Below are positions 1 through 64,000 of a DNA stretch of 64,000 nucleotides, in pieces. Position 1 is the first letter of the stretch, and the number at the start of each line of letters is the position of its first letter. Under the pieces are notes generated by a model. It made no database searches. It worked only from the letters and a program-made list of their open reading frames with translations, and was not told the DNA's origin. Made by a program: the position numbers and the translations under genes. Location of the stretch: the NCBI GenBank assembly GCA_028751875.1, contig CM054155.1, forward strand, positions 52,282,971-52,346,970. The letters run 5' to 3'. Source of the stretch: Rapana venosa. Taxonomy: Eukaryota; Mollusca; Gastropoda; Neogastropoda; Muricidae.

Positions 1-172
1 TGAATAGAACGTTCTTATAAACAACTCATGTCAAATGCCCACTCCACATGACCATCATTCTTCTTTGTATTGTGCCTAAGCCAATGTAACAGTAGCAAGC
101 TCTGAAGAGTCACACTCCTCTCTCCCGACACCTGCACCTCCCTCTCACTCTCTCTAATCTGTTACTGGCTCC
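1..172 (+). repeat. 3' end of a non-LTR retrotransposon running into a CT-rich tract
   Basis: The stretch carries a 3'-terminal motif (TGTATTGTG.CCTAAG.CCAATGTA, then TCTGAAG..TC) followed by CT-rich DNA. The same motif occurs at about 16280-16345, at the end of a recognisable LINE fragment, and at 59085-59205, followed by a long (TC)n. It therefore looks like the 3' terminus of one LINE family cut by the window edge. No coding is seen. Confidence 0.5.
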
Positions 173-3145
173 CTCCTAATTTTACACTCCTGCTCGTACT
201 TTCCTCGCCTTCCAATTTTCTGTCTTCCGCACAACTATTATCAGGATGCACCAGGTTGTACGAAGTGCGCACATGTTCTAAACAACAGGGTTCATGTGCA
301 TGTTTAACAATTTTTGTAGAAGGATGCAAGCTTATAATTGATACACACGACTATCACATCACATTTTTTCGTCACTACTGCAAGCTAGTTTGGCGCCTTT
401 ATCTTCCTAATATGTATGGGATCACAGAAGTGATTGTAACTCACTAAAAGGACTAATATGGCCCTATTCACTCACTTCACTACCCCTTGTAGTGAATTCA
501 CTAGAATGACATAATATAATTTCTCACAAAGCTAGCATGTAAAGTCAAAACAAACACACTTCATCTCACTTTTGCTTTGCCAGGTGCAGGTCTGGGATCT
601 AAGAGATTCTTGTTTTTTCCCCATTCAGCTGGGCTGTTGAATGAGAAAGTACTACCACGATTATTTAATACATTTGTACTGAATCTTGAACTTGTCTCAA
701 ATACGACTTATTCGATGGAAACTGAAGAACGACACCACAGCAAGTCCGAACAAAGGAAACGGCAACACGACCAACCAAAGAGAAAAGAAATAAAAAAGGA
801 AGTTGTAAAAGACAAGTAGAAAACTCATGGACTGGACAGTAAAGACCTTTGTGAAACGAGAAAGTGTAAATAATAAAATGACATAGGGTGATCTTCCCAA
901 CACTGCGAATGAAGAAGGAAACACTCATGAAATACTAGCGAGTCTTAGTACCAAAAACTGTAATAAACAAATTAATTTAACCTTTTCTTACTAAGTCCTG
1001 TTGTCTTGCGTGGCCAATTCACTTATAGATTTAAGGTGAATAATCTTGCACCCAGAATAACTTGAGAATCTTGAATCATCTTCAATAGCAGAGGCAGGAC
1101 TATTCAGCAAAGAAACAAGAATTGTATAACTTTTCGAAACAGTTTTCGCTTATGAATGATGACAATGAGTTTCATGTGGATTACCTCCAAAGGATATAGA
1201 GAGTCTGGTAATAAAACAACGCACCTTGGACAAATATATTCGTTTATTAATTTCTGACTGAATGATAGAGTCAAAGAGGAAATTATACCACACCACACCA
1301 CATGAACGAAATGTAATTGTGATCTTTTACAATTTCCGAATTAATGGACACTACCAGTCTAAAACTATATCCCTTTGTAGAAGGGAGAGGGACCTTTATA
1401 ATGCTTCTGTAGCCCCTCTGTGTTCAAGAGAGGAAGAGATAGCACTAGAGTGTGCTGGAGGTTAGCTGAGCAAGCATCTAGTGTAAAAATGCTGTGACTG
1501 AGGAGCTCTACAGTGGAGTGACCCCGCGGCTATGATTGTGCTTGGTTACCCTCTTGAAGAAAGTTGAACAAAAAAAGATTGTTTTCATTCCTCCCTGATA
1601 AGCAAGTTTGATTTTGTTACCCTGCACTTGATCGATGTTGAATTGGAAAAATCCAATTCATGTTTCATATCTGAATTTGTAGTGAGTAGCATCCATAGTT
1701 GAAATTATTTATCAAAAGATTATTTATGATTTTCTACCCTGAACTTGCGAAAAATTTTGCGTTTTCTGTCCAATTTTTATATACTTGATAGTAATAATTT
1801 TCTGTGATAGTTCTTATTTTTTTTACTTTCCCATAACCACTAGTTGTGATGCAAGGTTTGAAGTTGTTTCCCTCCCTTGTGTGAATACTGTCCCTGTCCA
1901 CTGGGCTGTGTCCAGTTATGATGGAAGCAAAGTCACCGGGGCGCAATTAACAGTGTTTTATGCTTTGACCTTCTTGTGTTGAGACTGTCTTCAGTCTAAC
2001 ACAGTCTCTTAACATAATCAACCCTGTCCGTCCAGTACCATATAAAGGCAGAAAAAACATCCTATTGCACTGAAATAGAAGATGCTTCGTCTATACTGCA
2101 TGGCCAGGATACTGAAAACCAAACTCGTAGTCAGGGTACAGTTCTCATCCTGTGTTGTGTGTGTTTGCAACATCTGGCAATGTACACCCAACTGTGTGAG
2201 TGAGACAGAGTCCATCATTCTGGGTGACCTCAGGATAGCTGACTGAGAACGCAAACACCAGCAAATCAACAGCTGCGCACATAGCTTGACAGTAATCTGT
2301 ACATTCAGCTGGTCAAAAGAAACACAACCACACAACGTTATGCGAAACTTCCAGAACAGACTATCTTTGAGTGTAGTCTCTCCCGCCCTCCGCTCCCCAA
2401 CTCTACTCAACAAAACGGCTGGACACTGAAAGTCAACATGCAAACCAGCCAGCGATTGAAGAAACAAGAACTCACGGACATGTTACTTTCTTCCACAGAG
2501 ATATTGCAGCAACGATCAACCACAATGTCATACAACGCACACTCCGTGGCTACATCCTACACACACCCTTGACTCATTTATGACTCTTACAAGTCTTCCG
2601 TTCCACTCCTCTTCACATCCAGTCCTTTCCTCCCCCTTCGCTTTAAGTCCTTCTGTTCCTTCACACGTTTCTTTTTCTTCTTCTCTGCTCACTATCCATC
2701 CCTCTATGGTCTTCAGGTACCAGTCAAAGACTAGAAAGATCCTTGAGTCAATAGACCAAAACTGACACCTGTGACAAACAACTCCATCTGAAAACCTCTT
2801 TGAAAATCGAGGCTTGTCCTATGGAAAGTCTCTCACTGTAATGAAGACACAGAAGCTAAAGATGTGAGAAAAAAAAAAGACACACAAGTTCAAATGTGTG
2901 CAAGTGTAGTAACAGCTATGGCGCGGCATAGGAAAAGCAGACACATGGTCAGTATTCTCAGAACACTTTTGTCTAGGTAGCGCCGCTTGTTTGGGCGGAT
3001 TTGTGTCTGTCAGAGTTCGAACAGCCAACAAAGGCAAGCATTAAATTCAAGCCATATCACAGACGCAAGCTGGAAGGCAGATAAAGGAGTAGCAACACAC
3101 AAAACAAAGTTTTTTGAGCTGCGTATGTGATCAACACATTCACTT
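173..3145. other. Non-coding sequence, no gene seen
   Basis: I find no supported gene here. Reading frames up to 149 codons exist on the minus strand (about 2018-2467), but the matching frame in the second copy (18003-18578) is disrupted and different, so they are not coding. The stretch is AT-rich with short CT runs. Confidence 0.6.
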
Positions 3146-3149
3146 GAGT

Positions 3150-3590
3150 GGTGTCTCGTGTGTATCTCATGAGCGGTTAACGCGCCTGTCTAGAAGCGAA
3201 AAGTCTGGTCGGAATGTTGAGTGCGAAGGTTCGAATCCCTTTGGGGCCTGAAAACATTTCTTCTCCCACCCACACCATTAGACCTGAGTGGATGGTCTAG
3301 GGCGCTATCCTTTCGGATACACGATAAACCGGAGAGTCCCGCTGTTACACCAAATTGCTTCAGATAGCGCAGCGGCAAGAACCCACGTGCAACAGGAGAG
3401 TTGAGTCCTGCAAAATTCTATAGAAAAAAGACCACTCTGATAGGGAAACAAATAACCGTTGGCAGACCAAAAAAAATTGTGGCGCTTCACTTGTTGCGAC
3501 GCGTCGCTCCCCAGGGGAGCAGCACCCGAGAATTTCACGCATAAGAAATCTCGTGACTTAAACGTGTGTAAATAAATAAATAAATAGAAA
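3150..3590 (+). repeat. tRNA-derived SINE, family A (copy 1)
   Basis: The copy has a damaged tRNA-like head (CGCGCCTGTCTAGAAGCGAA, then GGTTCGAATCCC as box B), a middle part with TTTCGGATACACGATAAACC, a GC-rich inverted repeat (GCTCCCCAGGGGAGC), and an (AAAT)n tail. Intact relatives are at 13651 and 19091 in this window. The orientation follows from box B and the tail. Confidence 0.8.
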
Positions 3591-4369
3591 TCCAAACCAA
3601 GTTCTGTTCCTACTGTTAGGACTTGAGCAGCTTTGAAGCAGAACTCAAGGTGACAACATTGGAACGCAACTGCGCCCAGTGCTTGGCTCAAAACAAAACT
3701 ATGAGAGGAAATTGTACTTTAAAAATAACCCCAACATAGAATAATAGACGATTGAATTATTGCACTTTTGGTCTCAAATGTGTGGACCGATTTTTGTCTT
3801 GATAGCAGACATTCTTTTGCTGACTCCTCAGTCTATGATTAGGCCATCCACATTATTGAGAGATAGTTAATCTATATAATTTCTTTTTCTTACAACAATT
3901 TTATTTCTAGAAAAGCTCCAAGATAATACTCATATAAACTAACATAACAGTTGGACCAGTAACTAAAAGTGTTATATACCCAAAACACTATTGTGTAGTA
4001 AAACTGTGTCTCCTCTACCTCAACCCAACACACACACACTTAGTGTCGGGATACATGTGCACGACATTAATGGCTGGATAAAAGGATAAAATCATCTAGC
4101 TACACAGTCCTGTCCATAGACAGCATTAAAAATTAAGACCCCATTTCTCACTCAACTCTACTCTCCCCATAGTCTTCCTCTATTTCCCCGATAGTTACTC
4201 CCTGTTCTCTCTCTCCTCTCTTTCCCCAAGTTTTCTCCCCTTCCTTTTCCCTCTACTCTCCCCGAGATTCTCCCCATACATTCCCTGTATATCCCCACAG
4301 TATCCCTGTAGCCTTCCTGTTCTCTCCCCCTACTCAAGTCTCCCATAACTTCTCTGTACTCTCACCCAC
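3591..4369. other. Non-coding DNA grading into CT-rich array edge
   Basis: No gene is seen. From about 4140 the sequence becomes CT-rich with TCTCCCCATAGT-like words, the degenerate leading edge of the 32-bp minisatellite that follows. Confidence 0.6.
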
Positions 4370-5000
4370 TTCTCCTTTCTGTTTTAGTTTTTCCCTAGTC
4401 TCTCACTTTCTGTTTAGTCTCTCAGTAGTTCTCTCTACTTTCTGTTTAGTCTCCCCATAGTTCTCTCTACTTTCTGTTTAGTCTCTCCGTAGTTCTCTCT
4501 ACTTTCTGTTTAGTCTCCCTGTATTTATCTCTACTTTCCGTTTAGTCTCCCCGCAATTCTCTCTACTTTCTGTTTAGTCTCCCCATAGTTCTCCTTACTT
4601 TCTGTTTAGTCTCCCCATAGTTCTCTTTATTTTCTGTTTAGTCTCCCCACAGTTTTCTTTATTTTCTGTTTAGTCTTCCCATAGTCATCTCTACTTTCTG
4701 TTTAGTCTCCCTCTACTTTCTGTTTAGTCTCCCCATAGTTCAATCTACTTTATGTTTAGTCTTCCCATAGTTCTCTCTACTTTCTGTTTAGTCTCCCCAT
4801 AGTTCTCTTTATTTTCTGTTTAGTCTCCCCATAGTTCAATCTACTTTATGTTTAGTCTCCCAACAGTTCTCTGTACTTTCTGTTTAGTCTCCCCATAGTC
4901 ATCTCTACTTTCTGTTTAGTCTCCCTCTACTTTCTGTTTAGTCTCCCCATAATTCAATCTACTTTCTGTTTAGTCTCCCTGTAGTTCTCTCTTTGCATTT
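4370..5000. repeat. 32-bp minisatellite, first block
   Basis: These are tandem units of 32 bp with the core CTACTTTCTGTTTAGTCTCC followed by CCATAGTTCTCT. Units vary by point changes and small indels. Because 32 is not a multiple of three, open frames through the array are accidental. The array resumes after an RTE fragment. Confidence 0.93.
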
Positions 5001-5089
5001 GTCTTTCATGTTTTTTCTGTGGGCTTAGGATATTCCTTGGTGGCGCCAATCTCCTCTCCAAGTCTCCCTATGTTTTGGGTTTTTTCTAT

Positions 5090-5702
5090 TGGGGTTTCCT
5101 CCCCTACATGCGACAGGTTGTACTGGGTTACATGGATACCATTAGCAGTAGCAGAGAACTTTTCTGACTGACCTGACATACATATGGAAAAGTAAAGAGA
5201 TCAGTTTCCCAATCAAACTAAAGCTCTACAAAGCCCTAATTCAGTCGATCCTGCTGTACGGAAGTGAAACCTGGACATTGACTGCTGAAACAGCAAAGCG
5301 AGTCCAGTCATTCGAAACAAAATGCCATAGAAAACTGCTGGGCATATCCTGGAGAGAACGAAAGACCAATGAATTTGTCAAGAGTCAAATAACACGGCTG
5401 GCAGGTCCACAGGAACCCCTTCTCACCATCGTCAAGAAGAAAGCTGACATGGGTTCGGCCACGTCACCCGCCACAAACACTCTGCCCAAAACAGTACTGC
5501 AGGGAACACTCGAAGGTGGCAGAAGGAGGGGAAGACAGAACAAGTCATGGATGGACAACATCAGAGAATGGACCAGGATGAATGACTCGGCACTACTGCG
5601 CAGAGCCGAGGACCGAGATGGATGGAGGAGGCTTACCACAGCATCGTCTTTCATGTCTCCCCCACGACTGCCAAGGTCACGGGTCTGATGATGATGATGA
5701 GT
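5090..5702 (+). pseudogene. RTE-like LINE, C-terminal fragment
   Basis: This is the 3' end of an endonuclease-reverse transcriptase ORF of the RTE type. An open stretch reads KALIQSILLYGSETWTLTAE, then KCHRKLLGISWRERKTNEFV, GPQEPLLTIVK, LQGTLEGGRRRGRQ and KSWMDNIREWT, the family's usual post-RT tail. The end is a stop overlapping a (TGA)n tail at about 5687-5702. The upstream RT and endonuclease domains are missing, so this is a 5'-truncated dead copy. It lies between two blocks of the 32-bp minisatellite, and a decayed duplicate sits at 20920-21478. Confidence 0.85.
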
Positions 5703-5743
5703 TCTCTCTACTTTCTGTTTAGTCTCCCAGTAGTTGTCTCTAC

Positions 5744-6028
5744 TTTGATAATAATAATAATAATAATGTATGGAATTTATATAGCGCTGAATCTTGTAAA
5801 GCAACAAATCAAAGCGCTCAGATTTTCTTTTGGAGGATAATGGAATAAGTACTCATGTGCTTTATTACATCCAGTCCCCGTGTGTATGCGGTTTTGTAAA
5901 TTTTGTCATCTGTTCCCACCGGCACACAATGGCCTACTCTTTCGAAAAGCGGAAGAGGACTTAACCTGTGGGCAAGATGTTCTGCATGCATTCTTACACG
6001 GGGCCCCTGTTTATAGTCTCGTCCGAAG
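5744..6028 (-). repeat. Truncated family-B SINE inside the minisatellite
   Basis: It begins with (TAA)n, GTATGGAATTTATATAGCGC and a segment ending GTTTATAGTCTCGTCCGAAG, the 3' and middle parts of the SINE found complete on the minus strand at 31050-31400. The tRNA-like head is absent. The fragment passes directly into minisatellite units on both sides. Confidence 0.85.
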
Positions 6029-7556
6029 AACTTTCTGTTTAGTCTCCCTATAGTTCTCTCTACTTTGTTTAGTCTCCCCATAGTTCTCTCTACTTTCTGT
6101 TTAGTCTCCCCATAGTTCTCTCTACTTTCTGTTTAGTCTCCCCATAGTTCTCTCTACTTTCTGTTTAGTCTCCCTATAGTTCTCTCTACTTTCTGTTTAG
6201 TCTCCCCATAGTTCTTCTTTCTTCTGTTTGTTCCCCCTAGTTCTCTCTACTTTCTGTTAGTCTTCCCCATAAGTTCTCTCTACTTTCTGTTTAGTCTCCC
6301 CCTAGTTCTTTTACTTTTTTGTTTAGTCTCCCCACAGTTCTCTCTACTTTCTGTTTAGTCTCCCAATAGTTCTTTACTTTCTGTTTAGTCTCCCTCTACT
6401 TTCCGTTTTGTCTCCCCGTAGTTCTCTCTACTTTCTTTTTATTTTCCCCGTACTTCTCTCTACTTTCTGTTTAGTCTCCACATAATTCTCCCAACTTTCT
6501 GTTTAGTCTCCCCATAGTTCTCTCTACTTTCTGTTCTCTCTACTTGCTGTTATCTATACTTTCTGTTTAGTCTCCCCATAGTTCTCTCTACTTTCTGTTT
6601 AGTCTCCCCATAGTTCTCTCTACTTTCTGTTTAGTCTCCCCATAGTTCTCTCTACTTTCTGTTTAGTCTCCCCACAGTTCTCTCTACTTTCTGTTTAGTC
6701 TCCCCATAGTTCTCTCTACTTTCTGTTTAGTCTCCCCATAGTTCTCTCTACTTTCTGTTTAGTCTCACTGCAGTTCTCTCTACTTTCTGTTTAGTCTCGC
6801 TATAGTTCTACTTTCTGTTTAGTCTCCCAACAGTTTTCTCTACTTTCTATTTAGTCTCCACTAGTTCTCTCTACTTTCTGTTTAGTCTCCCCACAGTTTT
6901 CTATACTTTCTGTTTAGTCTCCCCACAGGTCTATCTACTTTCTGTTTAGTCTCCAATAGTTTTCTCTACTTTCTGTTTAATCTCCCTCTACTTTCTGTTT
7001 AGTCTCCCCATATTTCTCTCTACTTTTCGTTTAGTCTCCCCATAGTTCTCTCTACTTTCTGTTTAGTCTCCCCATAGTTCTATTTACTTTCTGCTTAGTC
7101 TCCCCACAGTTCTCTCTACTTCCTGTTTAATCTCCCCATAGTTCTCTCTACTTTCTTTTTAGTCTCACTATAGTTCTTTACTTTCTTTTTAGTCTCCCCA
7201 CAGGTCTCTGTACTGTCTGTTTAGTCTCCCCATAGTTCTCTCTACTTTTTGTTTAGTCTCCCCATAGTTCTCTCTACTTTTTGTTTAGTCTCCCCTTAGT
7301 TCTACTTTCTGTTTAGTCTCCCCATAGTTCAATCTACTTACTGTTTAGTCTCCCCTTAGTTCTCTCTACTTTCTGTTTAGTCTCCCCATAGTTCTACTTT
7401 CTGTTTAGTCTCCCCACAGTTCTCTCTACTTTCTGTTTAATCTCCCCATAGTTCTACTTTCTGTTTAGTCTCCCCACAGTTCTCTGTACTTTCTGTTTAG
7501 TCTCCCCGTAGTTCTCTCTACTTTCTGTTAAGTCTCCCAGTAGTTGTCTCTACTTT

Positions 7557-7832
7557 GATAATAATAATAATGTATGGAATTTATATAGCGCTGAATCTTG
7601 TAAAGCAACAAATCAAAGCGCTCAGATTTTTTTTCGAGGATAATGGAAGAAGCAATCATGTGCTGTTTTACATCTAGTCCCCGTTTGTATGCGGTTTTGT
7701 AAATTTTGTCATCTGTTCCCACCGGCACACAATGGCCTACTCTTTCGAAAAGCGGAACAGGATTTAACGTGTGCGCAATATGTTCTGCATGTGTTCGCAC
7801 ACGGGGCCTTGGTTTATAGTCTCGTCCAAAGT
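7557..7832 (-). repeat. Second truncated family-B SINE inside the minisatellite
   Basis: This is the same fragment as at 5744-6028 with the same ends against minisatellite units. The identical breakpoints indicate that SINE and flanking units were copied together, rather than inserted twice. Confidence 0.85.
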
Positions 7833-8500
7833 ACTTACTGTTTAGTCTCCCCATATTTCTCTCTACTTTCTGTTTAGTCTCCCCATAGTTCTCTCTACTT
7901 TCTGTTTAGTCTCCCCATCGTTCTCTTTACTTTCTGATTAGACTTCCCATAGTCTTCCTCTACTTTCTGTTTAGTCTCCCCGTATTTCTCTCTTCTTACT
8001 GTTTAGTCTCCTGATAGTTCTCTCTACTTTATGTTTAGTCTCCCTATAGTTCTCTCTACTTTCTGTTTAGTCTCCCTATAGTTCTCTCTACTTTCTGTTT
8101 AGTCTCCCTATAGTTCTCTCTACTTTATGTTTAGTCTCTCCATAGTTCTCTGTACTTTCTGTTTAGTTTCCCATAGTTCTCTGTACTTTCTGTTTAGTCT
8201 CCCCATAGTTCTCTGTACTTTCTGTTTAGTCTCCCCCATAGTTCTCTGTACTTTCTGTTTAGTCTCCCTATAGTTCTCTCTACTTTATGTTTAGTCTCCC
8301 CATAGTTCTCTGTACTTTCTATGTAGTTTCCCCATAGTCTCCCTCTACTCTCCCTATACTCTGCCCATAATCTCTCTATACTTTCCATCTGTTTTCTCCA
8401 TGGCTCTTCCTCTAGTCTCCCCATATACCTCCCATTACTCTCCTCATAGTTCCCCACACAGTTTACCATCCACTCTCCCCATAGTTCCTCTTTTTTCTCC

Positions 8501-9000
8501 NNNNNNNNNNNNNNNNNNNNNNNNNNNNNNNNNNNNNNNNNNNNNNNNNNNNNNNNNNNNNNNNNNNNNNNNNNNNNNNNNNNNNNNNNNNNNNNNNNNN
8601 NNNNNNNNNNNNNNNNNNNNNNNNNNNNNNNNNNNNNNNNNNNNNNNNNNNNNNNNNNNNNNNNNNNNNNNNNNNNNNNNNNNNNNNNNNNNNNNNNNNN
8701 NNNNNNNNNNNNNNNNNNNNNNNNNNNNNNNNNNNNNNNNNNNNNNNNNNNNNNNNNNNNNNNNNNNNNNNNNNNNNNNNNNNNNNNNNNNNNNNNNNNN
8801 NNNNNNNNNNNNNNNNNNNNNNNNNNNNNNNNNNNNNNNNNNNNNNNNNNNNNNNNNNNNNNNNNNNNNNNNNNNNNNNNNNNNNNNNNNNNNNNNNNNN
8901 NNNNNNNNNNNNNNNNNNNNNNNNNNNNNNNNNNNNNNNNNNNNNNNNNNNNNNNNNNNNNNNNNNNNNNNNNNNNNNNNNNNNNNNNNNNNNNNNNNNN
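8501..9000. other. Assembly gap (500 N)
   Basis: Exactly 500 undetermined bases, a typical placeholder length. The left side ends in CT-rich array sequence and the right side is unrelated. Apparent open frames across the gap are meaningless. Confidence 1.
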
Positions 9001-9124
9001 AGTTTGGGTCATGGAAAGGTGAAAAACTTTGGGCCCCTTTTCCCGCACTTTCTTTTATGGGTTTTGTTTCTTCACAACAGTATTCAGTATCTTTTTCTAC
9101 GCTGTTAAATGTGACACTCAGATC

Positions 9125-9240
9125 CCCCATATATATTATATATATTTTATATATATAAAATATTTATATATATATATATATTTTATATATATTATTTTTG
9201 TGTTGTGTGTGTGTGTGGTGTGTTTTGTGTGTGTGAGGAG
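9125..9240. repeat. (TA)n then (TG)n microsatellite
   Basis: An alternating TA run of about 70 bp is followed by a TG run. Confidence 0.95.
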
Positions 9241-9280
9241 TAGTAAAGAACAAGTGTAAGTAACCAATCACAATTTCTTC

Positions 9281-11700
9281 TTTTCTTTCTTTTCATCCCT
9301 TGGTCGGGAAAAACCGTTGGGGTACCCGCACGGACGCTGCAAGTGGACCGCCAAATGGTTTGTCCTGGGCTGCTTTCAGGAGGCTTGGTACAGTGGGGCC
9401 CGGGTCACTCCTTGTGTTGGATATCCAGCTTTTGCGTGGTCGTCCCCTGCCTCCTTGCTCCTTTCCCACCTTCCCTGCAGGACTGTCTTTGACAGGTGTT
9501 ATCCCTTGTTGTGTGGCCAAACCACTTCAGTTTCCTCCGTTTGACTGTATCTAGCAATGGTTCTTGTTTCCCAGCCCAGTGCCTCGATCTGCTGCCAGAC
9601 GTAGTCATTGGTTTTGCGGTTCTGTAGGTGATGTTCAGGATCCGCCTGAGGCACTTCATCTCAAAGGCTTGAATGCGACGTTCAAAATGGGCAGTAAGTG
9701 TCCATGCTTCACAGCTGTACAAGGCAATGGATGTGACGAGTGCCTTGTAGAGTCTGACCTTAGTGTGGGTTCTGATGTTGTGGTTTCCCCACACTTTCGC
9801 CAGCTTAGTCATGGAGGAGAGTGCACAGCAAGTCTGATTTTAAAACCTTTGTTTGCTGTGCTTCTTTGGTGTGGCTGCCCCAAGGTACTTGAAAGTTTCC
9901 ACCCCTCTAGTGTCTCGCCACTCATCTTGATGTGGTGGGAGTGGTCGGTGTGGTATGTTCACTAGGATCTTGCTCTTTTCGTGCTGATCTCCTACCGTGG
10001 GCATTGGCTGATGTTTCCAGTCTGGTGGTGAGATCCTGGAGTTCTTCTTCACTGCGGCCCATGAGATCAATTCGTCTGCGATCGAAAAATTGCAGACGGG
10101 CCCTTCCTCCTATTGTGATTGTGGTCTTGAACCCAAGGGGGGCCTCTGCATGATGTTCTCCAGGAACACGTTGAAAAAAACGGGGATAGCGGGCAGCCTT
10201 GTCGAACTCCAACTGAAGCCCGGAAGAACCCCCCGATTTCTCCACCATGAGGACTGCACTGTGGGAGCTGTCATACAGGCCTGGAGACTTGAATCAGGTC
10301 CTCGTCGAAGCTATAGTCTCTCATGACTTGCCCCAGAGCTTTTGCCCCACTCGATCGAAGGCCTTTTGGGAAATCAATGAAGTTGTTGTAGAGCTGTAGC
10401 TGATGTTGGAGATGCTTCTCTATGAGCATTCTGATGTTGAAGATCTGTTGACAGTGCTTCGACCTGGTCTGAATCCCGCCTGTTCTTTTTGATAGGATTT
10501 CTTCTGCTTGTGGTTTCAGTCTGTTCAAGGGAATGCGTAGCTTTAAATTTGCTTGGATGGCTTATCAGACTGATTGTTCTGTAATTTTGGCACTTCTTCA
10601 GGTCTCCTTTTTGGAAGTGGAACTATGATGGATTGGGTCCACTGGTCAGCCTCTTTGCTGGTCCCCATGCGTTGGATGATTGTTATGCTTGATCTTTTTG
10701 GCCCCCGTTCTTGATGAGCTCAAAACCCGGGTGTGTCAATCCTGGACTTGCTCCTTTCAGGGATCTTACGCTTCTTTTACCTCTTCCAGCACCTGTGTGC
10801 TTTCCAGGATCTGTGGCTGGATCTTGTGGAAGTTTGTTCGGATCGCTTCCTTGTAGTTGTACAGGTCTCTGCAATATTCTGTCCTTTCTCTTCATGATAG
10901 TGGCGCTCTCTGTAAGGATGCCCCCTCTTTGTCTTCAATAACGGAGGTCTTTGGCTGCTGGGATTTGGTTAGTACCTTGAGGGTTCTGGTACGCCTCTTT
11001 GCTGTCTCCTTTCGCCATTGCCTTCTAAACCCTTGGAGCATTGTTGACATCAGTTCCCCATGGCTCAGTCATCTTCTTCTTGATTGACCTGTTAAACTGT
11101 TCTATATCTTCGGCCGTTTCGGGGTTTTTTGTTCTTCACTGGCTTTAGCTCCCTACGTTGGTCGCACAGGTCCAGGATATCGTTGGTAACCCACGGTTGG
11201 TTCTTTTTCCTCTCTTCCCAAGTTTCTCCAGCGCTGTCTCCTGAATGGTCTTGCTGAAGGTCTCAGTGGGTTGTTAAATGTCATCTTGGAGGAAATTCAA
11301 TGCTGCAAATCTGCCCCCTATCTCAGCTTTAAAGATTTCAGCGACTTTGGGGTCCTTCAGCTTTTCCATGTTGAACCCCAAACGGGGTTTTCTCTTCTGG
11401 TTCTTGGTCTTCAGCTTGATCTGTGGGTCATGAGTACCATGTCGTGGTCATACCAATATCAGCGCCAGGGAAACTTCTTGTCTGGGGCTTTGTTGATGCT
11501 CGACTTAAATCGTTTGGGGAAAGTGTAGTCAATCTGGTTATGTGTCTTTCCATTTGGTAGTGCCACTTTCGTTTCTTCTTGATGTCTTGTGGGGGTATAA
11601 GGTGTTGGCGACAGTAAGATTGTGGCTGCTTGCGAATTCCAAAGTCTGAGACCTCTATCATTAGTTTTGTCCACGCCAAAGGGCCAAACTGTCCCTGGCC
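9281..11700 (-). pseudogene. RTE-like LINE: endonuclease C-terminus, RT and 3' end
   Basis: Read on the minus strand, the segment starts in the middle of the endonuclease domain (TNDRGLRLWNS, GKTHNQIDYTFPKRFKSS, then FPGADIG). It passes through a frameshifted reverse-transcriptase region and ends with the RTE tail (VRLYKALVTSIALYSCEAWT, KCLRRILNITYR, KQEPLLDTVKRRKLKWFGH). An A-rich 3' tail (GAAAAGAAAGAAAAG on the minus strand) follows. Several frameshifts and stops make it inactive. It abuts an oppositely oriented 5' segment of the same element at 11701-12465, and the pair is bounded by an 11-bp direct repeat, ACAATTTCTTC, at 9270-9280 and 12466-12476. Confidence 0.85.
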
Positions 11701-12465
11701 ATTGGTCAGAGTCAGAGGTGTTCCTCTGCTACTGGTAACCTGTAACCCAGTACTACCTGTCTCAGTGGGGAGATAACCCGACCCAAAAATCCCCAGCTAT
11801 GGGAAAATAGCAGCTTGGAGAGGAGATGGGCGCCGCCAAGCAATCCACCCCCACAGAAATACCAACATGGGACAACACTGCAAGGAAAGACATGCCGGAT
11901 GGGTTGAGGCCCGGAATACCAACAACCGCCCCTTCCATTGGAGCGTTCCAGGATGGAGGTGGAAAATATGCGACTGGGACGCAAACAACAGCTATCAAAC
12001 TCCAGGCTGAAAGGACCATCATTGGTACATGGAACATCCGTACCTTACACGATGTGGGAAGCTCCAAGAGCTAACCCACGAACTTCGAAGATACGAATGG
12101 GACATACTGGGACTGGCCGAAGCCCGTTGGGTCGGATTCGGCGAAGCAACTACAGAGGAGGTTCACAACTATGGTATATGGGCGCGACTCCAACCCCAAA
12201 CACGGAGTAGGATTTCTTGTCAACAAGAAGAGGTTTAAACAGTGTCATCAGCTGTACCCCAATTTCAAGCAGATGATCTCCATGCGTGTCGCAGCAAAAC
12301 CACACAACATGCTATCATACAAGTCTATGCACCAACATCAGACTACGATGATGAAGCAATCGAGTGTTTCTACGAAGATTTGGAGAGGCCATCAAATCAA
12401 CTCCAAAGAAGGACTTTCTCGTGATCCAGGGCGACTGGAATGCCAAGATCGGACCTGAGCTTATG
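11701..12465 (+). pseudogene. Inverted 5' segment of the same RTE-like LINE
   Basis: The plus-strand frames give the N-terminal half of the endonuclease: ERTIIGTWNIRTLHDVG, ELRRYEWDILGLAEARWVG, HAIIQVYAPTSDYDDEAIE and FLVIQGDWNAKIGPE, broken by frameshifts. It ends at GDWNAKIG, which in RTE endonucleases lies only a few residues before the point where the minus-strand segment begins. So the two pieces are one element whose 5' part was inverted at insertion. The start of the ORF lies at the internal junction, as twin priming predicts. Confidence 0.85.
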
Positions 12466-12476
12466 ACAATTTCTTC

Positions 12477-12790
12477 ACTTTTGCAAAAAAAGATTTTCCC
12501 AAAAATTAAAAACAAAAAAACCTTTGACTATAGAAAAAGCTTTGGCATTATAGTAAACTGCAGTTTGGGAAGAAGCAGTACTGAGGGGTCCCCGTCTTCT
12601 AGATGTTTTGCAGATTGCAGTAAGGAGTTCAGATACTAGTTCTCCTGTTTTCTCAGCTCTGGTGGGAAAACCCAAAAACCAATCAACTTTGCTATAAAAA
12701 AAAATCCTCTTGCTGTCAAACACACTCGACTTTGCTGCGCTGGTTTAGATTCTATGTCTTTGTCATCCCCTTTTGAAGCGAACAAACTCT
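12477..12790. other. Non-coding sequence
   Basis: This is an A/T-rich flank of the RTE insertion. I see no gene or recognisable repeat. Confidence 0.5.
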
Positions 12791-13169
12791 ACCCCCTGAA
12801 ATTGCCCTTTTGTCTGTTGGTCGATGATCGGTTTGCTTTGAAACTAGTTATGACACTTTTAAATCCAGCTCAAGACATATTTATTTCAAACTAAGAAATT
12901 TTCCCCCCTGTTTCATATCAGAACCTTCACTAACCCATGTCCTATCACCCTGCTAAAGTATATGACCTGTGTGAGTGTGTGTGTGCTTTTGAAAAACATT
13001 TGACTGTTGAAATTTTATTTAATAGATTTTGTCTGCATCGCACCATGTTTGTAAATATCTGTTTGCTTAAACTATTGATTATTTATCATTGATTGCATGA
13101 CTGTGTAAGATTAGGTTGAAGGCATGCGCTTTGATTTGTCCTTGCAAGATATAGCACTATATAAGTTCC

Positions 13170-13200
<31 letters not shown>

Positions 13201-13215
13201 TATTATTATTATTTT
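12790..13215 (+). repeat. CR1/L2-like LINE 3' end with (ATT)n tail
   Basis: The words TATGACACTTTTAAATCCAG (the C-terminal DTFKSSLK-type motif of CR1/L2 ORF2) and CCTATCACCCTGCTAAAGTA are shared with the LINE remnant at 30660-30800. The piece ends with AGCACTATATAAGTTCCATT followed by (ATT)n, the tail type also seen at 37726. It is strongly 5'-truncated. Confidence 0.7.
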
Positions 13216-13650
13216 TAAACGGTCCTAGTGGAGTTATCCGATTTGGGATGCACCATCAAACAACCATGGCCACTGACAGGAAAAGTCAGGGGAGCTAAAA
13301 TAATTATTTTTATATGGGCTGGGCTGACCTGAGCCTAGTGTTCTGAAAGACGAGCCAGCCTGGTGGCAGCGCAGCCTGCCTGCCCCTGTGGCCTGCAGTG
13401 CTGGTCTGTGGTGATCTCCTGCTGTGTCCCCTTCTGTCCATAGAACATATATGTCATCAGCGCTTGAGGCCTCATGGCACTAGAGTGTATATGTACATCT
13501 CTTTCTACCCTCCTTTCCTCTTGGTGTTGTGCGTATTGCTGCATTCTTTTCTGTCTTGATAATGATGTGTTTTTTCTGTTATGTGATCATTTCCCAAATA
13601 ACAGCTTTCTTCTCAAAATTTTTAAACGCGTGTGCCTGTGCATATAATTA
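13216..13650. other. Non-coding sequence
   Basis: No supported gene or repeat family was recognised. Confidence 0.4.
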
Positions 13651-14067
13651 TCGGTGGATCGGTGGTCTAGAGCTAACGCGCCTGTTCTAGAAAGCGAAAG
13701 GTCCGGGTCGGAAGTGTGCGTGGTTCGTATCCCGTCTGGGCCCGAAACTTTTCCCCCATCCCTTAGACCCTGAGTGGTGGTCTGGGCGCTAGTCTTTCGG
13801 ATGAGACGATAAACCGAGGTCTCGTGTGTTACAGAAAATTATGAGCGCACGAAAAAAGAACCCACGGCAACAAGAGAGTTGTCCCTGGCAAAATTCTTAG
13901 AAAAGCCACTTGATAGGGAAAGAAATACAGTTGCAGACCAAAAAAAAAAAAAAAAGGGTGGCGCTGTCTTGTGGCGACTGCTCTCCCGGGGAGAGCAGCC
14001 GAATTTCCGCAGAGAAATCTGTGACTTAAAGTGGTTAAAAAAAAAAAAAAAATAAATAATAAATAAT
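13651..14067 (+). repeat. tRNA-derived SINE, family A (copy 2)
   Basis: Head GATCGGTGGTCTAGAGCTAA (box A-like), then box B-like GTGGTTCGTATCCC, the middle word CTTTCGGATGAGACGATAAA, the inverted repeat CTCTCCCGGGGAGAG, and an A-rich (AAAT)n tail. Confidence 0.88.
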
Positions 14068-14078
14068 TATGTGCTTGC

Positions 14079-14453
14079 GTGTTGCGCGTGCTGAATTGCA
14101 TTTCGAAGCAGCGAAAAGCCTTTGAACGCCTATTTCCACCCGTAATCTCACATGGCATGTGCAGGCAGTTTCCAACAGCCACATGTACCGATTGGCCCAC
14201 TGCAGGTGGTGTTCTTCAAAGAAGAGGAGGCATCTACGGCCGCCTAGCTGCCCCTCCCGCAGACGGGGCAAGGCGCTACACGCTGTGCGCTCAATCCTTC
14301 TCCAGATATCGACTGAAGCTTGTGCAGTTTTCCCTCCGATATTATCGAAGTGTCAACAAGCTCAGGATGGAGACTGGCCAGTCAGACTATGCACGTGGCA
14401 CTCGAAGCTGCGACAGGAAGGAAGAGAGTGGGGAGGCAGAGGAGGAGATTTAA
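14079..14453 (+). CDS. Hypothetical ORF, 124 codons, doubtful
   Basis: An open frame in a GC-richer patch just after a SINE tail. It contains SRYRLKLVQFSLRYYRSVNK and an acidic C-terminus (EESGEAEEEI). I do not recognise it, and there is no second copy to test conservation. It may be an exon, or chance in a GC-rich segment. Confidence 0.2.
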   Translation: MLRVLNCISKQRKAFERLFPPVISHGMCRQFPTATCTDWPTAGGVLQRRGGIYGRLAAPPADGARRYTLCAQSFSRYRLKLVQFSLRYYRSVNKLRMETGQSDYARGTRSCDRKEESGEAEEEI

Positions 14454-14589
14454 GGGGGAGGGGGTATGCTCCTTAGACTGCAATTTATGCTGAGGATTGG
14501 AGTTTGCCCGGGAGAAGACTGTGTACCGCCCCCTGTTCAGTGGTAAGTTGGTTTGTGTACCTTGTATTTCCCCTACTTTTGTTGTTGCT

Positions 14590-14870
14590 GTTGGGTGTTC
14601 TCCAATTAACACCCTAGAGGTCCCAGAATATCAGTCTAACTCACAATAGATGAGAAATGTGCGTGCATGACTGTTTTAATGTACCTCACCTTTTAGACAG
14701 CTACACTCCGCCTTCAGATAGTTCTTTTCTCCTTTAGAAGAGAGCACAGGTTGTTATGATAAGAGCTGGTCATGGCTGAAGGTGACCTCGACATAGCATT
14801 TTACAACATAACAACATCATGATGTAGGTCTGGCACTTGGCTAGCATCAATAACTGGCGAAGCTTTTGGC
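14590..14870 (+). repeat. Unclassified interspersed repeat (copy 1)
   Basis: The same ordered words occur at 36600-36870: ACTCCG.CTTCAGA, TTTTCTCCTTTA.GAGAGA, TTGTTAT..TAAGAG, GTCATGG, and ATCATG.TGATG. Similarity extends about 250 bp with many mismatches. No coding or tRNA-like head is seen. Confidence 0.5.
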
Positions 14871-15239
14871 TCTGTTTGTAGGTGTGATTTCTTTCTGGTG
14901 CAGTCTCAAGCAAGGTACAGTACATACATCTCTAATTGTGTGCACGAATCTGCTATGACTAACGAGAAAGACTTTCAGATAGTATCCTGAAGGTAAAAGG
15001 GTCCACTAATCATAATTACATGTATTTATTTGTTCTCCCGTTCAAAAATGCATGTGTATTGTTTGCTCTCTCTCTGTCTCTCTCTGTCTCTCTCTCTGAT
15101 ATTAGAGGTTTGTTAACAGTTATTGTATTTGGATTAAATTTTACATCTATTATTAGCGAAAGAGAGGTACATCACATTGGTTACTAGAGGCAAAAAAGCA
15201 GTTAGCTTAACAAAATTTTTCAGAACTGTAAAGAAATGA

Positions 15240-16370
15240 CAGTAAATACATTTAAAAAAAAGTTTGATCCCAATCCAACCAATACTGCTATATTCAGCTG
15301 GAATTTTGGGATTAAATAGACTAGAGCCTATACAAAAATTACATTTATCACTTGTAAAAGATTTTTAGGTGTGCCTGTCAGACACCAAATAAAATGGTGT
15401 ATGGAGATCTGGGCAGGTACCATTGTTGTTAATGCATATGTTGCATGCGTAAGATCGGGTTTTTAAATTATTACCATGGATTCTAAAAGATTGCTACATA
15501 AGCCCTTTTTGTATTGTTGTTAGAATTAGTAAAAAGGGCAAACAATGCTGGGTCTCTAAAATCAGGGGAATACTCTGCATAACTGGGTTTTAAAATCGTT
15601 TGGTTAAACAAGGAGTAGAAGACATAAAAAAGTTCTTACGTGCCTTTAAACAAAGACTTTTAGATTGGTTTACAGGAATGCAGTGGCACCCTCAGAGATC
15701 GTAGTAATATACATAGTTATAGAAACTTTAAGATTGTTTTTGAAAAGAGAGAAGTATATAAGTGAAAAAGGTTTAAATATTGTTTTTGCCTTGCAGTTAC
15801 TCAAGTACGTTTGAATGCGCTACCACTAAAATATAATACACATTGCTATAGTAGTTTAAATGAAGATAAGCAGTGCCTGTTGTAAAGACCAAAATAGAGA
15901 ATGAAGAACATTTTTTTATTCAATGGTGCTTTCTATGGAAGATATGAGATTTAAAGTTTCTTAAGATTCGAAGAGACCTCCTTTACACGTGCTACTGAAA
16001 GCTACAATTCTACTGATAGATACAATTTATCACGATTTATTTTTCATGCAAACAACAAAAGAAATAAGATAACTTTCTAGAAATTGATCATTATATTGAT
16101 GAATACTACATTCAAAACATTGTCGATTATGACGTACATGAATTGATTCCTGATGAATATTTATGAAATGGCTGTTGCAATTTCTTGTGTTGTTATTGCT
16201 GATACATTATTTCAAATTTGTATACGTTGATAAGAATGTGTTTATAACACTCATGTCATATGCCCACTCCACATGCCCATCATTCTTTTGTATTGTGGCC
16301 TAAGGCCAATGTACAGTGAAAGTCTGAAGTCTCACTCTCCGCCCTCCCTCCCTCTCTCTCTCTCTTGTTT
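15240..16370 (+). pseudogene. Degenerate LINE, C-terminal part and 3' end
   Basis: Scattered plus-strand frames give a family signature: KRFLGVPV followed by a conserved pattern, QRLLDWFTGMQWH, YRNFKIVFEREKYISEKGLN, then LNALPLKYN and a cysteine-containing ENEEHFFIQC-type segment, all broken by stops and frameshifts. Downstream is the 3'-terminal motif TGTGGCCTAAGGCCAATGTA and CT-rich DNA. A related element fragment, with its endonuclease and RT parts, is at 59206-61050. The exact clade is not certain. Confidence 0.6.
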
Positions 16371-19090
16371 ACTGGCTCCCTTCCTAATTTACACTGTGTG
16401 TACTTTTGTTCCAATATTTCTGTCTTGAAATATTATCAGGTGCACAGGTGTTGAAGTGCGCACATGTGTAAATAAGGGTCATGTGCATGTTTATTTTTTG
16501 TGAAGGATGGCCAAGCTTATTATTGTTACACAAGTATATTTTTTCTAAGTGAAGGTTAGGGCCTTTTTTCCTAATTATGTAGTGGGATCACAGATGTGAT
16601 TGTAACTCACTAAAAGGAATGGCCCTATCCTCACCTCACTACTTGGTAGTGATTCACTAGAAGACATAAATAGTTCTCACAAAAGCTAGCATTGTAAAGT
16701 CAAAACAAACAACTTCATCACTTTTGCCTTTGGCCAGGGCAGGTCTGGGATCTAAGGATTCATTTTTCCCCATTCAGCTGGGCTGTTGGGATGGAAAGTA
16801 ATAAGTTTTAATTTTGTACTGAATCTTGAACTTGTCAAATTAGACTTATGATGGAAACTGAAGAAAGAAACAAGAAGTGAAAAGGAAAGGAAAGAAAACC
16901 AAAAGAAAAAGAAATAAAAAAGGAAATGGTAAAAGAAGGTGAAAACTATGGATGGAAGTAAGAGACGATGTGAAAGAAAGGTAAAAATAAAATATAGGGT
17001 GATTTCCAAACATGTGAATGAAGAAGGAACACTCATGGAAATACTGAGTGAGTACCAAACTGTAATATAAAATTAATTTAACTCTTTTACTTACATAGTC
17101 CTGTTGTCTTGTGGCCATTTCACTTATAGATGTTAAGGTGAATAATCTTGCACCCAGAAGTAACTTGGAGAATCTTGAATCATCTTCAATAGCAGAGGAT
17201 GACCTATTCAGAAAGAAACAAGAATTGTATAACTTTGAACAGTTTTGCTTATGAATGTGAATGAGTGTTGTGGTGATTACGCCTCAAAAGGATATGGGAG
17301 GCTGGTATAAACTTGAAATATATTCGTTTATTAATTTCTGACTGAATTATTGAGCAATAGGGAAATTATCCACTCATCCTTGAATGAAATGAATTGTGAT
17401 TTTTACCCATGGAATTAATGGACGTACAGTAACTATATCCCTTTGTAGAGGGAGAGGGACGTTTAATGCTGTGTAGCCTCTGGTTGAGAGGAGAGATAGC
17501 TGAGTGTGCTGGAGGTTGCTGCCAGCATATGTGTAAAAATGCGTGTGACTGGTAGCCTGACAGTGGTGACCCCGGGCTAGGATTGTGCTTGGTTCCCTCT
17601 TTGAGAAAGTTGAAAAAAAAAAGATTTGTTTTTCATTCCTCCCTGATAAGAGTTTGATTTGTTTCCCTCATTGATCATTTGTATTGAAAATTCCAAATTC
17701 ATGTTTATATTTGATTTTGTGTGAGTAGCATTCAATAGTTGAAATTATTTATCATAAGATTTTGATTGTTTACCCCTGAACTTGAAAAATTTTGTTTTGT
17801 CCAATTTTTATATAACTTTTAGTATATTTTGATAGTTCTTATTTTTTTTCTTTCCCATACCACTAGTTGTGTTGCAGTGTGAGTTGTTTCCCCTTGTGTG
17901 TTTACTGTCCCTGGTCCAAAGCTGTGTCAGTTATGATGGAAGCAAAGCACCGGGGCGCATTACAGTGTTTTTATGCTTTGACCTTCTGTGTTGAGACTGT
18001 CTTCAGTCATAACAAGCTCTTAACATATCAACCTGTACTCTCCATTGAAGGAGAAAAACATCCTGTGAAATAGGAAGAGTGCTGTCTGTATGCATGGCCA
18101 GGTACTGGAAAACAACCGTGCAGGTACAGTTCTCATCCTGTGTGTGTGTGTTTGCCATCTGGCAATGGTCCCCAACTGTGGTGAGTGAGACAGAGTCCAT
18201 ATTTTGGGTGACCCTCAGGATGCTGAGCTGGAGAACGCCTAACAGCAAATCACAGCTGCTTGCTTGCAGTAATCTTGTACATTCAGCTGGTAAAAGTAAC
18301 ACAACCACACAACGTTGAAACTTCCTGAACAGACTATCTTTGTGTAGTCTCCCCCCCTCCTCCCCCAATCTATCAAAATACGGTGGACAGTGAAAGTCAA
18401 ATGCAAACCAGGCCACTGATTGAGGAAAAGACTTCACGGACATGTTTCTTTCTTCCACAGAGATATTGCTGCAACGGTCAACACAATGTACAGACAACCC
18501 ACACTCCGTGGCTACATCACAACACACCCCTTGACTCAGTTTATGACTTCTTACAGTCTTCGTTCCTCTCCTCTTCACTCATGTCCTTTTCCTCCTCCCT
18601 TCTGCTTTAAGTCCCTTCTTCCTTCACACGTTTTTTCCTCCTTCTCTGCTCCTTATCAGCCTCTATGGTCTTCAGGTACCAGTAAAGACTAGAATGATCC
18701 TTTGTAAATGACCAAACTGACAACCTGTGACAAACACCTCCTTGAAAACCTTTGAAAATCGAGGCTTGTCTATGGAAAGTATTCTCTGTAATGATGACAA
18801 GAAGCTAAAGATGTGAGAAAAAAAAAGTACACACAAGTTCAAATGTGTGCAAGTGTGTGAACGAGATGGGCATGGAAAAGCAGACAACATGTGCAGTATG
18901 TCTCAGGAAGTTGTCTGGTTATCGCCCTTGTTGGGCGGATTTGTGTCTGTCAGAGTTCAAAGCAACAAAGCAAGGCTTAAATTCAAGCCCATATCACAGA
19001 AGCAGAGCTGGAAGGCTAGATTAAAGGAGTAGCAACACACAAAACAAGAGTTTTTGCTGCGTATGTGATAAATCACATTCACTTGAGTGG

Positions 19091-19495
19091 CTCGGTGGTT
19101 CAGAGGTAACGCGCCTGTCTAGAAAGCGAAAAGTCTGGGTCGGAAGTGTGCGATGGTTCGAATCCCGTTTGGGCCTGAAACTTTTCCCCCATCCATTAGA
19201 CCATGAGTGGTGGTCTGGGCGCTAGTCTTTCGGATGACACGATAAACCGAGGTCCCGTGTGTTACACATAATTGTTCAGCGCACGGCAAGAACCCACGGC
19301 AACAAGAGAGTTGTCCCTGGCAAAATTCTTAGAAAAAAGCCACTCTGATAGGGAAACAAATACAGTTGCAGACCAAAAAAATGGTGGCGCTGCTCTTGTG
19401 GCGACGCGCTCTCCCCAGGGAGAGCAGCCCGAATTTCACGCATAGAAATCTCGTGACTTAAAGTGGTGTAAATAAATAAATAAATAAATCCTACC
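19091..19495 (+). repeat. tRNA-derived SINE, family A (copy 3)
   Basis: The best-preserved plus-strand copy: box A-like CTCGGTGGTTCAGAGGTAAC, box B GATGGTTCGAATCCC, CTAGTCTTTCGGATGACACG, the GCTCTCCCCAGGGAGAGC inverted repeat, and an (AAAT)n tail. It is the counterpart of copy 1 in the duplicated segment. Confidence 0.9.
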
Positions 19496-20919
19496 AAGTT
19501 CTGTTCCTCTGTTGGACTTGAGCTGCTTTGAAGCAGACTCAAGGTGACAACATTGGACGCAACTGGCGCCCAGTGCTTGGCTCTAAACAAAACTATGTGA
19601 GGAAATTGTACTTTAAAAAAACCCAAACATGATCAAGACGATTGATTATTGCACTTTTGGTCTCAAATGTGTGGACATTTTGTCTTGAGAGCAGCATTCT
19701 TTTGCTGACTCATCAGTAGATGTGGCATCCAACATTATTGAGAGATAGTTATGATATGTAATTTCTTTTCTTACACATTTTTATTCTTGAAATAGTCAAG
19801 ATAATACCCATATAAACATAACATAACAGTTGGACAGTAACTTAAATGTTATACCCAAAACTATTGTGAGTAAAACTGTGTCTCCTCTCCCAACACACAC
19901 ACACTTAGTGTGGGAGATGTGCACGTCATTTATGGACTAAAGGATAATACAGTCTAGCTACACTTGCCTGTCCAAGAACAGCTTGGAAAAATTAAGACCC
20001 CCTTCTACTCAACTCTCCCCATAGTCTTCCTCTATTTCCCCGATAGTTCTCCCTGTTCTCTCTCTCCTCTGCTTTCCCATAGTTTCTCTCTCCTTTCCCT
20101 CTACTCTCCCCATAGTTCTCCCCATACTTGCCCTGTATATCCCCACAGTATCCCTGTAGCCTTCCTGTTCTCTCCCCCTACTCAAGGTCTCCCATAACTT
20201 CTCTGTACTCTCCCCACTTTCTCCTTTCTGTTTAGTTTTCCCTAGGTCTCTCTACTTTCTGTTTAGTCTCTCAGTAGTTCTCTCTACTTTCTGTTTAGTC
20301 TCCCATGTTCTCTCTACTTTCTGTTAGTCTCTCCGTAGTTCTCTTCTTTTCTGTTTAGTTCCCTGTATTTATCTTACTTTCCCTTTAGTCTCCCCCCAAT
20401 TCTCTTACTTTTTGTTTAGTCTCCCCCTAGTTCTCCTTACTTTCTGTTTAGTCTCCCCATAGTTTCTTTATTTTCGTTTAGTCCCAAGTTTTCTTTATTT
20501 TCTGTTTAGTCTTCCCCTAGTCTCTCTTTCTTTCTGTTTAGTCTCCCTCTACTTTCTGTTTAGTCTCCCATGTTCAATACTTTATGTTTAGTCTTCCATA
20601 GTTCTCTCTACTTTCTGTTTAGTCTCCCATAGTTCTCTTTATTTTTCTGTTTAGTCTCCCATAGTTCAAAACTACTTTATGTTTAGTCTCCAACATTCTC
20701 TGTACTTTCTGTTTAGTCTCCCATAGTCATCTTTTATTTTGTTTAGTCTCCTCTACTTTCTGTTTGTCTCCCCATAATTCAATCTACTTTCTGTTTAGTC
20801 TCCTGTAGTTCTCTCTTTGCATTTGTCTTTCATGTTTTTTCTGTGGGTTAGGATATTCTTGGTGGCGCCAATCTCTCTCCAAATTCCCTATGTTTGGTTT
20901 TTTCTATTGGGGTTTCCTC

Positions 20920-21478
20920 CCCTACATGCGAAGGTTGTACTGGGTTACATGGATACCATTAGCAGTAGCAGAAACTTTTCTGAATGAAAATTGGACGACA
21001 ACATATGAAAGTAAAGAGATCAGTTTCCCCTTTAAACTAAAGCTCTACAAAGCCCTAATTCAGTCGATCTGCTGTACGGAATGAACCGGAATTTGACTGC
21101 TAAAACGCAAAGGACCCATCTTCGAAAAAAAACCCTAAAAAACTGCTGGGCTACCCTGGAGGAACGAAAGCCCAATGAATTGTCAAGAGTCAATAACAGG
21201 GCGGGCAGGTCCCGGAAACCCCCTTCCCCCATCGTAAAGAAAAAAAAGCGCATGGTTCGGCCACGCACCCCCCCAACAACACTCTGCCCAAAACAGTATG
21301 CAGGGAACACTCGGGTGCGAAGGGGGGAAGCAGAACAAGTAGGGATGGACAAATCAAGAATGGACAGGAGAATGACTGGCCCCTGGCAGAGCCGAGGACC
21401 CGGGTGGTGGGGGGAGGTTACCACGCATCGCTTTCAGTCTCCCCCCCGCTGCCAAGGTCCGGGCTGAGATGATGAGAG
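20920..21478 (+). pseudogene. RTE C-terminal fragment, right copy
   Basis: The counterpart of 5090-5702. It keeps KEISFPFKLKLYKALIQSI, but further frames are broken by indels that also hit otherwise invariant family residues, so it reads like sequence error on top of decay. Confidence 0.8.
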
Positions 21479-21522
21479 TTTCTTTTACTTTTTGTTTAGT
21501 CTCCAGTAGTTGTCTCTACTTT

Positions 21523-21790
21523 GAAAAATAATAATAATAAAATTATGGAATTTTATAGGGAATCTTTAAAGCAACAAAACAAACGTCAGATTTTTTTTTG
21601 GAGGTAAAGGGAAAAAGTACCTGTGCTTTTTTCATAGTCCCCGGTGTACGGTTTTGTAAAATTTTTTATCTGTTCCCCCGGCACAAATGGCCTCTCTTTC
21701 GAAAAGGAGAGGGACTTAACCTGTGGGCAAGATGTTCTGCATGCATTCTTACACGGGCCCCGGTTTATAGCCCCGTCCGAAGAACTTTCT
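21523..21790 (-). repeat. Truncated family-B SINE, right copy of 5744-6028
   Basis: The collinear counterpart with many small indels. Confidence 0.8.
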
Positions 21791-23169
21791 GTTTTAGTTC
21801 CTATAGTTCTCTCTACTTTTTTTAGTCTCCCCATATTCTCTTTTTCTGTTTATTCCCCCCCATAGTTTCCTACTTCTGTTTAGTCCCCCTAGTTTCTTAC
21901 TTTCTGTTTGTTCCCTATAGTTCTCTCTACTTTTGTTTAGTCCCCCCCTATTCTCTTACTTTTGTTTAGTCTCCCCATAGTTCTCTTACTTTTGTTTTTT
22001 CCCCCCCATAGTTTCTCTACTTCTGTTTAGCCCCCCATGTTTCTTCCTTTTTGTTTGTTCCCCCCAGTTTCCTACTTTTGTTTAGTCTCCCAATATTTTT
22101 TTATTTTTCGTTTAGTCTCCCTTATTTTTCCTTTTGTCTCCCCGTAGTTCTCTTATTTCTTTTTTTCTCCCGTACTTCTCTCTATTTTCGTTTAGTCCCC
22201 AATAATTCTCCCAACTTTCTGTTTTTTCCCCCCATGTTTCTCTACTTTCTGTTTCTTATTGCTGTTATTATATTTTGTTTGTCTCCCATAGTTCTTTCTT
22301 TTTTTAGTCCCCCCATAGTTTTTCTATTTTCGTTTATTTCCCCCCTATTTCTTCTATTTTGTTTAGTTCCCACATTTCTCTCTATTTTTGTTTAGTCTCC
22401 CCATAGTTCTCTCTACTTTTTTTTAGTCCCCCCAAAGTTTCTCACTTTCTGTTTAGTCCCCTGCGTTCTCTCTACTTTCTGTTTAGTTCCTATAGTTCTA
22501 CTTTCGTTTAGTTCCAACGTTTTCTTATTTCTTTTTGTCTCCACTAGTTCTCCTCTTTTGTTATTTCCCCCCCACATTTTTCTATATTTTGTTTATCCCC
22601 CCACAGGTCTATTACTTTTGTTTAGTCTCCTAGTTTTCTCTACTTTTTTTAAATCCCCCTCTACTTTTGTTTAGCCCCCCATATTTCTCTCTATTTTTTC
22701 TTTTAGTCTCCCCATAGTTTCTCTACTTTTGTTATCCCCATATTTCTATTTACTTTCTGCTTAGTCTCCCACAGTTTTTCCTATTTCCCTGTTTAATTCC
22801 CCCCATAGTTCTCTCTATTTCTTTTAGTCTCACAAGTTTTTACTTTCTTTTATTTCCCCCCACAGGTTTTGTACTTTTGTTTAGTTCCCTAGTTCTCTTA
22901 CTTTTTGTTTAGTCCCCCCATATTTCTCTACTTTTTTTTTGTTCCCCTTGTTTACTTTTTTTAGTCCCCCATAGTTCAATCTATTATTTTTAGCCCCCCC
23001 TTAGTTCTCTTATTTTCTGTTTAGTCCCCCCATAGTTCTACTTCTGTTAGCCCCCCACATTCTCCTATTTTCTGTTTAATCTCCCCAAGTTCTCTTTTGT
23101 TTAGTTCCCCACAGTTCTCTGTATTTTTTATTTCCCCCCTGTTCTCTCTACTTTTGTTAAGTTCCAGTG

Positions 23170-23450
23170 TTGTTCTACTTTGTAAAAATAAAATGTAGGG
23201 AAAATTTTATAGCGTGAATTTGTAAAGCAAAAAATAAAGCCTCAGTTTTTTTTTCGAGGATAATGGAAGAACATCATGTGTGTTTTACATTAGCCCCCGT
23301 TTTGTATGCGGTTTTGTAAATTTTGTCACTGTTCCCCCCGGCACACAAAAGGCCTACTCTTTCGAAAAGGGGAAAAGGATTTAACGTGTGGAAATTGTTC
23401 TGCATGTTTCGCACAGGGGGCCCTTGGGTTTATAGTCTGCCCAAAAAGTA
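23170..23450 (-). repeat. Truncated family-B SINE, right copy of 7557-7832
   Basis: The collinear counterpart with many small indels. Confidence 0.8.
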
Positions 23451-24060
23451 TTTATTTTTTGTCCCCCCATATTTCCTTACTTTTGTTTAGTCCCCCCAAT
23501 TTTCCCCTATTTTCTGTTTTTTCCCCCCTGTTCTCTTTACTTTCTGATTAGACTTCCATAGTTTCCCTTCTTTCTTTTTAGTCCCCCCGTTTTTTTCTCT
23601 CTTTTATGTTTATCCCCTGATAGTTCTCTCTACTTTTTTTTAGCTCCCTATAGTTTCTTACTTTCTGTTTAGTTTTATGTTCTCTCTACTTTTTTTAGTT
23701 CCCTATAGTTTCTTACTTTAGTTTAGTCCTCCTGTTCTCGTACTTTTGTTTATTTCCCAAAATTTCTGTATTTCTGTTTATTTCCCCCCATAGTTCCTGT
23801 ACTTTTGTTTAGTCTCCCCAATTTCTCTGTACTTTCTGTTTAGTCTCCTATAGTTCTCTTACTTTATGTTTAGTCTCCCAAAAGTTCTCTGTACTTTCTA
23901 TGTAGTTTCCCCATAGTCTCCCCCTACTCCCCCTTTACTCTGCCCATAATCTCTCTATATTTTCCCATCTGTTTTCCCCATGGCTTTCCCTCTATTCCCC
24001 CATTACCCCCATTACTCTCCATATTTCCCCCAAAACTTTTCCCATCCACTCCCCCCATGT

Positions 24061-24660
24061 TTCTTTTATTTCCCATTGTCTTTTTTTTTTTTCTGTCGAC
24101 TCTGTTCTTGTCCCCCTCTTTTCTGTTGCTACCCTATTACACCCCTTTTTTGTCTCTCCCCCTATTTGTCTCCCATTTTTGTGTCTACCCCCTTTTGCCC
24201 CCCCCTTTTTTTTTTCTTCCCGTTGTTCCCCTTTTTCGTTGCTCCCCCTGTTGTTCCCTTTCTTTCTGTCTACTCTCCCTGTTTTTCCCCCCCTTCTTTC
24301 TGTCTGCTCCCTGTTGTCTCCCTTTTTTTCTGTCTACTCTCCCTGTTGTTCCCCTTCTTTCTGTCTATCTTGTTGTCTCCCCTTTTCGTCTACTCCCCCT
24401 TTGTCTCCCCTCTTTCGCTACTCTCCCTGTTTCTCCCTTTTTCTGTCCATTCTTTATTTTTTTCCCCCTTCTTTCTGTCTACTCTCCCTGTTTTTCCCCC
24501 CTTTTTCTGTCCATTCTTTATTGTCCCCCCCTTCTTTCTGTCTACCCCCCTATTGTCCCCCCTTCTTTTGTCCCTTCCTTATTGTCTCCCTTTTTTCTGT
24601 CCACTCTTTAATATCTCCCTTCTCTGCCTAACTCATCTGTTTCCCCGTCTCCCAAAGTCC
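24061..24660. repeat. CT-rich array continuing beyond the duplicated segment
   Basis: Irregular units of roughly 30 bp around TTTCTGTCTACTCTCCCTGT. It starts where the left copy meets the N gap, so similar DNA may fill that gap. The long proline, serine and phenylalanine-rich frames here are by-products of the repeat. Confidence 0.7.
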
Positions 24661-27600
24661 CCTTCTCTTCCCATAGTATTCCCTACTCTACTTGTGCCTA
24701 AGCTTTCGAATTCTAAATTCACAATGAGTTGCTACCTAGTTTTACTTTTCTCAAATTATCTGCCTGATTGTCATTGTTGGGGTCATTCTCAGAAAATTGA
24801 GGTTGATAGTGACCTACTTCACACTCTCCCATTTGACTGAATTTAGTTTGTAATGGTGAAGCTGGTTACGGTTTTTTTGAATTAAATAAAAAAATGTTAA
24901 AAGTTTTAATGGTCCTTGTGTTGTTTTTAAAAATTTAAATTTTCTTTACAAAATGTGCTCTTCCAAAGGGCAGTTTTGTGAATGAGGTGATCGTTATTCA
25001 AATTGTTTTCTGACTTCAAAGAGCAAATTTGAAAACAATTTGTTTAAAATTAATCCCCAGTGTTGTTTCAAACCCCCAACGAAAATTTTCCCTTTTTTTC
25101 ATGAAATTAAATGAGGGTGGATTAAAACCCCGTTTGGTCGTGCGCTTGGTTTCCAAAGTCAGGCCCAATTTAAAAAAATTTCACTCACAAAGAACTATCC
25201 CTATCCAACACATTATAGTTTTCCAGTGTTAAGTAAAAGTTAAACAGTTATAAAAAACTTTTTTTGATCAGCAACCCTTTCCTACCCTGTTATGGCTTGA
25301 AACCCCAGATTATAAAATCGTTTCTCATTTTTAATGTCACGACCGACGACGAAATTTTGGGGTGCAAAACCGGCACTTTCCTTCACTGACCGAGATTTTT
25401 ATGCGGCATTCCTTGCCCAAAAATTCTCTGGCAGTACTTTTTTCCCCCCAAAAGGGAACTCGCGTGCTTGCTTGTGTGGTTTTTGTCTTCTTAAAAATTT
25501 TCAGTCACGCCCGACCGCAAAAGCCGGCAGCTTTTTGTCAAGATGCGTTTATGCTTCAAATCGCATTTTTATCAAAGGGAAAAGGAATATTTTCTTTTCA
25601 AAGTATTTTCTTTTGCGAAAATCGTGTTAAATTTACGAAATTGCTTGTTTTTGTCGGTTTTTTTTCTTGTAAACAGTTTTGGTTTTGTGTGGGTACTTTA
25701 CGATTTTATTTGATGCCCGTTATTCTTATCGGAAAAAAAAAAAAAGCCATCTACTGTAAATTGTGGAAATGGTTGTTTGTGAGGAAATAAATTTTGCAAA
25801 AATATTAAATGGATCCATTTTTGTTGTGCGGGGGTTTCGGTTTGGAATGAAACGAAAATAGTACGGTTTTTGCAACTGCAACATTCTTGATGAAGTTTTA
25901 CTTTCTCATTTTTTAAGTGCTTTATGTTTATTTCGAACAGTTAGCGACAGAAAAGGGAACAGGAATGAATTTTGGAAAAGGAAGAAAACCCAAAACCAGG
26001 GGAACAGAAAACCAGAAGATGGGCCCGGCGTTTAGAAAAGAACTAAATTAGCGCGCGATTTAGAGATTTTTAAGGGAAAGCCGGATGGGGGAAAAAATAA
26101 ACCGCAGCAATTTTGGTTGTGTTATTCCCCGTTGAAATTTGGGGTAAACGTTTACTCTGTTAGTGTGACAGGGAAACGGGTTGAAAGGTTTTGTGTTCAC
26201 GACTCTGATCTTCTGTAATAAATTCCCCTTTTTTTCCCGGAAAACTGATTTCTAGCGTTGATTTTTTCAGGGAAGTGATTGATTACACAAGTTTTTTTAA
26301 AACGTAATGAGTCAACCCTAAATGCAGCCCAAACGTCATCGCAGTGTTAATGTTTGCAAAAAGCGCCATGACGAGCTCGGGTTCCTGGTCCGACCCAAAA
26401 AACGTCCTCGTTTTTTAATTATGTTCCCTGCTTCAAATGTAATCAAACAAGAGTTCTTTCCCATTAAAATTTTTTCATTTGAGAGATAGGATACAAAGCT
26501 GGGAAATCCTAAGTTTTTATTTTCAAACACCTGAAACTTTACAAGTCCGGCAGTTTTTATGAAAACCAATCATGAGGAGAGTTTTTTGTTTTTTTTTTCG
26601 TTCGTTTTCCCTTTTTTTTTTTTTTTTTTTCCCTTTTCAACATTTGGAACCATTCTCTTTAAATGTGCAAGACAAGCGTTGATAACAAAACAATAAAAAA
26701 ATGCACACATTCACTTTACATAAAAAGCAAAGAACCTACAGTTTAAAATTGGGTTTTGACAAAAACCAAATGCTTTTTTTGCCAAAAAAAAAAAAATCAA
26801 CTTTATTGAGCGAATAAGCAATTCACATTTACAAGTTTTAATTTGGGTTACACACAAACACACACAAAAACCAGTGTGGCCCCCCCACATTCACGCACCA
26901 CACAACACACAACTCTCTCTCTCCATGCACTTGACAAAACACACCACCACAACCACATTTTTCTACATAAATTTTTGCTCTCTCTCTTTCTCTCTCTCTC
27001 TCTCTCCTTCTCCAACAAACCACACACACACACAACACACCAACACAAAACACACACACCAACCACAACAAAATTAGTGTTTAAAGGAGAAGTCAAGAGG
27101 GGGGTACAGTTAAAGAAGAGTAGTTCTAAGAAAAGTAGATCTTATACAGGTGGGAGTTTATGATAAAAAATAAAGGGGGGCAGGGTGCCCATATAAAATG
27201 AGAGTGATTAGCCAACAATTTTTTTTTTTAAAAGTTACAAAATTTAAAACAAATCATGTGTGTGTGTGGGGAGGGTGCCGGGCTATACATAGGATGCTTG
27301 ATTATGACCAAACAATTTTTTTTTTAACTGTTTTCATAAAAGAAAAAAATATGGTGTGTGTGTGTGTGGTGGTTGTGTGTGTGTGTGTTTTTGTGTGTGT
27401 GTGAGAGAGGGGAGGGGGAAAAGGGGAGAAGAGAGAGAGAAGGAGAGAGAAAAAGGAGGAGAGAGGAGATAACTTTAAAAGTCCCAAAACAGTTTTAAAT
27501 TATGTTAATCTGTTAGATGTGGGACAAAAAAGCAGCTGCATGTGTGGAAAAAAAAAAAACCCTGCAAAGCTGAGAGTGCTTGGGATTCTTTTTGCCCATA

Positions 27601-29040
27601 AAAAAAAGAAATCATTTGCCTGTAAAAACAAGAAAAGAAGAAGAAATAAACCCTTGATTATCTGTTATTCAAAATGTTGTTAAAATTTTAAAAAGGAAAA
27701 AACCCCAACAAAACAGCAAAGGTGTGATTTGTAATCAATTGAAATCCTACAAAGTTTACGACAAAATTTTGGTTTTTAATAAAAAAAAACCCAAGAATGA
27801 AAATGATTTAAAATTTTTTTTTGTCGTTTTTTAAAAACATCATTTTGATTGAATAAAAGCACTATGCACCAGAGCTCTATTTTATCATAAATTTTGAAGG
27901 GTGCGCTGGTAAGATGAAGAAAAAGGGTTTGTTGTGTTGTTGATATTTATCACTCCGCATTTAAAACAAAGTGATAAAGTTTTTTGATATAATCATGTCC
28001 TCTAAGTCTAACATAAAAATCAATGTAAATTTAAAATTCAAGAATGCATTGTTTCTCATTTGGGTGAGTTTTTTTCAATTTGATCTTAAATTTCTACACT
28101 TTCATGATTTGTGCTTTTGAGGGGGGTGGTTTCCATGTCACAAACCAAACGGTCTCCTGTCACAAACCCTAAAATTTATATAAAAAGATAAAACAGTATG
28201 AAAAAATGTTACAAGAAGCATTTTTTCCCAATTAAGTTTGGGGTTTTTTTGTTTAAATGTATGTTTAAATTGTACACTTCCAGATTTGTGTTTTTAGGGG
28301 TTTGGTTTCCATGCCCCAAACCAAAAAAAAAGGTTTCCAGTCACAAAAACCCCAACATATTACTTTTTAAAAAATTTAATTTTAAAAAAGCTTCCCTTTT
28401 GTGTAAAAAAATTGTTGTTTTTTTTATTATTTGTGGGTAAAGTTTTTGGCTAAAAATTTTTGGTCTTCCTGTGGGCACTAGCAAAAAAAACCCAAATTTT
28501 AAACTGGGCGTACAAAAACTGTCTTAGGTGTCATTAGAAATATTCAAAAATATGTTTTTTCAGTGATTGTCATACTTCCAAAAGTTAGATTTGTTTTATA
28601 AATGAAAACAAAGCAATTTTGGAGTGTTTTTTTTTTGAATTTGGTACAAAGATTTTTTTATGCTACTTTTTGGTTTTCCCTGTCACAACCGAACACCTAA
28701 AAATAAACTTTTTCACAAATACAGGAAAAAAATTAAAATTTCATATTTTTTTTTAAAAAGAAGCAGTTTTTGCAGAGTACTCTAAAAATAACAAAAAGGG
28801 ATAAACTTCCAAAAATTTGTTTTTTAAGGGCTATGTCAAAAACCCACAGTTTTGAGAATAACCTGTTACGAGTGTAGTCAATACATAAAATTTTGTGTGT
28901 GGTGTGTGGGTGGGTGCTGGGTGTGTGAAAAAGTCGTGTCTAGTCAACTGTCTTAAAAATTGAAAATTATATATTGGTGTAGTGTGGGGGGCGTGGGGTG
29001 TTCGCCACCACGTACCGGTGTGTACGGTGCGATATTATTA
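24661..29040. other. AT-rich low-complexity stretch, no gene seen
   Basis: No supported gene. It contains a (CA)n/(CT)n block at 26850-27080, a (GT)n/(GA)n block at 27345-27470 and a possible ~180-bp tandem satellite at 28030-28700. Homopolymer runs of A and T are unusually frequent, and the 142-codon frame at 25362-25790 has no recognisable motif. Confidence 0.6.
28030..28700. repeat. Possible degenerate ~180-bp tandem satellite
   Basis: The word TTCCATGTCACAAACC at 28131 recurs as TTCCATGCCCCAAACC at 28307 and as TTCCCTGTCACAACC at 28676, spacings of about 176 and 2 x 184. Each is preceded by a similar GATTTGTG/TTTTTAGGG-type run. A fourth, poor unit lies near 28463. Confidence 0.4.
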
Positions 29041-29044
29041 TCTT

Positions 29045-29215
29045 TATTTTGTCCCCTGTTGAAAGACCCGGGGGGCACCCTCAAAGACTCAGCAACCCGT
29101 TCCTCCATTTCTCTCTGTTCTGCCTTTTTCGGGTTTTTTTTGAGTTCTAGGCTTCCCTTCCCGATTTTTCCTCCCCGTCTTCCTTGGTCTGCCCCTTTTT
29201 TCTTCCTCCCTTGGG
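29045..29215 (-). pseudogene. RTE C-terminal fragment, poor copy
   Basis: It resembles 29745-29870 (AGCTCTTCCTTGGTCTGCC and TTCTCTCTGTTCTGCC-type words) with many indels. The minus strand would encode the RRRGRPRKSW tail of RTE. The ~520-bp T-rich run separating the two suggests a sequencing artefact. Confidence 0.5.
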
Positions 29216-29355
29216 TTTTTTTTGTTTTTTTTTGCCCCCCTTTTTCTTTTTTTTTTGGGGTTTGGGGGTTTTTTTTTTTTCTGGGGTTTTTTTTTTGATT
29301 TTCTTTTTTTGTTTGGGGGTTTTTTTTTTTGTTTTTTTTTTTTTTTTTTTTTTTG

Positions 29356-29394
<39 letters not shown>

Positions 29395-29744
29395 CTTTGT
29401 TTTGGGTTTTTTTTTCTTTTTTTTTTTCTTTTTTTTCTTCCTCGTTTTGTTTTTTTTTTTTTTTTTAAAAAAATTTTTTGTTTTTTTTGGGGGTTTTTTG
29501 GAAACCTGTTGTTTTTTCCCCTGGAAAATCGGGGGTCCCCCCGCCCAAAAAGTTTTTTTTTCCCTTTTTTTTAAATTTTTTCCCCCCCTTTTTTTTTTTG
29601 TTTAAATTTTTGGTTTGTTTCTTTTTTTTTTTTTCGTTTGGGTTTTTTTTGGTTTTAATTTTTTTTTTTTTTTTGTTTTTCTTTTTCCCTTTTTTTTTTT
29701 TTTTTTTTTTTTTTTTCCCTTTTTGCTTTTTTTTTCCTTCCATT
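29216..29744. repeat. Poly-T-rich low-complexity run
   Basis: More than 500 bp composed mostly of T with isolated G, C and A. Poly-phenylalanine and poly-lysine frames here are artefacts. Confidence 0.9.
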
Positions 29745-29940
29745 CTTCTCTCTGTTCTGCCTTTCTCAGGGTTTTGTTGAGTTCTAGGCCTGTCCATTCA
29801 CTGATGTTATCCTCCCAGCTCTTCCTTGGTCTGCCTCTTCTTCTTCCTCCTTGGACAGTGCCTTGCAAAACTGTCTTTGTAATTCCTTGGGATCTTGTGA
29901 CATGCCCATACCACTTAAGTTTACGCTTTTTCTAACGATC
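29745..29940 (-). pseudogene. RTE C-terminal fragment
   Basis: The minus strand reads LQGTVQGGRRRGRPRKSW, then DNISEWTGLELNKTLRKAEQ, the C-terminal tail of an RTE ORF. It is 5'-truncated, without RT. Confidence 0.7.
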
Positions 29941-29999
29941 GTGAAAAAGCGTAAAAAAGCTGCGTATATGCGTGCGTAAAAACAAGTTTTGTGTCTTCT

Positions 30000-30250
30000 A
30001 GTCAATGGGTTTAAAGTTGTGTTCGCAATTGATGTGTGTGCGTGCGGGCGTTTGCGTGTGTGTGCGCATGCGCGCGTGTGTGTGGTGTGTGTGTGTGTGT
30101 GTTCGTGACATTTTATTTGAAAACCAATATGAAATATAGCTTTTGTGTCTTTGATATATTTGATGTGTATCAATCTGCCTGTCAGTATTGTAATTGCCCT
30201 TCATGGGATGATTAAAGTGTTTTTGACTTGACTTGACTTGACTTGACTCT
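30000..30250. repeat. (GT)n run and retroelement tail with (ACTTG)n
   Basis: A GT/GC-rich microsatellite (30030-30105) is followed by TTGCCCTTCATGGGATGATT, then AAAGTGTTTTTGACTTGACT and an (ACTTG)n tail. The same terminal sequence occurs at 47195-47240, so it is the 3' end of a dispersed element. Confidence 0.65.
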
Positions 30251-30459
30251 CCCTTCTCTCTCCCTCCCTCTCCTAATATCCCTCTCTCCTTAATCTCTCT
30301 CTCCATCTCACTCTGTGCTCAGTCTCCTGCTCTTTCCTTTTTGTTGGTTTGTTAGAAAGTGAACTATTTTCTGTATTTGGGAAAGGTATAGGAAACAAAC
30401 ATGACTTGTATACACACAAACTGGCCACAGGCCAGATCGAGGTAAAAAAACAACACACA

Positions 30460-30788
30460 CACAAAAACGACACAATAGATCACTCATTTCTCTCCCGTCT
30501 CCAAAAAGCGTTTGGTATCAAAGGTGCAGCCCTCACCCGGTTTAGTTCATACCTCACTGACCCATTTCACACAGTTGCAATAAACAAGATCAATCCACTG
30601 TTGGCCACTGCTCTTTTCCTATTTCAGGTCCATCGACCTGGAATGAGCACCCCCTTCTCTCTCCCTTCGCCAAAAGCCTAGGCTCTTATGACACTTTTAA
30701 ATCCAGCCTCAAGATTTTCCCCTCCTGTTTCAACTGTCCCACATTCAGGAACCAATGTCCCATTACCGTGCCAAAGTATATGACCTTT

Positions 30789-30826
<38 letters not shown>

Positions 30827-30850
30827 CTATAAACTGTCTTGAGCTGGGCT
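30460..30850 (+). pseudogene. CR1/L2-like LINE fragment (RT piece and 3' end)
   Basis: DTIDHSFLSRLQKAFGIKG and LTRFSSYLTDPFHTVAINK match RT motif A and the following helix of CR1/L2-type LINEs. After a deletion comes the C-terminal SYDTFKSSLK region and the 3' UTR word CCAAAGTATATGACCTT, with a (GT)n tract. An internal deletion and stops make it dead. Confidence 0.7.
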
Positions 30851-31049
30851 TTACTGACAGGACAGGGATGGGTGAAAACTTTTATAAACCGGTATGGGTT
30901 TTCTAAATAACTACTAAAATATCATTCACAGCAACATGACTTATTGTAGTAGTAAAGTATATGCTGAAAAGAGTCTGCACACTCCAAAAAGTGAGAAAGT
31001 GGCCGATAGACAGTTCTGGAAGGTAGCCCTCGATATTTAAGTTTTTATT

Positions 31050-31400
31050 AAAAATAAATAAATTATTCTTTGATATCGAGGATGATGGAATAAGCACGTA
31101 TGTGCTTTTTTTTACATCCAGTCCCCGTGTGTATGCGGTTTTGTGAATTCTGTCATCTGTTCCCACGGCACACAATGGCCTACTCTTCCGAAAAGCGGAA
31201 CAGGATTTAACGTGTGCGCAAGATGTTCTGCGTGCGTTTGCACACGGGGCCTCGGTTTACAGTCTCATCCGAAGGCTTTTTGGGGAGAATGGAGTCTGCA
31301 CTGATGTTAACTCCAGGGGAAAATATCCCCTTGAACGGGAATCGAACCCGGGTCATCGGATTGCGAGTGTAATGTTCTAACCACTAGGCTATCCCGTGCA
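31050..31400 (-). repeat. tRNA-derived SINE, family B (full length)
   Basis: On the minus strand the head is CGGGATAGCCTAGTGGTTAG (box A), followed by box B GGGTTCGATTCCCG. The body contains TTAACATCAGTGCAGACTCC and ends near GAATAAT. The tail with GCGCTATATAAATTCCATAC, seen in the copies at 5744, 7557 and 50238, is missing or altered here. Confidence 0.85.
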
Positions 31401-31466
31401 GTTTACTTCACTAGCTTACCGAAGTGACTGGACATCCGAGGATTGAACTGGACTAAGCTTCTGATT

Positions 31467-31490
31467 ATGACGGCGTGTACAGAACAATGA
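31467..31490 (+). promoter_or_regulatory. Candidate upstream ORF overlapping the exon-1 start
   Basis: A seven-residue frame (MTACTEQ) ends with TGA at 31488-31490, overlapping the ATG at 31487 as ATGA. Such an overlap can throttle translation or allow re-initiation. It only matters if the candidate first exon is real. Confidence 0.3.
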
Positions 31491-31581
31491 TGGCTGTGGT
31501 CAGCAGACTGACCAGGCTTCACCTTGTCCTCGCTGTGTTAGTGTCAAGTTTGACGTTGAACTCCTCACTGGCAAGCTCTAT
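31487..31581 (+). CDS. Candidate first coding exon of TIR-STING (hydrophobic N-terminus)
   Basis: The start ATG is in fair context (A at -3), and the frame encodes MMAVVSRLTRLHLVLAVLVS and then SLTLNSSLASS. This is a basic n-region, a hydrophobic core and a small-residue end, like a signal peptide or a short signal anchor. It ends with two bases of a codon before GTAATA, a usable donor. The next accepted exon at 32517 starts with one base, so phase 2 fits and gives Met at the junction. The local GC-rich codons contrast with AT-rich flanks. An unspliced reading stops at TAA-TAA just after, with an AATAAA about 50 bases on, so a separate tiny gene or chance is possible. Phase agreement alone has a one-in-three chance. 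Confidence 0.35.
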
Positions 31582-31949
31582 GTAATAATGCCTGCACACA
31601 TTCACCTGAGCTGAGCTTGCAACTTCAGTCCCTCTGATAATAAAGAAAAAAAACATGAAAAAAAGTTTGAATATGGCTTTCTTTTAAATCTATCAGCATG
31701 TTTTGTGCGTTTTGTACTTGTAGTAAGTTGATAAAATTTCTGAACATCAGTCCACAGTTTGGTGTAATATGTTCCAAAGTGTTATATATTTCATTTAGAA
31801 AGATCTAGATCTTTGTCTGAATCATCGGTGCATTTGATTAAGAAAGCATAAGCTTTCTTTACAAAGAAAGCAAATACACCCGGAGACAGAATAATGCCTT
31901 GGAGAGTTCCTGTAGAAATGATTGGAATAACTGGAATGGCTGTGGAGTT

Positions 31950-32340
31950 TCTCACCTCACCTCACCTCACTTATCCTGTTGTCCATTTGCCAGTGGGGGT
32001 ACTAATAAAGATTTTGCAACCAGCTTCCTCCACTCCTCGTAGTCATCTGCTTTCCGTGGCAACTTGTTCCACTCAAGGCCAGTCCACTCTCTGATGTTGC
32101 CCCCCCCCCCCACACCCCCCCCCCCCCCCCCAACCCAACGCTTTCTCTGTCTGCCTCTTCGTCTACCTCCTTGCACTGTTCCCTGTAGGACAGTCTTGGC
32201 TAGTCTTACATGTTCGTGTGACATGCCCGAACCACTTTAGCTTACGTATTTACACTGAAGTCAGGGGCTCTTCGTATAGTCCGATGGCTTTTTGGATTCT
32301 GGTTTTCTCTACCTCAGTAGTGATGTGATCTCTGTATAAG
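31950..32340 (-). pseudogene. RTE C-terminal fragment
   Basis: The minus strand reads RLAKTVLQGTVQGGRRRGRQ, then NIREWTGLEWNKLPRKADD and EEWRKLVAKSLLVPP, the end of an RTE ORF, followed by an (AGGTG)n-type tail on that strand at 31950-31972. A 35-bp poly-C run interrupts it. It lies in the putative first intron of TIR-STING. Confidence 0.75.
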
Positions 32341-32400
32341 ATACCTGCTGTCGAGTTAGGGACACATTACCATTCAGTGCTTTACAAACCAAAAACAGAA

Positions 32401-32419
32401 CACCATCATCATCATCAGC

Positions 32420-32457
<38 letters not shown>

Positions 32458-32460
32458 GAA
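32401..32460. repeat. (CAA)n microsatellite
   Basis: A (CATCAT)n then (CAA)n run, about 60 bp upstream of the first TIR exon. Confidence 0.95.
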
Positions 32461-32516
32461 GCATCAGACAACTTATCCTGACCTTCACGTCCTCACTCCG
32501 AACCGTCTGCTTGCAG

Positions 32517-32735
32517 GTCTCCTTCAGAAACGGACCAGATTTTTGTGTCGCACTGTGAGGAGGATCTGGAGCTGGCCCTGTCGCTGATGGGCATGCTGGA
32601 GTCTCAGGGCCTGTCCTGCTTCCTGCCAGAGAGGGATGTGCCCTCCGGCCCGGTCATGTACCCCATGGCTGACGCCCTGGTGGCCTGTCGTCGAGTGGTG
32701 CTGCTGCTGACCCCCCAGTACCTGGACACTAATCT
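32517..32735 (+). CDS. STING1: TIR-STING exon: first half of TIR domain
   Basis: The acceptor CTGCTTGCAG precedes a frame encoding DQIFVSHCEEDLELALSLMG (strand A and helix A, TIR box 1), then LSCFLPERDVPSG (box 2 and BB loop, with the RDxPxG pattern), ADALVACRR, and VVLLLTPQYLDTN (strand C). It ends after two bases of a leucine codon at the donor CT-GTAATG, the first unit of a 20-bp tandem repeat. Reading on would stop at TAA within two bases, so splicing here is required. The exon is clearly GC-richer than its flanks. Confidence 0.9.
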
Positions 32736-35500
32736 GTAATGCCGCTTTCCAGTCTGTAATGCCGCTTTCCAGTCTGTAATGCCGCTTTCCAGTCTGTAAT
32801 GCCGCTTTCCTATCTGTAACGCCGCTTTCCAGTCTGTCATGCCGCTTTCCAGTCTGTAATGCCGCTTTCCTATCTGTAATGCTGCTTTCCTGTCTGTAAT
32901 GCTGCTTTGCTATCTGTAATGCTGCTTTCCTGTCTGTAATGCTGCTTTGCTATCTGTAATGCTGCTTTCCAGTCTGTAATGCTGCTTTGCTATCTGTAAT
33001 GCTGCTTTCCTGTCTGTAATGCTGCTTTGCTGCATCTTTGAGGCATGGGCTGGGCTGCACTGTCCCCTTCAAGCCGCGGCACATTGCTTTGCTTGACATG
33101 TGGGGCTGCTCTTCCCGGAGAGAGCGCCTCGCCCTTAGATCAGCGCCACCCTTTAATTTTGTTTTCTGTTGTTCTGCTGGCATGTATATCTGTTTCCTAA
33201 TCAGTGTTGGTGGGTTTTTTCTACAGAATGCTACCAGTGACAATTCTCTTGTCGCCATGGGTTGTTTAACGTACACTGAAGATATGTTGAATAAATTACC
33301 TTGTTTTTGTGTGGCATGTAAAAGACTAGCATCCGGACCATTACTCAAGATCTAGTGGATGGGGAAAAAGTTGGGATTCAAACAGGGATCGAACCAGGTT
33401 TTCTCTCTTTCTAGACAGGCATTGAGATAGACCACCAATGCGCTGTTTAGTTCCACTCTTTATTTTTTAAAATTCATTATTTGTTTGTTTGTTTGTTTAC
33501 TCATGCATTATTTAGTAATCTGTTCATTTATTCATTCTTTAGCCAAGGATAAAAGCCCTGTCAGTTATTGATGTTAGCCAGTTGACAAGGTCTACGCCAA
33601 ATGTGTTTGAAGTGATATAATGGGAATGTCTTCCTCCATGATGACCTCCTAGCCTATCCTCCATAGTAGTGCTAAACACACCTCTGAGCACCAGCCGCCT
33701 TGGCGCAGTGGTTAGCGTTATGGAAGGTCGTAGGTTCAAATCCCATGAGTCACTGGAATTTTTCGGATTCTGATGGGCTCCTACCCAGAGTGAGTGTGCT
33801 GTGGGCTCATTGAGAAAACTGGAACCACACAGTCGAGGTTCATCCACTTTACCGATGCGATTTTGAGACGGGACGGTTGTGATATTTTGGTATGGATTTT
33901 CTCTGACCTGAAGGACATTCTCCCTTTTTGTGCTAAAAACAGAAGGGCAGAAATCGTGCTCACCAGCATACACATGAGCCAGTCTCACAATACTCTTGTT
34001 TATTTGCTCGAAGCTGAGCGAACCCCATGGTGTTTCACCTGTGATGCAGGAATAAGCATTAAGCAGCTGCTTCTGCTGTGTCGAGATGTCCGAGATGTTA
34101 GGCACACATTCATTTATTTTTCCCAGGCTCCCTAAAGCTCTTATATTACGATGTTCTATCGGACATCATTTTCAACATCCCCAGAGAATCAGGCTTTTCC
34201 CTATTTATATGAGTGAAGAGGTCATAGCTAGTCACTGGTTTTGGTTTTATCTCATTTTATGTGTGGTTGATGTGGCTTCTCCCACAACGTGGTGACCGTC
34301 CGGGCTTGACCCTCATGGTTGGCCAGGGGGTCGATACAGGGAACAACAGTCGAGTTGATGTTATACCCTGTTTTGATCCGTATGTAGTTGCAGTTTTAAT
34401 CTGAGATTTAGAAGTGCTCTCATGCGGGGACGGGATAGCTCAGTGGTCGGAGCACTCGCTTTCCCCCAGCCAAGTTAAGCAGCATCGAGCGTGGTTACCA
34501 GTTGGATGGGTGACCGTTTGCGCGCTTTGGCTTCAGTACAGTTCCCCCAGTTCACCCAGCTGTAAATGGGTACCTGCCCTCTTTAGGGTCAGGGAAGGTA
34601 AAGCAGCGAGGGAGAGGAGATGGGCACTGCCCTCAATGTGCTAGCCCCTAGAGAAGTGAGGTCTCTGACGCCTCGCTCCCCTACGACCACAAAGGTTAGG
34701 GGACACCTTACCTACCTTTACAATGCGACAGCCCCGATATGGCCTCTGTGGTCGGCGGGGCTGTAAACAACAGATTGGACTGGACTTTCTATGCAGGTCT
34801 GTTCTTCTGGACCGCTGACCCCCTCTGTCTGCTAGGACAGGTATGCATGCCTGCCTTCCTCACTGTGTGCAGGTGTCAGTTTGTACTGCACCTGAGCGTG
34901 TCGGAAATGTACAACAGCCAGCGAGCGCTCATTGTCCCGGTCATTTACGACGTGCCCGAGAAGAAAGTGCCGACATGTTTACGAACCCTCAGCCAAGTGG
35001 ACATGCGTCAAGACCCCAACTACCAAAGAAAATTGATATCGATTCTTAAAGGTTTGATATTATGGTCATATAACCTTCCACCCAAACTCCTCTTAGTTCC
35101 ATTTTTTAACAGTTTTGATATTATTAGCATGTTTAACATTTGCAGTTTTGAGATGTTTGCAAGTTTGATATATGAATACGTTTAAGGTTATTAAGGTTGA
35201 TAGGGATATGAAACGAACGCTGTGCAGCCAAAAATGAAGCAGGTTATTGGTGTTTGAAATGGGTTAGTGTGCTACCAGTAACTTTGAGAAGAAAAACTGC
35301 CTGTAGAATGTTTGCATAGGGATAACAGCTAGCCACAGTATCTACTTGGCTGCAGCATTCGTCACTGCAAGTACTGTACTGCCAATGATGTATTTATTTA
35401 TTCAAGAACATGGTCACTGAGTGAGACTGGACATGAGGGAAAACATAAGCGTGTGTGAATGGATAGTTGTTTTTACCAGGTTTTATCGAAAAGAGTATAA

Positions 35501-35554
<54 letters not shown>

Positions 35555-38500
35555 CAAAACCAGTAGCAGCATAATAACAACAAGCTTAAAGCTTATATGT
35601 GCTCACAGATATCATTAATATGGCGACTGGTGGACAGAACAACTGTCCCCTTCATGAGAATGTTCAGGGCTGTTGGCATTCTTATTTTTTCAGACATTGA
35701 ATATATAAATGGGAGGGTAATTGAATGCAGGGGTGAGTGAGTTAGCTTAAATGAAAGATTGAATGAATGAGTGACTGAGTGATCAATCCATTGATCGGTT
35801 GATCAAAATCTTGAATATTGTGAAGACCAATAACATATTATTCTTGGTCTGATTTTTTCCCTTGTAATCCCCCCTCTCTCTCTTTTTTCTTGTTGCAGGA
35901 CCTGAAATTTCAGTCACAGAACTAATGCCTACAGGGAATGTGTCGCATGGATTGGTGTGGGCGTATTATCTTCGTTATCTGAAAATTATCCTGCCAAGTG
36001 AGGAAACGTTACGTTCGAAATGAGATTATCAGTGCATGTTTTGTAGGTGTATCATTAGTCAGTATAACTCATAGTTGTTTTTATCTTTAACAGGTGAATC
36101 GTTGTTAACATAACAGTGCCATCTGACTGTATTGTATTGCATTGTACTGTATTGTATTGTACTGTACTGTATTGTATTATGACAATTATATTGCATTGTA
36201 TACCACTTGAAGTCAAGGCAGATTCCTCTGAGTGACATTCAGCTTGCTGTCCCCGGGGAGAGCACGTCGCCACAAGAGCAGCGCCACCCTTTATTTGTTT
36301 CCTTATCAGAGAGGCTTTTTCTACATCATTTTTCATGGACAACTCTCTGTGGCCGTGGGTTCTTTTACGTGCGTGAAATGCGTGTTGCACACGGTACCTA
36401 TCGTCTCATCCGAAAGACTAGCTCCCAGACCACCACTCACGGTCTAGTGGAGGGGGGAAAGTTTCGGGTACAACCGGGGACCAAACCACAACACACTTCC
36501 AACCCGGACTTTTTGCTTTGTAGGCAGGTGCGTTAGCTCTAGACCACTGATCCCCTGAATGCTGCTGCTGGCCACTCCCCAGCTTAACGCCTCAAGGGTC
36601 CTCCAGAACATAAAGTCTGACCCCCCTTGTCACACCTGAGAATCACTGCCAGATGGAGAATACACACTGGATGAGACGTTTTTGTGTATGACTCTTTTCC
36701 GGTACCTCGACATACATGCAGCCATACTCCGACTTCAGAGGAACTTTTTCTCCTTTAAGAGAGAGAACCGATTGTTATTGCTAAGAGTTTGTCATGGTCA
36801 AAGGCACTCTCAACGTACCTATTTAAAGCATAGCATCATGTTGATGATCATAGGCGATGGCACTGTGTTTGCATCAGTGACTGACGGAGGTTGTAGCCTG
36901 GGTCTTCTTAGTTTGATGAATTAACTGGACAACCTCAGCACCATTGCTTGAAGGACCGCAAAGACCACTTTGGCACTGACATTGAATTCATCAGTATCAC
37001 CACCAGGCCAGCAGCATTATTGCTGTCACGATTGTTGATTTAGACGCTGGACATGGCACAGCCCAAGAGGAGATCACTACAATCAAAAAGACTGCATCAT
37101 GGTCAGACAAAGCTTTCAATCAAGAGCCAATATTGCGAAGACCAGGAGCTTTCCAGGGTCAGACATAGGAAGCGACCATGTGCTTGTGATGATGGCATTT
37201 AGACAGCCTCAAGAGAATTAAGAAGCAGGGAAATTTAAGGAAAAAGTTCCATCTTGACAAACTAAAGGACCTAATCATATCAGAAAACTTCAAAGCAACC
37301 ATAGGAGGAAAATTTGCTCCACTCCTCATTCTCAACAATCAGGACACTAAAGCAGATACCTTGATCAACATCCTTAACATTGGGGTGACTGAAACAGCCA
37401 ACAACATCCTTGGCAAACACTGGCCATGTAAAAAGCACTGGCTCACAGAAAATATTCTCACAATTGTAGAGAACTGAAGAAAAGGAAGAAGGAGACAGAA
37501 GGTGCAAAGCTATACAGAGAAGGCAATCAGCAAGTTAAAAAAGTCATGAAAAAAGCAAGAAGATACTGATTGTAGAACAGAGCTACAGTATCAAAGAAAA
37601 GCTGAGGAATAACAACAGCAAGAAAGCCCACCAGCTTGTGAAAGACCTGATAAGCTCGAAACAAGGGAGAACTATACTATCCAAGACACAACAGGGAAAT
37701 GTCTCACAGAAGATAAAGATATTTTACAGCGCTATATAAATCCCATACATTATTATTATTATTACTATTATTATTATTATTATTATTATTATTTAAGCAA
37801 CCAAAACAACATAACATAAAAGGGTCCTGCTGTTCTCTCTGGGGACAGCAGCCCGAGTTTACTAATGACAAATCTGTCCTGAATGAACGTTGTGTACACG
37901 ACACGACACGACACGACACGACACATTACACGGCACCACACTTCAGTACACGACACTACACGACACGATACAATACGACACAACACAAGACAATACAATG
38001 ACGACACAAAGCAACACAACTCAACACAGCATGGCACATCACGACACAATAGCACATGGGCTTGCTCCTGACAATTCCTGCAAGCCAAACTGGACAACCC
38101 AAATCTGATTCTCTCCTCCTCAACAACAGGTTTAAAGGAGCGGATCGACAATTGGTGTACAAAGGATAAATGCCTCGACGTGCACATGCCCCGGAAGCTG
38201 TACATTCTAGTTCCGGCCAGTTGCCACTGCCCTGAAAGGATCAAGAGTGACGATGACCGGATCCAGTTTTGTGACCGTCTGGAATCCATGCGCATAAATT
38301 CAGCTGGCAGCATGGGGCGTTGCTATGACTTGTCAGTGTGGAACCTGCAGAAAAACGGGCAGGTAGGATGCTTTCTGGTTCCTTCGTTTGTTTGTTTGCT
38401 GGATTGCTGCGTTGTTTGCTTTTACAGGAGCCGATTTTCAAGTTTCTAAAATGGGCTGACACAGGTGTCATTTTGAAGTTTGGCCCAGGGGGTGATGTCT

Positions 38501-40805
38501 GTCTGTCTGTCTGTCTGTATGCATGTATGTCTGTATGTATTTATGTATGCATGTATGTGTGTGTATGCATGTATGTATGTATGTATGTATGTATGCATGT
38601 ATGTATGTATGTATGTGTGTGTGTGTATGTATGTATGTGTGTGTATGTATGTATTTATGTATGTATGTGTGCATATGCATGTATGTATGTATGTATGTGT
38701 GTATGTGTGTGTGTGTATGTGTGTGTATGTATGTATGTGTGTGTATGTATGTATGCATGCATGTATGTATGTGTGTGTGTGTATGTATGTATGTGTGTGT
38801 ATGTATGTGTGTATGTATGTATGTACGTGTGCATGTGTGCATGTATGTATGTATGTATGTGTGTGTGTATGTACGTGTGTATGTGTGCATGTATGTATGT
38901 ATGTATGTATGTACGTGTGCATGCATGTATTGTATGTATGTATGTATGTATGTATGTATGTATGTGTGTATGTATGTACGTGTGTATGTGTGTATGTATG
39001 TATGTATGTATGTATGTATGTGTGTGTATGTATGTATGTATATGTATGTATGTGTATGTATGTATGTGTGTATGTATGTACGTGTGTATGTATGTATGTA
39101 TGTATGTGTCTGCATGTATGTATGTATGTACGTAGGTATGCATGTATGGCGTAATCTGCTCTGTGGGGTGGGGGTGGGGGGTGTTGGCTCTTCAGAATAA
39201 ATAGCATTCTCCCTTCTAGATATTCTGTGCTAGAAGTGTTACCCTTTTCTATCCCTCTGTGTCTCTGTCTTCTTGTCTGACCTTTGTGTCGTGTCAAGTC
39301 CACTCTGCTGTCTTTGTTCAGCAAATGGTACAGTAAGTCTAGTGTTTTCATACCTGCCTGTATTGTTTTGTTCTGGTGACCAGGCACTGATATTGCAAAC
39401 ATTGGGGTAGGAGGGCACAGGATCTTCATGCTGCAGTGTTGTTTGTCTGTATGGAGTTAATCTCAGTTTGTTGTTGTACATTGGCTGTTCATCAGCATCC
39501 CCCCTTCCCCCCACCTTTTTGTTTTTGCACCCTTTTTGTTATAACCTGGGGATGATAAATTTACTTCTGTTTTTTTATTTTATTTATTTTATATTTATTT
39601 ATTTGAGAATAATGGAATAAGCTTTCATGTGCTTTTTACATCTAGTCCCTGTGTGTATACAGCTGTGTACATTTTGTTATCTGTTCCCATCGGCACACTA
39701 TGGCCAACTTCCATTGGAACAGGTTTTAACGTGTGTGCAAGACGTTCTGCATGCGTTCACACACGGGACCTTGGTTTATAGTCTCATCTAACGGACTTTT
39801 GGGGAGAGGGGAGTCAGCGCTGATGTTAACTCCAGAGAAAAATTCCTTTTGAAGGAGATTCGAACCCGGGTCAGCAGATCACAAATGCATCACTCACCCA
39901 CCAGGCTGTCCCATACCCCTATGGAGTAGCTGGCATCCTTAGCACGGTCTGGTTTTATTGGCCCTGTGGAATGAAGCTATTGCACCATTTGTCTTTTTTC
40001 AGGTTGACCATGTAAGATATTTGAAGAGAAAAGATGGCGCTGAATTTGAACTTGATACAATGTCACTGGAGTCGCATTAATTAAATAAAGTGACAGCCCT
40101 GAGGTGGTACCTGTGGTGGATGGGGCGATAAACAGAAAACCAAATGACCATTCGCTTAATTCACCCTCTCGTCCCCTTTCAGTAAAACTGGTGTCTGTGT
40201 GTGTGTGTGTGGCAGATTTTTCAGTTTGTTGCTGAGTATGCTGCCATTGTTGATGTATTGTACCTGATGGATGAGGAGAGAAATGCTGGTCTGGACAGTC
40301 AGCTCAGACGACAAGAAAGGAACAACTTCTTCACATTGCTGGACAACATCTTAGAGAAGAAGGGCTTAGACCTTTCCGCCCAACTCATCTACTTCCATGG
40401 TGAGTGAGTGAGTGAGAGAGAGAGTGTACATACGTTTACATACGTACATACATACATACCTATGTATGTATGTATGTATGTATGTATGTTTGTATATGTG
40501 TGTGTTTGTGTGTATGAATGTTTGTGTGTGTGTATGTATGTATGTATGTATGTGTGTGGTGTGTTTGTGTGTATGTATGCATTTATGAATGTATGTATGT
40601 ATGTATGTATGTATGTATGTAGTATGTGTGTGTTTGTGTGTATGTATGCATTTATGTATGTATGTATGTAGTATGTATGTATATATGTATGTATACATGT
40701 ATGCCTTTTATGTGTATGTATGTATGTATGCATGTATGTAGGTAGGTAGGCCTTCTATATGTATACATATATGTATGTATGTATTACATAGGTAGGTAGG
40801 CCTTT

Positions 40806-40837
<32 letters not shown>

Positions 40838-42175
40838 TGTATGTATGTATGTATGTATGTATGTGTGTATTGTATTACGTAGGTGAGTAGGATTTTTGTA
40901 TGTGTGTCTGTATGTATGTATGTATGTGTGTGTGTCTGTATGTAGGTATGTATGTATGTGTGTGTCTGTATGTAGGTATGTAGTTTGTATGTAGGTTATG
41001 TTATATGTATGTGTGTAGTATGTATGTATGTATGTAGTATGTATGTATGTATGTATGTATACATGTATGTATGTATGTGTGTATGTATGTGTGTATGTAG
41101 GTATGTATGTATGTATGCATGTGTGTATATGTATGTATGTAGTATGTATGTATGTATGTATGTATGTGTGTATGTGTGTGTGTATGTATGTGTGTATGTA
41201 GGTATGTATGTATGTATGCATGTATGTATGTATGTAGGTATGTAGGCCTTCTATGTGTATGTGGACTAGTATGCATGTGTGTATGTATGTATGTATGTAT
41301 TTGTGTATGTATTTGTGTATGTGTGCATGTTTGTATGTATGTATGTATGTATGTTTGAATGTTTGTCTGTCTGTCTGTCTGTCTGGTCTGGCTGGCTGGA
41401 TGGATGGATGATGGATGGATGGATATCATGGGATGGGATATCTCAGTGGTTAGAGCACTCGCTTTCCCCCAGCTAAGGTTAAGCAGCATCGAGTGTGATT
41501 ACCAATTGGATGGGTGACCGTTTACGCGCCTTGGCTTCAGTACAGTTCCCCCAGCTGTAAATGGGTACCTGCCCTCTTTAGGGTCAGGGAAGGTAAAGCT
41601 ACTAGAGAGAGGAGATGGGCGCCGCCTTCAAGATGCTGGCCCCTAGAGAAGTGAGGTCTCTGATGCCTCGCTCCCCAACCACCACATAGATTATTGGAAC
41701 ACCTTTACCATTTTACCTTTATGTATGTCTGTATGTATGTCTGTCTGTATGTCTGTCTGTATATATGCATGTATGTATGTAAGTATGTATGTATGCATGT
41801 GTGTATGTATGTATGTATGCATGTGTGTGTGTATATGCTTGTAAGTATGTATGTATGCATGCATGTATGTATGTATATGTATGTCTGTATATATGCATGT
41901 ATGTATGTATATGTATGTATGTATGTATGCATGTATGTATGTATGTATATGTATGTATGTATGCATGTATGTATGTATATGCATGTAACTATGTATGTAT
42001 GCATGTATGCATGTATGTATGTATATGTATGTATGTATGTATGTATGTATGCATGTATGTATGTATGTATGTATGTATGTATGCATGTATGTATGTATAT
42101 GCATGTAAGTAAGTATGTATGTATGCATGCATGTATGTATGTATTTGTATGTCTGTATATATGCATGTATGTATG

Positions 42176-42209
<34 letters not shown>

Positions 42210-43536
42210 TGTATGTATGTATGTATGTATGCATGTATGTATGTATATGTATCTATGTATGCATGTATGTATGTATATGCATGTAAGTATGTATGTATGC
42301 ATGAATGTATGTATGTATATGTATGTATGTATGTATGTATGCATGTATGTATGCATATATGTATATGTACGTATGTATGCATGTATGTATGCATGTATGT
42401 ATGTATGTTTGTTTGTTTGTTTGTATGCAAGTTTTATGTATGTATACATGCATGTTTATAGTGTATTGTATTGTATACCACTTCAAGTTGTAGCAGGTTT
42501 CTCTGAGTGGGAAAGCGTGTCGCCACAAGAACAGCACCACCCATTTTTCCCCCTTTCCCATCTGCAGCTGTATTTGTTTCCCTACCAGAGTGGCTTTTTC
42601 TACAGCATTTTGCCAGGGACAACCCTCTTGTTGCCATGGGTTCTTTTATGAGCACTAAATGAGTATTGCACATGGGACTTTGGTTTGTTGTCTCATCCAA
42701 AAGACTAGCACCCAGACCACCACTCACGGTTTAGTGATGGGGAAAAGTTTCTGGCCCAAGTGGGGATCAAACCCCTGCACTCTTTGAACCTGGACTTTTT
42801 GCTCTCTAGGGAGGTGTGTGACCTCTAGACCACTGATGTGTCTGTTTGTCGTCTGTCTGTCTGTCTGTATGTATGTATGTATGTCTGCTTGTATGTGTGT
42901 ATGTTTGTCTGTCTGTCTATCTATCTATCTATATATCTATCTATGTATATATATATATATGTATGTCTGTTGGTGTGTCTGTCTGATGTCTGTCTGTCTG
43001 TCTTTATGTATGTATGTGTATGTGTCTGTCTGTCTGTCTTTATGTATGTATGTATGTATGTATGTTTGTATGTATGAATGTTTGTATATGTATGGATGTA
43101 TGTATGTCTGTATGTATGTATCATGTATGTTTGTATGTATGAATGTCTGACTGTCTGTATATATATATATATATATGTCTGTCTGTCTGAATGTCTATGT
43201 CATTCTGCATTGTGGGCAGACACGGGTGGAGCAGGGCAGAAGCCTCTGTCTGACGTCCTGGCTCCTTACGTGGAAAGAGACAGGCTGTGCTCCCCACCCG
43301 CCGCTCAACCCAACCACGCCGAAGACAGAGACAGACAAGACGCCGCTGTGTCTGACCCTGGTTGCACAGGGAGGGAGGGAGACAAAGGCACAGTGCCCCC
43401 TGTTCTTTCCACCTCCCTTGAGGCGTCCAGGAAAACAGCTGGGATGCCACCCTGCATTAACCAACACCCACCCCCCACCTTTCTCCAATCTACAGAGAGG
43501 GAGAGAGATTCTGTACATAAACAGAGAAATGAATGA
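32517..43536 (+). CDS. STING1: TIR-STING fusion receptor gene (six exons, N-terminal start uncertain)
   Basis: STING binds cyclic dinucleotides such as 2'3'-cGAMP and starts innate antiviral signalling. Here it is fused behind a TIR domain, an architecture known in oyster and in bacteria. Exons at 32517-32735, 34873-35051, 35899-35997, 38130-38362, 40216-40399 and 43220-43536 all have AG/GT borders and matching phases (2, 1, 1, 0, 1) and join to 409 residues. Numbering from the first full codon: TIR about 4-133, linker to 145, STING ligand-binding domain about 146-325, tail 326-409. No multi-pass membrane region precedes the STING domain, unlike vertebrate STING. Homology is assigned by recognition of motifs (SHGLVWAYYLRYLKIILP, RKLYILVP, NGQ, VAEYA), not by a search. 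The AATAAA at 43894 could end the transcript. Whether 31487-31581 supplies the start is open. Confidence 0.9.
32731..33030. repeat. 20-bp tandem repeat, 15 units, starting on the exon donor
   Basis: Fifteen exact 20-bp periods of the form TCTGTAATGCCGCTTTCCAG. The first unit includes the last five exon bases and the GTAATG donor of the first TIR exon. From about unit 8 the units alternate in pairs (TTTCC/TTTGC, TATCTG/TGTCTG), giving a 40-bp sub-period. Each unit carries a donor-like GTAATG and many carry an acceptor-like CTTTCCAG. Confidence 0.95.
33090..33445 (-). repeat. tRNA-derived SINE, family A (copy 4)
   Basis: On the minus strand: head TGGTGGTCTATCTCAATGCC, box B-like CTGGTTCGATCCC, the ACTAGATCTTGAGTAATGGT middle, and a CTCTCTCCGGGAAGAGC inverted repeat. 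It lies in a TIR-STING intron. Confidence 0.8.
33690..33795 (+). repeat. tRNA-derived SINE head, family D
   Basis: GCCGCCTTGGCGCAGTGGTT (box A) and TAGGTTCAAATCCC (box B) are spaced as in a tRNA, followed by GGAATTTTTCGG and non-tRNA sequence. It does not fold as an intact tRNA (no matching acceptor stem seen), so it is a SINE rather than a tRNA gene. Confidence 0.6.
33800..34140 (+). pseudogene. 3' piece of an RNase H-bearing LINE
   Basis: Encodes RRAEIVLTSIHMSQSHNTLV, then LLEAERTPWCFTCDAGISIK and LLLCRDVRDVR, the cysteine-bearing C-terminal segment downstream of RNase H in I/Jockey-type LINEs. The same segment (HSHLLKGEGTPWCVTCG) occurs in the minus-strand element at 61485-64000. It is 5'-truncated and lies in a TIR-STING intron. 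Confidence 0.7.
34427..34775 (+). repeat. Chimeric tRNA/5S rRNA SINE, family C (copy 1)
   Basis: Starts with a tRNA box A (GGGATAGCTCAGTGGTCGGA). It then continues at 34472-34516 as 5S rRNA: AAGTTAAGCAGCATCGAGC, GTGGTTACCAGTTGGATGGG, TGACCG, the internal promoter part of animal 5S genes. No tRNA box B is present. The body has TAAATGGGTACCTGCCCTCT and TTAGGGTCAGGGAAGGTAAA. The tail runs TACCTACCTTTA, then GCGACAGCCCCGATATGGCC, a motif also at 40083 and 46740. Confidence 0.8.
34873..35051 (+). CDS. STING1: TIR-STING exon: second half of TIR domain
   Basis: The acceptor TGTGTGCAG is followed by one base completing leucine, then CQFVLHLSVSEMYNSQ (helix C), RALIVPVIYDVPEKKVP (strand D), CLRTLSQVDM and DPNYQRKLISILK (last strand and helix, box 3 region). 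The usual W-C-x-x-E at the start of helix C reads L-C-Q-F-V, so the glutamate that is catalytic in NADase TIRs is valine (residue 77). The donor AAAG-GTTTGA leaves one base, phase 1. Confidence 0.9.
35499..35553. repeat. (TA)n microsatellite
   Basis: About 50 bp of alternating TA in the second TIR-STING intron. The rest of that intron (35052-35898) shows nothing recognisable. Confidence 0.95.
35899..35997 (+). CDS. STING1: TIR-STING exon: linker and first STING helix
   Basis: The acceptor CTTGTTGCAG and two bases complete glycine, then PEISVTELMPTG leads into NVSHGLVWAYYLRYLKIILP, the dimer-forming first helix of the STING ligand domain. Tyr159 aligns with human Tyr167, which stacks on the ligand, and Tyr155 with Tyr163. 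Human Ser162 and Gly166 are Ala and Arg here. The donor CCAA-GTGAGG is phase 1. The exon is only 99 bp and would be missed by ORF-length filters. Confidence 0.92.
36120..36552 (-). repeat. tRNA-derived SINE, family A (copy 5) with pentamer tail
   Basis: The minus-strand head is CAGTGGTCTAGAGCTAACGC, with the TCTTTCGGATGAGACGATAG middle, the GCTCTCCCCGGGGACAGC inverted repeat, and an expanded (TACAA)n-type tail at 36128-36200. Confidence 0.87.
36600..36870 (+). repeat. Unclassified interspersed repeat (copy 2)
   Basis: The partner of 14590-14870, sharing ordered blocks over about 250 bp. No coding frame. Confidence 0.5.
37070..37725 (+). pseudogene. RTE-like LINE, fragment between endonuclease and RT
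   Basis: Plus-strand frames include SRPGAFQGQT (normally SFPGADIGSDH), then LKRIKKQGNLRKKFHLDKLK, TLINILNIGVTETANNILGK and KKAHQLVKDLISSKQGRT, the region linking endonuclease to RT in RTE elements. Stops and small deletions are present. It joins abruptly to a SINE/LINE tail at 37726. Confidence 0.7.
37726..37795 (+). repeat. Retroelement tail with (ATT)n
   Basis: CAGCGCTATATAAATCCCAT, then ACATTATTATT repeated. It is the same 3' end as the family-B SINE and the LINE at 13150, but with only about 25 bp of element left before the microsatellite. Confidence 0.75.
37820..38060 (+). repeat. Family-A SINE 3' remnant with (ACACG)n tail
   Basis: CCTGCTGTTCTCTCTGGGGA and CAGCAGCCCGAGTTTACTAA match the family-A inverted-repeat region. 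The tail has expanded into (ACACG)n and derivatives for about 150 bp. Confidence 0.7.
38130..38362 (+). CDS. STING1: TIR-STING exon: STING core, ligand lid arginine
   Basis: The acceptor CAACAACAG gives the serine-leucine junction that restores the STING helix (ILPSLKERIDNW, compare ILPELQARI in human). Then come MPRKLYILVPASC, the acidic DDDRIQFCDRL and SAGSMGRCYDLSVW. Arg229 and Tyr231 align with human Arg238 and Tyr240 of the ligand lid; human Arg232 is Ser. It ends NLQKNGQ, matching human ELLENGQ, at the donor CAG-GTAGGA, phase 0. Confidence 0.93.
38498..39150. repeat. (ATGT)n array, TIR-STING intron
   Basis: About 650 bp of ATGT units with GTGT and GCAT variants. Long Tyr-Val-Cys-Met frames on one strand and Thr-Tyr-Ile-His frames on the other are by-products. 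Confidence 0.97.
39345..40145 (+). repeat. Unclassified interspersed repeat R (copy 1), split by a SINE
   Basis: Shared with 46365-46800: TGTTCTGGTGACCAGG, TATAACCTGGGGATGAT, TTCAGGTTGACCATGTAAGA, ATTTGAAG and GTGACAGCCCTGA.GTGG. A family-B SINE at 39590-39917 separates the two halves here. Confidence 0.65.
39590..39917 (-). repeat. tRNA-derived SINE, family B (copy in intron)
   Basis: Minus-strand head GGGACAGCCTGGTGGGTGAG, box B GGGTTCGAATCTCC, and the GTTAACATCAGCGCTGACTC body. Inserted in repeat R. Confidence 0.85.
40216..40399 (+). CDS. STING1: TIR-STING exon: STING C-terminal helices
   Basis: Encodes IFQFVAEYAAIVDVLYLMDE, then RRQERNNFFTLLDNILEKKG and LSAQLIYFH, matching the human LEYATPLQTL to IAYQEP region. 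Glu250 aligns with human Glu260; human Thr263 is Ala. The acceptor is GTGTGGCAG directly after (GT)n instead of a normal pyrimidine tract. A stronger-looking acceptor, CCCCTTTCAG at 40173-40182, would put TAA in frame at once. The donor lies in GTGAGTGAGTGAGTGAG. Phase 1 out. Confidence 0.92.
40430..41385. repeat. (ATGT)n array, last TIR-STING intron, block 1
   Basis: Begins within 40 bp of the exon donor through (GTGA)n and (GAGA)n, then ATGT units with AGGT-, TTGT- and GTGT-variant stretches. Confidence 0.97.
41429..41720 (+). repeat. Chimeric tRNA/5S rRNA SINE, family C (copy 2)
   Basis: GGGATATCTCAGTGGTTAGA, then GGTTAAGCAGCATCGAGTG and TTGGATGGGTGACCG (5S part), AAATGGGTACCTGCCCTCTT and AGATGGGCGCCGCC. 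Inserted in (ATGT)n. Confidence 0.85.
41721..42440. repeat. (ATGT)n array, last TIR-STING intron, block 2
   Basis: Continues the array with ATGC- and ATAT-variant units, ending in (TTTG)n. Confidence 0.97.
42458..42838 (-). repeat. tRNA-derived SINE, family A (copy 6)
   Basis: Minus-strand head CAGTGGTCTAGAGGTCACAC, then TAGTCTTTTGGATGAGACAA and CTGGTAGGGAAACAAATACA, and a short (TACAA)n tail. Inserted in the (ATGT)n block. Confidence 0.87.
42839..43195. repeat. (CTGT)n/(ATGT)n array, block 3
   Basis: Mixed CTGT, ATGT and (TA)n units running to 25 bp before the acceptor of the last coding exon. Confidence 0.95.
43220..43536 (+). CDS. STING1: TIR-STING last coding exon: end of STING domain and C-terminal tail
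   Basis: The acceptor TTGTGGGCAG and phase 1 give aspartate, then TGGAGQKPLSDVLAPYVERD, which closes the STING domain (compare SLSQEVLRHL in human). About 84 further residues form a proline- and charge-rich tail ending REEDS-like repeats (TERERDSVHKQRNE). The last codons and the TGA stop lie where the exon enters an (ATGA)n/(AG)n microsatellite, so tail length may vary between alleles. I do not see a vertebrate LPLRT/SD or pLxIS signalling motif. Confidence 0.75.
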
Positions 43537-43564
43537 ATGAATGAATGGATGGATGGATGAATGA

Positions 43565-43619
<55 letters not shown>

Positions 43620-43693
43620 TGAATGAATGAATGAATGAATGAATAAATGAATGAATGAATAAATGAATGAATGAGAGAAAGGGAATGAATGAA

Positions 43694-43753
<60 letters not shown>

Positions 43754-43900
43754 TCTTGTTATGAGCAGAATCAATGCATACAGTCATGTGGCTGCACACG
43801 TGAGTATTCTGTAAGGTACCATGGTAAGGGAGGCAACCCATTTCCTGGTGAAAGACTTGGACTATGATCATACTTTGTGCTGTTTAGAACAATAATAAAG
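43537..43900 (+). other. TIR-STING 3' UTR: (GAAT)n/(AG)n and polyadenylation signal
   Basis: After the stop, (AATG)n and two long (AG)n blocks fill 43540-43750. AATAAA at 43894-43899 is the first good signal and would end the mRNA near 43915. Inferred from sequence only. Confidence 0.55.
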
Positions 43901-43915
43901 ATTGCGTCCTTAAGT

Positions 43916-44399
43916 TGTTGTTGGAATGTGGACAAAGGCAACAGACAAACAAAAATCCTCAATGGAAACTGACCTTTGTCCTTCAGCAGGTGGGCTGCCA
44001 GTGCCCAGACTGCAGATCACAAGACAGACAAGTGCATCAACACACACCATTCCTGTTGCTGTTGTGGGCTTGTGAATAGGGTAAAACGACAGACTTTCCT
44101 GCAAAAGTTAGGGAGTACTTGTTGGAAGTTCGCAGTGTGGACTGAGGTTTTATTGATGTAATATCTTGTTATTGCCATTGTTGTGGGTCATGTTTTTATG
44201 TGTGTTGATACAAACCAATGTGTGAAGCAGTTTAAAGACAATTTCTAATTCCCTTTAGACCAGGTTTGAGCAGTTGAACGCCATAGTCAAGTTCAACTTA
44301 ACTTAACTGCCTTCATCACTGCTGTCTTTGGAAAGAGCTTCACACAATGCTAGGAGGGTTTGCCATTTCTCTCTGTCTCTGCTGAGGTCTATATTATCG
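43916..44399. other. Non-coding sequence
   Basis: No supported gene. A 61-codon frame at 43976-44161 with a cysteine cluster has no recognised motif. Confidence 0.4.
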
Positions 44400-45415
44400 G
44401 TTTATCACAATGTCAGAAATGAGCTTTCCAAAGCATCTGATCTCGCTCATAGCACATTTGTACTCAGATCAGAAAGCAACCATCGGATGGAATGGCGAGT
44501 ACTGTGAGTTCTATGTTATAAAAAAGAGTCCATCAGGGTTGCATATTATTCCCTCATCTTGTCAACATATGTATAGTAATGATCATGAGGAAGGTGGACA
44601 TAGATGACATGGGCATTGAAATAGGAGGCAGAAACATCACCTACCTCAGGTACTCTGATGACATGGCACTCGTGGCCAGTGGTGACACAAGCATGAGGAG
44701 AATTCTCTGCAGAGATGATGCAGAGGGCAACACTGCTGGCCTGAAGTTCAATGCCAAATAGACCAAAGTGAGCACAGTAATGATACAGTCTTCCCGCAGA
44801 ATATAAACATCAATGGAACAGATCTTGAATAACGTTCTAAATTTCAAATATTTAGGCTCAGTGAAAGAGGATAATGGCTCCTGTTTACAAGCCATTCTGG
44901 CTAGAATCGGTATGGCCAAGCAAAAACTGATCCCATTTAACATTTGGAAAAACAGGCATACCAAAATAAGAATTGTCAAAACACTTATCTGGCCTGTAAT
45001 GCTGTATGGGTCAAAAGCCAATACACTCGACAATGGAAGAAAAAATGCAGCCAAAATGTTGCTGCAAGGGACTTCAAGAGTCAAATGGTCAGACAGAAAA
45101 TAAATAAAAGCATTATTGATGAAATATCAGTGCAAAGACAAATGTTGGCTGAAATTTTAAGTGCAGCTTGGGATATGTTGGTGATGCAAACAGAACCACA
45201 CAGACAAATCTGAGGACAGTTCTCCAAGGTAAGGTTGAGGGCAGAAGAAAAAGAGGCAGACCACCAACATCCGACACTGCCTACATCACTGAGATAAGTG
45301 GTCTGGGAGGAGGGCTACAAGAGATTGTAGAGCTCGGTAGAGACAAAGATGGCGAGCCCTGGTGGCATTGCGTGGAGATCCTGCTGAGGGAAAGGCAATG
45401 GAGACAGTTGAGTTG
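44400..45415 (+). pseudogene. RTE-like LINE, RT C-terminal half
   Basis: The frames include MSFPKHLISLIAHLYSDQKA, then NITYLRYSDDMALVASGD (the YxDD catalytic box as YSDD), LNFKYLGSVKEDNGSCLQAI, KIRIVKTLIWPVMLYGSKA and RTVLQGKVEGRRKRGRP. Stops and frameshifts separate them. It ends with LLRERQWRQLS. It is related to the other RTE tails in the window but more diverged. Confidence 0.85.
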
Positions 45416-45739
45416 AGTTTACCTTCCTGTATGTTAGTTGAACGGGTATTGCAAAAATGAATGGCTTTAAGCTGTGATCTTTTGTTTAGAGCAAAAGCTG
45501 CATGGTTGTTTATATAAAAAAAAATTACTTGCGATATCATAATTTCGTTTTAAAAATTCAATGTATATGTAGTATTGTTTTACTTTGATGCGGTGTTAGG
45601 CTTGATATGAGATTTTTGATGAAATGGATGGTGTAAGATGATATTTCACACTCAGAATATTGATATGCGAGAGTGATTTGCAGGCACCGTTCTACTAGTA
45701 CTGCTTTCTTTTCAAAACGGGACTATTGCAAATCAAACA

Positions 45740-45937
45740 GTGGAGGCTGACTCTTGCAGTACTTTGAACTTGACAGAGGAGAAATTCAGTAAGAAAGATG
45801 ATATTTGTGGTCTCCGAATAAGTTTTGCTGTTGAAATTGAAAGAAAACCCCAAAGAACAAAACCATTTTCTGTTGAACATTTTTGGAAATTTTCAAAATG
45901 GACCTGCAGATATCAAACTTGCATAGAAGAGAAGTAG
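45740..45937 (+). CDS. Hypothetical ORF or exon, 65 codons
   Basis: The open frame contains LTEEKFSKKDDICGLRISFA and VEHFWKFSKWTCRYQTC, with an even amino-acid mix and no repeat. Flanking splice sites are weak and I recognise no family. Confidence 0.2.
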   Translation: MEADSCSTLNLTEEKFSKKDDICGLRISFAVEIERKPQRTKPFSVEHFWKFSKWTCRYQTCIEEK

Positions 45938-46364
45938 TGCAATATCTATTTTGATAGCTATATGTATTAGATTTTTGTGATTAAAACAATCACCTAACAT
46001 TGCATAGAATCAGTGCATGGCATGTTAAAATGTGCGTTTTCTTCATTTTTCTCCTGTGATGAATAATGAATAACTGAATGAATCCCAATCCCCCATGGGA
46101 GTGCCATGGGCTTTTTCACAGTTCATAAACCACATAACTCCGCTGGGACTCTTATAAAACCAAACCAGCCAAAACAAAATGAAACCTGAAAGTTTTGTGC
46201 TAAAAATTTTCCTTTTCTGTCACTCTCCTTGTTTGCTGTGTTTTTCTTCGCCTTTCTGTCATCTCTCTTGCTTATTTTCTGCCTCTCTACTTTATTCTCC
46301 TGCCTTTTCTCGAGCAAATCGGACAAATATTTCTCTGTTCTTTCACTTGATGTGACATTTTGCC

Positions 46365-46800
46365 AGTATTGTTGTGTTCTGGTGACCAGGTAGTGATATT
46401 GTAAACCCTGTGATAGACACAAGATGTTCATTCTGCATTGGCATTTGCCCATATGGCAGTTTTCTTATGTACTGGCCTGTGTTTGTACATTGAATTGTTC
46501 ATGATCCTTTTCTCCGCTATTTTATAACCTGGGGATGATGCATTAGGCTGCATGGCTGGGGCCATCATCACAGGCTGATTTGATAGGTCTTAAGGAATAA
46601 AATAGTTCAGGTATTTTGTCAGTTCCTTTATGGGTTTTCCTTTTATTCAGATTGACTGTGTTAGATATTTGAAGGTATTGGATATCGTTGATGTTGAACT
46701 TGAGGTGAATGTTATTGGAGTTGCTGAAACTGATAGCAAGTGACAGCCCTGATGTGGCCTTCATGGTCAGTAGGGCCGTAAAGAGTATGGAATAAAATGA
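46365..46800 (+). repeat. Unclassified interspersed repeat R (copy 2)
   Basis: The uninterrupted partner of 39345-40145. The end motif GTGACAGCCCTGATGTGGCC is also the tail of the family-C SINE at 34727. Confidence 0.65.
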
Positions 46801-47194
46801 AATCAGTGGTAGCTCATGTCTGACTCTAGTTTGTGTTTGAAATCAGTTAGTCTTCACCGGACACTAGAAACATTTCCTTGTGTCTAAACACAGATTTTGG
46901 AATAAAGAACTTGACTTGATACCCTTCATAGGTTATTTTGGTTTAGTATGTAGCAAGAAGGCTTAGTTTTCTTTCTTTAATTTGCTTTCAGAGATGATGT
47001 CAAATACTAAGGTGTCCTGCTATATGAATAGGTGGACATACCTGCAAAAAATACAGGCTACATATCTTTATAGTGAAATTATGTAGACTTTTAGAACACA
47101 CAAAATTATGATAGTTCTTTTGTGCTTGTGTGATAGTGTGCATGTATGTTTCTGACAGAAATTATCAAAAATATCTTTAAAAGTGAACTATTTA

Positions 47195-47240
47195 ATTGCC
47201 CTTCATGGGATGATTAAAGTGTTTTTGACTTGACTTGACT
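47195..47240 (+). repeat. Retroelement tail with (ACTTG)n
   Basis: TTGCCCTTCATGGGATGATT then AAAGTGTTTTTGACTTGACT, identical to 30190-30250. Only the 3' end remains. Confidence 0.65.
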
Positions 47241-48155
47241 ATTTAAAATTGAAAGGTTTTTCTATACTTGATAAGCAGAATTGCAAATAATTTTTGTAGA
47301 AAAGTGAACCAAAACTTGTATGTATCAAAATTGCTGTTAAACTTCATCAGATTGATAGGTAATTGTTTTTTTCTTCATTGTTTGTGTTTCTATTGTTGTC
47401 ATCATTGTTTTATGGGATTTTTTGGTTTTGTTGTTTTTTGTGCCTTGTTGGCTTGTTTATTTTGTTTTTATGAGTTTTTAGTGACATTTCTGGAAAAAAA
47501 AGAGTCATATTGTTTATATGTAATACTGAAAATATGGTTTAGTATGAATATCAGTAATACGGATGTATGTTTGCAGATAGTATGTGTTTGATGGCAAGTT
47601 GGTAGTCTACACAGTCAAAAGTGAAAACTCACCGAGAAATCATACATTTCATGAGACTGTTATAGTTATACATATTTAACATTTGAAAACTATAAGATTT
47701 GAACAGTTATCTACTACGCTGAAGTTGGATGCGCTGGGCATGACTTGTCAGGTGCTTAACGGCAGCGCAGCGCATTTTTGCTCTTATGACATGCAACGGT
47801 AGTTGCTCTGTGAGTGCTGGGTGATGAAGAAGAATGTTGCCAGTAATAGTATAATTATTATGTGCTGACTGATGCTCTCCTTTCCTATCGCTCTGTGATG
47901 GGTCATTGCACGGACATCTCTGTCTCTTGGGCAACTTGTGCTAGGTGGAGCCCAACTCTCTCCAGGTACAGGATGCATGCTGGTATGTTAGTGTTTCTGT
48001 AATCAACCGAATTGTGACATGAATTACAGGGTATTTAACGTGCATAATTGATCTTCTGCTTACAGACATCCACAGATATAATCATATTTGGAGTTATTTG
48101 GAAGATTGTCAAATTTGAAGAACATTGACTGCTGTGGATGTGATCACATTGAGAA
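47241..48155. other. Non-coding sequence
   Basis: No supported gene. T-rich at 47340-47480. Confidence 0.4.
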
Positions 48156-48159
48156 TCTA

Positions 48160-48972
48160 TTGTGTTGTATTGTATTGCATCATACTGTATTGTATTGCTC
48201 TGTAATGCACTTTATTGTATTGTACTGTATAGTGTTGTATTGTACTCTATTGTGTTGTACTGTATATTATTGTATTGTACTGTATAGTGTTGTATTGTAC
48301 TCTATTGTGTTGTACTGTATAGTGTTGTATTGTACTGTGTAGTGTTGTATTGTACTCTATTGTGTTGTACTGTATATTATTGTATTGTACTGTATAGTGT
48401 TGTATTGTACTCTATTGTGTTGTACTGTATAGTGTTGTATTGTACTCTATTGTGTTGTACTGTATATTATTGTATTGTACTGTACTGTATTGCATTGGTT
48501 TACGTTGCATTATACTTTACTGTATTGCATTGTATTACGTTGCATTATACTGTACTGTATTGCATTGCATTACGTTGCATTATACTGTACTGTATTGCTT
48601 TGCATTACGTTGTATTATACTGTACTGTACTGTGTTTATAGCATTTTCAGTCATAGCAGCACACAATCGGAGACTGTTTTCCCAGGCAGAGCCTGCCAGC
48701 ACAAGAGCATCACCCCTCATTGTTGTCTGTCTTTTTCCCGTCTGTATTTGCATTTCTTTTCCCATGAAAACAATTATATCTTCTGCAGAATTTTGCCAAG
48801 GGACAATTCTCTTAATATACCTCAGGTTGTTTTACATGGGAAAAGTGTGTGCTGCACAGGGCACTGTGTTTATGGTCAGTTGTGGGTTGTGAACAAGTTG
48901 GGGTTCAAACGAGAAGGGAACCGGCAAATTCTTGTTGTTTAGCTGGCCGGATGACCTCTGCGTCACTGGCCC
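48160..48972 (-). repeat. Diverged family-A SINE with a ~480-bp expanded tail
   Basis: 48640-48972 is a worn minus-strand family-A copy (TCTGCAGAATTTTGCCAAGG, GACAATTCTCTT). The adjoining 48160-48640 is built of TATTG/TACTG/TGTTG pentamers, the family's tail expanded into a minisatellite with a ~45-bp higher-order period (for example TGTACTCTATTGTGTTGTAC repeated). Confidence 0.75.
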
Positions 48973-49147
48973 AAAATGTGCAGTGGTCAATGACTAGACA
49001 GTTGTATTGTTTCCGGGCCCAAAAGGAGCGTGTTGTCAATGGTTCTCCACTCACTTTCTTCTTCTTCCTCAGTAGCCCGGTTTTTTAGAACGAAGTTTAA
49101 GTTATTGAACGCGATGTAGATAATTGAATTACTAAGAAGCTATGGAC

Positions 49148-49402
49148 TGTCATCGGTTCCCACCGGCACAAAATGGCCTACTCTTACGAAAAGCGGAACA
49201 GGATTTAACTTGTGTGCAAGATGTTCTGCGTGCGTGCGTTCGCACACGGGGCCTCAGTTTATAGTCTCATCCAAAGGACTTTTGGGGAGAGTGCAGTCTG
49301 CACTGATGTTAACTCCAGGGAAAATATCCTCTTGAACGGGATTCGAACCCAGGTCATCAGATTGTGAGCGCAATGTTCTAACCACTAGGCTATCCCGTCC
49401 CC
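49148..49402 (-). repeat. tRNA-derived SINE, family B (head and body)
   Basis: Minus-strand head GGACGGGATAGCCTAGTGGT, box B GGGTTCGAATCCCG, and the AACATCAGTGCAGACTGCAC body. The tail is truncated. Confidence 0.87.
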
Positions 49403-49511
49403 TTGTCTTCAGGAGGTCTGCCCATTGTCCTCAGCTGAAACATTCCCACTTCAGAGCAGCTCATTTTCTTTGTGCATCTTTTTGTGTTATGACCAAGGAT
49501 TTTGAATGTGA

Positions 49512-49514
<3 letters not shown>

Positions 49515-49549
<35 letters not shown>

Positions 49550-49580
49550 ACACGCAGGCGCACACACACACAGGCACGCG
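49515..49580. repeat. (AC)n microsatellite
   Basis: An AC run with AGGC interruptions. The stretch 49600-50237 holds no recognised gene; an AATAAA with a CT-rich follow-up at 49876 may be another LINE 3' end. Confidence 0.9.
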
Positions 49581-50237
49581 CATGAGTGAGTGCATGTACG
49601 AGTGTATGTTCTGTTTGTCTTTCTGTCTGTATGTATGTATGTATATATATATGTATATATAAACTGTATCTATTTATGCAATGGGTAGTAGTAGTGTGTT
49701 TGTGCATGTATGACTGTTAATAATGATATGTGGTTTCACCCAAGGTTGTCTTTTACAAATACTTCTATGGTTCATGACTGATGATTAGCATTCTGATTGA
49801 TGGAAGGCAGTACAGAAAAATGGGCATGTATTTCTGATTCAAAAAGTCAGTATGTACCTACCATTCTATTTTTCAATAAAGACATTTTTTACAGTCTGTG
49901 TTTGACTCTGTCCCTCTCCCTCCCTATAATTATATATTTGACAAAAATCATTTTTATGAGAATAAAGTGCTAATTGCACTTGCTTTTCTCCACTATATTT
50001 TCTCAATTACATAGTATACATTACATAGAATAGCATCTCCTCTGAGATCCAAGTAAAGGCCATTTTACTTCAGCATCTACTGGCTGTGTCGGCACTTAAA
50101 GTGTCTGGCAATGTTCCGGTTGTCATTGCTAACCAGCTAAGACAGGCCCAGTGGCTGGGTACAGGCTTTATGCTCTCCCTTGCGTCCTTTTCTTTTATTA
50201 AAAGGATCCTCAAACATAAGGCACACAGATTCACTAA

Positions 50238-50520
50238 ATAATAATAATAATAATAATAATAATGTATGGAATTTATATAGCGCTGAATCTTGTCAAGCAA
50301 CAAATCAAAGCGCTCAGACAATGGAATAAGCACTCATGTGCCTTTTTTTCTTTTTTACATCAGTTCCCGTGTGTATGCGGTTTTGTAAATTTTGTCATCT
50401 GTTCCCACCGGCACACAATTGCCTGCTCTTTCGAAAAACGGAACAGGATTTAATGTGTGCGCAAGATGTTCTGCATGTGTTCGCACACAAAGCCTCGGTT
50501 TATAGTCTCATCGGAAGGAC
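50238..50520 (-). repeat. Family-B SINE, 3' part
   Basis: (TAA)n, GTATGGAATTTATATAGCGC, and the body up to GTTTATAGTCTCATCGGAAG. The tRNA-like head is missing. Confidence 0.87.
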
Positions 50521-50608
50521 ATTGTAATGTTCTTCTGTAGTTGCTTTTTCTACAACATTTATTTCAAGCACATTTTCCCCTCTCTTTCTGTTTCATCTTT
50601 TGCTGGCA

Positions 50609-50736
50609 GTGGTGGTAGGCCTCAAGACTATGCACCTGTGCTTAGGGCTGCAACAGACAACGGCCAGGAGCAAAAGCTCCGTCAGCTCAGGCCAAAGGCC
50701 TGGTCCTTACCCAATAATTTACCAGATGTGCTTTAA
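50609..50736 (+). CDS. Candidate terminal exon, unknown gene
   Basis: A pyrimidine-rich run and TTGCTGGCAG precede a frame reading GGRPQDYAPVLRAATDNGQE, QKLRQLRPKAWSLPNN, LPDVL, then TAA. Composition and the good acceptor favour a real exon. A second overlapping frame is longer but hydrophobic and less convincing. No upstream exon was identified. Confidence 0.3.
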
Positions 50737-51228
50737 AGATTTCTTTTTTTTTGAGCCACGATTTTTTAAAGTATTAAATTTGACAAAAATCATTTTCATG
50801 ATGAGAATGAAGTTGTAATTGGTGACTTACACTTATTTTTCTTCTCTATAATTCTCAGTTATATGTATGTGTGAAAACTGCAATACATGAGAAAAGAAGA
50901 TGTGCAAATTTATTCGTGCTTTTGCGTCTCTTTCTTTCTCTCTCTTTTTCTTGTACACACGCGCGTGCGTGCACACATTTTGTTTAGTAGTGTATATTAC
51001 ACTGAGGTGAATAGAAGAAAGATCCATTCGACCATCCATGCACATACACACAGTTATATGCAAACACATTTTATATACACAAATACGTTCAAAACATACA
51101 TGTTCTAATGCATACAGACGCACAGACAGACCTATTTACATACATATATACATACATGCATGAAGATATGAAGGCATAAATACATGCATGTTGTTGACAT
51201 GTTTTGATATGTTCACTACTTAATGATT

Positions 51229-51440
51229 AACATGTACATTCATTTACACTTTAAAAAGAAAGACTCCAACTGTCCGCTCTACAAAAGGACCCCCATCATG
51301 TGATGAATTAAACAACAGTATCAGCATCAAAAAGCGTGTAGTACTCTGTGATGTAAACCACACATCAATTGACATAACAGGCACATTACTCTGGGCCTTG
51401 AGTAGTAAAAGCGAGGTCTTTAAGATCAACAAAGAGGGAT
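51229..51440 (+). CDS. Open frame of 70 codons without ATG, unknown
   Basis: Reads KRKTPTVRSTKGPPSCDELN, NSISIKKRVVLCDVNHTSID and ITGTLLWALSSKSEVFKINK before TAG. Balanced composition suggests it may be or have been coding, but no splice acceptor or family is evident. Confidence 0.2.
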
Positions 51441-51763
51441 AGAAATACTTTTCTTTTTAAAATCCATAAGGTAAACCATGTGTGAGACTTAAACATTGTC
51501 AAAAAGTCTAGACCTGTAGCCAGTTTGACCTAAAAAGGAAACCATGTATACTTATTGTAAAAATAATAGTGCCTTCTGCCATGTACTTTATTTCAATGAT
51601 ACATACAGTTTAGCACAGAGCACAGCATTGTTCATGAGTCAGTTTACCACAACAGGTGAAAACTATAGGGCATGTACAACTACAGTGACGAGCTGTACAC
51701 TGTGTGATGTTGAACCTTGGTAGGCTTAGTAAGAAAGGGCACACAGTACCTTAGCTGTGTTGT

Positions 51764-51960
51764 AAGGTAAAAGGTAAAGGTGTCCCTTAACCTATATTAA
51801 GGTCGTAGGGGAGCAAGGCGTCAGAGACCTCTAGGGCCAGTGTATTGAGGGCGGCGCCCATCTCCTCTCCCTCGATGCTTTACCTTCCCTGACCCTAAAG
51901 AGGGCAGGTACCCATTTACAGCTGGGTGAACTGGGGCAACTGTACTGAAGCCAGCGCGAG
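51764..51960 (-). repeat. Family-C SINE, 5'-truncated (copy 3)
   Basis: Minus-strand TAAATGGGTACCTGCCCTCT, AGGAGATGGGCGCCGCC and GGGACACCTTTACCTTTTAC. The tRNA/5S head is missing. Confidence 0.85.
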
Positions 51961-52500
51961 CTGTGTTGTAGCCTAGGCCTAATAGGCCAATAGGCTAATG
52001 ATGAAAACACTTGAGAATGGATGACAAGGAAAGCAGGCCATGGGCCCAGCTTACCAGGCCAACAGCAATGAAGGCCACTTGCCGCTGGACACAAGGAAGG
52101 AGGGATGCCCCCAGCACACACCTGGAAGTGTTACAGCACAAAGGTCCAACAACAGTCCACCACGTCACCACATCACAGCTCTTTGCTGGAGACCACATAT
52201 TAATTTTGTAACGAAATTGTTAATATCTCACATTTGCACAGATTTTTATAACCAAAAAATTAATATTTTGTTTACTAATGAAGACTGATTCCTTTTGTAT
52301 AATTTTCAAATGAAGTACATTTGATTAACTATTAAAAACACACCTTCTCTGGAGAGCCTCTCCTGGCATGTCTCACTCCTAGGCCAGCGTGGTGTGTGTT
52401 TGTGTGTGTGTGTGGCATACTCGGCGCAACTATGAGTGGGTAGGTGATTGAGAGAAGTTGGAAGTAAAATAAACTGAAAATAGGGAGGAGTTTTTAGTCC
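51961..52500. other. Non-coding sequence
   Basis: No supported gene. A 66-codon frame at 52011-52211 has no recognised motif. Confidence 0.4.
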
Positions 52501-52519
52501 AGCTCTCTATTCTTTCCCT

Positions 52520-52531
52520 CCACCACCACCC

Positions 52532-52564
<33 letters not shown>

Positions 52565-52849
52565 AGTTCTATGTGGCTGTTCCTTTTGTTTATTTTAGAG
52601 TTTTGTTTATTATAGATCTATGTGACTGATTGCTTCTTTTGTTTGTTTGTTTCTCTATTTTGCTTCTTTCTTTTTTCCCTCTATCTTCCTTAGCTTTTTC
52701 CTTGTTTGTGTGTGTATGTGTGTGTTTATTAATTAATTTATTTATTGCCGATGTCTTGATGAAGCTAACAAACAAATGTTCCATGTACATTTGAAGTGAG
52801 ATTTTTACTTTGATACAGAGGGGTACAGGAAGTGAGACAGCTCATGCCC

Positions 52850-52916
<67 letters not shown>

Positions 52917-53405
52917 GTTTACTGTGTGTGCTGATTTTTTTTTTTACCTCTCAGAAGCTCATTCATATTTCAGTACTCAGTCATTCTATACAAAGACAAA
53001 AAGTAGTACACATCGGTATCATCTATTCCCCCCCCCCCCTCCACCCAACACAGAGACAATGATACCATGCCTTGGATGTAGGCAGAGTACACCAAAAATA
53101 GATATCTTCTGTCTCTGCCTGTCTGTCTGTATCTCTCTAAAACACACACACACATGCATGGACACACACATATACATACCATGCACATACACATGCACAC
53201 ACACATTCACCCCCCCCCCCCCACACACACACACATTTAGTTTGCACAAAAACATGCATGCACCTGCACGCGCACACACACACACACACACATTCACACA
53301 CACACACGCGTGCATGCACACACCCAGGGGGGGCGGGGGGAGCAAATGCACTGCTTATTCAATGTACCATCTGAAAATAAAAGTTTGACTTTGACTTTGA
53401 ATGCA

Positions 53406-53440
<35 letters not shown>
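52520..53440. repeat. Cluster of (AC)n, (AG)n and (CA)n microsatellites
   Basis: (AC)n at 52533-52562, (GA)n at 52851-52912, AC-rich at 53140-53310 and (AC)n at 53408-53440. A short retroelement tail, ATAAAAGTTTGACTTTGACT, lies at 53376-53400. Confidence 0.9.
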
Positions 53441-53441
<1 letters not shown>

Positions 53442-53659
53442 ATTTTCTGCCTCAATCTCTGAAAAGTATAGGCCTTTCAATTCATGGACCCCCCACAGCT
53501 TAGCAGGGACAAAAAAATCTCAGTCCTGGCGTCATTCTAATGTCATAATGGCCATGGCCTCTTTGACAGTCTGGGTGTATACACACCCACAGACTACTGG
53601 GAGGTTATGGGCTTATTAAGTCACTTTAAAAAAAACCTACAAACAAACAGTTCTTTGTG

Positions 53660-54385
53660 GATGTGTAGGGCATATGTTTATTGACAGAGTCACGAAATTT
53701 CAGCACAGTAGTGTTAACAGTTCCCCAGTTATAGAGCAAAATATAGGGGTCTGGGTGAAAATTCACCCACGAGGTATGGGGAAGGTTAAGGAGAGTAACA
53801 AAAAAGAAGAAGAAGAAGAAGGTGAAGAAGAAGAAGAAGAAGAAGGTGAAGAAGAAGAAGAAGAATATGATGATGATGATGATGATAATGATGATGATGA
53901 TGTTGTTGATGATGATGAAGATGATGACGATGATGATGATAATGAAGAAGAAGATGATGATGATGAAGAAGAGGGAGAAAAGAAGAAGAGGAACAGAAGA
54001 AGAAAAACGCAAAGAAAAATTTGAAGAAGAAAAGAAGAAGAAGAAGAATGCAAAGAATGCCGAGAATGCGAAAAAAAAAAAAAAAAAAAGAAGAATGCAA
54101 AGAACAAGAATGTGAATGCAAAGAAGAAGAATGCAAAGAAGAAGAAGAGTGCAAAGAATGCAAAGAAGAAGAAGAAGAAGAATGCGGAGAAAAGGAAAAA
54201 AGAAGAAGAATGCGGAGAAGAATGCGAAGCAGAATGCAGTGAAGAAGAAGAAGAGCAAGAACAAGGAGAAATTAAAGGAGAAAGTGTTATTGTCTATCAT
54301 GATCGTCTTTGCTGACAGCAGGAGGAAGTGTGGGTTTACTGTCCAACACAGCCACCGCTCTGTCGTGTCTACCTAGTTGACTGTC
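53660..54385 (-). other. Likely 3' UTR of the minus-strand gene, GAA/GAT-rich
   Basis: Downstream of the stop at 54386 on the minus strand. The plus strand is (GAA)n and (GAT)n at 53800-54250, so Asp/Glu- and Lys-rich frames arise without being genes. The first AATAAA on the minus strand is at 53682-53677. Confidence 0.4.
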
Positions 54386-54787
54386 CTAGATGGCCGCTGA
54401 TCTGACACTGACCGAGGGAGATACTGCAACCAGTTCTTTATATTGTGGCGAAACTGGGTCAAGGTCTTCCAGGTTAGGTTTTTTATATTGTGGCGAAATT
54501 GGGTCAAGGTCTTCCAGGTCAGGTTTTTTATATTGTGGCGAAATTGGGTCAAGGTCTTCCAGGTCAGGTTTTTTATATTGTGGCGAAATTGGGTCAAGGT
54601 CTTCCAGGTCAGGTTCTTTATATTTTGGCGTAATTGGGTCAGGGTCGTTCTGGTCACCAGCATAACTTCCAGAGCGGCTGACTTTGTTAGCAGCATCGAC
54701 ACTGGAGGAAGAGCTCGAGGAAATAACGGCTGGTTTGTTGTTGTCCAGAGCCTTCTTCAGTTGGTCGATTTGTGTCCTGGACTCTTC
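54386..54787 (-). CDS. Last coding exon of an unidentified gene with 15-residue repeats
   Basis: On the minus strand an acceptor (TTTCAG, 54793-54788) opens a 133-residue frame to a TAG at 54388-54386. It starts EESRTQIDQLKKALDNN, a short charged coiled-coil-like helix, then a seven-serine run, SVDAANKVSRSGSYAGDQND, and four tandem repeats of PDLEDLDPISPQYKK (the last PNLEDLDPVSPQYKE). It ends ELVAVSPSVSVRSAAI. The 45-bp repeats are nearly identical in DNA, so the expansion is recent and in frame. Each repeat has a Ser-Pro followed by Lys, a possible proline-directed kinase site. I do not recognise the protein. There is no ATG at its start because it is a 3' exon. Earlier exons must lie to the right, beyond the LINE or outside the window. 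Confidence 0.6.
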   Translation of the reverse strand, partial: EESRTQIDQLKKALDNNKPAVISSSSSSSVDAANKVSRSGSYAGDQNDPDPITPKYKEPDLEDLDPISPQYKKPDLEDLDPISPQYKKPDLEDLDPISPQYKKPNLEDLDPVSPQYKELVAVSPSVSVRSAAI

Positions 54788-54829
54788 CTGAAAGCAAGAA
54801 GCTATCAGTCATGGTTTGCCTGCACACTG

Positions 54830-54872
54830 GCTCTCTCTCTCTCTCTCTCTTGAAAAAAAACACAAAACCCCA

Positions 54873-54942
<70 letters not shown>
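54830..54942. repeat. (TC)n microsatellite, left flank of LINE
   Basis: Two TC runs, the longer at 54881-54942, directly abutting the LINE 5' end. On the minus strand this is (GA)n within the intron upstream of the last exon. Confidence 0.95.
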
Positions 54943-54946
<4 letters not shown>

Positions 54947-57935
54947 GATTGTGCAAGTTCAGAATAAGATTGTTATAGTGAATGAATATTTCATTGTTTT
55001 GACTAATTCTATACATTATGACAAATCTGTCCAATTTCGATGGTTGGCTAACTAGATATGGATTCAAAGTAGGCTTTTTAAATGTTTGTCATCTGCTAAA
55101 TAAAGTTTCAGATTTGCCCTCCATTTTGTCAAATGTAAATAGTTCCTTTCATATTTTTGGCTTCTCCGAATCAAGGTTGTCACATAATGTGGCAGATGAT
55201 ATAATTTCAGTTCCGAGCTATAATTCTATCAGACGAGATGCCAAAACCAAATTAGAAACAGGATTAATAACTTATATACATCAGTCATTAAATTATAAGC
55301 AGATAACATTGTTTGATAACTATGGCATTGAATGTATATGGCTAGAAGTACGCCTGAAAGGAGCCAAACCAATACTAGTAGGATTTTTGTATCGAAACCC
55401 AGATGAACGCATTAGCTGGTTTGATAATTTTGAACAAATGATGGATGACGTTTGTAACTACTCAACTGAAATAATTTTACTTGGTGATTTCAATATTGAT
55501 TTGCTTAAGCCTAATGATAAATGGAAAAAAATCTTTCAGGTGTATAACCTGTCGCAACTAGTAAACACTCCCACAAGGAAAACTCCACGTTCTGAAACAC
55601 TGATTGACCATATATACACAACCAGTCCATCTAACATTGTTGAACTGTCTGTACCTGTCTATGGCCTAAGCGATCACTATCCTGTATGTTTTACATGGTC
55701 AAAAAAAGGGGCGAAAATACCCAGATGCAAACACAAATACATTTCTTTTCGCAGCTATAGAACGTTTAATGCAGAACATTTTTTGTCCGACTTATGTAAA
55801 GCTAACTTCTCTTACGTTTATCAGTTTACTGACCCAGACAAAGCACTTGAAATTTGGTGTAGTATTTTTTCATCAATCTTTGATAGTCATGCTCCTCTTA
55901 GAATCAAACGTGTAAAAGCTAGAGATAAACCACCCTGGCTAACTAATGAAATCACTGAAGCCATAGCCATCCGAGATCATTTACTAAAATCAACAGGAAG
56001 AGATGAAAAATTTAAGGAGCAGCGAAATAAAGTGACATTCATGAAACGAATTGCAAAAAAGAAATATTTTAGTGAGTTAATATCATCTAAGAAGGACACA
56101 AAGTCTCTCTGGAAAGCAATTAATCAGTTAGCCGGTAAATCATCTTCATCATGTGCTTCATCAGGTATGGGTCTATCTGCAGAAAAGATCAATAAACACT
56201 TTTGTTCTATTGCAGAAAAAATTGTAAACATTGACCGCTCAGAATTCAATGACTTACATCTTTTAAAGGAATTTTGTAACTCAGAGTCAATAAAGTCTAA
56301 ACTGTCCTTCAAATATATTGGTGTGCATGAAGTGCATAAGGAATTGTGTTCATTAAAGCAAACAAGCTCCCATGGTTTAGATAATTTAGACAGCAAAATT
56401 TTGAAGATTTCTGCGCAAGTAATCTCTGAACATCTTATATATATCTATAATCTCTGTATTGAAAAAAGTTGCTATCCTCAAATGTTTAAAGATGCCAAAG
56501 TTATACCTGTTCTTAAATCTGGAGATCCAAATGACCCTTCCAACTATCGACCTATTTCGATTCTATCTATCTTATCTAAACCTTTAGAAAAGCACTTAAA
56601 GCAACATCTTCTGTCACACTTTACTAAACATAACTTATTTCATCCTAATCAAAGTGGCTTTAGAGAAAATCATTCATGTCATACTGCACTCAGCAACATC
56701 ATAGAGCAATGGCATTTAAATATTAATAATAATATCTTAACTGGAGCAATTTTTGTAGACTTTGCCAAGGCATTTGACTGTATTGATCACAACCTCCTAG
56801 TAAAGAAACTGGCTATGTATGGTTTATGCGCAGACTCACTAAAACTAATTACCTCTTTTCTTGATAAAAGAAGACAAGCTGTTTATCAAGATTCATTTAT
56901 GTCGTCCCTTTTGCCAGTGAAGTATGGAATTCCTCAAAGTTCTGTGCTAGGGCCCATCCTCTTTTCAATATATATCAATGATCTTCCTCTCCATGTTTCT
57001 TCTACTTGTGAACTCCTTGCCGACGACACTACCATACATACAGCGGATCATGATGTAAACTCTGTAGGTAAAATTTTGCAAAAGGACTTAAACAATCTAG
57101 CAGCATGGACAGAGTGCAATCACATGGCTCTCCATCCACTGAAATCAAAATTTATGGTTGTTGCAACAAGACAAAAGCGCCAAAACTTTAAAACCAAACT
57201 AAATGGAATAAAGATTTACGATAAAGTATTAGAAGAAGTCAGCTCATATAAACTACTTGGTCTACATATTGATAATAACTTGTCATGGTCTGATCATGTT
57301 TTTAGTATTTCAAAAAAATTATCTAAGAAGCTATTCCAACTTAATCGAATAAAACATTTCCTTAATCAGCATACTCGAAAACTATTCTTCTACGCTTATA
57401 TAAAACCTGATCTTGATTATGCATCTACATGCTGGGATTTAGCAAGTAAAAACTGTTTACGACAACTTGAGAGAGTATATAAACGTTCTCTCAAGTTAAT
57501 TCTGCTTAGAACTACTTCCTTAGAAACTAATAGCTACAAAGAATTGAACATTCTTCCTTTTAGTTTACATTGTCTCTTTAATAAAGGTGTATTTATGTAT
57601 AAGATTATGAATAAACTAGCCCCTCATTATCTTTGTCAGCGGTTCCCTGTTAAAACTGTTCGTAACAAAAGCAGTGTTGTTACTCCTCATCCAAGAACCG
57701 ATCTGTTTATGTCATCCCTTGTTTATTCTGGTAGCAAGTTATGGAACGAAATCCCAGTCAGTATAAAAGAGAAAAGCAGCCTATCATCTTTCAAAAAAGC
57801 GTACCACACACACTTGTTTAATTTTCTGTAATATGCATTGGGTGAGCGTGCTTGTTGAACTCTGTGTGTGTGAGTGTGTATGCGTGCAAGCGCGCGCAAA
57901 TGTGTGTATGTGTGTGTGAATGTGTGTGTGTATGG

Positions 57936-57971
<36 letters not shown>

Positions 57972-58631
57972 CGTGTGTGTGTGAGTGGGGGGGGGGGGAG
58001 GGTTTTCTTGATGCTCTGTGGGTTGTTGTTTTTTTCTCGTGCTTCAAATAATGTTCATTGTTTGGTTTTGAGGGTGTAATGTGTGGTTATGGTATTTTGA
58101 TGATTATGACATAAGGCTGTTATAATATGTGAGGTAATGTACATGTGTATGGATTTGTATCCTGGACGATTTGTATGATTTGTGCAAGCTGCACGTGTAG
58201 TTGCGTGTCCGTGCATATGTAGGCGTAGTGTGTGTGTGTGTTGTGTGTTTGGGCATGTGTGCGTGCGTGCGTGCATGCGCGCGTGCGTGCGTGCGTGCGT
58301 GTGTGTGTGTTGTGTGTGTTGATTTTTGGGGGAGGGGTTTCTGTTTAGGGAAGGGGTGTGTCAAGGAGAGGAGTTTGTCAGTGTTCAATTGGTTTTGTCT
58401 GTTTATTCGATGGTTTACTTCTGTGGTCTTTCATTGATTTCATGACTTCAGTCAATAATTGAAGTGCTATTTGAATGATTCATTTCTTTGCTTTTTGACA
58501 TTATCTTGTTTATTGATCAATTGGTTTATTCATGTTTGTTTCACTTTTTCCCCTTGAGGGCCTGGTGTAAAGAAGCCTCTGGCTTATCCAATTACCCTCA
58601 TTAAAATATTCGAGTTCGAGTTCGAGTTCGA

Positions 58632-58634
<3 letters not shown>
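54943..58634 (+). mobile_element. CR1/L2-like non-LTR retrotransposon with intact ORF2
   Basis: The element consists of about 75 bp of leader, the ORF at 55018-57831, and a 3' UTR of about 800 bp with long (GT)n and GTGC runs. It ends GGCCTGGTGTAAAGAAGCCT, CTTATCC, CATTAAAATA, then a (TTCGAG)n terminus. It is bounded by (TC)n on both sides, so it appears to have inserted into a (TC)n tract. No ORF1 is seen, so it may be 5'-truncated. The clade is judged from motifs only. Confidence 0.8.
55018..57831 (+). CDS. LINE ORF2: endonuclease and reverse transcriptase, 937 residues
   Basis: The product nicks target DNA and copies its own RNA at the nick. An APE-type endonuclease occupies about residues 15-225: FLNV (Asn22), FSES (Glu51), LLGDFN (156-159) and SDHYPV (218-220) supply the usual catalytic residues. 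Reverse transcriptase is about 480-740: SNYRPIS, QSGFRENHS, VDFAKAFD (Asp581), GIPQSSVLGP (639) and LADD (Asp669, Asp670). The C-terminal domain has HPRTDLFMSSLVYSGSKLWN. There are no stops or frameshifts, so the copy is young. Two oddities: PQGS is PQSS, and the aromatic residue before ADD is leucine. AT-rich codons differ from TIR-STING exons. Activity is therefore possible but not certain. Confidence 0.93.
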   Translation: MTNLSNFDGWLTRYGFKVGFLNVCHLLNKVSDLPSILSNVNSSFHIFGFSESRLSHNVADDIISVPSYNSIRRDAKTKLETGLITYIHQSLNYKQITLFDNYGIECIWLEVRLKGAKPILVGFLYRNPDERISWFDNFEQMMDDVCNYSTEIILLGDFNIDLLKPNDKWKKIFQVYNLSQLVNTPTRKTPRSETLIDHIYTTSPSNIVELSVPVYGLSDHYPVCFTWSKKGAKIPRCKHKYISFRSYRTFNAEHFLSDLCKANFSYVYQFTDPDKALEIWCSIFSSIFDSHAPLRIKRVKARDKPPWLTNEITEAIAIRDHLLKSTGRDEKFKEQRNKVTFMKRIAKKKYFSELISSKKDTKSLWKAINQLAGKSSSSCASSGMGLSAEKINKHFCSIAEKIVNIDRSEFNDLHLLKEFCNSESIKSKLSFKYIGVHEVHKELCSLKQTSSHGLDNLDSKILKISAQVISEHLIYIYNLCIEKSCYPQMFKDAKVIPVLKSGDPNDPSNYRPISILSILSKPLEKHLKQHLLSHFTKHNLFHPNQSGFRENHSCHTALSNIIEQWHLNINNNILTGAIFVDFAKAFDCIDHNLLVKKLAMYGLCADSLKLITSFLDKRRQAVYQDSFMSSLLPVKYGIPQSSVLGPILFSIYINDLPLHVSSTCELLADDTTIHTADHDVNSVGKILQKDLNNLAAWTECNHMALHPLKSKFMVVATRQKRQNFKTKLNGIKIYDKVLEEVSSYKLLGLHIDNNLSWSDHVFSISKKLSKKLFQLNRIKHFLNQHTRKLFFYAYIKPDLDYASTCWDLASKNCLRQLERVYKRSLKLILLRTTSLETNSYKELNILPFSLHCLFNKGVFMYKIMNKLAPHYLCQRFPVKTVRNKSSVVTPHPRTDLFMSSLVYSGSKLWNEIPVSIKEKSSLSSFKKAYHTHLFNFL

Positions 58635-58692
<58 letters not shown>
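58616..58692. repeat. (TTCGAG)n then (TC)n, right flank of LINE
   Basis: Four GAGTTC-type hexamers form the LINE tail, followed by about 58 bp of (TC)n. Confidence 0.93.
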
Positions 58693-58695
<3 letters not shown>

Positions 58696-58879
58696 CAAAG
58701 GCTGACATAATCATTCAGAGGCAGTTTTCTAGTATGGTAAGTGTTCTGAAAGTACAATAGTTTGTGAAGGATTTCAGCTATTAGATGTACCCTGCACTTG
58801 ATGTTCGTATTTTGTATGCTCTTGTGTTGACATTGTTGGGTATTACTCTTTATCAACTTTGGTCCCAATAGTGCGTTGA

Positions 58880-59126
58880 GATGTGTCTAGTTCCGTAAAT
58901 TTGGGCTAAAATTTGTTCAAAGTGTTGGTCTAAGTCAGCACTTTATTTGTGATTTTGAAACATGCATTTTCAGGAGTAAAATTCTGGGTACATGCCAAGA
59001 AAGTATACAATTATAGCAAGGTCTTATCAAAGATTATGTGAAGTTAGATTTCATTTTCTTCATGTTTGTTTTCTTCCCTTTTAAATGTATTGTGGCCAAA
59101 GACCAAAGTACAATAAATCATTTCAG

Positions 59127-59205
<79 letters not shown>
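58880..59205 (+). repeat. LINE 3' end followed by long (TC)n
   Basis: TGTATTGTGGCCAAAGACCA, then AAGTACAATAAAT and TCAGAG, match the 3'-terminal motif at 62-120 and 16280-16345. A 76-bp (TC)n follows. The stretch 58693-58880 shows no feature. Confidence 0.6.
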
Positions 59206-59208
<3 letters not shown>

Positions 59209-61060
59209 TTTCTGGTAACTTTGTTCTTTTTTTGTAATTGATAAAACTTTGTTTGGCTTTCCGAAAGATGCACCGTATGCCTTGCATATCTGTGGGTTCA
59301 AGGTATTGCACTTATATGGATAGTGATGCAGAGAGTGTATCAATTTTGAAGATTTGTTGATTGATAGTAAACATAACCAGAACGATATGTGTATAACAAT
59401 ATCTGGCGATTTTAATAGCAGAACATCAAATGTATCTCGGTTGGTGACATCAGAGCCTTTTGCCAGCCTCACAAACTGTTGCAGTCTGATTGATGAGGGG
59501 AGACTTCCCAAGATAAACCAGCAGTTGTTAAGTCTTTGTTAAATATTTGAACTGCATTGAATCTGTCTAGAATGAATGGTATGTGTTACGGTGATCGTGA
59601 AGGAAGCTTCACATCCAATGGAGACTCAGGTAGAAGTGTCACTGATTATTTTTTGTTATCATCAGATCTCTTAAATAGAGTATTTTACAGCTGTTGCGTA
59701 GAGTTGTAAAATATATTGATACAAGTCACCTGCCCATGGTCTTCTCTCTTTATTTTCCAAATGATAATCCTAGTGGTCTTAATGATGTCGAAGAAAATGT
59801 TTAAATGGAAAATTAGGTTTGGAAAGCAGCTTAATGTGAGGTTGTTGAGAATGCTATAAATTCAGATGAAACTTATTACAGAGTAAATGAGACTATCCAA
59901 ATGATTGACAGGGACATTGATTTAGCATTAAATGTGTTTAGTAATTGTATTAAAAATGCAGCATCTTCAATGAAAAAAGAATGTTTGTTAAACAGGTATA
60001 ATGAAAAAAGAAGACTGGTATGATGGAGAATGTAGGTTAAAGAAAACATTAACTGATAGAGCACTTAGAAGATACCGCCATTCTAAAAAAAAGAAAGTGA
60101 AAGAAGTCCATATTGTACACAGAGAAAAGAATAAGAATCTTTAAGATGGAAAGAAAAAAAGAGCATAATGCTCCGATAATTGATAAGTTAATGGCTTCTA
60201 TTGATTCTAAGCAAATGTTTGGGAGACAATACACAACACTATACCAAAAGGAAAATTAGCAACAAAATAAAGTCTCTGTAGAGCAATGGTATGATCATTC
60301 TAGTAATCTTCTTGACAAAAGTAATGTAGATAACAGGTTAGAAGATTATGACAGAGACCCAGATGATGAAGTCATAGTTAATCAACCTACATCAGAGGAC
60401 GAGGGGCAGTCAGCTATTCAAGAACAGAAGGCAGGAAAAGCTGCTGGCCCTGATGGCTTGTTGCCGGAACTAGTTAAAAATGCATCCGCAAAGATTACTC
60501 CATTTTTTGTTAAATTCTTTGATGCTATGTTTCTTAAAGATGTTTTTTCCCCAGCCAATTGGTTCAAATCAATTATTTTAGAACTATATAAAGAAAGGGA
60601 AAGTAAATGTTTCTCGAAATTATATGGGTGTCTCCTTGTATGATATGAGTAGCATATATATAGAACTTTTAAAAAAAGACCACACGCATGGGTAACAGAA
60701 AATTTAATAAGGCGAACTTCAAAGGGTTTTATAAAAAAGACACTGAAATGTTAATCACATATTTACATCATCAGCATGTGTACACATGCAATGCAGCTTA
60801 AATAGAAAATTGTATGTTGCCTTTATAGTCTTCAACAGGGCTTTCGATTCCATCACCAGAAATTTGCTTTGGCTAATAATTTTTTAAAATGCAAAGGGAA
60901 AACTGTTTCCTTGTACAAAAAACATGTATAATTGTGTTAAGGCAAGAGTAAGGTGTGGAGCTAGATTATCGCCTTATATCCAGGGTTCAGCAAGTGTTAA
61001 ACAGGGTGACGTTTGCAGCCTGGTTCTTTTTTGTTAATGAGTTGGCACTTTGAAGTCCAA
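59206..61060 (+). pseudogene. Degenerate LINE: endonuclease and RT remnants
   Basis: Plus-strand fragments in order: CITISGDFNSRTSNVSRLV (endonuclease), REGSFTSNGDSGRSVTDYF, WYDGECRLKKTLTDRALRRY, HNAPIIDKLMASIDSKQMFG, EQKAGKAAGPDGLLPELVKN (RT start), SPANWFKSIILELYK, FNRAFDSITRNLLW (motif A), then YIQGSASVKQGDVCSLVLF. Many stops and frameshifts. It is probably the same family as 15240-16370, which preserves the other end. Confidence 0.75.
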
Positions 61061-61146
61061 TCCTATTGTTTATAGCCCTTGCGACCACACAGGCCATATC
61101 AGGGCTGTCACCTTGTCAACTTTTAAATTTCAGATTAAAACTGTGC

Positions 61147-61147
<1 letters not shown>

Positions 61148-61217
<70 letters not shown>

Positions 61218-61240
61218 ATACATACATACATACATATATA
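61148..61240. repeat. (TA)n and (TACA)n microsatellite
   Basis: About 70 bp of TA followed by TACA units. The interval 61241-61484 shows no gene. Confidence 0.95.
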
Positions 61241-61484
61241 TACACTAAATCAGGGTATAGAACCAACTCTACTGTTGTTCCTTGTAGCAACGCCATGGCC
61301 AACCATAAGGATCAACCCAGGACAGGCTCCATGTTGTGGGAAAGCTACATCAACCACACATACAATGAGATAAAAACAAAAACCAGATTCCTTAAAACGA
61401 CCTTGTTCTCAATGACCAACTGTAACACTTTCACTCATATCAAATGGAAAAAGCCTGATTCTGTCAGGAAGTTAAAAATAGTGT

Positions 61485-64000
61485 CTAGTGGAGCATCTCA
61501 AAAAGGATCTTCAGTGAATCTGCAGTAAAATGCTTGTGCCTGATATATTGGACATCTTGACACTCCAGAAGCAGATGCTTAATGGTTACCCACACACCAC
61601 AAGTCACACACCATGGGGTTCCCTCTCCCTTAAGTAAATGACTGTGGGTGATATGAGAATGACCCGTGTGTAGCCTGTTGAGAAATGTTGATTCCCTTTG
61701 GTTTTTGACACACAGAGGGAGAACTTTCAGGTTAGGGTAAATCTGGAAATGTTTGTTGTCTGTCTGAAGGCTCCATTCCTCTTGCCAGCAAGACAGGGCA
61801 TACTGTTCACGTTTAGGTTTCAAATCCGTGTATGGCACGGTAGATCTAGAAATATCCTTCTCTGTGGCACCTGTGACGTGTCAGTCAACTGTTTCTTTGC
61901 CCCCTATGCCCATGCGTCCGGGATCCATACCAAAACAATATCACAGCTGTCCCATCTGAAGGAAGTATACAGTTTGGAGAGTGCCTGAAGCTTAGGATGA
62001 TTGATGTTCCTACAAGCGATAGCCTCCAAAGCTGAGAGCAATTCCACACATACCAAGAAGTTTTCTCCCCCCAGAATGCTGAATCAGTTTCAGGGACAAG
62101 ACAAGAGCACTAAGTTGGCCGTGTACACCAAGTCGTTGGAAGGCAAGTGCTGGGAAAGCACAGGTCCCGTGATGGTGGGACGGTAGGTGGTGCAGGCCGC
62201 CCCTTCCTCGGACTTGGAGCCGTCTGTAAAAATGTTTGTATAGGACAAGTAAGACTAACACAAGTCTTGGATAAAGACCTTGTAAGCTGTTGAGCTGGTA
62301 ACATCCTTCCTTAGAGCAGCCAGATCAAAGCAGACCGCCGGGGTTTCCATCAGCCACATCAGCATCTTGGGGCACTTAGGAAAATCACATATCGCACCCA
62401 AATCGATACCCACCCCCCCATAGGTCTGAAAGGATCCAAAACCCCAGGGGAGGGGTGGCAGAAGAGGATATTTCGAATTTGGCCTGAAACTAGGGGTTGA
62501 GAAGATAATCGTACGCAGGGTTGTTGTACTCCGAATGCAGTTTCATGTAGTAGTATAGCGTCAGCTTCAGGTGGCGGTTCTTCAAAGAGGGTCCTCCCCT
62601 TCCGCATATAAGCTATACACTGATGTTGTCTAAAAAGCACACAATGAAATCCTGAGCCCCTGGTAGTGAATGGGGTCTAGAAATTTCAAGTAAGTGGGCC
62701 TCTCCGATCCATACACGTAATAACCATAATCTAACTTGGAGAGCACCAGAGCCCTATAAACATGCAACAGGGTCTTACGATTTGCACCCCAGTCAGTATG
62801 GGCGATCACCCGCAGGAGGTTCAGGGCTTTCTTACAGGACGTTCTCAGGTGTTGCATGTGACTTTTGAAATTCAGCCTCTGATCAAAAACAACCCCTAAG
62901 AATTTGACCTCAGTTACTGCTGGGATGGTTGGTTTTCCCGGGCAAATGACTGTATGGGGAAAGCGTTCTCTGAACTTGTTTGTGAAGTGGATGCACTTCG
63001 TCTTTGTGGCAGAAAACTTGAATCTATTATCCTCCGCCCATTCCTGCACCTTGTTAACACAAAGTTGTAACTGTCTCTGAACTCCCACAAAAGTACTGCC
63101 TGTGGTGCAGAGAGCAAAATCAACCACAAAAAGAGAGCAATCCACACCCTTGTAAACAGACATGACAATGTTGTTTATTTTTACGCTGAAGAGAGCCAGA
63201 GACAGGAAGCTTCCCTGCTGGACCCCCTTCTCCTGCTCAAAGATGTCAGAGAGCATAGAACCAACCTGCACCTGAAACCGCCTCTTCTCCAGAAAGTTGT
63301 CCAAAAACAATGACACACGATCACGAAACCCTAAATCCTGCAGGTCCAACAAGCTATATTGTAAGCCTTTTTCTAAATTTAAAAAAAAGATGATGACAAC
63401 ATGCTGCGTATTAATAAAGGCATTATGGACTGTGGTCTCTAGGCGGACCAGATGGTCAATGGTGCAATGATTCTTGCAGAAGCTACATTGTTCCTTTGCC
63501 AGAAGACACTTTGTTTCCAGATGCCACACCAGATAGTAGTTGACCATCTTTTCCAGCAGCTTACAGGTGCATCTGGTCAGCGCTATGGGTCTATAGTTGC
63601 TGGGGTCATTGAGATCCTTACACGGTTTTGGGATGGGAATGACATAAGTCATCTGCCATGACGGAGGAAAAAACCCAGTCATCCAAATGTGATTATATTA
63701 TTTCAGGAGGGTTTGCAGGCAACTGTCCTGGAGGTGTTTTAGCAAGCTGTAATGAATTTGGCCAGGACCTGCTGAGGTCTTGCCATATGACTGCAAGGCA
63801 CTTTTTAACTCAGAAAAAGTGAATGTCAGATCATCGCACTCATTGTTCTGGGAAGCAAAATTTAAAGGAGCCTTTTTTTTCACCACTTTTGTTCTTAAAA
63901 AACGTTGGTGCTCTGGAAGCAGAAGAGGAATTCTCTTTCAGAGTGGTGGCCAGTAGGTTGCTGCCATGGAGATCATCATGCACTTCCCAATGAAAGTCCA
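61485..64000 (-). pseudogene. Degenerate I/Jockey-like LINE with RNase H, runs off the window
   Basis: On the minus strand: LKSALQSYGKTSAGPGQIHY, TGFFPPSWQMTYVIPIPKPC, NDPSNYRPIALTRCTCKLLE, EQCSFCKNHCTIDHLVRLE, VQQGSFLSLALFSVKINNI, then FVVDFAL where YADD is expected. After that come VKFLGVVFDQRLNFKSHMQH, an RNase H-type YTDGSKSEEGA region and a C-terminal HSHLLKGEGTPWCVTCGVW segment. A 350-codon frame survives at 62630-63682, but the catalytic aspartates of motifs A and C are lost and the RNase H part is frameshifted, so it is dead. The 5' end is outside the window. Confidence 0.85.

Follow-up and report, generated by a model that had tools for sequence, protein, structure and literature searches.

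Gene structure at the locus

The window, i.e. the whole stretch of 64,000 nucleotides analysed here, harbours an apparently intact gene rich in introns, for which the sequence indicates seven exons, a coding part from 14466 to 43536 and a product of about 435 residues. The gene and the elements discussed with it are arranged as follows:

14256..14450, plus strand: conserved basic segment (SRYRLKLVQFSLRYYRSVNK...), in the frame of exon 1; tblastn with Nucella and Babylonia
14466..14542, plus strand: exon 1, coding part, starting at the first ATG after an in-frame stop; N-terminus from tblastn (Nucella, Babylonia)
14543..32516, plus strand: intron 1, 17,974 bp, GT-AG
32517..32735, plus strand: exon 2, first half of the TIR domain; splice join, Pfam, tblastn
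32733..33032, plus strand: tandem array, 15 copies of a 20-bp unit (TRF), beginning at the exon 2 donor
34873..35051, plus strand: exon 3, second half of the TIR domain, with the Val aligned to the SARM1 catalytic Glu
35899..35997, plus strand: exon 4, TIR-STING linker (LMPTGN) and beginning of the STING domain
38130..38362, plus strand: exon 5, STING ligand-binding domain, with the Ser aligned to human Arg232
40216..40399, plus strand: exon 6, terminal part of the STING ligand-binding domain
43220..43536, plus strand: exon 7, conserved to about VERDRL (near 43287), followed by an unconserved tail; stop inside a simple repeat

The six exons from 32517 to 43536, measuring 219, 179, 99, 233, 184 and 317 bp in this order, join into one open frame of 409 codons with the stop at 43534-43536; GT-AG borders are found in all five introns between them, and the junction phases are 2, 1, 1, 0 and 1. 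This bears out the six-exon join and the phases proposed in the sequence-only reading, as well as its remark that no exon exceeds 320 bp. The extent that it gave for the gene, 32517 to 43536, stands for the six exons, which are real, but not for the 5' end, as one further exon ending at 14542 lies upstream. A six-exon gene starting at 32517 was rejected, since the exon opens mid-codon and the upstream exon fits. The Nucella lapillus protein, searched against the window by tblastn, matched five of the six exons singly with E-values from 9.5e-30 to 4e-12, which excludes a chance assembly; the last exon reached an E-value of 0.25 only. No gap falls on any junction in the Nucella alignment, where single-residue gaps occur close to the fourth and fifth, at a distance of a few residues, and the six exons are 57-62% identical to their relatives without any frameshift. 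The C-terminus of the model is uncertain, because the last ~80 residues of exon 7 have no counterpart in the aligned relatives and a simple repeat contains the stop.

The exon at 32517 opens with a single base of a codon. When the N-termini of the Nucella and Babylonia areolata proteins were searched against the window by tblastn, a match was obtained at 14256-14420 (E 0.048 and 0.008), and its frame continues to 14542, where two bases of a split Trp codon precede the donor GTAAGT and provide exactly the complement required. The resulting joint reads PPVQW/SPSETD here (the slash marking the junction) and ALQW/SPSETD in Nucella. The basic segment at the start of this frame has a helical moment of about 0.45 (14256-14453) and is annotated as coding in Nucella and Babylonia. 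It is cut off from the ATG of exon 1 by an in-frame TAA at 14451-14453; translation from that ATG, at 14466 and in frame after the stop, would give 435 residues. The segment before the TAA may be a 5' UTR, an upstream reading frame, the result of a sequence error or a true shortening of the protein. It could be argued that such a stop, splitting a conserved segment from the remainder, marks a decaying copy that seems complete but is out of use, and the 15-copy repeat starting at the exon 2 donor, the unconserved tail and the Val in the TIR active site could be read in the same way. We regard this as highly improbable: the six exons are open, their splice sites are intact, their identity to the relatives is maintained without frameshift, and an in-frame ATG follows the stop.

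The introns had been described as filled with repeats, and TRF indeed delimits arrays at 32733-33032, 38495-39148, 40461-42445 and 42854-43194. The first unit of the 20-bp array contains the exon 2 donor (CT/GTAATG). Later copies of the unit carry a donor-like GTAATG as well, and their use would lead to an immediate TAA and a TIR domain cut short. Two similar SINE-like repeats with a tRNA-like head (GGGATAGCTCAGTGG...) were recognised by eye within introns of the gene, at 34410-34760 and 41425-41700.

Domain architecture and relatives

From the letters, a single frame with a TIR domain ahead of a STING ligand-binding domain had been predicted, and the HMM check on the spliced 409-residue product agrees: Pfam places TIR_2 at residues 8-125 (59.2 bits, cut-off 28) and STING_LBD at residues 146-315 (117.2 bits, cut-off 27), while the older TIR model PF01582 remains under its cut-off on the same product (19 vs 21.3). 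Barring further exons hidden within intron 1, no transmembrane helix was found in the 435-residue model, whose highest 19-residue Kyte-Doolittle mean is 1.49 as against 2.45 and 2.85 for two membrane-STING controls, in agreement with the earlier statement that no four-helix membrane region precedes the STING domain; the third control, P0011, gave 1.47, and its annotated N-terminus looks mispredicted. In vertebrates the C-terminal tail of STING carries the TBK1/IRF3 motifs PxPLRxD and LxIS, neither of which had a match in the 435-residue model, whose tail is uncertain. Compared with the canonical membrane STING (TMEM173), the snail protein thus keeps the ligand-binding domain but has a TIR in place of the four-helix membrane domain and lacks both tail motifs.

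Three database proteins contain both domains (E 1.6e-126 to 4e-85), namely those of Nucella lapillus (ACOMHN_019006; 62% identity) and Babylonia areolata ('stimulator of interferon genes protein-like'; 57%), and P0003 (45%). The contig of P0003 measures 1,524 bases, which leaves no room for introns of this size, so that P0003 is probably a transcript. The first two are orthologues with the same TIR and STING architecture and belong, both of them, to Neogastropoda, as expected of the molluscan, gastropod gene that had been postulated. Databases already contain gastropod TIR-STINGs from these two snails. Oyster proteins, from Crassostrea, Saccostrea and Ostrea, were recovered in addition by a profile search, and the oyster group compared here comprises Crassostrea gigas, C. 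virginica, Saccostrea and Ostrea. The best match of the snail protein in both sequence and fold is the TIR-STING of Crassostrea gigas (CgSTING, PDB 6wt6/6wt7), with which it shares the N-terminal TIR, the C-terminal STING, the lack of membrane helices and the junction LxPxGN, at an identity of about 26%. On this sequence evidence the gene belongs to the molluscan TIR-STING family as a gastropod member, and both its TIR site and its ligand pocket carry derived residues.

TIR site and ligand pocket

In the alignment, from which own-genome TIR loci on the minus strand were left out, the column of the catalytic Glu642 of SARM1 is occupied by Val, and the neighbouring Trp by Leu. The Glu is kept in 7/9 aligned TIR-STINGs, including the oyster proteins and the database predictions of Nucella and Babylonia, so that a loss of NADase chemistry would not be general in this family. 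It is also found in both bacterial TIRs aligned, neither of them a TIR-STING, and in TLR-type TIRs of the same genome (rows L009, L011, L015 and L017), which means that the Glu alone is not proof of NADase activity. When compared on its own with solved chains, the snail TIR best matches MyD88 and TIRAP, then oyster TIR-STING, with SARM1 at an E-value of about 0.09. Taken together, these features suggest a nucleotide-triggered signalling adaptor rather than an NAD-destroying enzyme.

These observations bear on a bacterial-type action, in which ligand-driven assembly would lead the TIR to cleave NAD+ and the infected cell to be killed or arrested. The order of the domains is that of the bacterial CBASS TIR-STING of Sphingobacterium faecium (SfSTING), whose TIR NADase is activated by filaments according to an excerpt of PMC9402430, and the retention of the Glu in most relatives would also be in line with such an enzyme. 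Nevertheless, we consider this action very unlikely in view of the two substitutions in the site, of the proximity to adaptor TIRs and of the presence of the same Glu in TLR-type TIRs. Further differences from the bacterial system are the STING part, which scores as an animal STING, and the genomic setting: the gene is spliced and lies on an animal contig of 58 Mb, not in an operon with a CD-NTase.

The ligand pocket retains Tyr163, Tyr167, Arg238, Tyr240 and Glu260, and other residues are altered. The position of human Arg232 is occupied by Ser here, in Nucella lapillus and in Babylonia areolata; being common to these snails, the replacement does not reflect decay of the present copy. P0003 has Lys at this position, and the 7/7 oyster and non-mollusc STINGs aligned have Arg. 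Relative to the aligned oysters, the Rapana venosa gene has lost both Arg232 and the TIR Glu. The alterations in the pocket suggest that a ligand other than 2',3'-cGAMP is preferred. With the NADase residue and Arg232 both replaced in nature, two questions become directly testable, the role of the TIR in an animal STING and the manner in which STING changes its ligand.

Origin of the fusion

The sequence-only reading had presented the gene as directly linking animal STING to the anti-phage signalling of bacteria, a view which is not sustained, given that the TIR is nearest to MyD88/TIRAP and that both domains group with oyster, albeit without full support. In the TIR tree of 20 rows, the snail set (with P0003) is recovered at 99/98 and the oyster set at 99/99, both starred, whereas the two sets together reach 71/78, not starred; a branch of 82/85 (not starred) separates them from SARM1 and two bacterial TIRs. 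This tree contains no bacterial TIR-STING, and half of the own-genome TIR rows (7/14) were dropped before it was computed, four being misextracted, one long-branched and two near-copies. In an earlier TIR tree, computed with poorly extracted rows, the snail and oyster TIR-STINGs did not come out on one side; their grouping was not rejected (AU p 0.117). In the STING tree of 18 domains the nine TIR-STINGs form one side (93/91, not starred), a grouping that could reflect shared molluscan ancestry rather than one fusion, as the tree is without molluscan TM-STING. The motif L[LM]PxGN just ahead of STING occurs in 10/10 TIR-STING-type rows and in 0/10 other animal STINGs, counts that cover 20 of 28 proteins.

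It can be hypothesised that the joining of an animal TIR to a molluscan STING took place independently in snails and in oysters. Two separate fusions would account for the incomplete support of a single group in both TIR trees and for the low identity between the snail and oyster proteins, and they would accord with PMC10732462 (PLoS Biol 2023), an excerpt of which treats eukaryotic TIR-STINGs as rare, prefers recent convergence and describes the oyster protein, its animal example, as a fusion of animal origin whose likeness to the bacterial design is convergent. This scenario seems rather unlikely to us, because the domain order is common to both groups, the junction motif is present in every TIR-STING-type row, and the cleaned TIR and STING trees both set snail beside oyster. 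The shared junction sequence and the two trees taken together favour, at moderate odds, a single old fusion before the oyster-snail split, and a snail orthologue with the same junction points in this direction. This reading differs from the recent event preferred in PMC10732462.

Proposed mode of action

We propose that the gene is probably the STING gene of this sea snail, a seven-exon, non-membrane TIR-STING of the oyster family that would serve as a ligand-gated TIR docking platform devoid of NADase activity, and whose fusion would be older than the split between bivalves and gastropods. The best reading of the sequence is an old molluscan TIR-STING, its pocket altered, which may serve in the cytosol as a TIR adaptor gated by cyclic dinucleotides. 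A cyclic dinucleotide, supplied by a cGAS-like receptor or by microbes, would close the STING dimer, and this closure would cluster the TIR domains. The clustered TIRs could then dock TIR adaptors of the MyD88 type, or TBK1, with which oyster STING reportedly interacts, and the docked partners would start gene induction of the IRF/NF-kB type. A simple line from cGAS to STING fits poorly with PMC8218723, according to which CgSTING does not act downstream of CgcGAS and is itself a direct binder of dsRNA and dsDNA.

A further hypothesis, which we hold tentatively and judge somewhat doubtful as a whole, is that in neogastropods a cytosolic TIR-STING derived from one fusion before the bivalve-gastropod split replaced the membrane STING altogether, that its TIR gave up NAD+ cleavage to become a docking site gated by nucleotides, and that the loss of the Arg232 contact retuned its pocket to some ligand other than 2',3'-cGAMP. 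Oysters are said in part of PMC5869526 to possess a membrane STING too, and several STING-like proteins are found in them by profile search and in a passage of PMC9980059; only one was found in the snail assembly. The same part of PMC5869526 refers to TIR-containing STING, citing Gerdol 2017, an overview of immune genes in gastropods and bivalves, and heterobranch gastropods are reported without STING in a section of PMC9334734 that cites Gerdol 2017. The present TIR-STING belongs to a class of which one branch reportedly lacks STING. Our literature search found no paper with both 'TIR-STING' and 'gastropod', although such proteins may already be mentioned in the Gerdol 2017 overview, and none on Babylonia areolata STING that was on topic by title.

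STING gene number and other features of the genome

The assembly searched comprises 2.28 Gb in 2004 contigs, the window being located on C22. The STING family HMM gave one match, the TIR-STING gene itself; the Nucella protein gave 19, five in this gene and 14 that fall in or just past the TIR part; and a membrane-STING fragment (8ydn) gave two, both in this gene and one of them weak (E 2.0). No second STING gene was found with these three queries, in an exon-by-exon search that scores only the best candidates and may hence miss divergent STING genes. A search with the STING part of P0001 yielded no gastropod membrane STING, its two matches being Nucella and Babylonia; with 127 candidates, this is weak evidence of absence.

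A candidate cGAS-like receptor was noted elsewhere in the genome (G000:C23:11207500-11217400, locus L034). Its two exons, at about 2-538 and 3157-3480, join in phase to give the nucleotidyltransferase motif GS...ExD, PF03281 scores 24.3 bits (cut-off 24.1), the best solved match is 8gjw, cGAS-like receptor 1, and the open frame also contains, upstream, a zinc-finger-like CxxC...HxxxxC piece. Against the genome, PF20266 gave seven matches, one locus being cGAS-like, and PF03281 gave two places, one of them weak; the other we take, by eye, to be Mab21L-like. Further Mab-21_C matches exceed the family cut-off at C4:47007768 and C9:64149536 and fall below it at C14:39430443 (all G000).

A scan of the window with Rfam at gathering thresholds returned no match. 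A 500-base run of N at 8501-9000 is an assembly gap, and ARAGORN reports a tRNA-Pyl (anticodon cta) at 19089-19176, most likely a tRNA-like repeat. Beyond the gene, the window contains a non-LTR retrotransposon frame at 55003-57828 (942 residues, with endonuclease and reverse transcriptase matches) and a second reverse-transcriptase frame at 62633-63697 on the minus strand.
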